The translations under genes were made by a program, and so were the position numbers. From NCBI GenBank assembly GCA_013151835.1, contig JAADHK010000081.1, positions 1-59,787 on the forward strand: a stretch of 59,787 nt of DNA, given 5' to 3'. Source of the DNA: Deltaproteobacteria bacterium (GTDB lineage Bacteria > Desulfobacterota > Desulfobacteria > Desulfobacterales > Desulfosalsimonadaceae). Numbering within the stretch: the first letter of the stretch is position 1; each line of letters opens with the position of its first letter. Of the stretch, positions 1-59,787 are shown one piece after another. The notes under the pieces were generated by a model. It saw nothing but the letters and a program-made list of their open reading frames with translations. It was not told the DNA's origin and did not search any database.

Positions 1-5
1 ATTGA

Positions 6-308
6 TTATTTGCCATATCTGATATTTGCCTTGATTCTTTTTTGTTTACGCATGGATCTTAAAATATCAACAGGATCTTGGTCTATTCCAATCCTCGGCA
101 AACTATTCAATTCGTCCAATAGTTTCTTTTGCTTAGAGGTAATTGAAGATCGGCCCAATACATGATTGTCTGGGTCATCAAGTGGAACAATTTTAGCTAA
201 GGGCTTTCCTTTTCTTTCAATAGTTACAACATCACCCTTATGAAAAACCTCATCCAGCAAAGTACCAAATTGTCTGCGGGCCGCTGTCACATCAATTATT
301 CTTTCCAT
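6..308 (-). CDS. Phd/YefM-type antitoxin
   Basis: This 100-residue protein fits the prevent-host-death/YefM antitoxin family: an N-terminal DNA-binding and dimerisation segment followed by a C-terminal tail that normally wraps a toxin. The family signature is visible in the first 45 residues (IIDVTAARRQFGTLLDEV, then the GDVVTIERKGKPLAKIVPL beta-hairpin). The ATG is preceded by a good GGAGG five bases upstream, which fixes the start. In this family the partner toxin usually lies directly downstream in the same operon; here that position falls outside the left edge of the window, so the toxin type cannot be named. Such antitoxins usually repress their own promoter, so an operator would be expected just to the right of the start codon; none was recognised. 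Confidence 0.85.
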   Translation of the reverse strand: MERIIDVTAARRQFGTLLDEVFHKGDVVTIERKGKPLAKIVPLDDPDNHVLGRSSITSKQKKLLDELNSLPRIGIDQDPVDILRSMRKQKRIKANIRYGK

Positions 309-430
309 AACTTCCTCCGTGAGCCATATTGACTATATTAACCATTATAGTTCCGAGCGAAATAATGTCAAATTTTTTGTTTTTCGTGGCTCAAGCGCCA
401 TAAGGGAGAATAAAGGCAGAACGTCAAAAT

Positions 431-470
431 CACCTGCTTTTATGGAGCGTAGCGGGATAAAAGGCAGGTG
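431..470. repeat. Imperfect inverted repeat (hairpin)
   Basis: CACCTGCTTTTAT at the left end pairs with ATAAAAGGCAGGTG at the right end, with one extra base in the right arm, around a loop containing GGAGCGTAGCGG. It is not followed by a T-run, so it is more like a dispersed palindromic unit than a terminator. Confidence 0.6.
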
Positions 471-698
471 CATTTTATTGTTTACGTTCACATTGCCTTA
501 TCAACTAAGATCATTAACCTGGCATTATCAGAAGATAGTGTTTGGCATCTTTTTCCTTTGTGTTGCCTCCACCCTGAAGAATTTTTTGGTTGAATGCAAA
601 AAATCCGGGAGCTGAAACCGGGATGACCATGGTATTGCATACCCATAACAGGAGACTGGATTTTCATCCTTATTCGTTGGGGCGCCGTGCAAGAACCC

Positions 699-722
699 GG
701 AAGGCTGAAGCCTTCCGCTACG
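699..722. repeat. Dispersed palindrome, copy 1 (second copy at 36998)
   Basis: GGAAGGCTGAAGCCTTCC is a near-perfect inverted repeat followed by GCTACG. The same stretch occurs at 36998-37021, about 36 kb away. It looks like a REP-type intergenic unit. Confidence 0.7.
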
Positions 723-756
723 CGGTACGTACAATTTTCTTTGCCTCAAGTATTTT

Positions 757-2649
757 TTAACCACCTCCAGCCAAAGGCACAAGCCCTGGATTCATCTTGA
801 TCCAATAGGGGCCGGTGCCGCCAATCAGCCTGTTCTCCTTGTTTTCTCCCTTTGTGATACGTGAAATCGGGGTGGGGAGTTCAAATACGCCGTAGAGTTC
901 GGGGGGGATAACGACCTCGCCTATGAGTGGGAGATCTATGGTGTTGTTGTCCTGATCCACGATAACCGTTTTGCCGCTGTAATAACCGAATTCATCGTCA
1001 TCGTCCAGCATGCCGTTTCCGTTCTTGTCGAGAATGGCGATAAGATAGGCTGTCTGCTCGTCGGTGGTTCCGTGGTCCTTACCTTTTATAAGCGGATCGG
1101 GCGGGTTATTTTCCTCCCACACCACGATGTTGTCGAATAGTGTGGTCAGAACCGGGAGAGTTCGGGGTTGCTCAGGATCCGTGCGGGCGCCTATTCCTAT
1201 GTAATCGGACTGGGTGGCCGGCAGGGTGGCAAGGGCGAGTATGTAGTCCATGTCGATGTTGAAATCAAAGGACCCGGAAACAGGCTTTATGGTAAAGGAT
1301 AGCCCGTCCACGTGGATGGCGACCACTATGATTTCAGCTTTTTGTGCATCAAATGACCCGGCTTTTGACATGTCCAGGGCAAAATCGATTTGAGATGAAA
1401 AATCGTAAACATGTTTGTTTAATTTGAATTCAAAATCCTGGGGCGGAACGATTGTCTTTCCAAAGGCAAGTGGCAGAAAAAAGGTATAGCTTGCTTTGTT
1501 CTGCACCAGCCCAACTTCGTCACCCTTTGTGGGAGCCGGAAATCCGCCGGCATAGTCACGGTCCCAGAAGGCTACGGCCATTACCTTGTCGCCCGGCAGC
1601 AGGTCTGTTTTCGACAGGTCGCAGTCAAAGAAAAACGTGCCTTGCGGGAGCATGTAAAAATATTTCATCGACCTTGCAGGGTCATCCATGATGTCGTTTA
1701 GCGTATCTGTTGCAAAAAGGGCGAAAAACACCGGGGAGTCAGAGTTGAAATATTGCGGGTCTATGGAAAACGCACCGGCTATGGAAAGGTCATATCCGGA
1801 AGGGGAGGGGATGGTGTAGGAAAACCGGTCTATATCAATGCCCGGGACTTCACCTTCAGCATTAAGGGCAATCGGAGATGAAAGCTCGGATTCATTGACG
1901 TGAAAAAAGCCGATTTTGTCTCCTGCATCGGCAGCCCCATTGTTGTTTGCATCCAGCAGGGCAAAAACATAAAGATTATCAATCGGAAGGGGTTTCCCGT
2001 AGGGGAGAATATCCATTTTGTATGAAACAGGTCCGGCGCCTGTCTTGTCAGCCGTTGCATAACCTATGACATTGGCAAAATCTATCTGTGAAAAATCAGA
2101 GGACGGCATTGGGCCTGAAAAGGCAATCATGGTGATATGCCCGGATTCGAGGGCAGTTATTTTCCCGCTTACTGCTGCGGAAAAATCATAGACCTTCCGG
2201 TTAATGTCGATGTGAAGTCCGGTGTTTTCGCCCGGCAAGACTATGTAGCCGGGTGAAATCGAATCCGGTGAAACATAGATGCCTATATAATCGCCTCCTG
2301 CGTCCGGATAGGGAATGCCTCCGGTATAGTTTGAATCCGTAAACGCGATGAGATAGATATTGTCGCCGGGGATAATATTTTTCCCCGAAAGGTCCATCTT
2401 AAATGTAAGCGTTTCGGGGTCAGCGGTTACAATGGATATGATATTTTGCGCGGGGTTGCTTTCAAGGTTTTGCCTGTCGATTCCCGAGGTTGCGGCCACC
2501 AGGATCGGGACATCGGGAGTAATGCCCTGCTCCGGAAGGGCGATGTCGCCGGACAGCCGGATCGTATCTTTGTTTTCACCGGTTCCGCATCCTGCAAGCA
2601 AAAGTATGCAGATCAGGGTGAAAAAGAATTTAAGATCAGGGGTACGCAT
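757..2649 (-). CDS. Repeat-containing lipoprotein with EF-hand-like loops
   Basis: 630 residues, family not recognised. The N-terminus is a lipoprotein signal peptide with the lipobox LLAGC (acylated Cys near residue 21), so the protein should be membrane-anchored. The body has about four units of 130-150 residues built on the theme PGD-x-V-x-A-F-x-D-x-x-Y/N-x-G-G-x-P-x-x-GD-x-G, followed by a beta-rich segment ending in YDFS. Two units carry Ca-loop-like stretches, DANNNGAADAGD and DKNGNGMLDDDDE. The start overlaps the end of the beta-barrel gene by 14 bases, so it is the last gene of the leftward RND exporter operon. A surface or periplasmic accessory role for that exporter is an inference; a structural or cargo lipoprotein is equally possible. 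Confidence 0.75.
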   Translation of the reverse strand: MRTPDLKFFFTLICILLLAGCGTGENKDTIRLSGDIALPEQGITPDVPILVAATSGIDRQNLESNPAQNIISIVTADPETLTFKMDLSGKNIIPGDNIYLIAFTDSNYTGGIPYPDAGGDYIGIYVSPDSISPGYIVLPGENTGLHIDINRKVYDFSAAVSGKITALESGHITMIAFSGPMPSSDFSQIDFANVIGYATADKTGAGPVSYKMDILPYGKPLPIDNLYVFALLDANNNGAADAGDKIGFFHVNESELSSPIALNAEGEVPGIDIDRFSYTIPSPSGYDLSIAGAFSIDPQYFNSDSPVFFALFATDTLNDIMDDPARSMKYFYMLPQGTFFFDCDLSKTDLLPGDKVMAVAFWDRDYAGGFPAPTKGDEVGLVQNKASYTFFLPLAFGKTIVPPQDFEFKLNKHVYDFSSQIDFALDMSKAGSFDAQKAEIIVVAIHVDGLSFTIKPVSGSFDFNIDMDYILALATLPATQSDYIGIGARTDPEQPRTLPVLTTLFDNIVVWEENNPPDPLIKGKDHGTTDEQTAYLIAILDKNGNGMLDDDDEFGYYSGKTVIVDQDNNTIDLPLIGEVVIPPELYGVFELPTPISRITKGENKENRLIGGTGPYWIKMNPGLVPLAGGG

Positions 2650-4258
2650 ATTTAAGATTCACCATGATAAAATCATTGTCTTTAAAATACCGCAGCAGCG
2701 AATCACTTTCGTATGTGCCGTTTCCGCTCCCGGAGATGGACGCATAAGAACATTCGAGTTTGAATCCGTTTTTGAAATCATAGTCTATTTCCGGCCAGAT
2801 TATGGACCCGCCCCTGCGGGTTTCAAAAATGCCGGTTAACGAGAGATGGATGCGGCCGTCGAAATAATCGTCCTGGAATCTCGTGGTTAAAATATCCGTA
2901 ATGTCAGGATCGTTGATGTCAGGGTTCGTGTAGCGTGCCTGGAACCATTCCATGGTAAAAAGCGCGTCTCCCGAATGCCCGGCGATAAATTTTTCCATGG
3001 GTATGAAATAATTAAACCCAATTGAATATGAAAAATATGGGCTTTTCTTCAGGGGATAGGGGAATATGATGTTTGCGGCATCGCTTAAGTCCTGGTCGAG
3101 GGAGCCTGTCTTGTCCGGAGAAACCGCCCCTTCGCCCGAAACAACGAAATCTCCTCGTGTCAGTGAGAAATCTGCCCCTATGAAATCGACCATATGGTAT
3201 TCGGGCCGTACCACGATGCCGATGGGTCTTCCAGGTGATACATCCGTGCGCAAGGGACGAATTACGGGCTGGGTGTCGGGGCCGTGGTATGCGCTTACGG
3301 ATATATCCATGGAGTCCAAGCTTTTTGAAACACGGGCCGCATATCCGAAGTTTTTAACGTCCGGGTCCATGGGATCGGGGTCGTCGAAAATCAGGGGATA
3401 TTTATCTTCAACGAGTTTTGGCGCCCAGAAATTCCCGGTGGGCGCCAGAGGGGCGGACATGCTTACAGGAACCCAAACGAGTTCAAGTGTTGCGGATTTC
3501 AAGAAAAACATGCCAGACACCGAGGGAACCGGAAGTTTCATCCGATTTTCATCCCTGAACAGGGCCTCGCGCAGATCCTGGGGATTTATGTATGCGGTTG
3601 AATTTATAAAGTCGGCCGTCCCCCATGCATATATCTGGTTTCCGACCCTGATCCGACCTTTTTGAAAAGCGTGGTGAAAATAGAGTTCGCGGAAAATCAC
3701 CTCGCTCTCTTTTGACGAAATTCTTAAGTTGCGGGCAATGACAGTATCGGGCGAATATACATACTCGTCCCCGATCCGGTCGTTTATGAAAGTCGGCAGC
3801 AAGGATGCATCAGTCAGGGAGTAGAGATGGTTTTCGTCCGGGCCCCAGGTAAGCTCGATCCGTGCGGTAAGTTCGTTTTTTTCGTAGTCTTCGGTAAAAG
3901 TCCTTGAACGGCGGGTGTTAAAAAGATTCCTGAATGCCGTTTCGACACGCCATGTGAGATTTGACGTCCCGGTCTGCGTGGCAGGTTCGCCCATGTTCTC
4001 CCGCCCGGATCCAGGTTCCCCTTCTTCATCATCTTCGGACCAGGAACCATTAAATACGGGGATATCTTCGTTTTCAGACTCTTCCGCCGGAGCGGTTTCA
4101 ATCCCCGGCAGTGGGCCGGTATCCGAGGCATGCGCCGAACCGCCTGTTTCCCCCGCCAGGAACAGGAGCGCAAGTATTATCAGGGCCGGAATGAGAATCC
4201 GGGCATGTCCGGTCATCCGCCCGGGTTTTTTTTGTCCGACTTTTCCGTTCGCGGGCAT
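2636..4258 (-). CDS. DUF1302-like outer-membrane beta-barrel protein
   Basis: About 540 residues: a basic N-terminus, a signal peptide (IPALIILALLFLAG then SAHA), an acidic low-complexity stretch (SESENEDIP, DDEEGEPGSG), then alternating amphipathic strands ending in NLKYAYP. The segment GNQIYAWGTADFINSTAYIN followed by PQDLREALF resembles the WG-x-x-D-x-x-NP-x-D core of DUF1302-type barrels often found with HAE3 exporters. The chosen ATG at 4258 follows the previous stop codon and lies 15 bases after GGAGG; an internal ATG at 4216 directly before the hydrophobic core is a plausible alternative. It sits between the LolA-like gene and the lipoprotein gene and is probably the outer-membrane channel or receptor of this export set (inferred from context). 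Confidence 0.65.
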   Translation of the reverse strand: MPANGKVGQKKPGRMTGHARILIPALIILALLFLAGETGGSAHASDTGPLPGIETAPAEESENEDIPVFNGSWSEDDEEGEPGSGRENMGEPATQTGTSNLTWRVETAFRNLFNTRRSRTFTEDYEKNELTARIELTWGPDENHLYSLTDASLLPTFINDRIGDEYVYSPDTVIARNLRISSKESEVIFRELYFHHAFQKGRIRVGNQIYAWGTADFINSTAYINPQDLREALFRDENRMKLPVPSVSGMFFLKSATLELVWVPVSMSAPLAPTGNFWAPKLVEDKYPLIFDDPDPMDPDVKNFGYAARVSKSLDSMDISVSAYHGPDTQPVIRPLRTDVSPGRPIGIVVRPEYHMVDFIGADFSLTRGDFVVSGEGAVSPDKTGSLDQDLSDAANIIFPYPLKKSPYFSYSIGFNYFIPMEKFIAGHSGDALFTMEWFQARYTNPDINDPDITDILTTRFQDDYFDGRIHLSLTGIFETRRGGSIIWPEIDYDFKNGFKLECSYASISGSGNGTYESDSLLRYFKDNDFIMVNLKYAYP

Positions 4259-4262
4259 CCGG

Positions 4263-5003
4263 TTACCGGAGGGCCTCCTTCCTGAATTTGTTGTCCGGGA
4301 TATCGGCATTGTATTTGAGGCCTACCACGAAAAGATCGGTTCGTCCCTTGCCGTTTGCAAGCTTCATGGACATCCGGAACGGTGTCAGGATGCCGTTCAC
4401 CTTTTTCACGTCGTAATTTTCAAGGAATTTATGGAATTTCCCTTTTTTGTAAAAATCGATGCGAACCACGAAAAAATCCGATTTCCGAACATAAAATACC
4501 AGGTGGTCATATACCTTTTCGCCGGTCTTCTTGACCCCTTCGACCTTGTAGCAGGGGGCGCCCAGGGCTTTCCCCTCTCCGATAAGCTTGAAATCATAAT
4601 CATCTATGTCAACCGATGAAAGATCTTCATAATAGAAATGGGAATTGACAAAGGGTTTCCCCTTGGAGGAAGACGCGACCCGCTTAATCCTTCCCGAGGA
4701 GAGGCGCAACCACTGGTCATCATCACGCCCCTTGTGGGAATGGGTCAGGAGTTTAATCCTGGTGGGCCGGGAAAACGAGATTATGGCCTTGTCTTCATCA
4801 TTGGGGTATTGTTTCATAAGGAGTGTGAATGCCTTTTCATTCATCCGCTTCCCCTTGTGAATCCTCATGATGATCTTACTTTTCGCGGTATCTGGCTGGG
4901 GCAGGGCATCGCTTTTTTTCATTATTTCCAGCCCGGTGAGCGCGAATGCCGAATTGGCGAAAATCAGGATCAAAAATCCGGTAAAAATTGAACGGAATTT
5001 CAT
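4263..5003 (-). CDS. LolA-like periplasmic protein (outer membrane lipoprotein-sorting family)
   Basis: 246 residues. A clear signal peptide (MKFRSIFTGFLILIFANSAFA) is followed by a domain matching the LolA-like family (PF17131 type) commonly encoded beside MMPL/RND exporters: GLEIMKKSDALPQPDTAKSK, the RKMNEK-like segment, QWLRLSSGRIKRVASSSKG, SHFYYEDLSSVD and YDVKKVNGILTPFRM. The start is set by AAGGAG six to seven bases before the ATG at 5003; a longer frame upstream lacks the signal-peptide logic. Proteins of this type are thought to bind a hydrophobic molecule in the periplasm and pass it to or from the exporter. It lies between the RND gene and the barrel gene, as expected for one transport operon. 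Confidence 0.8.
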   Translation of the reverse strand: MKFRSIFTGFLILIFANSAFALTGLEIMKKSDALPQPDTAKSKIIMRIHKGKRMNEKAFTLLMKQYPNDEDKAIISFSRPTRIKLLTHSHKGRDDDQWLRLSSGRIKRVASSSKGKPFVNSHFYYEDLSSVDIDDYDFKLIGEGKALGAPCYKVEGVKKTGEKVYDHLVFYVRKSDFFVVRIDFYKKGKFHKFLENYDVKKVNGILTPFRMSMKLANGKGRTDLFVVGLKYNADIPDNKFRKEALR

Positions 5004-5109
5004 GCAGGTCTCCTTTTGCGATATTTTCTTATAGTTTTGCACGACTCGGGTTTATGGTCAATCTTTTTTGGGGCGGAGTAGCTGGGAAGATGATTTGACC
5101 TCATCCCAG

Positions 5110-7779
5110 TCATCCCGGGTTTGCCGGGAAAAAGCGTAAGAAGCCGGATCGGGCGACTCCCGGCAGGGTTATCTCCGGCCGTACCAGGCGCACCCCGGTA
5201 AGCTTGATGGTCGCCGGAAGAACCACCAGGGCGCCGAAGGTCGTGCCGACCATGGTATACGCCATGAGGAGTCCGAACAGGATCAAGGGCTTGAACGTAG
5301 AGAGTTCAAGCGCGGTGAAACCGAAAATCAGGGCGAGGGATGTGAATATAATCGCTTTTCCGGCGACACAAAGGGTGTGGTCAATGGCCGTGTCCGTATC
5401 CTCGCCTTTTTTACGGAAATGCTTGAATGTGTTCAGGAAATGAATGGTGTCATCCACGCCTATGCCTATTGTTATGGCGGCAATCAGGGAGGTGGCAATA
5501 TCGAGCCGTATCCCGCACCATCCCATGAGCCCGAAATTAATAATCACGGCAATAGTCATGGGGATCAGGGACAGAAGCGCTGCCTTGAAGTCTCTTAAAA
5601 GAAAAAATACGACAAAACCTATGACAAAAAGAGTGAGAATGAGGCTTTTAATCTGTCCGTTTACTATGTAGCCGGCGCTTTTCATGACCATCAGGGGGTG
5701 GCCGGTGATCTTGAATGTATAAGCTTTCGGCAATGTTTGTAAAAGATGGTCTGATATCCGCTTGAAAATATGGGTAAGGGCGGAAGTCCCTATGAGATGC
5801 CCGTTTGCCTCGGACAGGCGGGCGAGCACGTTTAATGTCCGGAAGTCGGGATCGACATAGGGCTCGAAAAGGTCGATGCGACCGTCCGAGTCCTCGTCGT
5901 CGGCAGAGAAGATTTCAAGATAGTCCATGATGTCCATGTCGCTGTCCGGTACGCGGTAAAACTTACGGTCATCATTGTTCATGGCCATGTTCATGGTCTT
6001 GATATAGTCCGTGAAAGCGTCCGTGCGGCCGATGTGCAGGTCACGGTTTTTATCCGATGTCAGCCAGCCCCGGAATTCGTCTATGGTCTTTAAAAACCGG
6101 GCGTTTTTTACGCCATCGGCCTTACCGGAATCGATCAGGATGTTAAATCCCCACCTTCCTCCGAACTTTCTGCTGATCTGGTCTGCGGAAGTCCTGATAT
6201 AGTTATCAGGCTTAAAGAAGCTCAAGAGTTCGGTTTCAACCTGGATCCGTGAAATCCCGAGCAGGGATATGATTATGAGTATGCCGACGCAGGCGAGCGT
6301 TCGTCCCGGATAGCGCAGGGAGAGCGTCGAAGCTCCGCGCACGAGCATTTCGGTGATGGATCTATGCGACGCCTTTTTTTGTTTTGCGCGGTCTGAAAGA
6401 AATCTGTCTTTTTTATGGGGCATGAGGGCGAGCCCGGCCGGGATTACGGACGCCGAAATCAATACTGCAAAGGCCACCCCAAGGGCGGAGAAAAGGCCCC
6501 ATTCCCTTATGGCCGAAAGCTGGTGGGTGCAAAGGGTTGCAAACGCCACGACGGTTGTAAATCCCGCAAGAAACACGGTCGTTGAAATATGATGCATGGA
6601 AATGCGCAGACCGACGATTTTCTCCCTGGCGGAGATTAAGTCAAAATCCGCATAATACTGGTTTAGGATATGAATGCCGTAAGAGCTTCCGACTGCTATC
6701 ATCAGGATGGGTATGGAAATGCCCACAGTCGAGATTTTAAAGCCGAGAAATCCCATGAGCCCGAGTATCCAGACGGTACCCATTAAAAGGGTTATTGACG
6801 GGAGGAGCACTCCGCGGATGCTCCTGAAATTGAAAAAGAAGATAATTATGGCAATAAGAAGAACAAGGGGGACGAGGCGGGCCAGATCCTGTTGCATGAA
6901 GTTATTTATCCAGACGTAGACCACGGGCTGCCCCTGTGGGAGTATTTGGAGGCGGCCGGAATAAGTGTCCACGATCGACAGAATTTCCCGGGTAATTGCG
7001 TCTGAATCGGAAACATCGAAAAATCGTATGATAAATGCAAGGTCGGTGATGCGCCCGGCTGCGTTTGCCGCGTAAATTCCGCTTTTAAAAACCGGGTTTC
7101 GTGTAAGCCTTTTGGTAAAATTCTCAAAGTCCGCCGGGGTTCGGGGCAGTATCCGTTTCCCGGAGTTATCCGTATCGATAAGCCGTCTCGTGAGCAGGGT
7201 ATCATCTTGTCCGGTGACATCCTCCATATTTAACGGAGAGATCACCTCGTCGATCAGGTGTGCTCTTCTCAGTTCAAAGGAAGATGAGACATCCGCCAGG
7301 AGATTCCTTTTTATCCTTGAGGAAAGGACGCCACTGCCTTTGCTGATAGCAGAAAGTTTGCGCATGACCAGCCGTGAAAAAACAGGGTCTTCAGAAAGAC
7401 CGGCCAGAAGAGATTTGACGTCAATATAATCTGTGCCGAGAATTTTTGAAAAAAGTTCAAGACGTGTTTTGTCTGATACGGGATCGTCTGTTTTGTAAAA
7501 TTCGATGTCGGACAGGAGGTCATCCATGGCGATAAAGGATTTCGGTGTTAAGAGACGTTCCCCTGAAATATCAAGAATCACGAACGTGTCAACGTCGCCA
7601 TAAATTTTTTTGATTTTATTGTAATATACATATTCCGGATCCGTTTCAGGGAGAAATTTGGATATTGAGGTGTCAAAACCCAGGCGGGTAATCCCCATCC
7701 CCAGGCCGATGGTTATCAGGGCCGCGAGGACGAGAACAAAAACCGGTCTTTTCAATACCCATTGTATATATCTATCCAT
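5110..7779 (-). CDS. RND superfamily exporter (HAE3/MMPL type)
   Basis: 889 residues with the duplicated RND architecture: TM1 near residues 11-35, a large periplasmic domain to about 290, a five-helix bundle to about 470, then a second TM/periplasmic/TM half ending near 870. Motifs include TVGISIPILMIAVGSSYGIH in the first half and AAITIGIGVDDTIHFLN in the second, typical of HAE3/MMPL proton-driven exporters that move lipids or hydrophobic compounds. The second periplasmic domain has a complete EF-hand-like loop (DEDSDGRIDLFE, coded at about 5863-5898). AAGGAAA precedes the ATG. It is the first gene of the leftward operon with LolA-like protein, barrel and lipoprotein, and is divergent from a paralogue at 8081. 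A 20-bp palindrome between the two suggests shared regulation. The substrate is unknown. Confidence 0.88.
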   Translation of the reverse strand: MDRYIQWVLKRPVFVLVLAALITIGLGMGITRLGFDTSISKFLPETDPEYVYYNKIKKIYGDVDTFVILDISGERLLTPKSFIAMDDLLSDIEFYKTDDPVSDKTRLELFSKILGTDYIDVKSLLAGLSEDPVFSRLVMRKLSAISKGSGVLSSRIKRNLLADVSSSFELRRAHLIDEVISPLNMEDVTGQDDTLLTRRLIDTDNSGKRILPRTPADFENFTKRLTRNPVFKSGIYAANAAGRITDLAFIIRFFDVSDSDAITREILSIVDTYSGRLQILPQGQPVVYVWINNFMQQDLARLVPLVLLIAIIIFFFNFRSIRGVLLPSITLLMGTVWILGLMGFLGFKISTVGISIPILMIAVGSSYGIHILNQYYADFDLISAREKIVGLRISMHHISTTVFLAGFTTVVAFATLCTHQLSAIREWGLFSALGVAFAVLISASVIPAGLALMPHKKDRFLSDRAKQKKASHRSITEMLVRGASTLSLRYPGRTLACVGILIIISLLGISRIQVETELLSFFKPDNYIRTSADQISRKFGGRWGFNILIDSGKADGVKNARFLKTIDEFRGWLTSDKNRDLHIGRTDAFTDYIKTMNMAMNNDDRKFYRVPDSDMDIMDYLEIFSADDEDSDGRIDLFEPYVDPDFRTLNVLARLSEANGHLIGTSALTHIFKRISDHLLQTLPKAYTFKITGHPLMVMKSAGYIVNGQIKSLILTLFVIGFVVFFLLRDFKAALLSLIPMTIAVIINFGLMGWCGIRLDIATSLIAAITIGIGVDDTIHFLNTFKHFRKKGEDTDTAIDHTLCVAGKAIIFTSLALIFGFTALELSTFKPLILFGLLMAYTMVGTTFGALVVLPATIKLTGVRLVRPEITLPGVARSGFLRFFPANPG

Positions 7780-7836
7780 CGTTATTTCCTTATATTAGTA
7801 TGTCAGTGCGGCCCTCGTATATCTTTATCAAAAGGC

Positions 7837-7856
7837 ATGACTGACTCATCAGTCAT
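7837..7856. promoter_or_regulatory. Perfect palindrome, probable TetR-family operator
   Basis: ATGACTGACTCATCAGTCAT consists of perfect 8-bp arms around a 4-base centre. Its form (TGACTGA/TCAGTCA) is typical of TetR/AcrR-type operators. It lies 57 bases from the leftward RND start and 224 bases from the rightward RND start, so one bound repressor could affect both. No regulator gene is nearby. The remaining sequence of the 7780-8080 gap shows only AT-rich tracts suitable for promoters. Confidence 0.65.
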
Positions 7857-8080
7857 ATATTGATATGTTTTAAAATCAAAAGCAAGATTTTTTTGTCCGG
7901 ATCGAAAAAAACTGACCGATCGCGCAGGAAACCGTATTATATGAATCTTCAAATACATCCGTCGCTCCCCGGGAAAGCACATTCATTTTAACCTTGAAAG
8001 TAAATATAACAATTGCTATTCAATCCAACTGCATGTGAAACGTTCCGCCGGAAGGCAAAATCCGACAGGAAACAATATTC

Positions 8081-10693
8081 ATGAATAAATTCATAGGGTC
8101 GTATATCCGTTTTGTTATCCGCATGCCGAAAATCATGCTTTTTGTGCTTGCCGTTATTTCTCTAATTCTCTTTTCCGGCATGTTCCGCCTCAAATTCGAT
8201 CAATCAATCGAATCGTTTATGCCCCAGGGTGACCCTGAATATATGCTCTATCAAAAGGTCAAGGCCGAGTTCGGGGATAATGACCGTTTTATTATCATGG
8301 CAGTTTCGGGCAAACCCATTTGGAGCACAAAAACCCTTTTGAAAATGGACCGGTTGATTTCGGACCTGGAGGAGTTCAAGGAATTTGACGAACAAAAAGA
8401 ACTGCGCCGCATCCATCTCTTAAAACAGACTCTTTCATCAGATATCCCGACTTTTAGCTCGCTTTTGGCCGTATTTTCATATGATCCGGCGTATGACCGG
8501 TTTTTACGCCGGACCATTTCATTGTCCACCTTGCCTTCAGGGCTCATTCCACCGGAAGAGCGCAAGCGCATTCTTCGATCGGCAGGTATTTTTTTAAAGC
8601 TCAAGAAAAGGATATATATCGATAAAATCATATCCCCTCTGACCATGGAGGATATTTCCGGTAACAACGACACACTCGAAACTTATCCGTTAATTGATAA
8701 GGATGATGAAGGAAGGCGTATAATTCCCGTCACCCAGGCAGGGATTGCGAAATTTAAAAAACGCCTTTTGAAAAATCCCGCCTTTCGTCAGGGTATTTAC
8801 GCCGTTGATCCGCATACCGGCAGGATAACTGATTTTTGCGTGATAATTAAATTTACCTCCATTATCAACAGGAACCCCATGGTCAAGGAAGTGCGGAATA
8901 TAATAGCTTCTTATCCTGAGCTTCACATCATTGCTTCGGGTGTGCCCTATGGCAACTACGAATTTAATGAATACATGCAGAGGGATCTGTATGAAAACGT
9001 TCCCCTGGTCCTCCTGGTGATGACCATTATTTTTTTTCTCAACTTCAGGTCGTTGAGGGGTGTGATCCTTCCGCTGACAACCCTGGGGCTTTCAACCACA
9101 TGGACCATGGGCCTGATGGGTTTTTTAGGAATAAAGATCACGACCGTGGGCATAACCCTCCCTCCGTTGCTTATCGCAGTTGGAAGTTCCTATTCGATTC
9201 ATATCTTAAACCAGTATTATGCCGATTTCGATCTTATCCGGGCCAGGGGAGTCCGCCGGGGCCTGTTTGATGCCATGTCCCATATATCGACCACAGTCAT
9301 ACTGTCCGGGCTTACCACCTTTGCCGCATTCATGACCCTTATTACCAGCCGGGTTTCCGCCATAGAGGAGTGGGGGGTGTTTTCGGCGATTGGCGTATTG
9401 TTCTCGGTTCTCATAGCGATTACGCTCATTCCCGCAGCCTTGGAGCTTCTCCCCCTGACCTATCCGGCCGGACTGCTCCATGACGGAAAAAAGAAGAAGA
9501 AAAGAGTTGTGGACAGGGTGCTTGTTATTCTCGCAAAAGGCGCCGTAAAACATTATAAAAAAGTCTTTGCCGTCACCCTTATAGTTATAGCGATTTCCCT
9601 TGCAGGCGCCTTGCGCATGAAGGTCGACACCGAGTTTCTGCATTATTTTAAGCCCGATGATCCAATGCGTATAAATTCAAAAATTATCGGCGATAAATTC
9701 GGGGGAGGATGGGGCTTTGACATTGTTATTGATTCAAAACATTCCGGTGAAGTGAAGACGCCTGAATTTTTAAAGACCATTGAGAAAATCAGGAAATGGC
9801 TCACGGCTCCGGGAAACGAGGATCTGAATGTGGGACGGACGGACGCATTTTCAGATTTTATAAAGAGGATGAATATGGCCATGAACGGCGATGATCCGAA
9901 ATATTACAGGATTCCGGATTCGAAAGCCGATATTGTTGATTACCTGGAGATATTTTCTGGAGAGGACGATAATTCCGACGGCCGTGTGGATGCATTTGAG
10001 CCCTTTGTTGATGCGGATTTCAGCAAGATTAATATGCTGGTTCGTCTTACTAAGAAAACGAAAAAAAGAGTGGGAACAAGCGAGATAAGGCGTATAATAA
10101 AAAAGATCGACCGCCATCTGGACAGGGTCCTGCCCCGGGGCTATACACACGAAATCACAGGCTATCCCGTGGCCGAGGTAAAACTCGCTTATTACGTGGT
10201 CTCGGGCCAGATGTGGGGGCTTGCACTTTCCCTCGGCTTTGTCTGTCTGGTTATAATGCTCCTGTTCCGGCGGTTTGCGGCAGGCCCTTTGGCCCTTATC
10301 GACATGGTCGTGACCATTATTATAAATTTCGGTGTGATGGGCTGGTTCGGGATAAGTCTGGATGCGGTAACCTCTATTATAGCCGCCATAACGGTCGGTA
10401 TCGGAGTGGACGACACCATACATTTTCTAAACAGCTACAGGTCCATAAAGACCCCGGAAATGAGCGTGTCCGATGCCATTGAAAAGACCATGTATGTTTC
10501 GGGCAAGGCTATACTCTTTACTTCCCTTGCCCTGGTATTCGGGTTTGTCGTTCTGGTTACATCCAATTTTCTGCCGGTTGTCCTTTTTGCCCTGCTTATC
10601 GCCCTTACCATGGTGAACACTACGATTGGATCGATACTACTGGTGCCGTCGGCCATACGTCTTACAGGTATTGATCTGGACAGGCGGAAGTAA
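8081..10693 (+). CDS. RND superfamily exporter (HAE3/MMPL type), paralogue
   Basis: 870 residues, collinear with the divergent exporter at 5110-7779: the N-terminal helix, TVGITLPPLLIAVGSSYSIH in the first TM bundle and AAITVGIGVDDTIHFLN in the second are all present. The EF-hand-like loop is also conserved (DDNSDGRVDAFE, coded at 9965-10000), as is the flanking FEPFVDADF. An AGGAAA lies about nine bases before the ATG. Unlike its paralogue it is monocistronic; no barrel, LolA-like or lipoprotein gene follows, only a tRNA on the other strand. The two exporters may form a pair or handle related substrates under the operator at 7837. The substrate cannot be read from sequence. Confidence 0.88.
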   Translation: MNKFIGSYIRFVIRMPKIMLFVLAVISLILFSGMFRLKFDQSIESFMPQGDPEYMLYQKVKAEFGDNDRFIIMAVSGKPIWSTKTLLKMDRLISDLEEFKEFDEQKELRRIHLLKQTLSSDIPTFSSLLAVFSYDPAYDRFLRRTISLSTLPSGLIPPEERKRILRSAGIFLKLKKRIYIDKIISPLTMEDISGNNDTLETYPLIDKDDEGRRIIPVTQAGIAKFKKRLLKNPAFRQGIYAVDPHTGRITDFCVIIKFTSIINRNPMVKEVRNIIASYPELHIIASGVPYGNYEFNEYMQRDLYENVPLVLLVMTIIFFLNFRSLRGVILPLTTLGLSTTWTMGLMGFLGIKITTVGITLPPLLIAVGSSYSIHILNQYYADFDLIRARGVRRGLFDAMSHISTTVILSGLTTFAAFMTLITSRVSAIEEWGVFSAIGVLFSVLIAITLIPAALELLPLTYPAGLLHDGKKKKKRVVDRVLVILAKGAVKHYKKVFAVTLIVIAISLAGALRMKVDTEFLHYFKPDDPMRINSKIIGDKFGGGWGFDIVIDSKHSGEVKTPEFLKTIEKIRKWLTAPGNEDLNVGRTDAFSDFIKRMNMAMNGDDPKYYRIPDSKADIVDYLEIFSGEDDNSDGRVDAFEPFVDADFSKINMLVRLTKKTKKRVGTSEIRRIIKKIDRHLDRVLPRGYTHEITGYPVAEVKLAYYVVSGQMWGLALSLGFVCLVIMLLFRRFAAGPLALIDMVVTIIINFGVMGWFGISLDAVTSIIAAITVGIGVDDTIHFLNSYRSIKTPEMSVSDAIEKTMYVSGKAILFTSLALVFGFVVLVTSNFLPVVLFALLIALTMVNTTIGSILLVPSAIRLTGIDLDRRK

Positions 10694-10715
10694 TTATTCC
10701 AAAAATGGTAGGGGT

Positions 10716-10791
10716 TGGCGCGCCCGGCAGGATTCGAACCTGCGACTTCCAGCTCCGGAGGCTGGCGCTCTATCCACTGAGCTACGGGCGC
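10716..10791 (-). tRNA. tRNA-Arg (anticodon CCG)
   Basis: Complete cloverleaf on the minus strand: acceptor GCGCCCG/CGGGCGC, D arm GCTC-AGTGGATA-GAGC, anticodon stem CCAGC/GCTGG with loop CTCCGGA (anticodon CCG, reading CGG), T arm GCAGG-TTCGAAT-CCTGC, discriminator G and an encoded CCA. Length is 76 bases including CCA. Confidence 0.95.
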
Positions 10792-11038
10792 GCGGCGCGC
10801 GCGGCAAATGTTATTTAGTCGATGGCATGGGTTTAGTCAAGGAAGAAAAGTGATGGGAAAAACCCGAGCCCGACAAATTTTGCTGGACAAAAAATTTATA
10901 GGGTTTTAGGATACAAATCCTTTATTGGTGTCCGTGCAAAAAGTCTGAATTTATTCGGGCAGGTTTGCACCTGCTCCTTATGTCGATCTTATCATTCAGG
11001 CGCTGTTTATAAATGTTTTTGTATGGGAGGCCATGCCA

Positions 11039-11926
11039 ATGCCCGGCAGCCAAATGAAGGGCATGCACGCTGTTTTTATAACAGGAACCTCAACGGGAAT
11101 AGGCAAAGCCTGCGCGCTTTATCTTGACGGCATGGGTTTTAATGTTTTTGCCGGCGTGCGCAGGGAGGCTGACGGCGATGCCTTGAGGATAAACGCTTCA
11201 AGCAGATTGACACCGGTTATTATAGATATTACCGATTCAAAAGCCATTAATTCAGCATTCGAATTTGTATCAAAAGAGGTGGGCAATGCCGGCCTGGCCG
11301 GGCTGGTTAACAATGCGGGCATTAACGCGGGCGGCCTTCTGGAGTTTCTTACCATAATGGAAATCCGTCATCTTCTCGAGGTCAACCTCATCGGGCACAT
11401 CGCCGTCACCCAGGTCTTTTTGCCCCTTATCAGGAAGGGCGCCGGCCGTATCGTAAACATGGGTTCAATTGCGGGTATCATGCCTCAACCCTACCTGGCC
11501 CCGTATTCTGCGTCAAAAGCTGCCCTTGAAGCCATCACCGATTCTCTCAGGCTGGAGCTTAAGCCCTGGAAGATTCCGGTTTCAATAATAGAACCCGGAA
11601 TTGTATATACCCCCATGTGGGACAAGGCCGAGGCAGAAGCGGCAATCAAGGCGGAAAAATTCCCCAGGGAGGCATTTGACCTCTATGGAGAAACTATCAA
11701 CGGGGTCGTTAATATCCTAAAAAATAAAAAAAGGATAAAAATGATTGCGGTTTCCGTTGATGTGGTTGCAAGGACGGTTGCACGGGCACTGACCGCAAAA
11801 AGACCGAAAACGCGATACATCGTAGGCATGGATGCCAGGCTCGCCGCTTTTTTGACCTGGATGCTGCCTCACCGGGTTCTGGACTGGCTGGCCATGATGT
11901 TCTGGCGACAGCTGGGATTAAAGTAA
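11039..11926 (+). CDS. Short-chain dehydrogenase/reductase
   Basis: About 295 residues with classical SDR features: the nucleotide-binding TGTSTGIGKA near the N-terminus, the NNAGIN segment, the active-site Ser in NMGSIAGIM and the catalytic YSASK. The C-terminal part after PGIVYTPMW is long and ends in hydrophobic stretches (AAFLTWMLPHRVLDWLAMMF), resembling retinol- or steroid-type SDRs with membrane-associated tails. GGGAGG lies eight bases before the ATG at 11039; another ATG at 11033 is only two bases from it, so the later start is preferred. The substrate is unknown. A small membrane-protein gene follows after 21 bases and may be co-transcribed. Confidence 0.85.
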   Translation: MPGSQMKGMHAVFITGTSTGIGKACALYLDGMGFNVFAGVRREADGDALRINASSRLTPVIIDITDSKAINSAFEFVSKEVGNAGLAGLVNNAGINAGGLLEFLTIMEIRHLLEVNLIGHIAVTQVFLPLIRKGAGRIVNMGSIAGIMPQPYLAPYSASKAALEAITDSLRLELKPWKIPVSIIEPGIVYTPMWDKAEAEAAIKAEKFPREAFDLYGETINGVVNILKNKKRIKMIAVSVDVVARTVARALTAKRPKTRYIVGMDARLAAFLTWMLPHRVLDWLAMMFWRQLGLK

Positions 11927-11947
11927 ATAAATTGAAAAGGAAAACGG

Positions 11948-12154
11948 ATGAAACATTTAAGGGACATCACAACATGCATTCTTACGGCAGCCATTTTTTA
12001 TCTGGTGTTTCCAATGACTGTTTATGCGTCGGAAGGGCAGGGGGGGCATAGCCTGACCATCCCTCAACTCTTAATTCTGGTCCTTGTCATGGGATGGTAT
12101 TTGTACAACCACTTCAAGGACAAAATCAAAGCCATGTTTGCAAAAAAGAAATGA
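11948..12154 (+). CDS. Small membrane protein, unrecognised
   Basis: 68 residues. The N-terminal stretch TTCILTAAIFYLVFPMTVYA looks like a signal peptide or first helix. A short GGHS-containing linker follows, then a clear transmembrane segment (LTIPQLLILVLVMGWYLY), then a basic tail ending in AKKK. The ATG follows AAAGGAAAACGG, a usable ribosome-binding site. It sits 21 bases after the SDR gene on the same strand. No family was recognised; the topology suggests a single-pass or hairpin inner-membrane protein with a cytoplasmic basic tail. Confidence 0.6.
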   Translation: MKHLRDITTCILTAAIFYLVFPMTVYASEGQGGHSLTIPQLLILVLVMGWYLYNHFKDKIKAMFAKKK

Positions 12155-12160
12155 CCCCTG

Positions 12161-12673
12161 TCAGGGTGTCGCCTCACGATAAAGACTTCTCACAAATATG
12201 ATGTATTTGCGCATGTAGTAAACCATCACAATTGCCGTAAAAAGCAGCACGGTCCAGGCATATTGCCACCCTATGATATATACCATGACCGTCGGATAAA
12301 CCGCTGCCGCCAGAAGATTCGTCTCCAGATGGGGTATATCCAGAATCCCGGCTTTCCGTGAAATAAGGTAGATTATGGGGGTCCAGAAGGCTATCCCCGT
12401 GAGGGTTACGATCAAAAGCGGCCATGCCTTTGACACGTAAACAACAACGAATATCGTCGTAAACCCGAAGAGAAAATCCGCCAGTGCATCAAAGTTCGCC
12501 CCATACGTCACTTTCTTTTTGCTTCTTCTGGCAAAATAACCATCCAGGGTGTCTGTTATGGCGCCGGCGGCAAAAAGATAGTAGGCGATTACCTTTTCAT
12601 CACGCAGCAAGAGCCAGATAATAATAGGCGTAAAAATAATCCTCAAAGACGTCATAATATCCGCTATTCTCAT
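12161..12673 (-). CDS. CDP-alcohol phosphatidyltransferase family enzyme
   Basis: 170 residues, an integral membrane enzyme. The defining CDP-alcohol phosphotransferase motif D-x2-DG-x2-AR-x8-G-x3-D-x3-D is complete: DTLDGYFARR, then G, then ANFDALAD. At least four hydrophobic helices surround it. These enzymes displace CMP from a CDP-activated lipid or alcohol to make a phospholipid. GAGGTG nine bases before the ATG at 12673 supports this start over an upstream TTG. Gene order with the soluble cytidylyltransferase at 12778-13209 suggests that one makes a CDP-alcohol and the other uses it. The headgroup (glycerol, inositol or other) cannot be fixed. Confidence 0.85.
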   Translation of the reverse strand: MRIADIMTSLRIIFTPIIIWLLLRDEKVIAYYLFAAGAITDTLDGYFARRSKKKVTYGANFDALADFLFGFTTIFVVVYVSKAWPLLIVTLTGIAFWTPIIYLISRKAGILDIPHLETNLLAAAVYPTVMVYIIGWQYAWTVLLFTAIVMVYYMRKYIIFVRSLYREATP

Positions 12674-12777
12674 TGTCGGCGCACCTCTTGAGTTTACATG
12701 ATTATTTGTCAATGTTGGCTCTTACGGGCCGGGCATATGGCCCATCGACGATTTGCGGTTGTTGATACCGCTGTTTT

Positions 12778-13209
12778 TTAATTTTTTTCCCGGACAGTTT
12801 TGTGCAATATTTCATTTTTGATATTTGAAGAAGACTGGCCCGGAAAATAAGGAATTACAATGACTCTTCCGTTGATGTCTTCCATAACTTTTTTTGCCTT
12901 TTCGATATCCTTCTCGTCATGGCTTGAGCTTTCCATGAGTATGTCGGGCTTTATACTCATGACATTCGGCAAGGGGGAATAGGTTTCCTGGGCAACCACC
13001 ACATCTACATACTTTATTGCGGCGGCAATCTCCATTCTTTCTTCAAAGGAGATCAGCGGCCTGGGTTTTTTCTCCATAACTGCGGCATCGGTTAGAATCC
13101 CGGCAATCAATTTGCCGTTTTTTCCGGCGATCTCTTTTGCATTTTTCATCATCAAAAGATGGCCTATATGAAGGATGTCCAATACGTAATAGGAATAAAC
13201 GATTTTCAT
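12778..13209 (-). CDS. Cytidylyltransferase-like nucleotidyltransferase
   Basis: 143 residues with the HxGH signature of the nucleotidyltransferase superfamily (LDILHIGHLLMMKNA near residue 12) and the downstream substrate and nucleotide segments KKPRPLISFEERMEIAAAIK and FPGQSSSNIKNEI, the latter equivalent to the SSTxIK motif. The length suits a single-domain CTP:phospho-alcohol cytidylyltransferase. It closely recalls the cytidylyltransferase domains linked to phospholipid or phosphonate head-group activation. It lies 105 bases upstream of the CDP-alcohol phosphatidyltransferase on the same strand, a natural two-step pathway. An adenylyltransferase role is possible from sequence alone. Confidence 0.8.
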   Translation of the reverse strand: MKIVYSYYVLDILHIGHLLMMKNAKEIAGKNGKLIAGILTDAAVMEKKPRPLISFEERMEIAAAIKYVDVVVAQETYSPLPNVMSIKPDILMESSSHDEKDIEKAKKVMEDINGRVIVIPYFPGQSSSNIKNEILHKTVREKN

Positions 13210-13244
13210 TTTTTATTTTTTCCTTAGATTTCCGATATTGTTTT

Positions 13245-13664
13245 TTAAAAGCTTATGGCCATGGCAACGCTCATTACCAGGATGCAGGTGGCAATGATCC
13301 ATCCGGGCGGAGAACGCAGGCCCCCGATGGAAAAAGAAACAACGGCAATCGGAATAAAGGCCACAAGCGACATCACAAGGATGATCCACCAGGAATATGC
13401 GTCCCCTCTGCTGAACTGAAATCTTATCATCATGACAAAACCGATGCCCATGGCAATTGCCAGCGCGCCCACCACCTTCAGAGATGCAACACTTAAGGCC
13501 GCCATTTTAGGGTCCTGTTTTTTTAAATCCTCAAACTTCCTGCCGATAAATCTTTCATGATAGGGCATGATACGCGGACTGATCAGGTATACCAGGCCGA
13601 ACAGGATAATGCATGCGGCAAACACATAGAGCATGACGACTGCCATCTGTAATCTTAACTCCAT
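13245..13664 (-). CDS. Integral membrane protein, unrecognised
   Basis: 139 residues with four hydrophobic helices: VVMLYVFAACIILFGLVYLI; VASLKVVGALAIAMGIGFVM; WWIILVMSLVAFIPIAVVSF; and WIIATCILVMSVAMAISF. A charged cytoplasmic-type loop (PYHERFIGRKFEDLKKQDPK) separates the first two. It lies just upstream of the cytidylyltransferase gene on the same strand with a 35-base gap, so the three minus-strand genes probably form one transcript. No family was recognised, and no catalytic motif is visible. Confidence 0.7.
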   Translation of the reverse strand: MELRLQMAVVMLYVFAACIILFGLVYLISPRIMPYHERFIGRKFEDLKKQDPKMAALSVASLKVVGALAIAMGIGFVMMIRFQFSRGDAYSWWIILVMSLVAFIPIAVVSFSIGGLRSPPGWIIATCILVMSVAMAISF

Positions 13665-13866
13665 GATTTATCCCTTGCTTTTGAGGCGATTTGTTTAGAA
13701 GGTTTTTCCTGTCGGTTGAGTTTTTTCTTCTGGATTTATACGCAATGGCCTCAGGTGTCAATAGGAGTATTCAGCGGTTGACTTGCCGGTATTCTTCATT
13801 TAACGTGTGCCTGAATTTATTAAGTCTCCCGTTTTTCACGAGTCGGTTTACAAAAGGTGATTTTGT

Positions 13867-14724
13867 ATGGACACAACCCGGTTCATTATTCCCTGCATTA
13901 GGGCGGCGCTTGATGCCGGCATTGCCGCCCGTAAAATCTATGATCAGGATTTTACGGTCGAAAAAAAAGCTGACGACTCCCCTATTACCCTTGCGGATCG
14001 CCGTTCCCACGCCATAATCAAAGCAAGCCTTAAAAACTTTCAAATTCCCGTGTTAAGCGAAGAGGGCAGGGCCATCGCCTATGATCAACGATCGGGATGG
14101 GAATATTTATGGATAGTCGATCCATTGGACGGGACCAAGGAATTTGTGAAAAAAAACGGTGAATTTACAATTAATATCGCCCTTGTTCAGCACGGGGCGC
14201 CGGTCATGGGAGTCATCTACGTGCCGATCACAAGGATGCTCTATTTTGCCGAGCAGACCATGGGCGCTTTCAGGTTCGATCTGCATGATAAAATGGATGG
14301 AGAAAATGAAAATGCAGGTTTTTTTGACTATGATCTTTCAAGCCTGCTTGATACGGCCGAGAAATTGCCCGTTAAACAAAACCCGGACAGGCCCTATACC
14401 GTTGTTGGAAGCCGCTCCCATTCCACCGACGAGCTTGTTTCTTTTGTGGAAGAAATAAAAAAAGAGCATGCGGACGCGAGATTTATTTCAGCCGGAAGCT
14501 CTCTTAAATTCTGCCTGGTTGCGGAAGGCGCTGCTGATATTTATCCGCGCCTGGGTCCGACCATGGAATGGGATACCGCTGCGGGCGATTTAATCGCTCG
14601 TGCTTCCGGGGCCGTTGTCTTTGCCTATGATTCACAAATCAGCTTTCGGCAAGGCGCTAAAAATCCACTTGTTTACAATAAGGAAAACCTCTTGAATCCA
14701 TGGTTCGTGGTTATGCGAAAATAA
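13867..14724 (+). CDS. cysQ: 3'(2'),5'-bisphosphate nucleotidase CysQ
   Basis: 285 residues of the inositol monophosphatase-like fold. Metal-binding motifs are present in order: LSEEGR (Glu-rich first site near residue 60), WIVDPLDGTKEF (DPLDGT near residue 80) and the distal TMEWDTAAGDLIARA. GEFTINIAL after DPLDGT is characteristic of CysQ rather than of inositol phosphatases. The enzyme removes the 3' phosphate from PAP left after PAPS use. AAGGTG precedes the ATG. The next gene makes PAPS, and its probable start lies 21 bases after this stop, so the two are one operon with a coherent PAPS/PAP role. Confidence 0.9.
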   Translation: MDTTRFIIPCIRAALDAGIAARKIYDQDFTVEKKADDSPITLADRRSHAIIKASLKNFQIPVLSEEGRAIAYDQRSGWEYLWIVDPLDGTKEFVKKNGEFTINIALVQHGAPVMGVIYVPITRMLYFAEQTMGAFRFDLHDKMDGENENAGFFDYDLSSLLDTAEKLPVKQNPDRPYTVVGSRSHSTDELVSFVEEIKKEHADARFISAGSSLKFCLVAEGAADIYPRLGPTMEWDTAAGDLIARASGAVVFAYDSQISFRQGAKNPLVYNKENLLNPWFVVMRK

Positions 14725-14744
14725 TAAAGAAACAAGGAGAGGAT

Positions 14745-16457
14745 GTGAGTCCTGACCATGCAACCGCACATGGCGGCCGGCTTATAAGCCTGATGGCCGA
14801 CGAGGACCGTGCGGCAATACTTAAAGATATTTCCGTCAAGCTTGCCGACGTTATTTTAAACGAACGACAACTTTGCGATCTTGAACTCCTTGCAACCGGC
14901 GGGTTTTCCCCGCTTACTGGCTTTATGAAAAGGATTGATTACGAATCCGTCCTGGACCGGATGCGGCTTTCCCAAGACATACTCTGGCCCATGCCCATAT
15001 GCCTGGATGTTTCATCCCGGTTTGCAAAATCTCTTGAAGCCGGCCAGTCCGTTGCTCTCAGGGACCCGGAGGGATTTCTCCTTGCCGTCATGCATGTTGA
15101 AGACATATGGAGAGCCGAGCGTAAAAAAGAGGCCCGGCAGGTATATGGAACAACCGATGCATTCCATCCCGGTGTTGATTTTCTGTTAAACCGGTTAAAC
15201 GATTATTACATCGGCGGTCCCATCGAGGTTATCAGCCTGCCCATACATTTTGATTTCAGGCAGGTCCGTCTTTATCCCATGGAGGTCCGGGGTATTTATA
15301 AAAAACTGGGATGGCAGCGGGTGGTAGGTTTCCAGACCCGCAACCCCATTCACCGGCCCCAGTTTGAAATGACCACCCGTGCCATGCAGCAGGCCCGGGC
15401 CAACCTGCTGATCCTCCCGGTGGTGGGAATGACGAAACCGGATGATTTCGACCATTATACGAGGGTTCGATGTTATCGCAAGGTTTGCCGCCACTACCCG
15501 CCTGATTCTTATGTCCTGTCCTTACTGCCGCTGGCCATGCGCCTTTCCGGCCCCAGGGGCGCGCTCCTGGACGCGATTATTGCAAAAAATTACGGGTGCA
15601 CCCATTTTATCGTGGGCCATGATCATGCGAGCCCGGGGCCTGACAAAAACGGAAGCCCCTATTACGATTTTGATTCCGCCAAAAAAATTGCCTGCGCGCA
15701 TTGCGGTGAAATAGGCCTTGAAATCATTGATTTTGACGAAATGGTTTATCTGCCGTTTGAAGATGAATACCGGGTCGCAGGAGATGTGCCCGAAAACACG
15801 AGAACCATCTCGCTTACGGGCACCGATATTCGTAAACGTGTGCGTGAAGGCAGGGCTATTCCCGGCTGGGCCACCTTTCCCGAGGTCATAGAGGAACTTT
15901 CAAAGGCTTATCCGCCGCCCGGCCGGCAGGGGTTTACCATTTTTTTAACCGGGCTTTCAGGCGCTGGAAAATCGACCATTGCGCGGGTGCTTTATTCCAA
16001 GTTCCTGGAACTGGGGGACAGGCCGGTTACCCTTCTGGACGGTGACATCGTAAGACAAAATCTTTCATCCGAACTTAGTTTTTCAAAGGAACATCGGGAT
16101 GTAAACGTAAGAAGAATCGGGTTTGTGGCGGGAGAGATTACGAAGAACCGCGGGATTGCAATCTGTGCTCCCATTGCCCCCTATGAGCGTACCCGCAGGC
16201 AAATACGTTGTGAAATCGGAGCGTATGGCGGCTTTATCGAGGTTCACGTGTCAACCCCGATCGATGAATGTGAAAAAAGGGACAGGAAAGGGATGTATGC
16301 CAAGGCCAGGGCCGGGCTTATCACGGGTTTTACGGGTATTGATGATCCGTACGAGGCGCCGGACAAGCCCGAGTTAAGAATAGACACCACTGCCATAACT
16401 CCCATTGAGGCCGTACAGGAGATTCTTCTTTTCCTTGGTGAAAAGGGATATATATGA
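14745..16457 (+). CDS. Bifunctional sulfate adenylyltransferase / adenylylsulfate kinase
   Basis: About 570 residues with ATP sulfurylase first and APS kinase second. Sulfurylase landmarks: AHGGRL near the N-terminus, GFSPLTGFM, QTRNPIHRPQ and GHDHASPGPD. Kinase landmarks: P-loop GLSGAGKST, DGDIVRQNL and the IDECEKRDRKGMYAKARAG lid region. The pair converts sulfate and ATP through APS to PAPS. The GTG start at 14745 is chosen because AAGGAG lies five bases before it; an ATG at 14700 would overlap cysQ and has no such site. In the nucleotide-binding HxxH motif the second His is Gln (HRPQ), and GRDHAGP reads GHDHASP, so the sulfurylase half is divergent. In a presumed sulfate reducer this enzyme would serve sulfation, not respiration (inference). 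Confidence 0.9.
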   Translation: MSPDHATAHGGRLISLMADEDRAAILKDISVKLADVILNERQLCDLELLATGGFSPLTGFMKRIDYESVLDRMRLSQDILWPMPICLDVSSRFAKSLEAGQSVALRDPEGFLLAVMHVEDIWRAERKKEARQVYGTTDAFHPGVDFLLNRLNDYYIGGPIEVISLPIHFDFRQVRLYPMEVRGIYKKLGWQRVVGFQTRNPIHRPQFEMTTRAMQQARANLLILPVVGMTKPDDFDHYTRVRCYRKVCRHYPPDSYVLSLLPLAMRLSGPRGALLDAIIAKNYGCTHFIVGHDHASPGPDKNGSPYYDFDSAKKIACAHCGEIGLEIIDFDEMVYLPFEDEYRVAGDVPENTRTISLTGTDIRKRVREGRAIPGWATFPEVIEELSKAYPPPGRQGFTIFLTGLSGAGKSTIARVLYSKFLELGDRPVTLLDGDIVRQNLSSELSFSKEHRDVNVRRIGFVAGEITKNRGIAICAPIAPYERTRRQIRCEIGAYGGFIEVHVSTPIDECEKRDRKGMYAKARAGLITGFTGIDDPYEAPDKPELRIDTTAITPIEAVQEILLFLGEKGYI

Positions 16458-16580
16458 CGACTTCATAAAAAATCCGTCTGCGGCGTTGTGCTTCACCGGG
16501 AAAGTTCTCAATGTACAAAAGTACACCTCCGCCTTTCCCGACTTGCACGCCTTGCATACGGAGCTTTTTATGAAGCCGTC
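16456..16580. repeat. Inverted-repeat element, divergent copy D, at the sat-cysC stop codon
   Basis: The terminal arms GACGACTTCATAAAAAATCC and its counterpart at 16558-16580 (reverse complement GACGGCTTCATAAAAAGCTCC) pair over about 22 bases. The centre contains TGTACAAAAGTACA. The left end starts inside the TGA stop of the preceding gene. Internal landmarks (GCGTTGT, CCTCCGC, ACGCCTTG) line up with the better conserved copies at 28673, 36566 and 55735. The transcript could fold into one long stem. Confidence 0.8.
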
Positions 16581-16646
16581 CGTGCCGCCGACTGTGCCAT
16601 TGATCTTGCGCAAAGGTCCCGCCTTCAAAAGGAGAAAATTAAAATC

Positions 16647-17933
16647 ATGAAAAAAGAAATCATTGCAGTCATAGGGCTCGGATACGTAGGGCTTCCCCTG
16701 GCCGTGGCCTTTGGGGAAAAATACCCGACAATTGGCTATGATATAAAAAAACAGGTCGTTTCATCCTGTAAAAAGCATATCGACCCTTCCGGCGAGCTTG
16801 GTGAAAAAGCACTGAAATCCGCACGTCATCTCGAGTTCACAAATGATCCTTCCATGCTTTCATCGGCCGACTACATCGTTGTGGCTACGCCAACCCCCAT
16901 CGACATCGCCCGACAACCGGACCTTGGTCCGATTTCATCGGCAACACGCACCGCCGGCAGGTTCATGAAAAAGGGCGCCCTTGTCATATTCGAGTCTACC
17001 GTTTATCCCGGAGTCACAGAAGAGGTATGTGTCCCGATCCTTGAAAAGGAGTCGGGTATGGCGTGGAAACAAGATTTCCACGTGGGATATTCCCCTGAGC
17101 GCATCAACCCGGGAGATACGAAGCACACACTTAAAACAATAGTAAAGATCGTTTCGGCAGATGATGCGACAAGTCTTGATCGGATCGCGGCGCTCTATTG
17201 CTCCATCGTGGATGCCGGGGTTCATCGCGTAAAAAGGATAAAAGAAGCCGAAGCCGCCAAGGTGATCGAAAACACCCAGCGGGATCTTAATATTGCGCTC
17301 ATGAACGAGCTTGCCGTAATTTTCGACAACCTTGGAATCGATACCCGGACGGTTCTTGCCGCGGCAGGCACGAAATGGAACTTTCTTCCGTTTACGCCCG
17401 GCCTGGTGGGCGGACATTGCATAGGCGTTGATCCTTATTATCTAACCTACAAGGCCGAAACTGCCGGCTACCATCCCGAGGTAATACTGGCCGGCCGCAG
17501 GATTAATGACGGCATGGGCAAGTTCGTGGCGGAAAAAACCGTAAAACTCATGTCCACATCCCGTGGAAATCCCCGGGGCGCAAGAGTTGCGGTGTTGGGT
17601 CTGACCTTTAAGGAGGACTGCGCCGATCTGCGCAATTCCCGGGTTATCGATATCGTGCGCGAGCTTGAATCTTACGGAGTCAAAACCGTTGTACATGACC
17701 CTTTGGCGGACCCGGATACGGCTCGGTCCATTTACGGCATATCATTGTGCTCATGGGAGGAGGTCGATAGGGTTGACGCCATTGTAATCGCCGTGGCCCA
17801 CGAGGCTTTTCGCAGCCTGCCACTGGATGAATATGTCCACAGGCTTTCCCCGGGCGGCTGCATCATAGATGTCAAGTCAATCCTCGATCCGGACGCGGTT
17901 CGTAAAGCAGGGGTTCCTTTCTGGAGATTGTAA
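16647..17933 (+). CDS. UDP-sugar 6-dehydrogenase, TviB/WbpO-like
   Basis: 428 residues of the UDP-glucose/GDP-mannose dehydrogenase family: NAD-binding GLGYVGLPLA at the N-terminus, the central STVYPGVTEEVC segment, the catalytic Cys in VGGHCIGVDPYYL, and the C-terminal domain with VLGLTFKEDCADLRNSR. The run CIGVDPYYLTYK followed by ILAGRRINDGMG matches enzymes that oxidise UDP-GlcNAc or UDP-GalNAc (Vi antigen TviB, O-antigen WbpO) better than UDP-glucose dehydrogenase. GGAG lies 12 bases before the ATG at 16647; the open frame extends upstream, but that stretch is the inverted-repeat element, so a longer protein is not credible. It would supply a uronic-acid sugar for a surface polysaccharide. 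Co-location with PAPS genes hints at sulfated glycans (inference). Confidence 0.85.
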   Translation: MKKEIIAVIGLGYVGLPLAVAFGEKYPTIGYDIKKQVVSSCKKHIDPSGELGEKALKSARHLEFTNDPSMLSSADYIVVATPTPIDIARQPDLGPISSATRTAGRFMKKGALVIFESTVYPGVTEEVCVPILEKESGMAWKQDFHVGYSPERINPGDTKHTLKTIVKIVSADDATSLDRIAALYCSIVDAGVHRVKRIKEAEAAKVIENTQRDLNIALMNELAVIFDNLGIDTRTVLAAAGTKWNFLPFTPGLVGGHCIGVDPYYLTYKAETAGYHPEVILAGRRINDGMGKFVAEKTVKLMSTSRGNPRGARVAVLGLTFKEDCADLRNSRVIDIVRELESYGVKTVVHDPLADPDTARSIYGISLCSWEEVDRVDAIVIAVAHEAFRSLPLDEYVHRLSPGGCIIDVKSILDPDAVRKAGVPFWRL

Positions 17934-17937
17934 TTTT

Positions 17938-18642
17938 CTATTGTAAACTGTCATAATATACATTTATCCCGCCCCTCACCTTTTCATAATAGATGATCGG
18001 CGCCCTGATCGTATCCTGCATAAGCGGCTGACTCTTATAGGTCACCGGCTTTATGGATACCGCCGTTGCCCCGATATACCCGTCAATTCCCCTTGCCTCC
18101 TCTTCGGGGTTTGAAAGCCGGGAAGTCGTATTTTTCATGGAAGCGATTTTTTTTAAGATACTCTTTTGAAATTTAAGGCCGATATAGGTCTTTGCGAGGA
18201 TGAGTTCGCTGACCCATCGCCGCACCATGGGCTTGTTGATGGAATTCATGGTTTTTTTCATTTTTTCGAGCATGGCCCAGGTCTGCCCGGATGCCCGGTC
18301 AATGGCATTTGGATATCGGTTTGTATACCATGTTTCCCATTGCCTGTAAGTCCTTCCGTCAAATTTTTGTATGAGTTCCGACATCTGGCCGACTTTTGAC
18401 GGCCTTGTTGCCTGGGCGTTTCTGTTGGCAAGGTTTATTATCTGGGTGGCATAGGTGGGATAGGTTTCGACCTTGCCGGTGGTGTCGACCATCAGTTCTT
18501 TTGTGGTGATAATAAATTGCGCTTTTTTCTGTTTTCCAACCCTGTGATAATTTTTGGCAAAAACAGAAAAGACTGCGGCAATGCTTATTGTGGCCACGAA
18601 AAACGAGATTATGATCGGGTTTTTGCGAATCTGTTTGTACAT
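17938..18642 (-). CDS. Membrane-anchored MjaI-like restriction endonuclease candidate
   Basis: 234 residues. The N-terminus has a basic cap and one strong transmembrane helix (PIIISFFVATISIAAVFSVFA). The rest resembles, from memory, the MjaI type II restriction enzyme family (CTAG cutters): TQIINLANRNAQATRPSKVG, QMSELIQKF, then GIDGYIGATAVSIKPVTYK, in which ID...SIK fits a degenerate PD-(D/E)xK nuclease core. The start is secure: AGGAGGAG lies five bases before the ATG, while the internal ATG at 18492 that would remove the anchor has no binding site. No DNA methyltransferase is adjacent. It is convergent with the TviB-like gene (4-base gap). A membrane-tethered nuclease facing incoming DNA is an inference; an unrelated periplasmic protein remains possible. 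Confidence 0.5.
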   Translation of the reverse strand: MYKQIRKNPIIISFFVATISIAAVFSVFAKNYHRVGKQKKAQFIITTKELMVDTTGKVETYPTYATQIINLANRNAQATRPSKVGQMSELIQKFDGRTYRQWETWYTNRYPNAIDRASGQTWAMLEKMKKTMNSINKPMVRRWVSELILAKTYIGLKFQKSILKKIASMKNTTSRLSNPEEEARGIDGYIGATAVSIKPVTYKSQPLMQDTIRAPIIYYEKVRGGINVYYDSLQ

Positions 18643-18744
18643 CCGGGCTCCTCCTGATGAATCTGATAAAAAAATTTATTGACTGGAAAATGCTCTATTA
18701 CTAATATCAAAAATTTTATAAAAAACAAGATGGGGCAAATTTAA

Positions 18745-19680
18745 TTGAATCAGGGGCTATTTATAATAGGGACGGATTTCGCCGAAGGGTGTGAATCCGT
18801 TTCCCCGGACAGTGTTGGGGATAGATCCGTATCCTGGGAAAAGTCCATACGGGGATTCGGGCCGTGGGAGCCGGTTTTGCTTAATGGCCCCGGAGGAACA
18901 ACCCGGCTTAAGGCATGGCGCTCAATGTGTTATTCAGGCCCTGAAACGGTTTTTATCTGCGGCGAATGTACCTCCACCATGGATGTGGTAAAAAAAATGA
19001 CTTCCCTTGGCCTTTTAAAAGCCTGGGATTCCGTAATAAGTGTTTTTCAGACTGCGGGCCGGGGGCAGCACGGCCGCACCTGGGAGTCATTGGGCGGGAA
19101 TCTTTTTTCCTCGTGGCTCTGGCCGCCGTTTGACAAAAGCCTTGATCCCGCCGGCCGATGGGCAAACATGGCGTCTTTGCTTGCAGGCGGTGCTATAGCC
19201 GATTTTCTTGCAACTATCGGGGTTTCCGTTGAAATTAAATGGCCCAACGACCTTCTTTATCACGGCAAAAAACTCTGCGGAATACTCGTGGAAGACTTCA
19301 GCGGTTTGCTGGTCACGGGTATCGGGATAAACATTAAATCAGCGCCTGGCGAGAATTCGTTTTACGGGCGCGGTGCGATCCCTGCCACATCCCTTTTGGC
19401 TGCGGGAAAAACATTTTCACCTCTGGAACTCTGGCTTGACATTCTTAGTGCGGGAAAATCCTTTTATTCACACATGACGCGTCATGCCGGGCCGGACTTT
19501 TTTATTAAATGGCTTGAAGCCAGGCTCGCCTGGAAGGGCGCCAGGGTTGTTATCCGTGAACTTCCTGAAGGTGAGATTGCCGCCCGTATTTCAGGCCTTG
19601 CGCCTGACGGAGGGCTTGAGATTTCACGAAACGGTCAAGCCGAAACCCTGTATAACGGCCGAATTTTCCAGGTGGACTGA
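18745..19680 (+). CDS. birA: Biotin--[carboxylase] ligase BirA
   Basis: 311 residues containing the biotin protein ligase core: QTAGRGQHGRTW (the GRGRxGRxW biotinyl-AMP loop), VEIKWPNDLLYHGKKLCGIL and VTGIGINI. A C-terminal SH3-like domain follows. There is no N-terminal helix-turn-helix, so it is not the DNA-binding BirA repressor type; the first 60 residues are an unrecognised extension. The start is a TTG, with only a weak GGGG upstream. The biotin-dependent carboxylase gene follows after 35 bases, its obvious substrate, so the pair is probably an operon. Confidence 0.88.
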   Translation: MNQGLFIIGTDFAEGCESVSPDSVGDRSVSWEKSIRGFGPWEPVLLNGPGGTTRLKAWRSMCYSGPETVFICGECTSTMDVVKKMTSLGLLKAWDSVISVFQTAGRGQHGRTWESLGGNLFSSWLWPPFDKSLDPAGRWANMASLLAGGAIADFLATIGVSVEIKWPNDLLYHGKKLCGILVEDFSGLLVTGIGINIKSAPGENSFYGRGAIPATSLLAAGKTFSPLELWLDILSAGKSFYSHMTRHAGPDFFIKWLEARLAWKGARVVIRELPEGEIAARISGLAPDGGLEISRNGQAETLYNGRIFQVD

Positions 19681-19715
19681 TTATATCGATTAATACAACA
19701 GGAAATATTTACAAG

Positions 19716-22700
19716 ATGATTGAAAAGACTTTTGAGCAGGTATCAAACGATATCAATGGAAAACCCATACTCATCGCCAATCGCGGGATTCCGGCAAGGC
19801 GCATAAGCCGCTCGATCTCGGAACGGCTCCAGGGTATCGCCATCATGACCGCCACGGATGTTGACAAGACCTCCCCGTCAACCCTGGGCGCAAAGGAGTT
19901 GCTCCTTTTGGGAGAAGATCCCAGGGCCTACCTCGATCTTGATCATATCATCAAAATGGCGAAAAAGCGCGGCATTGTTGCAATACATCCGGGCTGGGGG
20001 TTTGGCGCCGAAGACGAGACTTTTCCGGAAAAATGCGAAGCTGCGGGAATTATTTTCATCGGCCCCCCAAGGGATGCAATGAAAATGCTCGGGAACAAAG
20101 TTGCCGTGCGAAAGCTTGCAACAACACTCAATATTCCTGTGGTGCCTGGCTCTGATGAGGCTGTCACGCTTGTTGAGGCAAAAAAAGTCGCGATGGCCAT
20201 AGGATATCCGGTGATGCTCAAGGCCGAGGGCGGCGGAGGCGGAAGGGGCATATATGAAGTCTATGATGAAGAAGAATTGGATATAGCTTTTCACAAGGCA
20301 TCGGTCCTTGCCGAGGCTTCGTTTGGAAACCCCCGGCTCTATGTGGAAAAGTTTCTTCCGTCCGTCCGACACATTGAAATTCAGATCATTGCCGACCAGT
20401 ACGGAAATATTTTCGCGTTTGACGAGCGGGATTGCACGATACAGCGTAATCATCAGAAACTGATCGAAATCACGCCGTCTCCATGGCCGAAAATGACGCG
20501 AAAATTAAGAAATCGGCTCAAGAGCTACTCAACCTGCCTGGTCCGTGAGGCAGGTTATTATTCCGTTGCAACAGTCGAGTTTCTTGTTGACCCTGAAGGA
20601 ATTCCTTATCTCATAGAGGTTAATACGCGTCTCCAGGTGGAGCACGGTATAAGCGAATGCCGTTACGGCGTCGATCTTGTGGAGGAGCAGATCGCCATTG
20701 CATTCGGATCACGGCTCAGATTTTCGGAAAATACTATTCATCCGTTTTTATGGGTGATGCAGACCCGTATAAATTGCGAGGACCCGCAGAGAAGCTTCGA
20801 GCCTAATTCAGGGCTTATAACTCGCTATATATCACCAGGCGGGCAGGGCGTCAGGCTCGATTCATGTGTCACCGGAGGGTATGAATTCCCATCCCAATAC
20901 GATTCAGCCGCATCCCTTTTGATCACATACGGCAATGACTGGATAAAGACAGTGCGCCTCATGGAAAGGGCGCTTCGGGAATATATGATAAGCGGGGTCA
21001 AGACAACCATCCCGTTTCACCGCCGGATCGTAAAACATGAAAAATTCATATCCGGAGATTACGACACCCGGTTTATTGAAACACATCCCGAACTTTTGCT
21101 TTATACGGATATCGAACCCGAGTCATTACAGGTTTCACGGCTCGTGGCCGAGATTTCCGCAAAAGGATATAATCCATACGTCGGTTTGGGTGAGTACCGC
21201 GGCAGGCCCGATAAGCGGGTCGAGGCATCTCGATTAGTTTTGCCGAAAATCGAAAACAGCGCTGAAGTTTCCATCCCGCAAAAGGACCGTGAGGCGGTCC
21301 TCGATTTTTTAAGAACCGAACGTGAAGCTAAAATTGTACATTTTACCGACACCACCACGCGCGACATAACCCAGTCCAACAGTGGAAACAGGTTCCGGCT
21401 TGCGGAAGACCGTAAAGTAGGCCCTTTTTTGGATGAATGCGGATTTTTTTCCCTGGAAAACGGAGGCGGCGCTCATTTTCACGTGGCAATGCTCGCCAAC
21501 ATGACCTACCCCTTTACCGAGGCGGCCGAGTGGAACAGGTTTGCTCCAAAGACAATGAAGCAGATACTGATCCGGTCCACAAATATCCTTGGATACAAGC
21601 CTCAGCCGCGATCCCTGATGCTTAAAACAGGCGAGATGATCTGTGATCATTACGACGTGATCCGGTGTTTTGATTTTTTAAACCACGCCGACAACATGCG
21701 GCCGTTTGCGGAGATTGCGCTTTTATCATCTGAAAACATATTCGAGCCCGCCATATCGCTTTCCCATGCCGCAGGGTTTGATGTTGAGTATTATATTGCT
21801 GCCGCCGATGAAATTATGGCCCTTGTCGCCAATGTCACGGGAAAGAGTAAAAAGACAGCCTCCGGCCGGATCATTCTCGGGTTAAAGGATATGGCTGGTG
21901 TCTGTCCGCCCGGGTTTATAAGGAGCCTGGTCTCCGGGATCAGGAAAAAATATCCGGATCTTGTCATCCATTATCACCGTCATTACACGGACGGACTCTT
22001 TGTTCCCGCCGTCGGGGCGGCGGCAAGCGCCGGAGCCCATATCATAGATACCGCCATAGGCGCCGCCGTAAGATGGTACGGGCAGGGCGAAGTCCTTTCC
22101 ACGGCAGCTTTTTTCGAAGATGAACTCGGATTGTCGACCAGGCTCAACAAGGATGCCATAAGAGCCGCCGGTTTTGTGTTAAAACAGATCATGCCGTATT
22201 ACGACAGGTATTGTTCTCCGTATTTCAAGGGGATTGATTATGACGTGGTCGAACACGGAATGCCGGGCGGCGCAACCTCTTCCTCCCAGGAAGGGGCCAT
22301 GAAGCAGGGATATATTCATCTTTTGCCACACATGCTCAGGTTTTTGGCCGGGACCCGGAAGATTATCCGGTATCATGACGTTACTCCCGGCTCGCAGATC
22401 ACCTGGAATACCGCTTTTCTTGCCGTAACCGGAGCGTATCGGCGGGGTGGAGAACGGCATGTTGCAAGGATGCTGGACGTCCTTGAGGCGGTAGTGAATA
22501 CACCTGACCAGGAGCTTTCAGATGAGATGAAAGCAAGACGCCTTAAACTTTACAAGGACAGCAATGACGCCTTCAGAGATCTTTTGCTCGGCCGGTACGG
22601 AAAGCTCCCCTTGGGATTTCCGCCTGACTGGGTTTATAAAAGTGCGTTTGGCGGAGAATATAAAAAAGCCCTGAAAAAGAGGACTCAAATATCACCCCTT

Positions 22701-23441
22701 GAAAATCTGGAAGAGATCGATATCGACAAAGAGCAGTTGAAGCTCCAGGACGCCATTAAACGGAAACCAACCGAAGAAGAGCTGGTCCTGTATCTGAACC
22801 ATCCGGGCGATGCCCTTAAGACCTTTGAGTTTCAAAAAAAGTTCGGTGACCCCAACCAGGTGCCCCTTGATGTCTGGTTTGAGGGGCTTGTCCCTGGCAG
22901 GGAAATGGAGTTCGCAGATACAAGCGGCAAGCCCCATAAGATGATGATTTTCGACATTTCAAAGCCGAGACAATCGGGTATGGCAATCGTCAGATATCTC
23001 CTTGATTCCGAGATCATAACCTGTGAAGTTCAGATGGCAAAGCCCAGAGGCGCGGCCAGGGATACCACGCGCATGGCGGACCCGGACAACCCGTATCATG
23101 TGGCCGCGCCCAATAAAGGCGACCTGTGGGTGGTTTATGTCGGCCCGGGCGATTTTGTTAAAAAAGGGGAAGCCCTGTTTAATATTTCCATTATGAAACA
23201 GGAAAAAGCCGTATTGTCCCCGGTTGACGCCGTTGTGAAACAGGTGGTCAGGACAGCTAATTATTCGTCCGATAAAAAAATGGTCCCGGTTTCCGAAGGG
23301 GAACTGATCATGGAGCTTTCACCCGCGCCGAATTTATGCCCGTCATGCAAAGAACCCCTGTCAAATAACAATTTCCTTTTCTGCCCCTTTTGCGGGCATG
23401 GCTTGAACGGCAATGGCGGGGATGGGCAGGGGGCGGCGTGA
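19716..23441 (+). CDS. Pyruvate-carboxylase-like biotin enzyme with C-terminal zinc ribbon
   Basis: 1241 residues. Domain order: biotin carboxylase (1-470; IANRGIPARRISRSIS, GGGGRGIYEV, EVNTRLQVEH), carboxyltransferase (about 540-830; DTTTRDITQSNSG, GLKDMAGVCPPG, HYHRHYTDG), a PYC/OADA-type connecting domain, and a biotinyl domain with the acceptor Lys near 1161. The layout is that of single-chain pyruvate carboxylase (usually about 1150 residues), which would make oxaloacetate from pyruvate, bicarbonate and ATP. Oddities: the carboxyltransferase is divergent, the biotin motif is IMKQ instead of AMKM, and a four-Cys zinc ribbon (CPSC...CPFC) closes the protein. Another 2-oxo acid or acyl substrate cannot be excluded. 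birA lies just upstream. Confidence 0.82.
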   Translation: MIEKTFEQVSNDINGKPILIANRGIPARRISRSISERLQGIAIMTATDVDKTSPSTLGAKELLLLGEDPRAYLDLDHIIKMAKKRGIVAIHPGWGFGAEDETFPEKCEAAGIIFIGPPRDAMKMLGNKVAVRKLATTLNIPVVPGSDEAVTLVEAKKVAMAIGYPVMLKAEGGGGGRGIYEVYDEEELDIAFHKASVLAEASFGNPRLYVEKFLPSVRHIEIQIIADQYGNIFAFDERDCTIQRNHQKLIEITPSPWPKMTRKLRNRLKSYSTCLVREAGYYSVATVEFLVDPEGIPYLIEVNTRLQVEHGISECRYGVDLVEEQIAIAFGSRLRFSENTIHPFLWVMQTRINCEDPQRSFEPNSGLITRYISPGGQGVRLDSCVTGGYEFPSQYDSAASLLITYGNDWIKTVRLMERALREYMISGVKTTIPFHRRIVKHEKFISGDYDTRFIETHPELLLYTDIEPESLQVSRLVAEISAKGYNPYVGLGEYRGRPDKRVEASRLVLPKIENSAEVSIPQKDREAVLDFLRTEREAKIVHFTDTTTRDITQSNSGNRFRLAEDRKVGPFLDECGFFSLENGGGAHFHVAMLANMTYPFTEAAEWNRFAPKTMKQILIRSTNILGYKPQPRSLMLKTGEMICDHYDVIRCFDFLNHADNMRPFAEIALLSSENIFEPAISLSHAAGFDVEYYIAAADEIMALVANVTGKSKKTASGRIILGLKDMAGVCPPGFIRSLVSGIRKKYPDLVIHYHRHYTDGLFVPAVGAAASAGAHIIDTAIGAAVRWYGQGEVLSTAAFFEDELGLSTRLNKDAIRAAGFVLKQIMPYYDRYCSPYFKGIDYDVVEHGMPGGATSSSQEGAMKQGYIHLLPHMLRFLAGTRKIIRYHDVTPGSQITWNTAFLAVTGAYRRGGERHVARMLDVLEAVVNTPDQELSDEMKARRLKLYKDSNDAFRDLLLGRYGKLPLGFPPDWVYKSAFGGEYKKALKKRTQISPLENLEEIDIDKEQLKLQDAIKRKPTEEELVLYLNHPGDALKTFEFQKKFGDPNQVPLDVWFEGLVPGREMEFADTSGKPHKMMIFDISKPRQSGMAIVRYLLDSEIITCEVQMAKPRGAARDTTRMADPDNPYHVAAPNKGDLWVVYVGPGDFVKKGEALFNISIMKQEKAVLSPVDAVVKQVVRTANYSSDKKMVPVSEGELIMELSPAPNLCPSCKEPLSNNNFLFCPFCGHGLNGNGGDGQGAA

Positions 23442-23519
23442 TTAATTGCAGTTGATTAAACCACGGGCCATGCCAGTGCGACCCCACGAGGTTCATAGCC
23501 TCTCAGGAAGATTACATTT

Positions 23520-24863
23520 TTAAAATTGAGATATATCCACCGGATACCCCAACGCAGCAAGCCTTGCGAGCAGAAGCGCAAGGTCTTTTACGCCTGAACC
23601 TTTGCCCTGTGAGGCATCCATGGCACAGGCGTAAAATTTATAACCCTTGAGTATTGACGAGACCAGGCCGGTCAAAGCCTTTTTAGGGCCTGTCTCGATA
23701 AAGACCCGTATGCCGTCCGAGTACATATTTTTTATTTCTTCCATGAAGTTGACCGGGTTTAAGAGATGATCTCCAAGGAGCGCCCTTGTCTTTGCTTCGT
23801 TATCCGGATACGGCCATGCAGTCGTGTTGGAATATACCGGCATGACGCCGGGTGAAAATGTCACTTTTTCAAGTAATTTTTTAAAGGGCAGGGCGGCATC
23901 GGAGACAAGCCTGCTGTGAAACGCCGCAGACACCGGCAGATCAATCGCCTTCATGCGGTTTTCACGGCAAAGAAGCTTCATGCGATCAATCGCATCGCTT
24001 GTGCCGGAAATTACCCCCTGGGACGGCCCGTTTCTGTTGGCAAGGATTGCGTCGATATGATTCTCTTCAATCAGTGCCTCAATCTTTTCAATGGGCGCGA
24101 TTATTGCGAGCATTTTACCCTTGTCGGTTCCGCCGGCCGAAGCCATGAACCGACCCCTGGCAGAGGCAAGCATATAAAAGGTGTCTTCATTGATGCGCTC
24201 TGCCGCGCAAAGGGCGGTCAGTTCCCCGAAACTGTGTCCTGCCGCTGCATCGGCTTTTAAATTGAAATTTGACAAAATCTTCATCATTTCAATGCTTACA
24301 ACTCCTATGGCCGGCTGGGCGATATCCGTTGATCTCAGCTCGGCTTCAAGCGCCTTTAATCCTTTATCAATATCATTTGATTGCGGGTAAATCTTATTTT
24401 TAAGATTGTTTTTTCCACCAATAACACAGCCTGCGTTTTCAAACAGGTTGTCAATGGGAAAAAACGCGGAAAAGAGCTCCCTGCCCATGTTCACGTACTG
24501 GCTTCCCTGGCCGGGAAAAAGAAAGGCGATCCTTCCGGGCGGCGGCCCCTGACCGGCAAAAGCGAGTTGCCCGGGTTTTTCTTCACCCGGTTCAAGACAG
24601 AGTGCCTTGTCAAGCTCGTCCATGCTATTTCCAACACTTCCAATAACCACAACAAGTCGATGGGAATCTTGATATGAAAAAGAAGAAGCGGCAGTCATGC
24701 ATATTTGCGCTACGCTCTTGCCGGCGGCTTTGATCTCTATGCGGCAGTCCCGGATTTTTTCCTCCAGCTCAGGCCGGGTTTTTGCTGAAACGGCCAGGAT
24801 CGACAGGCCATTTTTCAGATCTGACAAAATATTTTTTTTAGCTTTCATGACAACTGTCTCCAT
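23520..24863 (-). CDS. Stand-alone PKS/PUFA-synthase-type acyltransferase
   Basis: About 447 residues. A PKS-style KS-AT linker (LSILAVSAKTRPELEEKIRD) precedes a complete acyltransferase domain: FPGQGSQYVNMG, the catalytic Ser in AAGHSFGELTALC, ANRNGPSQGVISG, SAAFHSRLV and ETGPKKALTG. The C-terminal LGYPVDISQF is the usual end of an AT module in type I PKS or Pfa synthases. It should load malonyl or another acyl group onto an acyl carrier protein. There is no ketosynthase, ACP or other PKS domain next to it, so it is an orphan or acts in trans. GAGG nine bases before the ATG at 24863 sets the start. FabD is less likely because of the linker. Confidence 0.85.
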   Translation of the reverse strand: METVVMKAKKNILSDLKNGLSILAVSAKTRPELEEKIRDCRIEIKAAGKSVAQICMTAASSFSYQDSHRLVVVIGSVGNSMDELDKALCLEPGEEKPGQLAFAGQGPPPGRIAFLFPGQGSQYVNMGRELFSAFFPIDNLFENAGCVIGGKNNLKNKIYPQSNDIDKGLKALEAELRSTDIAQPAIGVVSIEMMKILSNFNLKADAAAGHSFGELTALCAAERINEDTFYMLASARGRFMASAGGTDKGKMLAIIAPIEKIEALIEENHIDAILANRNGPSQGVISGTSDAIDRMKLLCRENRMKAIDLPVSAAFHSRLVSDAALPFKKLLEKVTFSPGVMPVYSNTTAWPYPDNEAKTRALLGDHLLNPVNFMEEIKNMYSDGIRVFIETGPKKALTGLVSSILKGYKFYACAMDASQGKGSGVKDLALLLARLAALGYPVDISQF

Positions 24864-24910
24864 AATTATCAACCTCGATTTTAATGACTGATTCGTCTTC
24901 TTCTTTTTCC

Positions 24911-24954
24911 AAATAACTTATCTATAATATCTTGAAATTATAGATAAGTTATTT
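24911..24954. promoter_or_regulatory. Perfect 18-bp inverted repeat upstream of the acyltransferase gene
   Basis: AAATAACTTATCTATAAT (24911-24928) is exactly mirrored by ATTATAGATAAGTTATTT (24937-24954) around ATCTTGAA. It lies 48 bases upstream of the acyltransferase start, in the divergent gap with gspG. It could be an operator, an RNA hairpin in the 5' leader, or a dispersed palindrome. The rest of the 24864-25277 gap is AT-rich without an open reading frame of interest. Confidence 0.6.
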
Positions 24955-25277
24955 TTCGATACAGTGGTGTTCAAATCGCCATAAAAAAGCTCTATATGAG
25001 CTTCTCATGCTTTTATAATACGACATAAGTCCGGTTAAAAGCAATGTCTGAGTTTAACAGCTCGATATAAAGACGATTTACACTCTACAAAACTTCATGG
25101 AAACTAAAAATATAAAATTGCGAATTAGTACGATAGCGGCGGCATATTAGGGATATAGAACCGGCTTGTAAAAAGGCTTGATATAAAGCTGCCGATTCTG
25201 TAGATAGTCACCTGATGGAGCACGTATTCCGGCATGCACGAACACAAATTTAACTTTGAAATAATAAAGGTGGATTC

Positions 25278-25724
25278 ATGGGCAGGAAAGCACAGCTCAA
25301 TAACAAAGGCTTTACCCTTATCGAGCTTATGGTGGTCATCGTGATCCTCGGTATTCTTGCGGTATATCTTGCGCCGAAGATAATGGGGGAGCCCGACAAA
25401 GCCAAGCGGACAAAGGCAATGGTCGATATCCAGGCGCTTGAAACCGCGCTCAAGATGTACAAGCTCGATAACGGCCACTACCCGACAACTGCACAGGGAC
25501 TCCAGGCCCTGGTGACTGCCCCTTCCGGCGGTCCATCGGCCAAAAACTGGCGTGAAGGCGGGTATCTGGAAAAATCAAAAGTTTCCAAAGATCCGTGGGG
25601 AAATGATTATGTCTATCTCTCTCCCGGCGTCCATGGCGATCTTGACATCATGTCCTATGGAGCGGACGGTGAGCCGGGCGGCGAGGGAAAGAACAAGGAT
25701 ATCTCCAACTGGGAAGTCGAGTGA
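25278..25724 (+). CDS. gspG: T2SS major pseudopilin GspG
   Basis: 148 residues, first gene of the type II secretion operon. The prepilin site is [21 protein letters not shown], giving the usual Glu at mature position 5. The mature domain contains [20 protein letters not shown] and GLQALV, the signature that separates GspG from other pseudopilins, and the C-terminal [12 protein letters not shown] loop that binds calcium in known GspG proteins. It forms the main body of the periplasmic pseudopilus. AAAGGTGG lies before the ATG. The stop overlaps the start of the next gene by four bases. Confidence 0.95.
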
Positions 25725-26410
25725 TTTCCATCTGCAAAACAAAGGCCGATATTCTTTTGCCGTGTATTAATCGTTTTTCCAATTTACCGGATTGCACCCC
25801 TGAAAGAGGGCCGCGCATCAGGGTTTCAAACCATGGCGGGTTCACCTTGATTGAACTCATAGTGGTCATGACCCTGATCGGGATTATTTTCTTTTTTGCC
25901 GTACCACGCATTGACTCTTCTATATTCACGAATTCCTCGCGGCAGGTTTCCAACTGGATTATCCTTCATGTCAAGTCCCTGAAAAGCAGGGCGGTCGCAA
26001 AACAGGTTTCCTATGTGATGGAAGTAGACATGGGTGAAAACCGCATATCCTGCTTTGCCGGGCCTGAAAGTAATATGGATATGCTGCCTGAAATAAACAC
26101 TCAAATCAATGACTCCGGGGACACGCAACAGGGAGATGGAGCGAAATTTAATGAATCCCCTGTGGACGCGATATCGGAAAAACCAAAAAAAGAGGAATTC
26201 TCCCTGCCCGACAGGTACAGGATTGCGGACGTGTTGTTTGCCGATGGAACTATTCAGACGGCAGGTACAGTTGATATACTCTTTTATGCAAAGGGCTATT
26301 CAGACCGGGCGATCATCCATGTCAAGGATGATGATGGAAATACGATTTCGTATATTATAGAACCGTTTCTTTCCCGGGCCTTGATCAAGGACGATTATGT
26401 CGAATTCTGA
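25721..26410 (+). CDS. gspH: T2SS minor pseudopilin GspH
   Basis: 229 residues. A GTG start overlaps the gspG stop (GTGA). The leader before the prepilin site ([15 protein letters not shown]) is about 40 residues, unusually long. The mature part has the N-terminal pilin helix with [20 protein letters not shown], typical of GspH, then a beta-rich domain interrupted by a polar insert ([20 protein letters not shown]). It belongs in the pseudopilus, probably near the tip. Its stop codon coincides with a half-copy of the dispersed inverted-repeat element and lies 14 bases inside gspI. Confidence 0.85.
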
Positions 26411-26816
26411 CGACTCCGTAAAAAGTCTGTCTGCGGGCTTTACCCTTCTTGAGGTTTTGGTGTCCCTTGCGATTATCGCCATCGTGTTTGTAAGTGTTTT
26501 GCGGCTCCAGGGGCAGACCATCTCCATGAACGAGTCCACGAGGTTTTACGCCGTGGCGCCCTTTCTTGCCCAGCAGAAGATGGCTGAGGTTACAGCCGAT
26601 CCATCCTCGTTTTCAGGCTCTCAATCCGGTGATTTCGGTGAAGATGCGCCGGGATATGTATGGAAGGCCGGTGTGGACGATTTTCCAATAACAGGCCCCG
26701 ACGGAGGAACAATTGAGCTTTCCCTGGCAGTGGTGACGGTTACTCAGGAGGGGAGCGGTTTGAAATTAATAATAAAGGAGTATCTCTCAGAGGCCAGAAA
26801 AGATATAACAGAATGA
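26397..26816 (+). CDS. gspI: T2SS minor pseudopilin GspI
   Basis: 139 residues with the prepilin site SAG/FTLLEVLVSLAIIAIVFVSV and the GspI-type QQKMAEV region following FYAVAPFLA. It is a tip pseudopilin that nucleates the GspH-I-J-K complex. The gene starts inside gspH and ends with a four-base overlap with gspJ (ATGA), indicating translational coupling. The leader residues [10 protein letters not shown] are encoded by sequence matching one end of the inverted-repeat element seen at 16456, so the leader appears to derive from a repeat. Confidence 0.88.
   Translation: MSNSDDSVKSLSAGFTLLEVLVSLAIIAIVFVSVLRLQGQTISMNESTRFYAVAPFLAQQKMAEVTADPSSFSGSQSGDFGEDAPGYVWKAGVDDFPITGPDGGTIELSLAVVTVTQEGSGLKLIIKEYLSEARKDITE
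26409..26438. repeat. Half-copy of the inverted-repeat element inside gspH/gspI
   Basis: GACGACTCCGTAAAAAGTCT plus the following GTCTGCGG matches the left end of the element at 16456 (GACGACTTCATAAAAAATCC, GTCTGCGG) in 26 of 30 positions. It begins within the TGA stop of gspH, exactly as the copy at 16456 begins within the TGA of sat-cysC. No matching right arm was found nearby. Confidence 0.7.
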
Positions 26817-27547
26817 CGGATCGCCTTACTAAATATATCATGAAACCGCAAATTACAGACAAGCAGGGTTTTACGTTAATCGAACTTCTGGTGGCCATTA
26901 CCATGTTCGGGGTGGTGGCAACCATTGTGTACAGCTCCCTTAACGCGATTCTGTCCAGGACAAACGCCATAGCCCGGGCCTCGGACAGCTTTGAAATGGC
27001 AAAAAACTGCATGGAACGGATGACGTTTGACCTGACCGGTATTTATGTAGAGCCTTTTCCGCTCTATTCACCGCCCGGTTTTAGCGGCCCGGATGATCCA
27101 TACAGGTTTTTGGCAAAAATAGACCTTGCGGGCGGGAATCGTTTTTCAACCCTCAGGTTTACATCCACCGAACACCTTGGACTTTCCGGATTTGCCGATT
27201 CAAGGCTTGCCGAGATCAGGTATTATGTCACTGCTTCGGATGATCCGGACCAGGGCTATCTTCTGCGTCGCGCGGACACCGCGTTCCCCTATGATATCGA
27301 TCAGAACGCACAATTAAGTGATAATGATCCCATTATGTGTACAAATATTGTCGCCCTTGAATTTACCTTTTACGATGCAGAGGAAAAGACCGAAGAAGAC
27401 TGGGACTCTGATTCGGATTTTTACAAAAACACGACGCCTGTTGCCGTTGGCATCCACCTGGAACTTGCATCGGGAAACAATACCCGCTCGTTTTACACAA
27501 GGGTGCCTCTTCCGGTTTTCCGTATGGCGAAAAAGGAGGGCAAATGA
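26813..27547 (+). CDS. gspJ: T2SS minor pseudopilin GspJ
   Basis: 244 residues with the prepilin site KQG/FTLIELLVAITMFGVVAT followed by YSSLNAILSRTNAIARASD and the MERMTFDLTGIYV segment characteristic of GspJ. The large beta-rich C-terminal domain contains LRFTSTEHLG, LAEIRYYVTASDD and LLRRADTAF. Start and stop both overlap neighbouring genes by four bases. It forms part of the tip complex of the pseudopilus with GspI and GspK. Confidence 0.9.
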   Translation: MTDRLTKYIMKPQITDKQGFTLIELLVAITMFGVVATIVYSSLNAILSRTNAIARASDSFEMAKNCMERMTFDLTGIYVEPFPLYSPPGFSGPDDPYRFLAKIDLAGGNRFSTLRFTSTEHLGLSGFADSRLAEIRYYVTASDDPDQGYLLRRADTAFPYDIDQNAQLSDNDPIMCTNIVALEFTFYDAEEKTEEDWDSDSDFYKNTTPVAVGIHLELASGNNTRSFYTRVPLPVFRMAKKEGK

Positions 27548-28629
27548 AGTCGACGGATAATCGCGGTATTGCCCTGCTGATAACCTTAAGCGTGGTTACT
27601 ATTATGGTAACGGTGACGGTCGCATTAAACCGCAGGATGCGAAACTCCATTACCGATGCGGCAGTATCCAGGGACAGGATCATAATGACGCACATGATTG
27701 ATTCCGCAGTCAACATGGCATGCGTCATACTCGCAAAGGACAAGAGGGAAGGTCCGGCCGATTCCCTGCAGGACGACTGGGCCGATCCGGAAGTGGTTGC
27801 GGACTATCTTGCTCAGATCCCGTTTGACGACGGTGAAATCCGGATGCTAATCAGTGATGAGCGGGCGCGTCTCCAGATAAACGCGCTGGTGAGTTATCCC
27901 AAGGGCCGGGATTTTAATCCCGCGCAAAGGGAGTTGTGGTATCGTTTTTTCGACCTTCTTTTGGCGCAGCAGGACGAATCGGCCGACAAATTTATTTCCG
28001 AGCCCATCGTGCCTGACATGATTATAAATCCCGTGAAAGACTGGCTTGACTTTGGAGACGACGATGCAATTTCCGGGTTAACCGGCGCTGAAGACAATTA
28101 TTACCGGGATCTGGACCCACCGTATTCCTGCCGTAACGGCCCCATTCGCCAGATCGCTGAACTCATGCGCATCAAGGGCATCACCCCGGAGCTCTTTGCC
28201 GGCCTTGATATGGGGGGGGCAGGGATTGGCGCCTATATCACCGTGTCCGGCATGTCGGAGACCCCGGATCACAAGTTTACGTTTGACGGTAAAATTAATA
28301 TCAATACAGCGGATGTCCCGGTCATGGCCGCACTGCTGCCTGCGGGCCAGGAGTTTCTTGCCCAGGCAATTTGTGATTTCAGGGTTGAAAAGGCGTCTGA
28401 ATCCTATATGCATGACCTGACAAGCCCGACCTGGTATAAAGATGTTCCGGGGTGTGCCGACGTTACCATAAACGCCGACCTGATCACGACATCAAGCGAT
28501 ATTTTCCACGTGGAAGTCGGGGCTATTCTAAATGACACGTCCATGCGGGCTGCCGTTCTGCTCGAACGGGAAAAAAACAAAAAAATTGGTAAATGGCAAT
28601 GCAAAGTATTGAACTGGACTTTTAAATAG
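27544..28629 (+). CDS. gspK: T2SS minor pseudopilin GspK
   Basis: 361 residues. The leader is short and the site is NRG/IALLITLSVVTIMVTVTVAL; the mature protein lacks Glu at position 5, the known peculiarity of GspK. It continues with the large alpha domain, including LISDERARLQINAL, NPVKDWLDFGDDDAISG, and FDGKININTADVPVMAALLP (the helix-hairpin-helix-like motif of this family). It caps the pseudopilus. The gene ends 43 bases before an inverted-repeat element that separates it from gspL. Confidence 0.9.
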   Translation: MKSTDNRGIALLITLSVVTIMVTVTVALNRRMRNSITDAAVSRDRIIMTHMIDSAVNMACVILAKDKREGPADSLQDDWADPEVVADYLAQIPFDDGEIRMLISDERARLQINALVSYPKGRDFNPAQRELWYRFFDLLLAQQDESADKFISEPIVPDMIINPVKDWLDFGDDDAISGLTGAEDNYYRDLDPPYSCRNGPIRQIAELMRIKGITPELFAGLDMGGAGIGAYITVSGMSETPDHKFTFDGKININTADVPVMAALLPAGQEFLAQAICDFRVEKASESYMHDLTSPTWYKDVPGCADVTINADLITTSSDIFHVEVGAILNDTSMRAAVLLEREKNKKIGKWQCKVLNWTFK

Positions 28630-28649
28630 GGTATTGGTGATAGGATTTA

Positions 28650-28850
28650 CTTTTTACGAGACCATAAACTATGATGGCGTCGTAAAAAGTCCCATCTACT
28701 GCGTTGTAGCGGGTCGCGAAATGCTCGGAATACTATATGTATGCCTCCGCTTTCGCGACATTCGCGACACCACTACGCCTTGTATATGGAACTTTCTACT
28801 TAGCCATCTTTAACGGGTTGCCTGGCTTTTTACGAGACCATAAACTATGA
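28650..28850. repeat. Inverted-repeat element, copy A, with 25-bp direct repeats
   Basis: The element core runs from GATGGCGTCGTAAAAAGTCC at 28673 to the terminal GGCTTTTTACGAGACCAT ending at 28841. An inner inverted repeat pairs 28673-28695 with the stretch ending in GCCATC at 28808. A 25-base direct repeat beginning CTTTTTACGAGACCATAAAC occurs at 28650-28674 and again at 28826-28850, so part of the right end is duplicated upstream. It fills the 263-base gap between gspK and gspL; no gene is present there. Confidence 0.85.
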
Positions 28851-28892
28851 CTCAGGTGTTTTTACCTGGTTTTTTGGAACTTAAATTATTCC

Positions 28893-30374
28893 ATGAGCAA
28901 CAAAATATTAGCAATTGATATTCATGAAGATCAGATTTCCGGTCTTCTGGTTAAAACCGGCCTTAAGGGCATGCGGGACGATGGCTTTTCATCTGTTTTA
29001 CTCTCCGATGCGCCCGAGTTTACCTCCCGGTTCGAATGGGGCATACAAAAAGTGATAGAAGGTCTCGACACTTCCGGGGCCGTCTGCCTGCTTTCCATCC
29101 CATCCGGATACGTCTCGTATCGAAACCTGAAGGTCCCCTTTTTAGATCGAAAAAAAATACGGCAGGTTCTTCCCTTTGAGCTGGAGCCTCTGCTCCCGTT
29201 TGAGATTGAAGAGCTTTTTATCGATTTCATGCCTGTTTCATGCGATGGCGATACCGGGCTTATAGCGGCTGCGGTGAAGAACGAAACCCTTGACATGTTT
29301 ACATCCGTGTTTGAAGGTTCCCATCTTACCCCGAGAATTGTCACAGCCGGCGGAATCGCCCAGGCCATGTGTATTGCCGATAAATCCACAAAACAGATGG
29401 ATCGGTTTTTATACATTGATGCGGATATCACCGGCGCCACCATCTTTGTTGTTGCCTCGGGCCGGATACATCTTGTTCATCAGGTGCGAACCCCGAAAAA
29501 TATGGATGTGCATGCACGCGCCGCGCGCGTGTCGTCCAATCTGAGCCGGGTATCCGCTCTTTTTGAAGCCCGTTTTGAATCTGATTTCATTGCCGAATCG
29601 GTTATTGTGTCAAAGACTTCCGGCCTTGACGATGAATTTATTCCGCTTCTCGCGCAATCAACCGGGCTTCCCGTAAAGGCCCTGGATGTCACAAGCGGTC
29701 TCATGCTCAACATCTCTTTGGAGAATCCAAAAGAGCCCGGCGAGTATGATACCGGGCAGATCAACGCCCCCTTTTGCCTGGCCGCAGTCGAGCTGTTATC
29801 CATATCTCCGATTAATTTCAGCCGCGAACATTACGCGATTTCAAAATACTGGGGAGAAAACAAGAACCAGATCATCACCACGGCGATGCTGGGTGTTTTT
29901 GTCTTTATACTCATGATGTTCACCGTTGTTCTGGACGCACATTTTTTGCAGCAGCGGGTCGATGTGTTGAATGAAAAAATCGCATCTGTTTTTCACTCAA
30001 CCCTGCCCGGGGTTCCGATGACCAAGGCTGCCGTCCAACAGATGAAGGTTGAATTGAAACAGATGAAGGAAAAGGCCGTTTATTCCGGAGAAACCGGAAA
30101 CAACGTCCGTAACATTGATATTTTAAGCGATATGAGCCGGCTTGTTCCGGATGATCTTGATGTGGTTTTTACCCGGTTTATCAGGGGAGATAACGCAGTG
30201 CTCATCGCAGGCGTTACAGATACTTTTAACGCGGTTGACGACATCAAGGGCAGGCTTGAGACATCAGCGTTTTTAAGCCATATCACCATAAGTTCCGCAA
30301 ATATGGATAAAACCATTAATCGGGTCCGGTTTAATATAAAAGCGGATATAGCCGGTATACAGTCCGGTTCATAG
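28893..30374 (+). CDS. gspL: T2SS cytoplasmic-membrane protein GspL
   Basis: 493 residues. Residues 1 to about 310 form a PilM/GspL-type actin-like cytoplasmic domain (ILAIDIHEDQISGLLVKTGL; VPFLDRKKIRQVLPFELEPL; FLYIDADITGATIFVV). One transmembrane helix follows (ITTAMLGVFVFILMMFTVVL, about residues 330-350), then a coiled segment and a ferredoxin-like periplasmic domain (LDVVFTRFIRGDNAVLIAGV). GspL links the GspE ATPase to the periplasmic platform. The gene is separated from gspK by an inverted-repeat element, so a second promoter or read-through is needed. Confidence 0.88.
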   Translation: MSNKILAIDIHEDQISGLLVKTGLKGMRDDGFSSVLLSDAPEFTSRFEWGIQKVIEGLDTSGAVCLLSIPSGYVSYRNLKVPFLDRKKIRQVLPFELEPLLPFEIEELFIDFMPVSCDGDTGLIAAAVKNETLDMFTSVFEGSHLTPRIVTAGGIAQAMCIADKSTKQMDRFLYIDADITGATIFVVASGRIHLVHQVRTPKNMDVHARAARVSSNLSRVSALFEARFESDFIAESVIVSKTSGLDDEFIPLLAQSTGLPVKALDVTSGLMLNISLENPKEPGEYDTGQINAPFCLAAVELLSISPINFSREHYAISKYWGENKNQIITTAMLGVFVFILMMFTVVLDAHFLQQRVDVLNEKIASVFHSTLPGVPMTKAAVQQMKVELKQMKEKAVYSGETGNNVRNIDILSDMSRLVPDDLDVVFTRFIRGDNAVLIAGVTDTFNAVDDIKGRLETSAFLSHITISSANMDKTINRVRFNIKADIAGIQSGS

Positions 30375-30400
30375 TTTTTACGAAATAAAGGAACGGATGC

Positions 30401-30943
30401 ATGGGCATGAATTTAAACCTGAGTCTCAACCGCAGGGAAAAGCTTATCGTCGGTTCGGCGGTCGTATTTATCATTGTTTTCATTCTTGCCAGGGTGATTA
30501 TCTTTCCTGTTTTTGAGAAAAGAGACGAATTGCGTCATCGCCTTGCGGTCAGGGAAAAAGTTGTTGAAAAAATGGTCTCGCTTGCCGGCGAACACAAAAC
30601 CTTAAAGAAGAAAGCCGCGCTTTCACAGCGGAAATTTTCGGCGAGGAAAAAGGGATTCACTCTTTTTTCATTCATGGATCGGCTTGCGGGCGACATTAAT
30701 ATAAAAGAAAAGATTGCCTATATGAAGCCTGCCACAACTGTGGATGAAGCCTCAGGGTTGAAACTCACCTCGGTTGAACTGAAATTGCAGGATATCACCC
30801 TAAATGATCTTTCGACTTATCTTTTCAAGGTCGAAACTTCCGAAAACCTGATAAAGGTACGGCGGCTTTCCATAAAGAAGAATGATACGGAATCAGGGCT
30901 CCTTTCCGTTATCATGCAGGTGGAAACCCTGGAATCAACATAA
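30401..30943 (+). CDS. gspM: T2SS inner-membrane protein GspM
   Basis: 180 residues: a short cytoplasmic N-terminus with LNRREKLIVGSAVVFI, one transmembrane helix (VVFIIVFILARVIIFPVF), a coiled stretch rich in Lys and Glu (RHRLAVREKVVEKMVSLAGE) and a C-terminal ferredoxin-like domain (VELKLQDITLNDLSTYLFKV). This is the standard GspM layout, partner of GspL in the inner-membrane platform. It starts 26 bases after gspL. Confidence 0.85.
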   Translation: MGMNLNLSLNRREKLIVGSAVVFIIVFILARVIIFPVFEKRDELRHRLAVREKVVEKMVSLAGEHKTLKKKAALSQRKFSARKKGFTLFSFMDRLAGDINIKEKIAYMKPATTVDEASGLKLTSVELKLQDITLNDLSTYLFKVETSENLIKVRRLSIKKNDTESGLLSVIMQVETLEST

Positions 30944-30944
30944 A

Positions 30945-31790
30945 ATGAAGAAAATATTGACTTACATAACCTTTGTCATTATTGCGGTCGGATTTTTCCT
31001 GTATATCCTGTTTCCGTCCGAAACCGTTACAACCTATCTTGCGTACAGGCTGGCGCAATTGGCGCCCCAAAGCGAGTTTTCGATTGCCGACGCCAGGCTC
31101 ACCCTGCCGCCGGGGCTTGTTTTTTCAGAAATTGATATTAAATTCCAAAAAAATCCCGCAGCTTTTCTGGACAGGATAACCGTTTTTCCAGCATACGCAT
31201 CTTTTTTCAAGGGCAGGATGGGGGTTGATGTTAACGCATCGCTTTATGACGGAAAGATTGTCGGGTATGCCGATTTTGCTAAAACAGGAAAGGCTGGCGA
31301 TATAAATGCCGATTTTCGGGTTCTTAAAGTCAATTTAAAGTCCATACCGATAATAAAGGAGCTCGCCCGATACCGAATTTCCGGCATTCTTTCCGGGAAT
31401 ATTAAATACGGCGGGCCTTCCTTTGGCGCCGGCAAGGGCTCGGCACATTTTTCCGCAAAAAAATGCGGCATTGAATTTGACAGCCCGGTTATCGGGTTAA
31501 ACGGGCTTGTATTTGATACCGGCAAAACCGATATCACGATGGAAAAACAGAAAATAAACATAGAAGCTCTGGATTTAAACGGGCGCAATTTGAGCGTGTC
31601 CGCCACCGGAAGCATAACGCTTGCCGCCAATTTTTCCGACAGCCGGATCAAGCTCAAGGGCACGCTCAGGCCTGCTCCGGACATCCTGAAAAAAGTCGGG
31701 GCGTTTTTTCCTCAAAAATACGTACGGCAGGGCGGTATTCCGTTTACGGTGACAGGCACATTTTCCAGCATGAATTATTCGTTTCGTTAA
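30945..31790 (+). CDS. gspN: T2SS protein GspN (TIGR04411-like)
   Basis: 281 residues. The N-terminal helix (ILTYITFVIIAVGFFLYILF) is followed by FPSETVTTYLAYRLAQLAPQ and a repetitive beta-rich AsmA-like domain (LTLPPGLVFSEIDIKF, ISGILSGNIKYGGPSFGAG). This fits the variant GspN found in delta-proteobacterial type II systems rather than the enterobacterial one. The ATG lies one base after the gspM stop; a longer frame upstream is inside gspM and is not used. The function in secretion is poorly defined. It precedes gspC. Confidence 0.8.
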   Translation: MKKILTYITFVIIAVGFFLYILFPSETVTTYLAYRLAQLAPQSEFSIADARLTLPPGLVFSEIDIKFQKNPAAFLDRITVFPAYASFFKGRMGVDVNASLYDGKIVGYADFAKTGKAGDINADFRVLKVNLKSIPIIKELARYRISGILSGNIKYGGPSFGAGKGSAHFSAKKCGIEFDSPVIGLNGLVFDTGKTDITMEKQKINIEALDLNGRNLSVSATGSITLAANFSDSRIKLKGTLRPAPDILKKVGAFFPQKYVRQGGIPFTVTGTFSSMNYSFR

Positions 31791-31831
31791 TACAGCAACG
31801 GCCGTGTGAACTAAAGCGATAAGACACACTT

Positions 31832-32734
31832 ATGATAAAAAAAGCTCTCACATTTTTAAACCTGGCACTTATTACCGGCGCGATTTTTTTCAGCGTAAAG
31901 ATATTCTATACCGTAATCTCGGCCCGCCTCACGGCTCAAAGCATAGTCTTTGCCTATGCCGCCGGACAAAACAATGGGGCGGGACATGCAGCGGGCCGGC
32001 CCGTGGTCAGAAAAACGCGCGTGTCTTCCAAAGACTTTCAGGCAATTGTCGACCGGGATCTTTTCAAGACCCTGCAACCTGCGCCAAAGGAAGCTGAAAT
32101 CTCAACATCGGATATTGAAAACCTTGAAAAGACCAGCTTAAAGCTTAAACTCTGGGGCACGATAACGGGTGATCCCGACAAGAGCTATGCGGTTATCGAG
32201 GATACTTCAACTCACAAGCAGCAGCTCTACCGTGATGGAGACGCTGTTGCAGGAGCAAAAGATGCTAAAATCAAGCTGATATTGCGCCGGAAGATAGTTT
32301 TGAGTGTAAACGGCAAGGATGAAATCCTCGAAATGCAGGATCTGTCCGTAAAGGGCGGTAAAAGATCCGGATACAGGTCTTCGGGCAGGTCCAACAGGGA
32401 GGCTGCTGCTGATGGCGAAACAGTGAGTATAGACCGCAGCCAGATCAATGAATCCCTGAAAAACATCAATAATCTCATGCGCCAGGTCAGGGTGCGCCCG
32501 TATTTTGAGGAAGGAAAGCCCGGGGGTATACTCTTATCCGGCATACAGCGGCGCTCCATATTTGAAAAAATGGGTCTTAAAAGCGGTGACATTGTCAAAG
32601 GCGTCAACGGAACCCCGATCAAGTCCGTGGACGATGCTCTCAAGTTTTATGAAAATCTGAAATCAGCGGATAGCGTCCAGCTCCAGATAAAAAGAAGAGG
32701 CGAAGAAAAAACCATCATGTACCAGATCCGCTGA
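31832..32734 (+). CDS. gspC: T2SS inner-membrane clamp GspC with PDZ domain
   Basis: 300 residues: one N-terminal transmembrane helix (LNLALITGAIFFSVKIFYTV), a linker, the GspC homology region that contacts the secretin (IVDRDLFKTL ... KLKLWGTITGDPDKSYAVI, and RDGDAVAGAKDAKIKLILRR), and a C-terminal PDZ domain (GGILLSGIQRRSIFEKMGLK, SGDIVKGVNGTPI). This protein couples the inner platform to GspD and may take part in substrate recognition. It is encoded just before gspD, as usual, although here the CDE block follows GHIJKLMN instead of leading the operon. Confidence 0.88.
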   Translation: MIKKALTFLNLALITGAIFFSVKIFYTVISARLTAQSIVFAYAAGQNNGAGHAAGRPVVRKTRVSSKDFQAIVDRDLFKTLQPAPKEAEISTSDIENLEKTSLKLKLWGTITGDPDKSYAVIEDTSTHKQQLYRDGDAVAGAKDAKIKLILRRKIVLSVNGKDEILEMQDLSVKGGKRSGYRSSGRSNREAAADGETVSIDRSQINESLKNINNLMRQVRVRPYFEEGKPGGILLSGIQRRSIFEKMGLKSGDIVKGVNGTPIKSVDDALKFYENLKSADSVQLQIKRRGEEKTIMYQIR

Positions 32735-32771
32735 TTGCGGAATATATGAAAAGAAAGGAATCCTACGTATC

Positions 32772-34811
32772 ATGAAACAAAGACGTCTAAAGCCGGTTTT
32801 AGGTCTCCTTGTTGCCACGGCCATTATGCTGTCATTGCCGATGCATTCGGTCATGGCCGCCGATGGCAAGACTTCCGCAGCACAAAAAAATCAAACGACC
32901 CCAAAAGACCAGGCCGGCGCTGCAACGGATGCCAGGGTTGCCGGAACTGATACCAATGCCGGCGGCCAATACGTATCCATTGATTTCAATGATGTTGATA
33001 TCAATGTTTTCATAAAATTTGTCAGTGAACTGACCGGGACCAATTTCATCGTTGATCCGCGTGTAAAGGGCAAGATAACGATTATTTCGCCCTCAAAAAT
33101 ATCCATTGCAGAGGCTTACAAGGTTTTTGAATCCGTTTTGGATGTCCACGGGTACGCCACTGTACGGGCAGGGGAGGTCACGAAGATCATACCTTCGCCC
33201 TATGCCAGGACAATGAACATCGAGACCCGTTACAAGAAAAAGGGCGGCTCGGCCGAGGACAGGATCGTCACCCAGTTGATTCACCTGAGGTACGCAGATC
33301 CCAATGACGTAAAGCAACTATTTGCACCCCTTGTTTCCAAGAGTAGCGTGATTCTCTCCTACCAGCCAACGAACATGCTGGTCATCACGGATGTTTATTC
33401 TAATATCAAGAGGCTGATGGGCATTATAAATGCCATTGACGTCACCGGCATCGGCCGTGAACTCTCCGTGCTTTCATTAAATTATGCCGATGCCGAGGAG
33501 ATGAGCCGCATTATAACATCTATTTTCACAGCCCGGAAAAGAGGCAAAAAATCCGGGCAGCAGGATATTACAATCGTGCCCGATACAAGAACCAATGTCA
33601 TGGTGGTAATGGCCAGCGAGGCAAATACCGAGCGGGTCCGGCAATTGGTAGGCCTCCTGGACAAGAAGATTCCCAAGGGCAAGGAAAACATACATGTCTA
33701 TTATCTTGAAAACGCAAAGGCCGAGGATATTGTCAGCGTACTCCAGGCTTTGCCGTCCAAGGGAAGCAAGACTGTAAAAGGGAAAAAAGTGGCCCCGGTT
33801 GTTTCCGCGAATGTAAAGATCTCCGCAGACAAGGCAACCAATGCTCTTATTGTTCAGGCAAGCAAGGACGACTTTGATACATTAAAGGATGTAATTCAAA
33901 AGCTGGATATTCCCCGGCCCATGGTCTATATCGAATGCCTCATCATGGAGGTGAGCAGGGATAAGTCATTTAACCTCGGCGCCGAATGGATAGCCGGCGG
34001 CCAGGGCGCCTTCCAGGGCAAGTCCGGAGTTTACGGCGGCGGGTTTTCAGGAGGCGCGCTCGGCGGGGACAGGGGGTACTCATATACCGTTCCATCAGCG
34101 ACCGGGGCTCTCACTCTCCCGCCAGGGTTTTCCCTTGGCGTGTTCGGAGAGAACATCACGGTCGGAGGCGTTCCTTTTCCCTCTATTTCAGCCGTGATCC
34201 AGGCATACAAGAAGGACAACGACGCGCATATCCTGTCCACGCCCCAGATTCTTACCACAGACAATGAAACCGCCAAGATCCAGATCGGTGAAAATATTCC
34301 ATACCTTACCCAGTCCAGCCCGGCCAATACGGCGTATGGTAATTCCGGGTACAATAATTATGAATACAAGGATGTGGGCATAAACCTGGAGATAACACCC
34401 CAGATCAACAAGGACAGGAATATCCGCCTCGAGATATCCGAAGAGATCAGCAAGCTTAAGGGAACTACGGACCAGTTTCAACCCACGACCCTGAAGCGGT
34501 CCATAAAGACAACTGTTATTGTAAAGGACGGGCATACCGTGGTTCTGGGCGGCCTGATTGATCAGAGTCTTTCATCAACCGAGTACAAGGTTCCATGTCT
34601 CGGGAGCATCCCTGTTTTGGGGTGGCTCTTCAAGACCGTTGGAAAGGGGGATCAGAAGACCAATCTGTTTATTTTCCTGACTCCAAGGGTTCTGGAAGGG
34701 GATGATGAACCCTCAAAATTCTGCGAGGAAAAACGTAAGGAAATAGAGACGATCAGCAAAAAATCCATTAAGCTCTATGGCCAGCCCGACAAGGAAAAAC
34801 CATCAAAATGA
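32772..34811 (+). CDS. gspD: T2SS outer-membrane secretin GspD
   Basis: 679 residues. A signal peptide (LGLLVATAIMLSLPMHSVMA) is followed by N0 to N3 ring domains (DVDINVFIKFVSELTGTNFI; LSVLSLNYADAEEMSRIITS; ENIHVYYLENAKAEDIVSVL) and the secretin core (MVYIECLIMEVSRDKSFNLG; ILSTPQILTTDNETAKIQIG; VVLGGLIDQSLSSTEYKVPC; LGSIPVLGWLFKT). It forms the multimeric outer-membrane channel. The stop overlaps the gspE start by four bases. No pilotin gene was recognised. Confidence 0.95.
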   Translation: MKQRRLKPVLGLLVATAIMLSLPMHSVMAADGKTSAAQKNQTTPKDQAGAATDARVAGTDTNAGGQYVSIDFNDVDINVFIKFVSELTGTNFIVDPRVKGKITIISPSKISIAEAYKVFESVLDVHGYATVRAGEVTKIIPSPYARTMNIETRYKKKGGSAEDRIVTQLIHLRYADPNDVKQLFAPLVSKSSVILSYQPTNMLVITDVYSNIKRLMGIINAIDVTGIGRELSVLSLNYADAEEMSRIITSIFTARKRGKKSGQQDITIVPDTRTNVMVVMASEANTERVRQLVGLLDKKIPKGKENIHVYYLENAKAEDIVSVLQALPSKGSKTVKGKKVAPVVSANVKISADKATNALIVQASKDDFDTLKDVIQKLDIPRPMVYIECLIMEVSRDKSFNLGAEWIAGGQGAFQGKSGVYGGGFSGGALGGDRGYSYTVPSATGALTLPPGFSLGVFGENITVGGVPFPSISAVIQAYKKDNDAHILSTPQILTTDNETAKIQIGENIPYLTQSSPANTAYGNSGYNNYEYKDVGINLEITPQINKDRNIRLEISEEISKLKGTTDQFQPTTLKRSIKTTVIVKDGHTVVLGGLIDQSLSSTEYKVPCLGSIPVLGWLFKTVGKGDQKTNLFIFLTPRVLEGDDEPSKFCEEKRKEIETISKKSIKLYGQPDKEKPSK

Positions 34812-36565
34812 GCGCTCCTAAACTCTCCGACATATTAACCACTGATTTCGGCATGCAAGAAGATATCATCGCCGAAGCCCGGCGAGTCGGGGTGGAACAG
34901 GATATTTGTCTTGCCGAGGCCCTGATTAAAAAGAAGGTCATAACCGAATTGCAGCTTCTGAAAGCTTACAGCCGTCTTTATGATCTTCCATTTGTTTCCC
35001 GACTGCCCACAGAGGATATGGAAACCGATTTTGCGAAAAAGGTTCCCATCGGTTTTTTAAAGAAGCACACGATCGTGCCGGTGATCCTCGCCGAAGGAAA
35101 TAAATCCGGCCTTTCGCCTGATTTCACGGCAGTGCTGGGGGAGGCCCGGGCCGTTATCGCCATAAATGATCCCACCTCCTTTCCGGCCGCAGACGACCTG
35201 GCAAAGCTTATCAATACCGATGATTTCGAGGCCGATGATTTCGAGATCGTACTTTCCACGCGAGAATCCATTTACGCGCTTATTAACATAGCCTTTGACA
35301 GCAGCCGTGACACGGCGCAACAGCTTGTGGCCGACATGGAGGAAAACAGCGGCGATATTTTAAGCGAGATTGAAGAGACGGCCGACCTTCTGGACGATAC
35401 AAGCGATGCCCCGATTATAAAGTTAGTCAATCATGTGATATCCCAGTCCGTAAAAATAGGTGCAAGCGACATACATATCGAGCCGGAGCAGCACAGCTTT
35501 AAAATCCGCTACAGGGTCGACGGGATACTCTATGATATGCTCACCCCGCCGAAATGGATGCAGGCATCTCTTGTTTCCCGGATAAAAGTCATGGCCAAGA
35601 TGAATATCGCTGAAAAAAGACTTCCCCAGGATGGCCGGTTCGAAGTCAAGATCGGCAACCAGAGCATAGATATCCGCGTTTCAACAATCCCGATTTCCGA
35701 CGGGGAGCGCGTGGTTCTTCGGCTTTTGAATAAGTCGGGCTCCCTTTTTGAACTGACCCAGCTTGGAATTGAAAAGGAGAGGCTCGATATAATAAAGGAG
35801 CTGATCCAAACATCCCACGGCATCGTCCTTGTGACGGGACCTACAGGCAGCGGTAAGACCACCACCCTTTACGCCATACTCTCCACAATCAATTCGCCGG
35901 ATATCAATATCATAACAATCGAAGACCCGGTGGAATACAAGTTAAAGGGAGTCAACCAGATACAGGTAAATTCAAAGATCGATCTTACTTTTGCCCGGGG
36001 GTTGCGGTCCATTGTCCGCCAGGATCCGGACGTTATCCTCATCGGCGAGATGCGGGATCTTGAAACCGCCGAGATCGGCGTACAATCGGCGTTGACCGGG
36101 CATCTTGTATTTTCCACCCTCCATACAAACGACTCGGCCTCCGCCATTACAAGGCTTGTTGACCTTGGAATAGAGCCGTTTCTCATATCCTCGTCGGTGC
36201 TTGCGGTTGTGGCACAGCGGCTGGTGCGGGTTTTATGCGATGAATGCAAACAGCCGTACACGCCGGACGATATTACCTTAAAGCGTCTCGGGATATCTCC
36301 TGAAAATGCCGCCGACATTGTTATTTACAGGCCACAAGGATGCCCGAAATGCTTTCAAAGCGGTTACAGGGGCCGGCTGGGGATATATGAAATTTTAAGG
36401 CTGGATGAAACCATTCAGAGTATGGTTCTTAAGACCCATGATTCCCACCAGATCAAGAAACAGGCCATACAGCAGGGAATGTCGACTCTCTACCAGGATG
36501 GAATTTCAAAGGTTTTAAAGGGGATAACCACTATTGAAGAGGTCCTTCGCGTCACCCAGTCTTGA
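34808..36565 (+). CDS. gspE: T2SS secretion ATPase GspE
   Basis: 585 residues. An N-terminal T2SSE/MshEN-like domain (about 1-150, divided by an acidic linker NTDDFEADDFE) precedes the ATPase: Walker A GPTGSGKTT, Asp box VILIGEMRDLETAE with Walker B, His box GHLVFSTLHTNDSASAITRL, and the zinc-binding tetracysteine domain (CDEC ... CPKC). It powers pseudopilus assembly through GspL. The gene ends the plus-strand gsp block. The TGA is followed immediately by an inverted-repeat element, which may act as the transcript end. Confidence 0.95.
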   Translation: MSAPKLSDILTTDFGMQEDIIAEARRVGVEQDICLAEALIKKKVITELQLLKAYSRLYDLPFVSRLPTEDMETDFAKKVPIGFLKKHTIVPVILAEGNKSGLSPDFTAVLGEARAVIAINDPTSFPAADDLAKLINTDDFEADDFEIVLSTRESIYALINIAFDSSRDTAQQLVADMEENSGDILSEIEETADLLDDTSDAPIIKLVNHVISQSVKIGASDIHIEPEQHSFKIRYRVDGILYDMLTPPKWMQASLVSRIKVMAKMNIAEKRLPQDGRFEVKIGNQSIDIRVSTIPISDGERVVLRLLNKSGSLFELTQLGIEKERLDIIKELIQTSHGIVLVTGPTGSGKTTTLYAILSTINSPDINIITIEDPVEYKLKGVNQIQVNSKIDLTFARGLRSIVRQDPDVILIGEMRDLETAEIGVQSALTGHLVFSTLHTNDSASAITRLVDLGIEPFLISSSVLAVVAQRLVRVLCDECKQPYTPDDITLKRLGISPENAADIVIYRPQGCPKCFQSGYRGRLGIYEILRLDETIQSMVLKTHDSHQIKKQAIQQGMSTLYQDGISKVLKGITTIEEVLRVTQS

Positions 36566-36724
36566 TGATCTCGTAAAAAGTCGGGCAACCCGGTTACGAT
36601 GGCTAAGTAGAAAGTTCCATATACAAGGCGTAGTGGTGTCGCGAGAGCGGAGGCATACATATAGTATTCCGAGCATTTCGCGACCCGCTACAACGCAGTA
36701 GATGGGACTTTTTACGACGCCATC
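36566..36724. repeat. Inverted-repeat element, copy B, directly after the gspE stop
   Basis: The same element as at 28673 and 55735 but in the opposite orientation: it starts ATGATCTCGTAAAAAGTCGG and ends GGGACTTTTTACGACGCCATC. Terminal arms TCGTAAAAAGTC/GACTTTTTACGA pair, and a second pair (GGCTAAGTAGAAAGTTCCAT with ATGGGACTTTTTACGACGCC) lies just inside. It begins at the base after the gspE TGA. Confidence 0.88.
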
Positions 36725-36791
36725 AGTCTTGATTGCGTCGTAGAAAGCTGAACGTCAATGTCATTAACTTAAGCGTTTATTATAAAAACCA

Positions 36792-36877
36792 ACCGCATAA
36801 TGTCGAACAGGGAATATCGAGTCCCGAAGTTTTTTACTTCTGCGGTTCAATATTCCGTGTTCAATATTCGACATTTT
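36792..36877. repeat. Dispersed palindromic repeat near gspE
   Basis: ACCGCATAATGTCGAACAGG and GAATATCGA on the left pair imperfectly with CTGCGGTTCAATATTCCGTG and TCAATATTCGACATT on the right. The pattern of nested GTCGAA/GGAATATT/TGCGGT units looks like a mobile intergenic repeat. It could form a long hairpin followed by T-rich sequence. Confidence 0.65.
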
Positions 36878-36945
36878 TTAATAAAATACTATAGTGTTCG
36901 GTTTGGTTCTTGCACCTGTTATTTTTCTTGTACTGCCCTCGTAGG

Positions 36946-37068
36946 GGCGGCCTTCAGGCCGCCTTTCATGAAATTACATGGAGCCATACAGGCAAATGGA
37001 AGGCTGAAGCCTTCCGCTACGTAGGCCGTGCGAATATTCATCTCATTCCCACGCTCCAGCGGGGGAAC
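36946..37068. repeat. Cluster of three short palindromes upstream of the TPR gene
   Basis: Three separate units follow each other: GGCGGCCTTCAGGCCGCC at 36946-36963; GGAAGGCTGAAGCCTTCC with GCTACG at 36998-37021 (identical to 699-722); and an ATTCCCACGCTCCAGCGGGG unit with GGAA at about 37046-37068. They resemble REP-type intergenic palindromes. No gene is visible from 36725 to 37090. Confidence 0.7.
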
Positions 37069-37090
37069 GTATTTACCGCAGAACGTTATT

Positions 37091-38029
37091 ATGAGAAACT
37101 TTTACGTCATACTTATCTTCCTGAGTACTGTCTTTTCAGCGACCTGCGCATACCCGGCCATGTCGCCATGCCGAACTGCCGATGATGTCTTCTCCTTTGC
37201 CCAAAGCCTGGAAAAAGACTCCGACTATGATTCGGCCGTATCTGAATTCAAACGATTTGTCTTTTTCTTCCCCAATGATCAAAAGGTTCCTGAAGCCCTG
37301 TTTTCCGCAGGCATGGCCCGTTTTAATCAACACCGGTATTCAGACGCAATTGCGCTCTTTGCATCCGTGGAAGAAAAATACGGCACATCGGATACTGCAA
37401 TAGAATCCGTATTCATGATCAGCCGCTGCCTTGTCGCCGCACAAGAGACTGAATCCGCCATCCTTATTTTAAAACGGCTTTCCTCGTCTTTGTTTGATCA
37501 ATCCGTTCACGACAGGGCATTGGTCCAAACCGGCTGGCTCTATCTTCAAAAATCCGGCCGAAAATTCAACATTGATGCCGCCAAAAAAGCTTTTTCCGCA
37601 GTTTCAGATTCCGGAAAAAAGGCGTTTCATATCCAGGCGATACTTCATGAGCTTGATGCAAAGGGAAAAAATATACCGAAAAAAAGCCCCTTTCTGGCAG
37701 GTCTTTTTTCCATCGTGCCGGGAGGCGGATATCTCTATTGCGGCCGGTACAGGGATGCGGGCATGGCCTTTTTCCTGAATTCGGTTTTATTTACTGCCGC
37801 ATATGAGAGCTTTGACAAGCGGCTTTACACCCTTGGCGGCATGCTGGGCGCAGTCGGGGTCGGGTTTTACGGAGGAAGCATCTACGGCGGTATAACATCC
37901 GCACACAAGTACAACGCCAGGGCGAAGGGCCGATTTTTAAACGGCTTGAAACAAAAGTATGCTCCCGCCGACGTATCGCTCAGCCGGCAGCGGGGTGGTT
38001 TTTTTGTGGCATTTTCCCTGAAGTTTTAG
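37091..38029 (+). CDS. TPR-repeat protein with C-terminal membrane domain
   Basis: About 312 residues. A signal peptide (VILIFLSTVFSATCAYPA) is followed by tetratricopeptide-like helices resembling BamD/YbgF organisation (DYDSAVSEFKRFVFFFPNDQ, EALFSAGMARFNQHRYSDAI, SVFMISRCLVAAQETESAIL). The C-terminal third has hydrophobic, Gly-rich segments (FLAGLFSIVPGGGYLYCGRY; LGGMLGAVGVGFYGGSIYGG), typical of a small family where TPRs precede a membrane domain. The ATG at 37091 gives a proper signal peptide; the longer frame from a GTG at 37028 runs through repeat DNA. It lies between gspE and the inverted gspF; a link to secretion is only suggested by position. Confidence 0.75.
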   Translation: MRNFYVILIFLSTVFSATCAYPAMSPCRTADDVFSFAQSLEKDSDYDSAVSEFKRFVFFFPNDQKVPEALFSAGMARFNQHRYSDAIALFASVEEKYGTSDTAIESVFMISRCLVAAQETESAILILKRLSSSLFDQSVHDRALVQTGWLYLQKSGRKFNIDAAKKAFSAVSDSGKKAFHIQAILHELDAKGKNIPKKSPFLAGLFSIVPGGGYLYCGRYRDAGMAFFLNSVLFTAAYESFDKRLYTLGGMLGAVGVGFYGGSIYGGITSAHKYNARAKGRFLNGLKQKYAPADVSLSRQRGGFFVAFSLKF

Positions 38030-38037
38030 CGGGGTCG

Positions 38038-39267
38038 TCATCTCACGAGCTGGTTCATCTCGAATATGGGCATGCAGATGGAAAGGACGATAAAGCCCAC
38101 CACCACTGCCATGACGAGTATGACCACCGGTTCAAGGAGCGCGGTCATCCCGGAAACTGTGGCGTCCACTTCGCCTTCGTAAATATCAGCCATCTTGCAA
38201 AGCATTGATTCGAGCTTGCCGCTGTTTTCACCCACCTGGATCATCTGGATGGTTATGCTGGGGAAAATATCGGAGCTCGAAAGGGCCTTGCCCAGGCCGA
38301 TCCCTTTTTCCACATCAAGCGCGGCTGCTGCAATGGCATCGGCGATCAGGCGGTTGCCAACGATATTTTTAACGATACCGAGAGCCGCCATCAGGGGAAC
38401 CCCGTTTTCAAGAAGCGACCCCAGTGTGCGTGAAAAACGTCCTACCGCAAGCTTTTTTTTAAGCGGCCCGATTATCGGAAGTCTCAGGAGTATCCGGTCA
38501 AATGCATAACCGCCCTTATCGGTCTGTATCAATTGCCGTAGACCAAACACCAGGCCGCCGATGGCGATTAACAGCACCCACCAGTCGGTCCGCAAAAAAT
38601 GGCTCAACCGGATCAGTAACCTTGTGGGCAGGGGGAGCGTCTGCTTCATATCGGCGAATATAGACGTAATGCTCGGAACTATGTATGTGAGAAGAAAAAA
38701 GAGGATCAGTATCCCCACAATCGACATAAGCACGGGATAGGCCATGGCGGAACGGATGCGGTGGCTCAGTTCCTGCTGTTTCTCGCTGATGTCGGCAAGG
38801 CGGTTTAAAACAAGCTCCAGGGTCCCCGATGACTCGCCGGAGCGGACCATGTTTACATAAATATCGGAAAAAACGAGGGGGTATTGGGAAAGCGCCGCCG
38901 CAAAGCTGCTCCCTTCCTCAATGGCGTCTTTTATCTGGGACAGAATTTTTTTCAGGGCGCCTGTGCCTGTCTGGGGCAAAAGAGCTGAAAGAGCTGAAAC
39001 CAGCGGAAATCCCGCCCCCAGAAGAGTTGCAAGCTGCCGTGTCATTATGGCGAGTTCAGCCGGCTTGACCCGGGATGAAAACGAAGCAAGCAGATTTGAA
39101 AACCGGGCTTCTTTTTTGGTCGAGGCCTCCACCACTTCATGGATTGAGACAGGAAAGATATTGGTGGAGCGCAGCTTCTGCCTCCCTGCCGCAACACTTT
39201 CGGCATCGATGATGTCGGTGATCGTTTTGCCCTTAATATTCAGGGCGGTATATTCATAAGTCGGCAT
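38038..39267 (-). CDS. gspF: T2SS inner-membrane protein GspF
   Basis: 409 residues with two GspF/PilC repeats: about 70-195 (LAIMTRQLATLLGAGFPLVS ... GSSFAAALSQYPLVFSDIYV) and about 275-400 (FSRTLGSLLENGVPLMAALG ... GEVDATVSGMTALLEPVVIL). Three transmembrane helices follow the usual positions (MSIVGILILFFLLTYIVPSI and others). The N-terminal YTALNIKGKTITDIIDAESV is standard. It is the platform protein beneath the pseudopilus. It is on the minus strand, convergent with the TPR gene (8-base gap), so it needs its own promoter; in most clusters it follows gspE directly. Confidence 0.93.
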   Translation of the reverse strand: MPTYEYTALNIKGKTITDIIDAESVAAGRQKLRSTNIFPVSIHEVVEASTKKEARFSNLLASFSSRVKPAELAIMTRQLATLLGAGFPLVSALSALLPQTGTGALKKILSQIKDAIEEGSSFAAALSQYPLVFSDIYVNMVRSGESSGTLELVLNRLADISEKQQELSHRIRSAMAYPVLMSIVGILILFFLLTYIVPSITSIFADMKQTLPLPTRLLIRLSHFLRTDWWVLLIAIGGLVFGLRQLIQTDKGGYAFDRILLRLPIIGPLKKKLAVGRFSRTLGSLLENGVPLMAALGIVKNIVGNRLIADAIAAAALDVEKGIGLGKALSSSDIFPSITIQMIQVGENSGKLESMLCKMADIYEGEVDATVSGMTALLEPVVILVMAVVVGFIVLSICMPIFEMNQLVR

Positions 39268-39570
39268 TTTTCAGGCTTTTTTTGTCAGGTTGGCAACAAT
39301 TAAATACTAAATAAATCAGTAAGATTTTTTACGCGAGATATCGTTATCATTTGCCGGCGACAAAAGCAATCCTGAATATTGAAACCGTGCATGGCCTCAT
39401 CGTGCCCTGTCTTTTGACGTCCATGATTTCACTTGCGATTTAGGCAGATAATGATATAGATTCAGGGCGGCTTGCGAAAGCTTATTTTTTTGTCGGCGTT
39501 TAACCGAACAAATTGATTTCAATGTAACTATTCTCCATTAAATCGTCATAAAAAGAGGGCAAAGAAGAAA
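39268..39570. other. Intergenic region between gspF and asd
   Basis: About 300 bases between divergent starts. It must contain promoters for both genes, but no strong operator, hairpin, riboswitch or small gene was recognised. Confidence 0.4.
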
Positions 39571-40704
39571 ATGCAAAGGGTATGTTTTGTGGGCTGGAGG
39601 GGAATGGTCGGATCCGTTCTAATGGACCGGATGAGGACCGAAGGCGATTTTAACGGGTTTGATGCCTTGTTCGCATCCACGTCACAGGCCGGTGAACCCG
39701 GCCCGGAACTGGGACCGGATGTCGACATAAAGACGCCTCCTTTAAAGGATGCATACGATATTGACATGCTTTTTGGCGTGGATATCATCGTAACCTGCCA
39801 GGGGAGTGATTATACAAAAAAAGTCCATCCTGAACTGAGGAAAAGAGGCTGGAAGGGCTACTGGATTGATGCCGCATCCGCGCTCAGGATGTCGGACAGC
39901 AGCATTATCGTACTCGACCCGGTCAACCGCCCGGTCATAGATAACGCGCTTGATAGCGGTATACGGGACTTTATCGGGGGAAATTGCACGGTAAGTCTCA
40001 TGCTCATGGCAATCGGCGGGCTTTTTCAACAGGGGCTTGTGAAATGGCTTACCTCCATGACCTATCAGTCGGCATCCGGTGCAGGCGCGAAAAACATGCG
40101 CGAACTCGTATCCCAGATGAAAGCAATTGGTGATGCCTCTGTCGACCTGCTGGAAGACAAGAATGTGTCCATCCACCGGATCGACACTCGGGTCATTGAA
40201 ACAATGCGCTCGAAATCCTTTCCAACGGACAGGTTCGGGGTCCCCCTTGCAGGCAGCGTTATTCCCTGGATCGATTCTCCCATGGAATCAGGTCAGACAC
40301 GCGAGGAATGGAAGGGTGTTTCAGAAACCAACAAGATCCTCGATACAAAAGAGCAGATACCCATAGACGGCACCTGTGTTCGCATAGGGGCAATGCGTTG
40401 TCACAGCCAGGCATTAACCATAAGGCTCACCCGTAATGTCCCCATGGACGAAATCGTATCGATAATCCAATCAGCAAACAAATGGGTCCGTATTGTTCCC
40501 AATAACCAGCCGGAAACGGCGCGCGATCTCACCCCGGCCGCAGTTACCGGAACGCTCAGTGTGCCGGTGGGAAGGCTCAGAAAATTAAATATGGGCAATG
40601 ATTTTTTATCGGCTTTTACCGTGGGAGATCAGCTTCTCTGGGGCGCGGCCGAACCTGTGCGCCGCATGTTAAAGATATTGCTGGATTATCTTACCGCTTC
40701 GTAA
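39571..40704 (+). CDS. asd: Aspartate-semialdehyde dehydrogenase
   Basis: 377 residues, close to the enterobacterial-type enzyme. The N-terminal VCFVGWRGMVGSVLMDRM binds NADP, the catalytic Cys is in FIGGNCTVSLMLMAIGGL (about residue 135), and SASGAGAKNMRELVSQM plus CVRIGAMRCHSQALTIRL complete the substrate site. It makes aspartate semialdehyde for lysine/diaminopimelate, threonine and methionine synthesis. A hybrid sensor kinase starts 16 bases after the stop; whether they share a transcript is unknown. Confidence 0.95.
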   Translation: MQRVCFVGWRGMVGSVLMDRMRTEGDFNGFDALFASTSQAGEPGPELGPDVDIKTPPLKDAYDIDMLFGVDIIVTCQGSDYTKKVHPELRKRGWKGYWIDAASALRMSDSSIIVLDPVNRPVIDNALDSGIRDFIGGNCTVSLMLMAIGGLFQQGLVKWLTSMTYQSASGAGAKNMRELVSQMKAIGDASVDLLEDKNVSIHRIDTRVIETMRSKSFPTDRFGVPLAGSVIPWIDSPMESGQTREEWKGVSETNKILDTKEQIPIDGTCVRIGAMRCHSQALTIRLTRNVPMDEIVSIIQSANKWVRIVPNNQPETARDLTPAAVTGTLSVPVGRLRKLNMGNDFLSAFTVGDQLLWGAAEPVRRMLKILLDYLTAS

Positions 40705-40719
40705 AATCGGAAACTTAAG

Positions 40720-43110
40720 ATGCAGGTCTCGATTTTCTTATTGATTTTTATCGCCCTCCTTTTGGCGGCCGTGCTGCTGCTTGTTGCTTCAAATATCCGC
40801 AAATCCGACCGGATAAATCGTTTTCGCGGTAGAATTGAAAATCTTGAAAAGCGCATTTCCCTTTTCCGCGACATTGTAAATGATGGTATCTGCACCTATG
40901 ATCCTGAATCCATGTCCATTACAAGCTGTAACTCCGCTTTTACCAATTGGTTCGCAGGCAGCGAGTCTGAATACGGACGTATGCCAATTGATCTGTTTTG
41001 TACCGCCGGTTCGCCTTATACTGTTTCTGATCTAAAAGAATGTGTAAAAAAGGTGGCCGCAAATACGCCCGTTCATTTTGAATGGTCCGCTGTCACCAGG
41101 GACGGCAACAACCTCCGCTTCATGGTTTCCGCCCATGCGATTGATGCGGGAACCGACAGCGATCCCATTGTTTTTATCTTCCATGATGTTACAGATCGAA
41201 AACATATGGGTGATGAATTGACGCGTCTTGCCGGTATCCTTGAATCCATCGGCGAAGGCGTGGCGACTGCGGACATTGACGGAAATATTACTTTTGTCAA
41301 TAAGAGATGGGCGGATATGCATGGTTATTCCCAGCGTGATCTTATTGGAAAACATATACGGATTTTTCATTCCGACAAACAGCTGCAAGAAGATGTAGAG
41401 CCGTTTAATGAAATGGTGATCCGGAAAAAGGTGCACAGCGGCGAAGTAGGACACATGCATGCGGACGGCACCCTTTTTCCCACCCATATGACCACAACCC
41501 TTATTTCGGATCAAAACGGAGAACCGGCCGGTTTTACCGCCATGGCAACTGATCTTTGCGAGCAGAAAAAGGTTGAGGCCGCCCTCAGGTCAAGCGAGAT
41601 CAAATTCAGGCAGCTCTTCAGCCTCATGCCCGAGCCCATAACCCTTGCAGATCTTGCCGGGCGGATATTTGACGTGAACGAAAAATTTTGCGATCTGTCC
41701 GGATATACCCGTCACGAAATTATCGGAAAAACTCCCCTGGACCTGGGTTTTGATCCGGACCAGCGCCAGGAATTTATCAATGCGCTGACCAAGAGCGGGG
41801 AAGTTAACGGCTTTGAGACCGGCCTGACAGTCAAGGACGGAAGCAGGTTTGCAATATTGCTATTTGCCCGGCTGATCGAAATCAGAGGCGATTTTTTCAC
41901 ATTGACCGTCCTGCATGACATAACAGACCAACGGCGGCTCGAGAAACGTCTTGGCGAAGCGGAAAAAATGGAGGCCATCGGAACGCTTGCAGGCGGCATT
42001 GCGCATGATTTTAACAACATTCTTTCGGCAATACTCGGATACTCGGAATTGTCGCTCCTTAAAACTGATCCCGCTTCAAAAGTATTCAATCACTTAAACA
42101 ATATTTTAAAGGCGACCAACCGCGCGCGCGACCTGATCCGGCGGATTTTAGCAGTCAGCCGTCACGATGTGCAGGCAAAAAAACCGATCCGCATCGAGCC
42201 GATTGTCGATGATGTTGTCGGCCTGATGCGCGCAAGCCTTCCCAGCCTCATCGATATAAGAAAAAATATATCAAAACCGGAAGGGAAGGTCATGGCCGAT
42301 CAGGGCCAGATTCACCAGGTTTTGATGAATCTCTGCACAAATGCGGGCCAGTCCATGGAGGAAAACGGCGGTGTTTTAGTTCTGGGCGTGGATGAAGTGA
42401 ATATAACGTCACACGCAATTACTACCGGTTCAAACCTGAATCCCGGCAAATACGTCCGGATTACAATCCGGGATACCGGTTGCGGCATTCAGGAAGGGGT
42501 CATGAAGAAAATCTTTGATCCTTATTTTACCACTAAGCCCAGGGGGAACGGAACCGGCCTGGGGTTGTCGGTGGTCCAGTCAATAATTCAAAAACACGGC
42601 GGCGCCATTACCGTTTCAAGCATGCCGAAAAGCGGTAGCACATTTACCGTATATCTTCCCACGATCGATGTCGTTGGTTCGCCTGTAAATCAGATAGCAA
42701 AACCCGATGATAAAAGACTTCCCAAGGGAAGTGAGTCAATCCTTATTGCAGACGATGAAACAGCCATTGTCGAGACCGAAGGCGAGCTTCTTTCACGGCT
42801 TGGGTACAGGGTTAAAACCGCCGGGAGCGGGAAGGATGCGCTTTTGCTTTTTAAAGCAAATCCCGATCATTTCGACCTGGTCGTATCGGACATGACCATG
42901 CCGGACATGGCCGGCGACGAGCTGGCGGCCCGGTTGATGAATATCCGCCCCGATTTTCCGGTTGTTCTTTGTACGGGCTACACCACGCGCATGAACGAAG
43001 AAGAAGCGCGAAAAAAAGGAATAAAGGCCTTTCTCTACAAGCCTGTTTCCATAACCCGGCTTGCACGGACAATACGGGAAGTGCTTGATGCGGGGGAGGG
43101 GAGCGCCTGA
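40720..43110 (+). CDS. Hybrid sensor histidine kinase (PAS-HisKA-HATPase-REC)
   Basis: 796 residues. One N-terminal transmembrane helix (VSIFLLIFIALLLAAVLLLV), three PAS domains (about 45-160, 165-285 and 290-410; for example SIGEGVATADIDGNITFVNK and PITLADLAGRIFDVNEKF), a HisKA domain with the phospho-His in GGIAHDFNNIL, an ATPase domain (NLCTNAGQSM N box, DTGCGIQEG G1, GNGTGLGLSV G2), and a C-terminal receiver (IADDE, phospho-Asp in VVSDMTMPD, Lys in YKPVS). There is no periplasmic sensor domain, so signals are probably intracellular through PAS. It has no DNA-binding output, and its target regulator is not adjacent. Confidence 0.92.
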   Translation: MQVSIFLLIFIALLLAAVLLLVASNIRKSDRINRFRGRIENLEKRISLFRDIVNDGICTYDPESMSITSCNSAFTNWFAGSESEYGRMPIDLFCTAGSPYTVSDLKECVKKVAANTPVHFEWSAVTRDGNNLRFMVSAHAIDAGTDSDPIVFIFHDVTDRKHMGDELTRLAGILESIGEGVATADIDGNITFVNKRWADMHGYSQRDLIGKHIRIFHSDKQLQEDVEPFNEMVIRKKVHSGEVGHMHADGTLFPTHMTTTLISDQNGEPAGFTAMATDLCEQKKVEAALRSSEIKFRQLFSLMPEPITLADLAGRIFDVNEKFCDLSGYTRHEIIGKTPLDLGFDPDQRQEFINALTKSGEVNGFETGLTVKDGSRFAILLFARLIEIRGDFFTLTVLHDITDQRRLEKRLGEAEKMEAIGTLAGGIAHDFNNILSAILGYSELSLLKTDPASKVFNHLNNILKATNRARDLIRRILAVSRHDVQAKKPIRIEPIVDDVVGLMRASLPSLIDIRKNISKPEGKVMADQGQIHQVLMNLCTNAGQSMEENGGVLVLGVDEVNITSHAITTGSNLNPGKYVRITIRDTGCGIQEGVMKKIFDPYFTTKPRGNGTGLGLSVVQSIIQKHGGAITVSSMPKSGSTFTVYLPTIDVVGSPVNQIAKPDDKRLPKGSESILIADDETAIVETEGELLSRLGYRVKTAGSGKDALLLFKANPDHFDLVVSDMTMPDMAGDELAARLMNIRPDFPVVLCTGYTTRMNEEEARKKGIKAFLYKPVSITRLARTIREVLDAGEGSA

Positions 43111-43154
43111 CCATTGTTGAGGTGATTAATCCTGTAAATAATAATGGAATTACA

Positions 43155-44731
43155 ATGGAATATGATTATGCAATCATCGGCTCCGGATTCGGGGGCAGCG
43201 TTTCCGCCCTGCGCCTTGCTGAAAAAGGGTACTCGGTGGTTGTGCTTGAACAGGGCAACCGTGTCACCCCCGAGGATATGGAAGAAGGGGACAGCGATAT
43301 CAGGCGCCTGAACTGGATGCCTTTTCTGGGCATGACCGGTTATTTCTCCCAGGACTTTTTCCGGCATGTAACCCTTGTGCGTGGGGTTGGCGTGGGCGGG
43401 GGGAGCATCGTCTATGCTGCGGTATTGCTTATGCCCAAGGACGATTTTTATAAGGACCCCGCATGGTCCGCCCTTGGCATTGACTGGAAAAAAGTGCTTG
43501 CGCCCCACTATGATACTGCCGTAAAAATGCTTGGGGTAACCGAAAATCCGAGCATGGATATCCAGGACGAGTTCCTTGAAAAAACGGCCGAAGCCATGAA
43601 CGCGCAAAACAGCTTCGGCCCGACGCCCAACGGAATCTACTTCGGAACTCCGGAGGTCATGAAGCCCGACCCGTTTTTTAATGGTGCGGGTCCGCACAGG
43701 GCAGGGTGTCATTTATGCGGCCGGTGCCTCACCGGCTGTTCCCATGGATCGAAAAACAGCCTGGATAAAAATTATCTATACCTTGCCGAGAGACTCGGCG
43801 CAGCCATCCTGCCGTTTCGCAAAGTATCCGGGATAATCCCCATGCCCGGGGGAGGGTATTGCCTAAAAACCGGGCACCCCGTGAAACGGTTTCGCAAGTA
43901 TCCGGACATCACGGCAAAAAAAGTGATTGTTGCAGCCGGTGTGGTGGGTACGCTCGAACTCCTTTTTTCCTGCCGGGAATTTCAAAGACTCTTCCCGCGA
44001 TTTCGCCCATGCTCGGCAAAGTTGCCCGCACAAACAGCGAGGCCATCGTGGGGGTTTTATCATCAGACGAGGATATCGACCTGACCCGTGGTACGGCCAT
44101 ATCCTCCCATTTCTATCCCGACGATCATACCCATATCACCCAGAACCGGTTCCCAAAAGGGTACACCTTTATGAAGTTTTTCACCGGCCCGCTGGTGGAT
44201 CATTCAAACCCTCTTCTGCGCACCTTAAAAACTCTTTGCGCCATCATAGCCCATCCATCAAGACTTGCCTTTGCATGGTGTGCCAAAAACTGGAACAAAC
44301 GGGTCACTGTGTTGACGGTAATGCAGCATCTGGACAACCAGGTGGCCTTCAAATACGGACCCAAGGCATCCATGATGTTCCGGCGCGGATTAAAATCCGT
44401 GGCCGTTAAGGGAAAATCAGCGCCCACCAACCTGCCGGTAGCAAACCGGGCCGCCGAAACCCTTGCCCGGGTTTCTGATGGTCAGCCCCTGAACATTTTA
44501 ACGGAAAGCATTGGAAATATGTCCACAACCGCCCATATCCTGGGCGGTTGCCACATGGGATCAGGGCCTGAAAACGGCGTGATCGATACCACGCACCAGG
44601 TATTCGGATATCCCGGCCTCTATGTGATCGACGGATCTTCGGTGTCCGCCAATATCGGCGCAAATCCCAGCCTCACCATCGCAGCCCTTGCTGAACGGGC
44701 CATGAGCCTGATCCCGGGGAATGAAAAATGA
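43155..44731 (+). pseudogene. FAD-dependent GMC oxidoreductase (cholesterol-oxidase-like), frameshifted
   Basis: The N-terminal part has the FAD motif IIGSGFGGSVSALRLAEKGY and GVGVGGGSIVYAAV. The C-terminal part, in another frame, has AHILGGCHMGSGPENGVIDT and YVIDGSSVSANIGANPSLTI, the standard GMC ending. The first frame reads well through LELLFSCRE and then loses family likeness, stopping at 44084; the correct continuation (SKTLPAISPMLGKVARTNSE) is in the -1 frame. The break lies near 43974-43985 and fits loss of one base. Joined, the two parts give a normal-length enzyme of about 525 residues, so the gene is either recently inactivated or contains a sequencing error. The start is set at the ATG before EYDYAIIGSG; a GTG at 43122 is also possible. 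Confidence 0.8.
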
Positions 44732-47318
44732 AAAATTAATAATGAAAAGAGAAAAAGAGAAAAAGATTTTTCACCTGATGAAATATTCAAGAGCGAATTT
44801 CTGCCGGACTCTTTTTCGCTTGTGTCTTGTTGCTCTGTTTTTATGCGTTATTCCATTGGCGGGGGCGCAGGACCCAAAGGGAATGGATTCGTCGTGGCTC
44901 ACTACCCATGAAAAACAATGGCTTTCCAGCCACCCGGTTATTCGGATCGCACCCGATCCGAATTTTCCGCCGATTGAGTCCTTTGATGAGAATGGCGAAT
45001 ACCAGGGCATCGCAGCCGACTTCATGCAACAGGTACAAAAGGAAACCGGGATAAATTTTCAGGTTGTCCGCTGCAATACCTGGAATGAAGTTCTTGAAAA
45101 AGCCAGATCCGGAAAAATCGACGCGCTCCCCGCAGCGGCTCAAACCCCGGCGAGATCCGGATATCTTTTATTTGCCGATCCACACCTTGTATTGCCGGGC
45201 GTGATCATTACCAGAGCTAAAGTCAAAGGAACGATTACTCTTAAAGACCTATCGGCCATGCGGGTTTCCGTGGTGAAATCCTATGTGTGGCAGGAGCTTC
45301 TGGAAGCTGATTTCCCCGGCATTCAACTCGATCTGACGCCCGATCTTCAAACCGGACTGAAAAAAGTAGCCATGGGCATATCTGATGCCCTGGTGGCAAC
45401 CCTTCCTGTGGCCATTTACTATATTGAAAAGCAGGGAATCACAAACCTTCGTGTCGCTGGAGAGACCGGCTATTATACCAAGCTTTCCTTTGCCTCCAGA
45501 AATGACTGGCCGGAGCTTAATGCCATTGTCGGCAAGGCATTGGCCCGTATCTCTCCAAAGAAAAAAGATGAAATCCTTGGGAAATGGATTCGTTTAAAAG
45601 AAAATTCAATATTCATGAGCACCCTGTTCTGGATGATCCTTATTGGGATTATCGTGGTCTGCAGCCTTATCATTATCGCCATTTTTGCGTGGAACAGATT
45701 CCTCAAAAAGGTGGTGAATCAAAAAACAGAGGAATTGAGAATTGAGCTTGCCGAGCGCAAACGAGCGGAAGAATATCTTCGCCAAAGCGAGGAAAAATAT
45801 CGCCTGTTGGCTGACAATACTTTAGATACATTGTGGATATTGGATATAGATACCCTGCGAATCTCCCATGTCAGTCCATCGATTGAACGCCTTTCCGGTT
45901 ATCGTGCCGAGGAGATAACAGGCCGCCATATCGGTGATATATTGACACCCGCCTCAATTACACTTGTTACCAACGAAATAAGCGGCCAATTGGCCGCAGA
46001 TAATCTGGGCCAGGCAAAAGCCCCCACCGTTGAACTGGAGCAATATCGTAAAGACGGTTCGACTGTTTGGACAGAGGTTTCCACACGATTTCTTCGTAAC
46101 ATAAAAGGGGTTCCATACTCAGTCGTGTGCGTTACAAGAGACATTACCAAACGCAGGTCGCTTGAAGCTAAACTCCGCCAGGCTCAAAAAATGGAATCCA
46201 TCGGGACTCTGTCCGGGGGTATTGCTCATAATTTCAACAACATAATGAGTATTATTATGGGTAACGCGGAACTTGCCCTGTCGGATATGCCGGAATGTAA
46301 TTCAGCCCATGCGAATCTTGAGGAAATCAAATCCGCCAGCCTGCGGGCCAAAACCATCGTTGCCCAGCTCCTCGCGTTTTCCCGCACAACAGATCAGGAC
46401 TTGAAACCCACGGCCGTTGTGCCGATTGTTAATGATGTGCTTGCTTCTTTACGTTCTACCCGCCCAGGAATGATTGATATTTGCACGGACCTTGTGGATG
46501 CGGGACAAACCGTTTTGGCCGATCCGGTTCAACTCAATCAGATCATGATGAGCCTTTGTTCCAATGCATCCGAGGCAATGGAGGACAGCGGCGGGATTCT
46601 TACCGTAAAGGTGGAGTCCGCAATTTTGGACAAAACGTCACCCGGTGTCGGCCCGGAATTAAATCCAGGCGATTATGTCAGGATAATTGTCTCCGATACC
46701 GGCCCGGGGATCTCGCCTGACATCATAGACCGTATCTTTGATCCGTATTTTACCACCAAGGGCTTTGAAAAAGGGGCCGGAATGGGCCTTGCCATGGTTC
46801 ACGGGATTATAAAAAACAACAACGGCGCGATTTTTGTTGACAGCACACCCTGCAAAGGGGCCGTGTTTTCCGTTCTGTTGCCTATGACTCATGAAAAACC
46901 GGAGACGAAAACAGGACTGGCAAAGGATATTCCAACGGGAAATGAAACCATCCTTTTCGTGGATGACGAGGAATCAATCATGAAACTGGGGCTGTTGATG
47001 CTGGAGCCCCTTGGCTACACGGTTGACGCAACCATGTCGCCGACCGATGCCCTGAACCTGTTTCGCGCCGCTCCGGACAGGTATGATATCGTCATTTCCG
47101 ATATGTCCATGCCGGAAATGACCGGCGTTTGTCTTGCCGAAGAACTCATACGCATCCGCCCGAATATTCCGGTGATTATCTGCACCGGGCAAAGCACGCT
47201 CAATGATGAGCAAAAAGCAAAATCAGTGGATATCGTCGCCTTTGTCATGAAACCGGTTTCCAGGCGGAAACTGGCGAAAATCATCCGGCAGGTTTTGGAT
47301 AATGAAAACGGGAAATGA
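44721..47318 (+). CDS. Hybrid sensor histidine kinase with periplasmic solute-binding domain
   Basis: 865 residues. The signal segment (LFRLCLVALFLCVIPLAGA) is followed by a type 3 solute-binding domain (about 60-290; HPVIRIAPDPNFPPIESFDE ... SPKKKDEILGKWIRLKEN), one transmembrane helix (LFWMILIGIIVVCSLIIIAI), a PAS domain (about 350-480), HisKA (phospho-His in GGIAHNFNNIM), an ATPase domain and a receiver (VDDEES, phospho-Asp in VISDMSMPE). It likely senses a small polar ligand such as an amino acid through the BvgS-like periplasmic domain. The first ATG overlaps the preceding gene by 11 bases; an ATG at 44778 directly before the signal peptide is an alternative. The HisKA motif has Asn after His where Asp is usual. 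Confidence 0.9.
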   Translation: MKNEKLIMKREKEKKIFHLMKYSRANFCRTLFRLCLVALFLCVIPLAGAQDPKGMDSSWLTTHEKQWLSSHPVIRIAPDPNFPPIESFDENGEYQGIAADFMQQVQKETGINFQVVRCNTWNEVLEKARSGKIDALPAAAQTPARSGYLLFADPHLVLPGVIITRAKVKGTITLKDLSAMRVSVVKSYVWQELLEADFPGIQLDLTPDLQTGLKKVAMGISDALVATLPVAIYYIEKQGITNLRVAGETGYYTKLSFASRNDWPELNAIVGKALARISPKKKDEILGKWIRLKENSIFMSTLFWMILIGIIVVCSLIIIAIFAWNRFLKKVVNQKTEELRIELAERKRAEEYLRQSEEKYRLLADNTLDTLWILDIDTLRISHVSPSIERLSGYRAEEITGRHIGDILTPASITLVTNEISGQLAADNLGQAKAPTVELEQYRKDGSTVWTEVSTRFLRNIKGVPYSVVCVTRDITKRRSLEAKLRQAQKMESIGTLSGGIAHNFNNIMSIIMGNAELALSDMPECNSAHANLEEIKSASLRAKTIVAQLLAFSRTTDQDLKPTAVVPIVNDVLASLRSTRPGMIDICTDLVDAGQTVLADPVQLNQIMMSLCSNASEAMEDSGGILTVKVESAILDKTSPGVGPELNPGDYVRIIVSDTGPGISPDIIDRIFDPYFTTKGFEKGAGMGLAMVHGIIKNNNGAIFVDSTPCKGAVFSVLLPMTHEKPETKTGLAKDIPTGNETILFVDDEESIMKLGLLMLEPLGYTVDATMSPTDALNLFRAAPDRYDIVISDMSMPEMTGVCLAEELIRIRPNIPVIICTGQSTLNDEQKAKSVDIVAFVMKPVSRRKLAKIIRQVLDNENGK

Positions 47319-47349
47319 ATTGAATGTTGATAAGTGAGTACGCAGTTAA

Positions 47350-47766
47350 CCCAGCCACAAGGTGGAGCTTCTAAGTCTTGAGAACAACGACGAGAAAATT
47401 TCCCTTGTCCGGCAATGTGCTGCTGAATCCCTGACAGTCCGGGATCTCAGAAAAATGATAGAAACAGGAAAAAAGCTGCTTTACGTGCAGACCCCGGTTT
47501 CCACCCGGATCTCGAAGTTTTTAAACAATACTTTGCGCCGCCTCAAAGACGCGGGTCCGGAATTGATGGCCTTAAACGAAGATTTGGCCCAGACCGGGGG
47601 CGAGTCCGGGGACCCGGGAGCAATCAATGAGGATCAACCGGTTGAACCGGCTGAAGATGAACCGGGACCGGGGGCAGGGGATAGCGAGCTGTTTTATCGG
47701 GCCGCAAGGCGGATACCGCCGCCGTTAAACCTCAACACATTGCCGCGCAAATCACTGGAATCGTGA
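47350..47766 (+). pseudogene. ParB-like C-terminal remnant
   Basis: A frame of about 135 residues from a GTG at 47362, with no ribosome-binding site. Codons from about 47350 read SHKVELLSLENNDEKISLVR followed by AAESLTVRDLRKMIE, which aligns with the end of the ParB DNA-binding domain (GHARALLSLED ... GLSVRELE). An in-frame stop lies just upstream and the N-terminal ParB box and HTH are missing. The rest (acidic linker, RRIPPPLNLNTLPRKS) is unassigned. Its 3' end overlaps the 3' end of the convergent CPBP gene by 35 bases. It may be a decayed gene or a coincidental similarity; expression is doubtful. Confidence 0.45.
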
Positions 47767-48376
47767 AGATGGCGAGGTTTCCGGCACAATGGATGACCAT
47801 GGGGACAAGGATGTTTTTCTCCCGTTCGTATGCGCACGCAAAAACAATCCCGCCTGCAAGCTGGGGCAGGGGGATTCCGGCCCGGGTGTGATGAGCCCAT
47901 ACAAATGCGGCCATGCTGATGATCATGGCAGGCCAGAAGCCCCATTTTCGTAAAAATCCGAAAACCACTCCCCTGAAAAAAAGCTCTTCGGCCGCAGGCC
48001 CTATGATTCCGGCAATTACAAGAAATAAAACCAATTCCCACGGCCGGGATGGAAGGTTTGCGTGAACAAGGGCTGCAGGATTGATTCCAATCAGGAAAAG
48101 AACGACGCCCGCCATGGCGACAATTATGCCGAAGATCACGGACCAGAGGCAGCCCATCCAAAGTCCGCGCAGGATTTCATGGCTGCGCAGGCCGGGAATT
48201 TTAGCAAAATTCCGGAAGAAAAAAACAAGCCCTGCGATAATGCAGATGTCCGCCAGGCGTGCAAATCCGGTAACCAGGACCGGGTCGCATGTAAAAAATG
48301 AAGCAGCCCATTCCACGAAAATAACGCCCGCAACCGCTGCGGCAAAGGGTTTTAATCCAAACCCGATTGAATCCAT
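47732..48376 (-). CDS. CPBP-family intramembrane protease
   Basis: 214 residues with six or more hydrophobic helices and the CPBP (Abi/CAAX-prenyl-protease-like) motifs: motif 1 AAEELFFRGVVFGFL (EExxxR), motif 2 FVWAHH (FxxxH), and the final VIHCAGNLAIF (HxxxN). These are glutamate intramembrane proteases with varied roles. AAGGA seven bases before the ATG at 48376 fixes the start, which lies inside the end of the HEAT-repeat gene (25-base overlap), so the two are translationally coupled. It is the last gene of the operon led by ribF. Confidence 0.85.
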   Translation of the reverse strand: MDSIGFGLKPFAAAVAGVIFVEWAASFFTCDPVLVTGFARLADICIIAGLVFFFRNFAKIPGLRSHEILRGLWMGCLWSVIFGIIVAMAGVVLFLIGINPAALVHANLPSRPWELVLFLVIAGIIGPAAEELFFRGVVFGFLRKWGFWPAMIISMAAFVWAHHTRAGIPLPQLAGGIVFACAYEREKNILVPMVIHCAGNLAIFTIPVICAAMC

Positions 48377-49836
48377 CCTGTTTTCCTTAATGCCTTGTAA
48401 GCATACCATTGAACATATGCATGATCGGATCTTACAATAAGCTCCAGGATAAGGGGGCGAACAACAGAGTAATGCCGCCTTCCCATGGCATAACAGGCCA
48501 TGCATACTACATTGGGCGAAGGATCGTAAAACATCTGTTTGAGAATTTTTCCGGCTTCCGGCTGCCTGCTGTTTCCAAGCGCCCTTGCAAGCCAGTACCT
48601 TACCGGCACATGGGGACTTTTTGCCAGGGCTTTGGCATTGGCATACCGCATGGGATCAAAACCGGATTCCTCGATTGTTTTTAATGCGGCCCGCTGTTCA
48701 GGCCAGGCAGATGATGCCAGTTTTTGCTTTAATTCCTTTTTCGGCACCTGGTCTACCGGCAGGCGATAAAGGGGAAGAATAAAGGCAAGCCCGAGCACAA
48801 GACACGAAACAGCCGCCCACACATCCCGGGCACGCGGATTTTTGATCCACAAAAAAAGGGTGCAAAACAGGAAATGGACCATAAGGTAAAAGATAAAGGG
48901 CAGGGCGCAAAGGAGTGAAAAAAATGTAAATTTACGAAAAAAAACATTTGTGTCGCATTTGTCTGAAAACATGGAAAGAAATTTTTTTGGATCAGATAAA
49001 AATTTATGAACAGGAGCCACGAGCAGTTTTTTACCGCCATGAAAAAACGCGAGTTCGCTGTTTTTTTCAACAAGAACCAGGTCAACCGGCGTATTGGATA
49101 CGACCGGCAGGTAATCGTTTTTAATCAACGCTTTTTTTATCTTTTTTACATCAAAGCCGGGGCCGGTTTCAAGCCTGCATGTTTTTAAAAGCTTTTGGTC
49201 ATAGGATTTGAACACTTCGGCCGGAAAAAGCGTATATTTGTAATAAAAATCATTTACCGCCTTTCCCGCCGGGTTTGAGAAAAGGACATAATCCCTGATA
49301 TTGATGAACATATCCCTGTCTGCCTGTGCAAACCAGGAAAGTCCCAGAACAAGAATGATTGCAATATGCACGACTGCGCGAAGCACGTCGATTCCCGATT
49401 TTTTGTTTTTAAATCGACGGGCCGAAAGGATAAAGACGGGCACGGGAATAAAAAGCGCTGCAAGAGTTGCAGCCGGATTAAACCCGTTGGCGTTAAGTGC
49501 CGCGATGAACAGCGCCAGGGGCAAAAGAGCGAAAAGCATGGCAGCGCCGTGTTTCAACCCGATGCGGCTGACGATCCATGCCCATAAAAATGAAAGGCAG
49601 CAAAGGCCTGCCCCAACGGTGAGCGTAAAAAATACCGCGCCGCAAAAAGCGGTTTTAACGCTCTGCAGCATGGGAAAGACAAGGATGTTCGGAACGGGGA
49701 GATAGCCCGAAGCGCTGATCATGCCCATGCAATTGTATAAATCCGTGTTCGATAAATAGACAACAACCGAAAAGACGATCTGCGCGCAGACCAGGCCGGG
49801 CGCCAGGAGCAGAAATGGATGGGAAAACCGTCTCAT
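48352..49836 (-). CDS. Multi-pass membrane protein with C-terminal HEAT repeats
   Basis: 494 residues, family not recognised. The first half has at least five transmembrane helices (LLLAPGLVCAQIVFSVVVYL; AVFFTLTVGAGLCCLSFLWA; MLFALLPLALFIAALNANGF; AVVHIAIILVLGLSWFAQAD), a periplasmic or cytoplasmic domain, and two more helices near residues 315-370. The C-terminal 110 residues are HEAT-like (EQRAALKTIEESGFDPMRYA; PVRYWLARALGNSRQPEAGK; NVVCMACYAMGRRHYSVVRP). It starts six bases after aroQ and overlaps the CPBP protease gene. HEAT repeats suggest a protein-binding platform at the membrane. Confidence 0.7.
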   Translation of the reverse strand: MRRFSHPFLLLAPGLVCAQIVFSVVVYLSNTDLYNCMGMISASGYLPVPNILVFPMLQSVKTAFCGAVFFTLTVGAGLCCLSFLWAWIVSRIGLKHGAAMLFALLPLALFIAALNANGFNPAATLAALFIPVPVFILSARRFKNKKSGIDVLRAVVHIAIILVLGLSWFAQADRDMFINIRDYVLFSNPAGKAVNDFYYKYTLFPAEVFKSYDQKLLKTCRLETGPGFDVKKIKKALIKNDYLPVVSNTPVDLVLVEKNSELAFFHGGKKLLVAPVHKFLSDPKKFLSMFSDKCDTNVFFRKFTFFSLLCALPFIFYLMVHFLFCTLFLWIKNPRARDVWAAVSCLVLGLAFILPLYRLPVDQVPKKELKQKLASSAWPEQRAALKTIEESGFDPMRYANAKALAKSPHVPVRYWLARALGNSRQPEAGKILKQMFYDPSPNVVCMACYAMGRRHYSVVRPLILELIVRSDHAYVQWYAYKALRKTGWIQSGLD

Positions 49837-49842
49837 GGCCGT

Positions 49843-50295
49843 TTATTTTTCAATCATCCGGACAAGGGCGTCAAGGGCAAGAATGTAGCCGTACGCCCCA
49901 AGTCCCGAGATCTGGCCGGTCGCAATATCGGCCGTCATGGAGCGATGGCGGAAAGGCTCACGCTTGAAGATATTTGATATATGGACCTCGATTATCGGGC
50001 AGTCAAGCAAAAGGAGCGCGTCGCGTATGGCGATGCTGGTATGGGTGTATGCTGCGGGATTGATGATCATGCCGTCACACACGTCCGTGGTAGACCGGAC
50101 GGCAACCTGGATGCGGCCGACGATCTCGCCTTCGATATTGGACTGGAATGTTTCCAGTTCAACCCCTTTTTCCTGTGCGGCCGAAGCAAGCATCTGGTTG
50201 ATCGCATCGAGGCTTGTCGTACCATACTTGTCGGGTTCACGTTTTCCGAGCATATTGAGGTTCGGCCCGTGAATAACGGTAATCTTAATTCCCAT
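49843..50295 (-). CDS. aroQ: 3-dehydroquinate dehydratase, type II
   Basis: 150 residues, the usual size of the type II enzyme. Key features are ITVIHGPNLNMLGKREPDKYG (catalytic Tyr in the lid), FQSNIEGEIVGRI, INPAAYTHTSIAIRDAL (Asn, catalytic His) and EVHISNIFKREPFRHRS. It converts 3-dehydroquinate to 3-dehydroshikimate in the shikimate pathway. GGAGGA eight bases before the ATG at 50295 fixes the start; an upstream TTG is less likely. Rpe lies 21 bases upstream in the same operon. Confidence 0.95.
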   Translation of the reverse strand: MGIKITVIHGPNLNMLGKREPDKYGTTSLDAINQMLASAAQEKGVELETFQSNIEGEIVGRIQVAVRSTTDVCDGMIINPAAYTHTSIAIRDALLLLDCPIIEVHISNIFKREPFRHRSMTADIATGQISGLGAYGYILALDALVRMIEK

Positions 50296-50316
50296 GGTTT
50301 GTTCCTCCAATGATAA

Positions 50317-50985
50317 TCAAACGGAAATGTCAGGCCTGATCAATGCCTTTAATTCATCGATTGTCTTTTTGTAGTCCTTTGATCCAAATATGGCCGAACC
50401 CGCCACAAAGGCGTCAACGCCGGCGTCTGAAATGGATTTGATCGTATCTTTGTTGACCCCGCCGTCTATTTGAATGAGAGTGTTTAATTGTGCTTTGTCA
50501 ATCATGGCCCTGAGCGTTTTTATCCTGTCGAGCGAAGAGGGTATGAACGACTGGCCCCCGAACCCCGGATTTACGCTCATGAGCAGGACAAAATCGATAT
50601 CTTCTAATATCCATTCAACGGAGCAAAGCGGGGTTGCCGGGTTTAACACCACCCCGGGCCGGCATTCGGCCAAATAAATCTGTTCTATGGTCCGGTTCAG
50701 GTGCGGGCAAGTCTCCACATGAACGGAAATCAGGTCGGCCCCGGCCTCGGCGAATTCATCGATATAGCGTTCAGGCTTTTCAATCATCAAATGAACGTCT
50801 ATGGGAAGGTTTGTGACGTTTTTTACGGCCTTGACGATCAAGGGGCCGATGGTGATGTTCGGGACAAAATGACCGTCCATGACATCCACGTGAATCCAGT
50901 TCGCGCCGGCCGCTTCAACGGCCTTTATCTCTTCTCCAAGCCGGGAAAAATCGGCGGATAAAATAGAGGGGGCGATTATTTTCAT
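50317..50985 (-). CDS. rpe: Ribulose-phosphate 3-epimerase
   Basis: 222 residues, TIM barrel with all family landmarks: APSILSADFSRLGEEIKAVE, IHVDVMDGHFVPNITIGP (metal-binding His and Asp), VHLMIEKPERYI, LLMSVNPGFGGQSFI and QIDGGVNKDTI. It interconverts ribulose 5-phosphate and xylulose 5-phosphate. The start overlaps the rsmB stop by four bases. Confidence 0.96.
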   Translation of the reverse strand: MKIIAPSILSADFSRLGEEIKAVEAAGANWIHVDVMDGHFVPNITIGPLIVKAVKNVTNLPIDVHLMIEKPERYIDEFAEAGADLISVHVETCPHLNRTIEQIYLAECRPGVVLNPATPLCSVEWILEDIDFVLLMSVNPGFGGQSFIPSSLDRIKTLRAMIDKAQLNTLIQIDGGVNKDTIKSISDAGVDAFVAGSAIFGSKDYKKTIDELKALIRPDISV

Positions 50986-52349
50986 GCTTTCTGCTCCTTT
51001 TTTTTAAACCTTGCGATGAAAAACCCGTCCATATCATAGAGGTGCGGAAAGGTAAACAGGCATCCGTTTTCGTTTATTATGGAAGAAACCGGCGCCTTGA
51101 TTTCACCGCTGCCAATGTCGGGATGAAAATTCGGCTGCCGGGATAAAAACGCGTTACGGACATCTTCTGTTTCCTCTGGTTCAATGCTGCACACGGCAAA
51201 AACGAGTATCCCGCCCGGCGCAAGAAACCGGGCCGCTGAATTTAAAATGTTTAATTGCCGGGCACCAAGTGACGCTAAGCGCTTTTGGGACGCAGAAAGC
51301 TTGATGTCCGGATTCCGGCGGATCACACCCATGCCCGAGCAGGGCGCATCCACGAGTATCCTGTCAAACATGGGGAGGTTTATATCCTTATCCGTTATAT
51401 CCCCCTGTTTTGCAGAGACGCTCTTAATCCCGAGCCGTTTCATGTCTTTTCCAAGGGCATCCAGCCTGTCCGCGTCCTTATCAATTGCAAATATCCGGCC
51501 TGTATCCTTCATCATTTGCGCGATATGTGCGGTCTTGCCGCCGAGCCCGGCGCAGGCGTCCAGAACGGTTTCACCCGGGGCAGGGCAGAGGATTTGTGAA
51601 ACAAGCTGGGCCGCTTCATCCTGAACCTGGAACAGGCCGTCTGAAAAACCCGGCAACGCGGTTACCGGGCCGCACGGGCCGCAAATTAAAAGTCCTTCCG
51701 GCGAATAACGGGTGGGCTCAACCGGGACACCGTTTTCTTCCAATAAAGAGGCAAGCCGTTCCCTGTCGGTTTTGAGCATGTTGACCCGCAAGGTTAAGGG
51801 AGGAATCAAATTCATGCGGTTGCAAATAAGTTCAGTATTCTCCGCCCCGAAACGCTTGACCCACCGGTTGACTATCCATTCAGCAAAAGCGTATTTGATC
51901 GCAATCCCGTGTGCAATGCCGGTCACGCTAAGTTTTTTATTAATTTGATCTTTGTTTTTCGCGATGTTTCTAAGCAATCCGTTTACAAATCCTGAAATCC
52001 ATTTCGGCGCAACCCTTGACGCCATGTTAACAGATGTGTTGACTGCGGCAGAATCCGGAATCCTTGACATGAACAGAATCTGAAAAATACCGAGACGCAG
52101 GATGTTTAAGATTCGTTTATCTATTTTTTTAATCGGAGTCGTTGAAAACAGGGCAATGATCCGGTCGATGCGTATTTGCCACCGAAGCGTCCCGAAAACA
52201 AGGGCGTGGATAAGGCGCAGGTCCCGGGCGGACAAGTTTTTGCAGGTTTTTTCATCCAGCACCCGGTTTAAAACAGCGTCCAGGTGTGCGCGGCCATCGT
52301 CTATACTGTTTAAAATCAAGAGGGCCGTTTGCCTTGGATCAGCCTTCAT
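50982..52349 (-). CDS. rsmB: 16S rRNA (cytosine-967 C5) methyltransferase RsmB
   Basis: 455 residues: an N-terminal NusB-like domain (LIHALVFGTLRWQIRIDRII, IPDSAAVNTSVNMASRVAPK) and a C-terminal Rossmann methyltransferase with SAM motif DACAGLGGKTAHIAQMMKDT, catalytic Cys in VDAPCSGMGVIRRNPDIK and the second Cys in FAVCSIEPEE. It methylates C967 of 16S rRNA. Four-base overlaps with fmt upstream and rpe downstream show tight coupling. Confidence 0.95.
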   Translation of the reverse strand: MKADPRQTALLILNSIDDGRAHLDAVLNRVLDEKTCKNLSARDLRLIHALVFGTLRWQIRIDRIIALFSTTPIKKIDKRILNILRLGIFQILFMSRIPDSAAVNTSVNMASRVAPKWISGFVNGLLRNIAKNKDQINKKLSVTGIAHGIAIKYAFAEWIVNRWVKRFGAENTELICNRMNLIPPLTLRVNMLKTDRERLASLLEENGVPVEPTRYSPEGLLICGPCGPVTALPGFSDGLFQVQDEAAQLVSQILCPAPGETVLDACAGLGGKTAHIAQMMKDTGRIFAIDKDADRLDALGKDMKRLGIKSVSAKQGDITDKDINLPMFDRILVDAPCSGMGVIRRNPDIKLSASQKRLASLGARQLNILNSAARFLAPGGILVFAVCSIEPEETEDVRNAFLSRQPNFHPDIGSGEIKAPVSSIINENGCLFTFPHLYDMDGFFIARFKKKEQKA

Positions 52350-53287
52350 GAGACAACGGTGCCGGGTTTAACCGGATTTCCCGCAAGAAAATCGCACGCC
52401 TTCATGCGGCGGCCCGAAGCCCCCTGGAGTTCGAGAATGGCAAGGGCGTCTTTTCCGCATGATACCCGAAGCTCGGATAAGGGGCTGGGAATCACTGTTG
52501 CCGGAGGCCCGGGTTGTTCCATTTTTCGGACGGCTGCATTAAAAATTTTAAATCGCCTGTTGTTTAAAAAGAAAAACGTACCGGGCCAGGGATAAAGCCC
52601 GCGCACAAGACGTTGTATGCTTTCCGCCGACAGGCGCCAGTTGATATGGCCGTTCTTTTTTTTAAGCATGGGGGCGTAACTCGCCTGCGCATGATTCTGG
52701 GCAATCGGCCTTATGCTTTTGTTTTCAAGCCCAGCCAGGGTTTTAGTCAAAACCCCGGCCCCCAGGCGGGCAAGCCTGTCGTGAAGTGATTCAGCCGTGT
52801 CGTCGGTTGAAATCAGCGTTTTTTCAGAAAGAAGAATCTCGCCCGTATCCAGCCCCTTGTCCATGAGCATGGAAGTTACACCGGTCTGTTTTTCACCTTT
52901 AATAATGGCCCATTGGATCGGGGCGGGTCCTCGGTATCTGGGTAAAAGCGATGCATGAATGTTTATAGGACAAATAGCTGGAATTTCGAGTATTTTTTTG
53001 CTTAAAATATGACCGTAGGCAACCACGACAAAAAGATCGGGCGCAAGCTTTTTCAGGGTCTGATAAAATTCGTCGGAGGCAACGGATTCCGGCTGGATCA
53101 CAGAAAGGCCGAGTTTTTCTGCGGCAATTTTAACAGCCGGGGCTGCGGGTTTTTTCCCTCGCCCGGCCGGTCGATCCGGCTGGGTTACCACAAGGGGGAT
53201 GCGGCATCCGTAATCTACAAGCGCCTTGAGGGCCGGCACTGCAAAATCGGGTGTTCCCATGAATATTGTGGTAAAAGGGCAGGTCAT
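52346..53287 (-). CDS. fmt: Methionyl-tRNA formyltransferase
   Basis: 313 residues. The formyltransferase domain has the NIHASLLPRYRGPAPIQWAI motif with catalytic Asn/His, SMLMDKGLDTGEILL and the N-terminal VVTQPDRPAGRGKK loop that contacts tRNA. A C-terminal OB-like domain follows (LYPWPGTFFFLNNRRFKIFN). It formylates initiator Met-tRNA. It overlaps def and rsmB by four bases each; the def-fmt-rsmB order is common in bacteria. Confidence 0.96.
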   Translation of the reverse strand: MTCPFTTIFMGTPDFAVPALKALVDYGCRIPLVVTQPDRPAGRGKKPAAPAVKIAAEKLGLSVIQPESVASDEFYQTLKKLAPDLFVVVAYGHILSKKILEIPAICPINIHASLLPRYRGPAPIQWAIIKGEKQTGVTSMLMDKGLDTGEILLSEKTLISTDDTAESLHDRLARLGAGVLTKTLAGLENKSIRPIAQNHAQASYAPMLKKKNGHINWRLSAESIQRLVRGLYPWPGTFFFLNNRRFKIFNAAVRKMEQPGPPATVIPSPLSELRVSCGKDALAILELQGASGRRMKACDFLAGNPVKPGTVVS

Positions 53288-53793
53288 TTATGTTTCAGCT
53301 CTTTTTTAAGTTTTCGTCGGTAAATATGACGTTTTAAGGCGCTGATATGGTCGATAAAGAGGATGCCGTTTAAATGGTCAATTTCGTGCTGGAGGATTAC
53401 CGACACAAAATCGTCGGCCTCAAATTCAAGGGATTTTCCGTTTTCGTCCATGCCCTTCACGCTAATAGTGTCGGCCCGTTTAACATCAGCCCTGAAATCG
53501 GGAACACTCAGGCAGCCTTCGTTTTCGGATAAAACCTCGCCGTTTGAGGAAATGATTTCCGGGTTGACCAACACCTTGAAGTTTTTAACCTTTGGGTCAG
53601 GTTCGGGATCGTAGATAAGCAATTGCATGTCGATCCCGGCCTGGGTGGCCGCAAGGCCCACTCCGGGCGCAAGGTACATGGTATCCGCCATGTCCGATAT
53701 TATTGATTTGAGTTTTTCATCAAAAGTAGTGACCGGGGCCGCAGCCTTTCTCAGCCTCGGGTCCGGATCGGTAAGAATCTTCAGCACGCTCAT
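53284..53793 (-). CDS. def: Peptide deformylase
   Basis: 169 residues with the three deformylase motifs: GVGLAATQAG, ENEGCLSVP (metal-binding Cys) and LQHEIDHLNGILFIDH (HExxH). It removes the N-formyl group from new proteins and is followed directly by fmt. AGGA lies upstream of the ATG. It is separated from ribF by 26 bases. Confidence 0.96.
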   Translation of the reverse strand: MSVLKILTDPDPRLRKAAAPVTTFDEKLKSIISDMADTMYLAPGVGLAATQAGIDMQLLIYDPEPDPKVKNFKVLVNPEIISSNGEVLSENEGCLSVPDFRADVKRADTISVKGMDENGKSLEFEADDFVSVILQHEIDHLNGILFIDHISALKRHIYRRKLKKELKHK

Positions 53794-53819
53794 CTTTCCT
53801 GATTATTTCCTTTAGGTTA

Positions 53820-54767
53820 TTATGTTGCAAGTATTCTTTCAGCTATGCGTATATCCTGTTTTATCTGCGCGGAAAGCTCTTCAATGGATGAAAATCGCTT
53901 TTCAGATCTTATCCTCTCATGAAAGTTTACCCGAATGGGCCGGTCGTAAAGATCACCGGAAAACCCAAGGATATGGACCTCCACGGTGAACAGGTGATCT
54001 TCAAAAGTCGGGCTGTAGCCGATATTGGCCACGCCGTCATATATTTTTCCTTCCGAGGCCGCGTTTACTTCCACGGTTACGGCGTAAACCCCGGTCTTCG
54101 GGCATAATTCATCCGTTAATTTTATATTTGCCGTGGGGCATCCCAGGATCCGGCCCCCGCGGTTCCTGCCGGGTGTAACAGCCCCGCGAAGCTGGTAGGG
54201 ACGTCCGAGCATCTTTTCCGCTTCGGTCACATCGCCGTCCTGCACGGATTTACGTATCCTGGTGCTGCTTACCCGGTCTTCAGGGCGCTTTCCATTAAAT
54301 ATCCAGTCCGTCACGATAATTTCGAATCCGTATTTGTTGCCGTATGACTTTAAAAAATCAATATTCCCCTTCCTGTTTTTACCGAAAGTATAGTCTTTGC
54401 CCACAACAATCGCCTTCATTCCTATTTTCGCCAAAAGTATACCGCATACGAATTCATGGGCGGTCACGGCAGCAAATGATTTGGAAAAGGGGATGCGTAC
54501 AAGGACGTCGATACCCGTGCTTTTAATGAGTTCCGACTTTTGTTCAAACAGCGTGATAAGGGGTGGGGGGCTGGTTTTTTTCAGGACCTTCATCGGGTGG
54601 GGTTCAAAGGTAATGGCAACGGATGTCCCGTTTATCGCCCCGGCCTTTTGGATCACGGCGTTAAAAATTTCGCGGTGCCCGAGATGGACGCCGTCAAAAT
54701 TTCCAATGGTCACGACCGCGTTTAAAAACGGCTCTTTTATTTCATCCATGCTGGTGATCAGCTTCAT
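53820..54767 (-). CDS. ribF: Bifunctional riboflavin kinase / FAD synthetase
   Basis: 315 residues. The N-terminal FAD synthetase domain has VTIGNFDGVHLGHREIFN and VAITFEPHPMKVL; the C-terminal riboflavin kinase domain has GRNRGGRILGCPTANIKL (PTAN motif) and GVANIGYSPTFEDHLFTVEV. It makes FMN and FAD. It is the first gene of the minus-strand housekeeping operon; the ATG has only a weak ribosome-binding site. Confidence 0.95.
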   Translation of the reverse strand: MKLITSMDEIKEPFLNAVVTIGNFDGVHLGHREIFNAVIQKAGAINGTSVAITFEPHPMKVLKKTSPPPLITLFEQKSELIKSTGIDVLVRIPFSKSFAAVTAHEFVCGILLAKIGMKAIVVGKDYTFGKNRKGNIDFLKSYGNKYGFEIIVTDWIFNGKRPEDRVSSTRIRKSVQDGDVTEAEKMLGRPYQLRGAVTPGRNRGGRILGCPTANIKLTDELCPKTGVYAVTVEVNAASEGKIYDGVANIGYSPTFEDHLFTVEVHILGFSGDLYDRPIRVNFHERIRSEKRFSSIEELSAQIKQDIRIAERILAT

Positions 54768-54857
54768 TATTATTACACGCTTACGAAGAAATTAATCTTG
54801 ACTTAACAATGATGTGGCTATATAGAAAAAAACTCTTTTGAAATCAATCATTCTTTT

Positions 54858-54943
54858 GCCGAAGTGGCGGAATTGGTAGACGCGCTAGGTTCAGGGTCTA
54901 GTGGGGTTTCCTCGTGGGAGTTCGAGTCTCCCCTTCGGCACCA
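54858..54943 (+). tRNA. tRNA-Leu (anticodon CAG)
   Basis: Class II tRNA of 86 bases with an encoded CCA. Acceptor GCCGAAG pairs with CTTCGGC, the anticodon stem CTAGG/TCTAG holds loop TTCAGGG (anticodon CAG), a long variable arm follows, then the T arm with TTCGAGT. A rho-independent terminator follows at 54955. It marks the boundary to the accessory region on the right. Confidence 0.96.
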
Positions 54944-54954
54944 AACCAAAATCA

Positions 54955-54990
54955 AGGGGTTAGCCTATGCAATGGGCTGACCCCTTTTTT
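54955..54990 (+). terminator. Rho-independent terminator after tRNA-Leu
   Basis: AGGGGTTAGCC pairs with GGCTGACCCCT (one mismatch) around a loop of nine bases and is followed by six T. Position and orientation fit termination of the tRNA-Leu transcript. The next 220 bases to the following gene show no further feature. Confidence 0.85.
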
Positions 54991-55211
54991 GTTTTAAATT
55001 CAGCCTGGTGATGTAAAAAAGCGTTTCATATTATCTAATTGACACTATCTTCCAGCCACACCAAATCAGGAAAAAATATGTGTTGAACGTATGCAGGGTG
55101 GAATAGTTTTTCATATTGTTCTTGCTTTTTCCGGTAATAAGATACAATATTTGCATCTTCAAATTATGTACGTTCAAATTTTGCCGGTCAATCAGCAAGG
55201 ATATTGATAGA

Positions 55212-55733
55212 ATGGAGCATAATGTGCCAGGCGTAACGATCACACGAGAGATGTTCCTTAAGGACAATCAGGGCCGAACGTTTTCCGATGTTGTGAATGA
55301 TCCGGAACAATCTTTCACCGCAGTTCTTGAATTCTTTAATGATAGCAACAGGCAACGTCGGATGAAGGAGTCTGAGATTCATCACGACAGACCTCCGATG
55401 GCTGGCGTTATCCGGGAACTTGAATCACATCCTGCCATCGATCGGTCTCTGGCAGATATACACACTCAGAGGAGCAAGCGATTACGGCAGGCTGTTGGCG
55501 TGGTGGTACGAATGATCATGGAGGCCAGTGGTTGGCAAAAAACCGGACGAAAAGGCTCTCTAGGTGTAAGGGCCAGTGGGAATCGATCGGCTCCCACGCA
55601 CAACACGGGCGGACTCGCATTTTGGTTCATACGTGCTGAGCGTTACAAGCGTGCTGAGGGTATGCCGTACCGATCGGTACGAGAGCGCTGTCAAAACCTC
55701 GAAACCACAGCGCCACAACAATCACGCAACTAA
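55212..55733 (+). CDS. Unrecognised protein
   Basis: 173 residues from the ATG that follows AAGGATATTGATAGA; the frame is open farther upstream, but that part is AT-rich and looks non-coding. The sequence is hydrophilic with no signal peptide or membrane helix. Recognisable landmarks are KDNQGRTFSDVVNDPEQSF, the Arg-rich RSKRLRQAVGVVVRMIMEAS and the C-terminal GGLAFWFIRAERYKRAEGMP with YRSVRERC. The many Arg residues and short helices could suit nucleic-acid binding, but no family is recognised. An inverted-repeat element starts two bases after its stop codon. Confidence 0.5.
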   Translation: MEHNVPGVTITREMFLKDNQGRTFSDVVNDPEQSFTAVLEFFNDSNRQRRMKESEIHHDRPPMAGVIRELESHPAIDRSLADIHTQRSKRLRQAVGVVVRMIMEASGWQKTGRKGSLGVRASGNRSAPTHNTGGLAFWFIRAERYKRAEGMPYRSVRERCQNLETTAPQQSRN

Positions 55734-55734
55734 A

Positions 55735-55894
55735 ATGGCGTCGTAAAAAATCCCATCTACTGCGTTGTAGCGGGTCGCGAAATGCTCGGAATACTATATG
55801 TGTGCCTCCGCTTTCGCGACACCACTACGCCTTGTATATGGAACTTTCTACTTGTGCCATCTTTACCGGGTTACCTGACTTTTTACAAGATCAT
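55735..55894. repeat. Inverted-repeat element, copy C
   Basis: Begins ATGGCGTCGTAAAAAATCCC and ends GACTTTTTACAAGATCAT; its interior is nearly identical to the copy at 28673 (for example GCGGGTCGCGAAATGCTCGG and CACTACGCCTTGTATATGG). Same orientation as copy A. It starts two bases after a TAA stop codon. Confidence 0.88.
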
Positions 55895-55925
55895 CAAAAT
55901 TGAACACGAATTAAGAAAAGGATAG

Positions 55926-56825
55926 GTGAATTTGAACAACCATTTTAACAACAGACGCGTAACAACGGCATTGCTTCTTGCAGCCGGCACGGGGAGTCGT
56001 CTGTACCCCTTGACGAAAAGCAGGCCTAAGTGCCTTACAATGGTCAATGGAACGTCCATCCTTGAACGCCTTGTTGATTGTTTAAAGCAGCAAGGCTTCA
56101 AGCGCCTGGTTGTGGTCACGGGGCACCTTGAACATTGTATTCGGGAGTTTCTGGGAACACAGGCGGGCGGCATGACCGTCGAGTACATTTTCAGCCCGCT
56201 GTATGAGACGACCAATAACATTTATTCACTCTGGATGGCCCGTGAACGTATTCATGAGCCGTTTCTGCTGGTCGAAAGCGATCTTGTTTTTGACGAATCT
56301 CTGCTGGATGACATGCTTTATCCTGATAGAATTGCCGTTGCACACATGCAGCCGTGGATGGACGGTTCCACTGTCACAGCCAATCAATTTAAACAGGTTA
56401 AGGCCTTCCGGAGCGGCACGGCCGGCCCTTCAGATGAGATCAGATACAAGACGGTGAATATTTACAGTTTCTCGCGCTCTTCATGGCTTGCTATTTCAAA
56501 AAATTTAGACCGGTACATTTCATCCGGCAGGGTCCATGACTATTATGAAGCCGTCTTTGCGGGCATGGTGGCTGACGGAGGCCTCTCGCTTCAGACCGTC
56601 TCTTTTGACAACAAGCCCTGGTATGAAATTGATACTATTTCCGATCTGGCAGAAGCTGAGAAGATTTTTCAGGCAGACGCATATAAATCAACTATTCGTG
56701 ACAATATCACGCCGCAGCCCTCAGTAAGGCCGCTGTTTCAACGAGCTAACAGACAGGCGGAGACGACAGCACGTCCCTTTTCCGGTGTCAGGGCTTCAAC
56801 CCATGCTTTCAATTTGGGGCGCTGA
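55926..56825 (+). CDS. Cytidylyltransferase-type NTP transferase (phosphocholine/phosphonate type)
   Basis: 299 residues of the NTP_transferase fold: TALLLAAGTGSRLYPLTKSR then PKCLTMVNGTSILE (nucleotide and metal loop), VVVTGHLEHCI, FSPLYETTNNIYSLWMAR and LLVESDLVFDE. The NIYSL and ESDLVF elements are typical of LicC/PntC-like CTP:phosphocholine or phosphonate cytidylyltransferases rather than sugar nucleotidyltransferases. A GTG start with AAGGA a few bases upstream is used. The next gene is a HisC/CobD-like PLP enzyme; together they match the two halves of FrbH, the fused CMP-transferase/decarboxylase of FR-900098 synthesis. Which phosphorylated or phosphonated compound it activates is unknown. 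Confidence 0.75.
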   Translation: MNLNNHFNNRRVTTALLLAAGTGSRLYPLTKSRPKCLTMVNGTSILERLVDCLKQQGFKRLVVVTGHLEHCIREFLGTQAGGMTVEYIFSPLYETTNNIYSLWMARERIHEPFLLVESDLVFDESLLDDMLYPDRIAVAHMQPWMDGSTVTANQFKQVKAFRSGTAGPSDEIRYKTVNIYSFSRSSWLAISKNLDRYISSGRVHDYYEAVFAGMVADGGLSLQTVSFDNKPWYEIDTISDLAEAEKIFQADAYKSTIRDNITPQPSVRPLFQRANRQAETTARPFSGVRASTHAFNLGR

Positions 56826-56882
56826 TTCGCCTGATCTTCAAAAAAATGAAGAGTCTCCAAATAAATCAATAGGAACTTATAC

Positions 56883-57995
56883 ATGAAGCAATATGATTAT
56901 GAGACTCAAGCACAAAAATACGCATTCATCTCCGGACAGCATGGTGGGTACTATCATCATGATTTTGTAGATCATTCCTATCTCTATAACCTCTATTTCC
57001 CGCCAGAGGCGGTTTTTACCAACTTCAAAAATCAGATCCACGATCTTGTCTTAAACTACCCGGTTGCACAGGATGCCTTGGCCGGTCTTATCGGTAAGCT
57101 GATACATCAACCGGCTGAAAGGATTGTCGTTGGAAATGGCGCGGCCGAACTTATAAAAATTGTCTCAGGTCACATATGCGGTAAGTTGATAGTCCCGGTA
57201 CCCTCTTTTAATGAATATGCGAATGCGGCGCCGTCGGGCCGGGCTGTTGAATTTGCGCTTGAAGTTCCATCCTTCCATCTGGATGTGGATAAATTTGCAG
57301 CTGAAGCAATCAGGGTTAAAGCTGATGTGGCTGTTGTGGTAACACCAAATAATCCGACATCTATGCTGGTACCCAGGGCAGATATCGTCCGTCTTGCACA
57401 AAAACTTGCACCTCATGACTGTATGCTGATCATCGATGAATCCTTTATGGATTTTATCCAAAACCCGAGCCAAACAACCCTGGAGCAGGACATCGAGCGT
57501 TACCCCAATATGGCAATTTTTAAAAGCATGAGCAAAGCCTATGGAATCTGCGGTCTTAGGATTGGCTATATGCTTACCGCCAATGCCGCCTTTGCCGAAG
57601 CGGTACGAAAAGGTGTGCATATCTGGAATATTAATGGGTTTGCAGAAGAATTTTTGCGGATTTTACCAGATTACCGGCAGGAGTTTGTCGAAAGCTGTAA
57701 ACTGGTACGGGCCGACCGGGACAATCTATATCGCAAACTGTGTTCTATCCCGGGAATGACTGTGTACAAACCCGATGCAAATTTTGTATTCTGCCGTCTC
57801 CCCGATGATACGCAAAGCGCTCCTGAATTCACGCGGAGATTATTTGTTGAGCATAACATGTACATAAAACACTGTTCAGACAAAACACTTAAGGATTCTG
57901 ATCGATATGTTCGTATTGCCAGCCGTACCGAAACAGAGAATTGCGTTTTAGTTGACGCATTGGCAGATATCATTGACTCGAAAAATGAGGTTTAA
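56883..57995 (+). CDS. HisC/CobD-like PLP-dependent aminotransferase or decarboxylase
   Basis: 370 residues, fold type I PLP enzyme. Features are IVVGNGAAELIKIV, AVVVTPNNPTSMLVP (cofactor-binding Asn), CMLIIDESFMDFI (Asp pairing with the pyridine N) and the Schiff-base Lys in FKSMSKAYGICGLRIGYM; the final Arg is in RYVRIASRTE. The sequence is nearest to histidinol-phosphate aminotransferase and L-threonine-phosphate decarboxylase types, so either transamination or decarboxylation of a phosphorylated amino acid is possible. It is 57 bases downstream of the cytidylyltransferase gene and ends two bases before the class III aminotransferase gene, so all are one transcript. Confidence 0.8.
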   Translation: MKQYDYETQAQKYAFISGQHGGYYHHDFVDHSYLYNLYFPPEAVFTNFKNQIHDLVLNYPVAQDALAGLIGKLIHQPAERIVVGNGAAELIKIVSGHICGKLIVPVPSFNEYANAAPSGRAVEFALEVPSFHLDVDKFAAEAIRVKADVAVVVTPNNPTSMLVPRADIVRLAQKLAPHDCMLIIDESFMDFIQNPSQTTLEQDIERYPNMAIFKSMSKAYGICGLRIGYMLTANAAFAEAVRKGVHIWNINGFAEEFLRILPDYRQEFVESCKLVRADRDNLYRKLCSIPGMTVYKPDANFVFCRLPDDTQSAPEFTRRLFVEHNMYIKHCSDKTLKDSDRYVRIASRTETENCVLVDALADIIDSKNEV

Positions 57996-57996
57996 T

Positions 57997-59310
57997 ATGA
58001 AATTAGATAATAACATGTCTGTATCTAAAATAGATTATGTATCTATAAAAGACACTTATGCGTGTCCTTGCGATGAATCAAAAATGTATGATAAATTTTT
58101 AATGCCGGTAAAATCAAAAGGGATGTGGGTTTGGTTTGATGGAGAAGAAGAACCTTATCTTGATTTGGTTCTTAACTACAGTTCTGTAAATTTTGGACAT
58201 TGTTATCCGCCTATTGTAAAAATTGTTAAAGAAGTAATAGAAAGGGTGGATCAAATCCATTCATTTCATTCAAAAGACAAACTTGAATTAAGTGAATATC
58301 TTTCAAAAAAAGTAAGCGCCGATGAAAATTATCAGGTATATTTTAATATAGGTGGTTCTGCGGCTGTTTCTGATGCTATTCGGTTATGTCGTTATACTAC
58401 CGGGAAAAAATGTATGATCTCGTTTGACGGCTCATTTCACGGAGTGAGTTCTGCGGCGGCTTCTGTAGCAGATGACAGATTGGTAGCAAAAGAACAATTT
58501 GGTGTTCCCATATCCGATTACGCATTCTCTGTTCCGTTTCCAAGCACCCATAATGATGTAACTATTAGTGATTGTTTGGAAAAAATTGAAAAGTTGATCT
58601 CGGAAAATGATATCGCCGGAATTATTGTTGAACCGATACAAGGGGCCGGTGGATTTATAATTCCAAAAGATTCTTTTCTTTTGGAATTAAGCAATCTTTG
58701 TAAACGGTGTGACGTAAAATTAATAATAGATGAAATACAAGTGGGTTTTGGACGGGCAGGTTCCTTTTTTGTGTATCAACAATATGGAGTGGAAAATCCG
58801 GATATCGTTCTTTTGTCAAAATCAATAGCAGGCGGTTATTTTCCTGTTAGTGCCGTCATCGCACGTTCTGATTTTTTTGCCAATGTACCCCGTAGAGGGA
58901 CGGCTTTTCAAACTACTTTTAATAACAGTTCCCTGGGACTGGGAATAGCTAATCAATTAATGAAATTAGTAGAAAGAGAGAAGATTTTTGATGGTATATT
59001 AGAAAAAGGGAAAGCTTTTTTAGAAAAATTAAATTTTTTAAGTAAAAGCCCTTATGTCGCTAATTTAAGAGGGGTGGGGTTCGCGATTGCTTTTGATATT
59101 GTGGATCCATTATCTAAATTGCCGTCGGATAAATTAGCAAAAACATTTGTGTCTCAATGTTTAAAAGAGCATGTGATAAGTTATGCCTGTGGTGTTAATT
59201 TTAACAGTGTCAAAATTATACCTTCCTTAGTCGTTACCAATGAAGAAATAGATATAATAACTGAGAGACTTGGCAGATGCTTGCAAAGCTTTCATGACCA
59301 TGTGAAGTAG
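57997..59310 (+). CDS. Class III PLP-dependent aminotransferase
   Basis: 437 residues with the class III pattern: YLDLVLNYSSVNFGHCYPP, NIGGSAAVSDAIRLCRYTTG, SFDGSFHGVSSAA, IIVEPIQGAGGFIIP, LIIDEIQVGFGRAG and the Schiff-base Lys in VLLSKSIAGGYFPVSAV. Such enzymes move amino groups to omega or alpha positions of varied keto acids. GAGG six bases before the ATG at 57997 sets the start. The gene is strikingly AT-rich and uses A/T-ending codons, unlike the genes to its left, which points to recent acquisition. A class III aminotransferase (FrbG) accompanies FrbH in the FR-900098 pathway. Confidence 0.85.
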   Translation: MKLDNNMSVSKIDYVSIKDTYACPCDESKMYDKFLMPVKSKGMWVWFDGEEEPYLDLVLNYSSVNFGHCYPPIVKIVKEVIERVDQIHSFHSKDKLELSEYLSKKVSADENYQVYFNIGGSAAVSDAIRLCRYTTGKKCMISFDGSFHGVSSAAASVADDRLVAKEQFGVPISDYAFSVPFPSTHNDVTISDCLEKIEKLISENDIAGIIVEPIQGAGGFIIPKDSFLLELSNLCKRCDVKLIIDEIQVGFGRAGSFFVYQQYGVENPDIVLLSKSIAGGYFPVSAVIARSDFFANVPRRGTAFQTTFNNSSLGLGIANQLMKLVEREKIFDGILEKGKAFLEKLNFLSKSPYVANLRGVGFAIAFDIVDPLSKLPSDKLAKTFVSQCLKEHVISYACGVNFNSVKIIPSLVVTNEEIDIITERLGRCLQSFHDHVK

Positions 59311-59317
59311 AAAGATT

Positions 59318-59787
59318 ATGGATGAAGTAAATAAAAGAATGGCCATTATGAACCTGCTATATATTGGTGTTTGCAAAGAGAACCTTGAAAAATATTATCC
59401 GTCTTACATTAAAGGTGAATTTTTAACAGATACATTCACTGACGCCGAATTGGTAGATGCTATAATACTTAAAGATATTAATATTTTAATGGTGGATGTG
59501 TTTAATTCAACATTCACAGCATCATTATTGCAACAATTGAAAGGGCGCATAAAACTAATAAATTTTTTGTATCAATCCATTGATTCTTTAATAGACTTAA
59601 AAGAAGCCGCGAATTGCGGCATAGAAGTTAAAAAATTACCTGATGACATTTACTGTCATGAAGTGGCTGAGTTTGCGGTTGCTCAATTATTATGTGCCTG
59701 TAAGGGCACAATCCAATTTGATAAATCTATTAAAAACGGAGAATGGAACCAGGCAATCAATACAAATTTTTCATTACAAGGTAAAAC
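59318..59787 (+). CDS. D-2-hydroxyacid dehydrogenase-like protein, N-terminal part (cut by window end)
   Basis: The frame is open from an ATG at 59318 to the window edge (about 156 residues). The sequence follows the N-terminal catalytic domain of D-isomer 2-hydroxyacid dehydrogenases: ADAI/DAIILKDINILMVD, LKGRIKLINFLYQSIDSLID, GIEVKKLPD and CHEVAEFAVAQLLCACKG, the segment before the NAD-binding domain. The NAD-binding half lies outside the window. It starts seven bases after the class III aminotransferase and shares its AT-rich composition, so it is part of the same operon. The family reduces 2-oxo acids; the substrate is unknown. Confidence 0.7.
   Translation, partial: MDEVNKRMAIMNLLYIGVCKENLEKYYPSYIKGEFLTDTFTDAELVDAIILKDINILMVDVFNSTFTASLLQQLKGRIKLINFLYQSIDSLIDLKEAANCGIEVKKLPDDIYCHEVAEFAVAQLLCACKGTIQFDKSIKNGEWNQAINTNFSLQGK

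What the first reader, a model, noticed from the sequence alone, without database searches (positions are those of the whole stretch)
17938..18642. Possible membrane-tethered restriction endonuclease without a methylase
The soluble part resembles the MjaI (CTAG) restriction enzyme family, including a GID...SIKP nuclease-like core, yet it follows a strong transmembrane helix with a near-perfect ribosome-binding site at the long start. No modification gene is near. A nuclease at the membrane could attack DNA on entry and spare the chromosome by location instead of methylation, which would be a new defence arrangement.
Basis: partly seen in the sequence, partly recalled or inferred. Interest (0 to 1): 0.78.

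Follow-up and report, generated by a model that had tools for sequence, protein, structure and literature searches.

The report
Exported CTAG restriction enzyme, methylase elsewhere
A group of sulphate-reducing bacteria carries a CTAG-type restriction enzyme fitted with an export signal, so it should act outside the inner membrane, while its matching DNA methylase sits elsewhere in the same genome; this would be a restriction-modification system split between two cell compartments.

Summary
The ORF at 17938-18642(-) has a perfect Shine-Dalgarno and is a clear MjaI-family restriction endonuclease (PF09568, E 3e-59) with its core residues kept. Two parts of the interpretation change. (1) The hydrophobic N-terminus looks like a Sec signal peptide rather than a tether: all 17 proteins of this clade have one with an A/S-type cleavage site, cytoplasmic relatives lack it, and the 17 form one clade (support 98-100). 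The enzyme is predicted to be exported, with one origin. (2) A methylase is absent only locally. Family genomes carry, at another conserved locus, an m4C methyltransferase 51% identical to M.MthZI, a characterised CTAG methylase. "Location instead of methylation" is therefore not supported. Best reading: a CTAG restriction-modification pair taken apart, methylase in the cytoplasm and nuclease exported, both vertically inherited, probably cutting unmethylated foreign double-stranded DNA outside the inner membrane. Cleavage, specificity and export are untested. The window copy is the clade's most divergent member and has an unusually basic stretch after its signal peptide. I found no precedent in the open-access papers searched.

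The parts
17938..18642 (-). exported MjaI-family (PF09568) endonuclease gene, 234 aa
   Evidence: 13 of 36 genomes of the same family carry a single copy
18556..18642 (-). predicted Sec signal peptide, residues 1-29 (MYKQIRKNPIIISFFVATISIAAVFSVFA), cleavage predicted after A29
   Evidence: Aligned column 29 is A in 12/13 and S in 1/13 while the hydrophobic core is not conserved; the -3,-1 rule is met in 17/17 clade members; the segment is absent from cytoplasmic relatives
17941..18555 (-). predicted mature nuclease domain, residues 30-234
   Evidence: AlphaFold2 model with pLDDT 91.5; residues about 135-234 match PD-(D/E)XK nuclease cores with modest scores
18046..18102 (-). catalytic-type motif, residues 181-199: EEARGIDGYIGATAVSIKP
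   Evidence: E181, E182, G185, I186, D187, G188, S196, K198 and P199 are kept in 17/17 exported and at least 95% of 66 cytoplasmic proteins
18650..18655 (-). Shine-Dalgarno AGGAGG, 7 nt before the ATG of the long form
16488..17933 (+). UDP-glucose/GDP-mannose dehydrogenase family gene, convergent neighbour, part of the conserved surroundings (with ATP sulfurylase/APS kinase 14700-16457 and CysQ-like 13867-14724)
   Evidence: the same convergent arrangement is seen in G012 (locus L054)

Best explanation
This is the nuclease half of a CTAG (MthZI/MjaI-type) restriction-modification pair that was taken apart in one lineage of Desulfobacterales. The nuclease gained a Sec signal peptide once and became a fixed chromosomal gene, in most members beside the trp operon. 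The m4C CTAG methylase is a separate fixed gene (ptsP - LOG - methylase - SpmA-like) that marks the chromosome from the cytoplasm. The nuclease is exported and, in or beyond the periplasm, cuts double-stranded DNA at unmethylated CTAG sites. Own and kin DNA is spared both by compartment and by methylation; foreign DNA arriving in the periplasm or the matrix is not. Shown by computation: family membership, intact core residues, the export-signal pattern, a single origin, conserved loci, purifying selection, and presence of the M.MthZI relative. Inferred: actual export, CTAG specificity of both proteins, sensitivity to methylation, and the biological use (restriction of incoming or extracellular DNA).
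For: Nuclease: RE_MjaI E 3.4e-59; 43% identical over 183 aa to the MjaI-family enzyme beside M.MthZI on plasmid pFZ1; of 41 positions at least 95% conserved in cytoplasmic enzymes, 35 are kept in at least 90% of the exported ones and 37 in the window protein. Export: 17/17 fit the signal-peptide -3,-1 rule, hydrophobic runs 13-21 residues; cytoplasmic relatives start about 40 residues later. One origin: SH-aLRT 99 and, in the careful tree, bootstrap 100 / SH-aLRT 98, nested among cytoplasmic enzymes. Separation from the methylase: 0 of 9 exported against 61 of 62 cytoplasmic loci have a linked methylase, contig-edge loci left out. Unlinked methylase: 51% to M.MthZI over 348 aa; M.MthZI, M.MjaI and HVO_0794 are described as 4mC CTAG enzymes in PMC5867850; the family's methylases form a clade inside those that sit next to cytoplasmic MjaI-type enzymes. 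Present in 11 of 13 nuclease-bearing genomes; the other two also lack its flanking genes, so the locus is missing from the assemblies. Conserved synteny of both loci. dN/dS about 0.1-0.2 among close pairs.
Against: No experiment. The methylase also occurs in genomes without the nuclease, so it has at least one other role. CTAG specificity is inferred from relatives. The window copy is the most divergent but one or two of its clade (end branch 0.7) and has net +5 in the 14 residues after the predicted cleavage site, against -3 to +3 elsewhere, with a 21-residue hydrophobic run, so for this copy an uncleaved anchor or poor export is possible. Structure matches are weak: no Foldseek hit below E 0.1, VIA Z at most 5.8. 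The exact sister groups of the two trees agree only loosely. Nearly all genomes are metagenome assemblies.
Confidence: 0.6

Rival explanations
1. An exported general-purpose or relaxed-specificity DNase: the restriction fold was recruited to digest environmental DNA for nutrients or to remodel biofilm DNA, and the CTAG methylase is an unrelated housekeeping orphan.
For: The methylase is kept in many genomes without the nuclease. An HTH + PilZ (c-di-GMP-type) protein is encoded beside the nuclease in five loci, and full-length orthologues occur in 9 of 13 nuclease-bearing and 0 of 23 other genomes. The window also carries a type II secretion operon.
Against: Nearly all residues invariant in the CTAG enzymes are kept, including the N-terminal block around TQ-NLANxN-Q-TRP-VGQ. 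CTAG is rare (3 in the 59.8-kb window against 23 expected), which suits restriction better than digestion.
Confidence: 0.2
2. Membrane-anchored restriction nuclease: uncleaved N-terminal helix, catalytic domain in the periplasm, chromosome spared by location.
For: In the window copy the hydrophobic run is 21 residues and is followed by a basic stretch that could hinder cleavage or export.
Against: Several relatives have 13-residue hydrophobic runs, too short for a normal membrane span, and an Ala/Ser at one fixed aligned position after an otherwise variable segment. A likely cognate methylase exists.
Confidence: 0.1
3. The protein has lost nuclease function or specificity and acts otherwise, for example as a periplasmic DNA-binding protein.
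For: Long end branch of the window copy; no activity data.
Against: Catalytic-type residues are invariant in 17/17; dN/dS is about 0.1-0.2 among close relatives.
Confidence: 0.07

Closest known systems
MthZI (CTAG) restriction-modification system, plasmid pFZ1 of Methanothermobacter thermautotrophicus
   Same: Same endonuclease family (43% identity over 183 aa) and same methylase family (51% over 348 aa)
   Different: Genes adjacent and convergent, no signal peptide on the endonuclease; here the genes are unlinked and the endonuclease is predicted to be exported
MjaI restriction enzyme family (PF09568) in general
   Same: Full-length profile match and conserved core motif
   Different: Cytoplasmic members sit next to an m4C-type methylase (61 of 62 loci); no testable member of this clade does
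Orphan CTAG methylases of Halobacteria (HVO_0794 and kin; PMC5867850, PMC6471742)
   Same: The unlinked methylase here is in the same wider family (a Natrinema homologue falls beside it) and is likewise lineage-conserved
   Different: No cognate endonuclease was found in Haloferax volcanii (PMC5867850); here an exported candidate is present in part of the lineage
Entry and extracellular nucleases (pneumococcal EndA, Moraxella NucM; PMC6384898)
   Same: Nucleases acting outside the cytoplasm on incoming or matrix DNA
   Different: Those belong to the beta-beta-alpha metal family (PMC6384898), not to a restriction-enzyme family

Membership tests
MjaI restriction endonuclease family (PF09568) | Profile match above the curated cut-off over the whole model | tested here: met
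   199.8 bits against 22.7, positions 1-164 of 164
MjaI restriction endonuclease family (PF09568) | Conserved core residues (GIDG...S-K-P) | tested here: met
   kept in 17/17 exported and at least 95% of cytoplasmic members
MjaI restriction endonuclease family (PF09568) | PD-(D/E)XK-type nuclease fold | tested here: inconclusive
   top structure matches are Hjc, SPARDA nuclease subunit, I-Ssp6803I and restriction enzymes, but Z at most 5.8 and Foldseek E at least 0.4
MjaI restriction endonuclease family (PF09568) | Cleavage at CTAG | not testable with these tools
   inferred from relatives only
Type II restriction-modification system | Cognate methylase of the same specificity in the same cell | tested here: inconclusive
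   a relative of M.MthZI (51% identity) is in the genome, but its specificity is untested
Type II restriction-modification system | Endonuclease and methylase genes linked | tested here: not met
   no linked methylase in 9 of 9 testable exported loci or in the window
Type II restriction-modification system | Endonuclease acts in the cytoplasm | tested here: inconclusive
   signal-peptide pattern in 17/17 clade members predicts export; not measured
Sec-exported proteins | Positive n-region, hydrophobic core, small residues at -3 and -1 | tested here: met
   three of 17 members have no net charge in the first 10 residues
Sec-exported proteins | Cleavage by signal peptidase | not testable with these tools
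   needs N-terminal sequencing or proteomics
Known extracytoplasmic nucleases (EndA/NucM and EndoI types) | Sequence match to their families | tested here: not met
   the Pfam scan gives only RE_MjaI with significance

The most novel reading that the evidence does not exclude
Extracytoplasmic restriction-modification: the exported CTAG nuclease tests DNA in the periplasm, where transforming DNA is still double-stranded and still carries its donor's methylation, and so lets kin DNA through while cutting foreign DNA before uptake or integration.
Probability: 0.25. Interest if true: 0.9.

Novelty: new variant of a known kind. Interest (0 to 1): 0.72.

Why it matters
Type II restriction enzymes are thought of as cytoplasmic enzymes kept safe by a linked methylase. 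During natural transformation DNA enters the cytoplasm as a single strand, which such enzymes usually do not cut (PMC10287943). An exported enzyme with an unlinked, lineage-conserved methylase would move self/non-self discrimination to a compartment where incoming DNA is double-stranded, and would give orphan CTAG methylases, whose role is an open question (PMC6471742), a possible partner. It also gives a ready test set: 17 enzymes with one origin of export beside dozens of cytoplasmic relatives.

Tried and rejected
A first genome-contig search with the single protein found no relatives; the alignment search succeeded. The PDB sequence search gave nothing significant. The 'type A' CTAG methylases were first tested as the partner: the unlinked methylase of this family is only about 30-41% identical to them, and the only true type A copy in the family is cut off at a contig end in a genome without a detected nuclease; the partner is the other ('type B', MthZI) kind. 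Apparent lack of the methylase in G018 and G005 was checked and put down to assembly gaps. CTAG depletion in the window (3 against 23 expected) is not diagnostic, since loci with cytoplasmic systems show it too. ComEC and type II secretion genes are in nearly all family genomes and so do not discriminate. Literature searches for periplasmic or secreted restriction enzymes found nothing relevant, but only open-access papers are held. The 1992 MthZI paper itself was not available. A first alignment for the second structure job held a plasmid sequence that the tool does not accept; it was rebuilt without that row.

Full report
Observation. The ORF is as described: 17938-18642 on the minus strand, 234 aa, ATG start, AGGAGG 7 nt upstream. 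It ends 4 nt from the convergent UDP-glucose/GDP-mannose dehydrogenase gene. Pfam gives RE_MjaI (PF09568) at 199.8 bits, E 3.4e-59, over the entire profile. No CTAG-type methyltransferase is encoded in the window.

Relatives. In the genome family to which the window belongs, 13 of 36 genomes (the window's own included) carry one copy each. A collection-wide search with an alignment found 382 relatives, of which 80 were fetched. Titles place the close ones in Desulfobacterales (Desulfonema limicola, Desulfococcaceae, Desulfobacteraceae).

Export signal. In the window protein and 16 relatives the nuclease is preceded by 19-29 residues with the features of a Sec signal peptide: most have a basic start, all have a hydrophobic core (longest uncharged run 13-21 residues) and then A/V/T/G-x-A/S. 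In the 13-member alignment the -1 position is Ala in 12 and Ser in 1, though the hydrophobic core itself is not conserved. Cytoplasmic relatives begin about 40 residues later, at the position aligned with QFIITTKEL. Short cores and a fixed small residue at the end fit a cleaved signal better than a membrane anchor. The window copy is the least typical: 21-residue core and net +5 just after the predicted site.

One origin. Trees put all 17 exported proteins in one clade (SH-aLRT 99; bootstrap/SH-aLRT 100/98). Rooted on distant MjaI-type enzymes, the clade is nested among cytoplasmic enzymes; its sister in the careful tree is L126 + L181 (94/87), both of which sit next to MthZI-type methylases.

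Loss of linkage. Among loci with enough flanking sequence, 0 of 9 exported and 61 of 62 cytoplasmic genes have a linked methylase (Fisher p about 1e-10, ignoring relatedness). In the wider phylum sample 19 of 20 fetched cytoplasmic loci have an N4/N6 methylase within about 2 kb. The exported genes mostly sit in a fixed place: trpEGDCFBA - nuclease - HTH/PilZ protein, with the UDP-sugar dehydrogenase, ATP sulfurylase/APS kinase and CysQ genes nearby. In the window genome trpA and the HTH/PilZ gene lie on other contigs, but the dehydrogenase side is kept. Close pairs show dN/dS about 0.1-0.2, similar to though weaker than the constraint on trpA.

The methylase elsewhere. The family's genomes share an m4C-type methyltransferase (TSPPYP motif) at another conserved locus: ptsP - (small ORF) - LOG-family - methylase - SpmA/nucleoside-recognition gene (the names of the neighbours other than the methylase are my reading of the sequences). 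In the window genome it is at G000:C67:16134-17303. It is 51-57% identical to methylases lying next to cytoplasmic MjaI-type enzymes and 51% over 348 aa to M.MthZI on plasmid pFZ1, where the neighbouring convergent gene is annotated as an MjaI-family restriction endonuclease. M.MthZI is described as experimentally characterised for 4mC at CTAG in PMC5867850. That the pFZ1 gene is M.MthZI rests on the plasmid's identity and my knowledge that pFZ1 carries the MthZI system. The family's methylases form a clade (SH-aLRT 96) nested inside those of linked systems. Where the locus is assembled in a nuclease-bearing genome the methylase is present: G018 and G005, the two without a hit, also lack its neighbours, so the whole locus is missing from those assemblies. 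The methylase is also present in genomes without the nuclease, so it is not kept only as an antidote.

Nuclease function. Of 41 positions at least 95% conserved in 66 cytoplasmic enzymes, 35 are kept in at least 90% of the exported ones and 37 in the window protein, including the GIDG...S-x-K-P core. AlphaFold2 models (pLDDT 83.5 and 91.5) match PD-(D/E)XK nucleases best in the C-terminal half (Hjc Z 5.7-5.8, SPARDA nuclease subunit, I-Ssp6803I, restriction enzymes), but these scores are below the level at which a fold assignment is safe. The family match carries the identification.

Mechanism. The best-supported account is a taken-apart CTAG restriction-modification pair, with the methylase in the cytoplasm and the nuclease exported. 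A use in restricting incoming or extracellular DNA fits the retained core, the rarity of CTAG, and the fact that transforming DNA crosses the periplasm before it enters the cytoplasm as a single strand (PMC10287943). ComEC (35 of 36) and type II secretion (33 of 36) are near-universal in the family, so both periplasmic capture and release to the outside are possible. The association with an HTH/PilZ protein (9 of 13 against 0 of 23) leaves room for a biofilm-linked role; one nuclease-free genome (G028) has a partial copy at a contig end where the nuclease would be expected. None of this is experimentally shown.

The restriction-enzyme identity and the unusual location are supported. Tethering and 'location instead of methylation' are not.

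Noticed in passing
L050:7358-8095(-), L044:2009-2749(+), G000:C86:21254-21982(-): An HTH_26 + PilZ protein is encoded next to the exported nuclease in five loci and co-occurs with it across genomes (9 of 13 against 0 of 23).
   Followed up: partly
L056-L074, e.g. L057:4534-5823(+): Many CTAG-type m4C methylases linked to MjaI-type enzymes are about 430 aa; the one scanned (L057) carries a C-terminal staphylococcal-nuclease-like domain (PF00565, E 1.9e-8).
   Followed up: no
window 25278-36565(+): Type II secretion operon (GspG, pseudopilins, GspJ, K, L/PilN-like, M, C, D, E) about 7 kb from the nuclease gene.
   Followed up: partly
L106:3995-4411(+) (G006:C172 end): A genuine type A CTAG methylase (82% identity) cut off at a contig end in a family member without a detected nuclease.
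   Followed up: no
window, whole: CTAG is strongly depleted: 3 sites against 23 expected from trinucleotides.
   Followed up: partly

Follow-up and report, generated by a model that had tools for sequence, protein, structure and literature searches.

In the CDP-choline and CDP-ethanolamine branches of the Kennedy and Lic pathways, a LicC-fold cytidylyltransferase activates a small amino-alcohol phosphate, which is then passed on by a CDP-alcohol phosphotransferase (CEPT1 type) or a LicD-family transferase. IPCT/DIPPS of hyperthermophiles, which works with CDP-inositol, fuses a nucleoside triphosphate (NTP) transferase to a CDP-alcohol transferase and yields a phosphodiester. Two CobD-like enzymes have been assigned to the conversion of phosphoserine to ethanolamine phosphate. 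One is SMUL_1544 (6oux), which we take to be the L-serine-O-phosphate decarboxylase of the Sulfurospirillum norcobamide pathway. The other, Cj1436, is a phosphoserine decarboxylase that provides ethanolamine phosphate for C. jejuni capsule synthesis (PMC12409886). In PntC-AEPT of Treponema denticola (TDE1415; 6pd1/6pd2), the cytidylyltransferase is paired with a PLP enzyme, and the substrate amine is contacted by Glu residues in PntC (E104, E196) but by Asp at these positions of LicC (PMC6697681). FrbH of FR-900098 synthesis combines a PF12804 cytidylyltransferase with a CobD/HisC-type decarboxylase, and FrbG of the same pathway is an FAD-dependent N-hydroxylase (PMC7347517).

The window described here, meaning the whole stretch of DNA that was analysed (59,787 nucleotides), is an entire contig (C41) of a genome assembled into 147 contigs. 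Its last four ORFs are consecutive and all lie on the plus strand, and domain matches confirm the four genes and their families as named in an earlier note on this DNA. We consider it rather probable that the window ends within an expanded, mobile Kennedy-type operon for a CDP-ethanolamine-type headgroup, of which it contains only the beginning. The features are as follows:

55116..55733, plus strand: upstream ORF, a possible companion of the cassette described below, kept in loci L030 and L033
55926..56825, plus strand: ORF1, LicC/PntC-type cytidylyltransferase (299 aa; PF00483 3.7e-11, PF12804 3.7e-10)
56883..57995, plus strand: ORF2, CobD/SMUL_1544-like PLP enzyme (370 aa; TIGR01140 1.1e-51)
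57996..57997, no strand: putative junction of a module insertion, with the ORF2 stop, 1 nt, then the ATG of the aminotransferase gene, and a decrease in G+C
57997..59310, plus strand: class III PLP aminotransferase (AT; PF00202 1.5e-76), first gene of the putative module
59318..59787, plus strand: D-2-hydroxyacid dehydrogenase (2HADH), N-terminal half only, 90% identical over 146 aa to a homologue in locus L069

The contig stops inside the 2HADH gene, and the assembly has nothing further to the right, where the earlier note had proposed to continue sequencing. The gaps between the four genes are short (57, 1 and 7 nt), which fits the earlier proposal of a single transcript. Against a common history of the four stands their composition: G+C is 0.447 in ORF2, 0.351 in AT and 0.319 in 2HADH (0.484 for the whole window), and the step from 0.447 to 0.351 falls exactly at the ORF2 stop. 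This drop suggests that AT and 2HADH are of different origin. Relatives of ORF2, AT and 2HADH differ mainly at third codon positions, which argues that all three are genuine genes. The upstream ORF has no Pfam match. It shows about 91% DNA identity in L030 and L033, with differences biased to third positions, and adjoins the cassette in the closest relatives only.

The best structural matches of ORF1, whose residues 262–299 form a low-confidence tail, are PntC (6pd2, Z 27.8) and LicC (1jyl, Z 26.5). Residues G21, R25, K35, D119, E234 and D236 are invariant in 50 of 50 family members, and E117 and E208 are Glu in all 50. E117 aligns with PntC E104 and LicC D105; E208 aligns with LicC D192, at the position given as PntC E196. 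ORF1 thus combines a PF12804 cytidylyltransferase domain with a PntC-type active site, and Glu at both amine-contact positions suggests that a small primary amine is favoured over choline as its substrate. The likeness to PntC-AEPT extends to the pairing with a PLP enzyme. However, 6pd1 labels its PLP enzyme a class V aminotransferase, whereas ORF2 is of the CobD type, and ORF1 and ORF2 have no linked pepM or ppd gene. The second-best NCBIfam match of ORF1 is the bifunctional IPCT/DIPPS enzyme.

ORF2 is a class I/II PLP enzyme that lies nearest CobD (TIGR01140, 175.9 bits vs 134.7 for HisC). Its best relative by sequence in the PDB is SMUL_1544 (1e-51 with the family profile), followed by 3ftb and CobD; by structure it is CobD 1lc7, an L-Thr-O-phosphate decarboxylase (Z 35.9, rmsd 2.5 over 342 residues), with 6oux at Z 34.5. 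Invariant in 50 of 50 members are H20 of an N-terminal HGG motif, N157, D185, the PLP lysine K218, R226, W248, N249 and N251. The HGG motif also occurs in CobD-type proteins (L024–L028), and the WNING motif (W248-N249-x-N251) is common to ORF2 and SMUL_1544. ORF2 therefore has the PLP lysine, Asp, Arg, HGG motif and fold of the CobD/SMUL_1544 type, and is predicted to be an L-phosphoserine (or CDP-serine) decarboxylase. Taken with the Glu pair of ORF1, the relatives of ORF2 point to the formation of phosphoethanolamine or CDP-ethanolamine from phosphoserine as the most likely chemistry of the two proteins. Unlike SMUL_1544 and Cj1436, which serve cobamide or capsule amide synthesis, ORF2 accompanies a cytidylyltransferase and a CDP-alcohol transferase.

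When 84,980 species genomes were scanned with an alignment of ORF2, relatives were found to be encoded at 172 places, from which 79 distinct loci were kept. According to their record labels, these come from Desulfobacterota, Bacteroidota, Spirochaetes, Calditrichota, Chloroflexi, Planctomycetota and methanogens (including Methanosarcina, Methanococcoides and Methanolobus). Most carriers are metagenome-assembled genomes (MAGs), and ORF2 identity is about 68–92%. ORF1 adjoins ORF2 in nearly all of the 79 loci, and a CDP-alcohol phosphatidyltransferase (CDP-AP, PF01066) was found as the third gene in 75. Three of the other four (L087, L093 and L105) end soon after ORF2; the fourth is L077. This co-occurrence across the 79 loci suggests that ORF1-ORF2-CDP-AP is a stand-alone three-gene cassette, of which we found no description in the open-access literature. 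In the closest relative (G034; ORF2 91% identical), CDP-AP directly follows ORF2, and in L073 the cassette is duplicated in tandem. A methyltransferase gene is present in 12 loci and an ATP-grasp-like gene in 10, mostly beside the cassette.

The CDP-AP motif D59xxDG63xxAR...G80xxxD84xxxD88 is intact. Such an intact CDP-OH motif downstream of the cytidylyltransferase, as in a Kennedy-type system, occurs in the 75 loci and in genome G275; the window ends before this point, and no CDP-AP was found in the assembly of this genome. In sequence, CDP-AP is nearest to phosphatidylserine and archaetidylserine synthases, the substrates of which are a CDP-lipid (CDP-diacylglycerol) and serine. Given this proximity, the donor of CDP-AP could also be a CDP-lipid.

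The cassette probably follows the logic of the Kennedy pathway, from phosphoserine via (CDP-)ethanolamine to transfer, with a CDP-alcohol phosphotransferase as its last component. It appears to differ from the Kennedy and Lic systems in three respects. A general listing of the genes flanking the cassette contained no recurrent cluster of a LicA kinase or LicB choline transporter, and the cassette apparently comes without a kinase or choline uptake gene; the one counterpart of the other Lic genes in that listing is the LicD homologue of the module described below. In place of a kinase or uptake gene, the PLP decarboxylase is predicted to provide the amino-alcohol from phosphoserine, and the transferase is nearer to phosphatidylserine synthase (PSS) than to CEPT1/CHPT1. 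With IPCT/DIPPS the cassette has in common the succession of an NTP transferase and a CDP-alcohol transferase, but the former uses inositol, is fused and has no PLP enzyme.

We considered the replacement of a missing phosphatidylserine decarboxylase (Psd) as a general reason for the cassette and rejected it, because 25 of 30 cassette genomes carry Psd, as does this genome. A role in making plain phosphatidylethanolamine or archaetidylethanolamine would thus be redundant in most carriers, and the cassette probably serves a specialised purpose instead of housekeeping.

To judge from sequence comparison, AT and 2HADH are part of a separate A+T-rich module, AT-2HADH-LicD, and not of the cassette; the aminotransferase consequently drops out of the FR-900098-like set in which the earlier note had placed it. 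The alignment of the window with G034 (L030) is lost within the final codons of ORF2. Among 291 relatives searched, AT homologues occur only in G132 and G275 (89% and 97–98% protein identity, respectively). No further genome was found at E 1e-85 among 395 genomes of the phylum, AT had no match in plasmids or viral contigs, and ORF2 had none in viral contigs. In G132, one contig (C90) carries AT and 2HADH together with a gene of the LicD family (PF04991); a reverse transcriptase upstream of the module looks like part of a group II intron. The 2HADH homologue in L069 is complete (305 aa; PF02826 1.5e-47).

The position of the module relative to the cassette is seen in G275. One of its contigs (C183, locus L077) ends ORF1-ORF2-AT; another (C117) starts with the C-terminus of a LicD gene that is 94% identical to LicD of G132, and the stop of this gene overlaps the start of CDP-AP. 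From these two contig ends of one MAG we infer the order ORF1-ORF2-[AT-2HADH-LicD]-CDP-AP. The module is A+T-rich in both this genome and G275. Between the two, AT DNA is 97% identical over 625 nt and the ORF2 protein only 83%, which suggests that the module moves independently of the cassette. The spacer between ORF2 and AT is 1 nt in the window and longer in G275, where AT is frameshifted near its start and may therefore be decaying. L115 also connects LicD with the cassette: the two are about 2.2 kb apart there, and this LicD is 79% identical. Searches of the window genome's assembly found neither the missing part of 2HADH nor LicD or CDP-AP; by analogy with G275, the window presumably continues with LicD and then CDP-AP.

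The scheme that we infer for substrates, order of steps, acceptor and module function would run as follows. ORF2 would decarboxylate an L-phosphoserine-type substrate, converting free phosphoserine to phosphoethanolamine, and ORF1 would add CMP from CTP, so that CDP-ethanolamine or a close analogue results. Alternatively, activation could come first, as in FrbH, and ORF2 would then decarboxylate CDP-serine to CDP-ethanolamine. CDP-AP would move the phospho-aminoalcohol onto an acceptor, most likely diradylglycerol or archaeol. The mobile A+T-rich module that follows ORF2 in the window genome and G275 probably provides or modifies the amino-alcohol, and probably contributes another transfer step of the LicD type, with a glycan as one conceivable acceptor. 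More tentatively, the cassette may have spread horizontally among bacteria and methanogenic archaea, and its product may be diversified by modules swapped in beside the transferase (AT-2HADH-LicD here, a methyltransferase or ATP-grasp ligase elsewhere), giving an undescribed polar lipid or phosphodiester; we regard this as possible rather than probable.

The earlier note had read the window genes as an FrbH-like route with CMP-tethered intermediates. Its logic holds in that the product is most likely a small amine tethered to CMP or CDP, the cytidylyltransferase and PLP decarboxylase families are adjacent in ORF1 and ORF2, and the order of reactions on the tethered intermediate may be the same as in FrbH. 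It does not extend to a phosphonate pathway, which the presence of CDP-AP in 75 of 79 loci and the absence of pepM from their recurrent neighbours make unlikely; CMP/CDP-tethered chemistry as such is likely. In contrast to FrbH, ORF1 and ORF2 are separate genes, and no PEP mutase or FrbG-type gene is linked to them in the part that the contig covers. As chemistry the FrbH parallel is still of use, for fused NTP transferase-PLP proteins of this kind do occur; one of 597 aa is encoded by genome G022, in a polysaccharide-like gene neighbourhood. The third gene encodes a class III aminotransferase, the class to which the note had assigned FrbG; FrbG is a flavin enzyme (PMC7347517), and AT is therefore not its analogue. 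The observation that no PEP mutase is visible was accurate for the region, but the genome (G000) does contain one. Its sole PepM lies on a separate contig (C89), has the motif EDKKFPKVNS and is fused to an NTP transferase; further genes of this locus code for a Ppd-like enzyme, a protein of the radical SAM/SPASM type and a transporter of the EamA type. The note had also named two findings, taken together, that would speak against its reading: lack of pepM from the genome, and strong similarity to phosphocholine-decoration genes. The former does not apply, although the gene is unlinked and carries its own fused nucleotidyltransferase; as to the latter, the window genes do resemble those of phosphocholine/phosphoethanolamine-type activation.

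Alternatively, ORF1 could be a PntC acting on 2-aminoethylphosphonate (AEP) or 2-amino-4-phosphonobutyrate, and ORF2 an AEP transaminase or FrbH-like decarboxylase, both fed by the pepM-ppd locus on C89. No transaminase is among the C89 operon genes listed, and the structural proximity of ORF1 to PntC, including the Glu pair, agrees with such tailoring. Nevertheless, we find it distinctly improbable, since pepM is neither adjacent nor fused to the cytidylyltransferase gene as in Pnt systems, C89 has a nucleotidyltransferase domain of its own, and ORF2 is nearest to phosphoserine/phosphothreonine decarboxylases. When 39 genomes, of which 37 carry the cassette, were searched with the PepM of this genome, a PepM with the EDKxxxxxNS motif was found only in G000 and in G308 (Spirochaetaceae); 35 of the 37 cassette-bearing genomes gave no match with the motif. 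As only two of the 37 have such a PepM, a phosphonate reading of the window genes, with pepM mostly absent or unlinked in this genome and the 37 cassette genomes, was rejected, although in this particular genome the window genes may have a connection with the phosphonate locus on C89. A transfer of CDP-ethanolamine to a small hydroxyl acceptor, comparable to that of CDP-inositol in IPCT/DIPPS, would instead yield a soluble phosphodiester, an osmolyte such as ethanolamine-phospho-serine or glycerophosphoethanolamine. It would account for the similarity of ORF1 to an enzyme that combines an NTP transferase with a CDP-AP domain, for the resemblance of CDP-AP to phosphatidylserine synthase, with serine as acceptor, and for carriers among both bacteria and archaea, whose lipids differ; many carriers also have record labels of marine-type taxa, a possible association. 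However, PSS-type enzymes act at the membrane, and we consider this outcome unlikely. The product could also be CDP-serinol if ORF2 were an aminotransferase resembling Cj1437, which makes serinol phosphate from dihydroxyacetone phosphate in a capsule pathway (PMC12409886). Within the HisC/CobD superfamily, transaminases stand near decarboxylases, and 3ftb, annotated as HisC, is among the near matches of ORF2; but with the higher score of ORF2 for TIGR01140 and the (nearly) invariant HGG and SMUL_1544-type WNING motifs, this assignment seems quite unlikely. Finally, the abrupt fall in G+C between ORF2 and AT, and the break of contigs inside the module in both genomes, as happens at repeats, could indicate an assembly chimera of two unrelated halves. 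An independent MAG (G275) has the same order with a different junction sequence, and its other contig joins LicD to the CDP-AP of the cassette, which makes an artefact highly improbable.

If the preferred Kennedy-type reading is correct, methanogenic archaea and many bacterial phyla have in common a compact, mobile and almost unaltered route that starts at phosphoserine, with ORF2 at about 68–92% identity, and most of the genomes concerned carry phosphatidylserine decarboxylase as well. Its product would be an osmolyte or a headgroup of the envelope not sought so far, and isolates among the carriers, such as Labilibaculum sp. K2S and Methanococcoides seepicolus, allow this to be tested. The comparison also indicates that pairs of cytidylyltransferase and PLP enzyme genes are easily misread as phosphonate clusters.

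The phosphonate pathway, as a rival reading of the window genes, would be fed by a locus elsewhere in the same genome:

contig C89 (locus L005), 2197-7150, minus strand: phosphonate-type operon

This operon encodes an EamA transporter, a radical SAM/SPASM protein, a PEP mutase fusion and a phosphonopyruvate decarboxylase-like TPP enzyme. The PEP mutase carries the motif EDKKFPKVNS and is fused to a PF12804 NTP transferase. No obvious candidate for an AEP transaminase was seen among the genes of the operon.

Within the window, the surroundings of ORF1 and ORF2, the first two genes of the three-gene cassette (cytidylyltransferase ORF1, CobD-like PLP enzyme ORF2 and CDP-alcohol phosphatidyltransferase), and a second gene pair of related kind were described:

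55116-55733: ORF of unknown family, lying 5' of the cassette and kept in G034 (the closest relative) and G018
12161-13209, minus strand: second CTP-transferase/CDP-alcohol transferase pair (PF01467, PF01066)

Differences between the upstream ORF and its counterparts in both genomes are biased to the third codon position. A short stretch upstream of ORF1 (~55741-55847) matches locus L029 at 73% over 107 bp, where the counterpart lies ~2 kb upstream of ORF1; part of this area has a second match in the G034 locus, L030, where the copy is inverted. The stretch is possibly a dispersed repeat. The second pair may represent a further CDP-alcohol pathway; its first protein (PF01467) has 143 aa and the next (PF01066) 183 aa.

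Related loci were found in other genomes:

L073, 6022-12344 (Methanosarcina MAG): tandem duplicate of the three-gene cassette
L035, 8644-10437 (G022): FrbH-like fusion, 597 aa
G308 (Spirochaetaceae), contig C60 (L154): pepM locus, with a ppd-like gene adjoining pepM

Like FrbH, the G022 protein joins an NTP transferase and a class I/II PLP domain; its surroundings look like polysaccharide export and synthesis genes. G308 holds both the cassette and pepM, at separate loci, and the fusion partner of its pepM appears to be a cytidylyltransferase domain.
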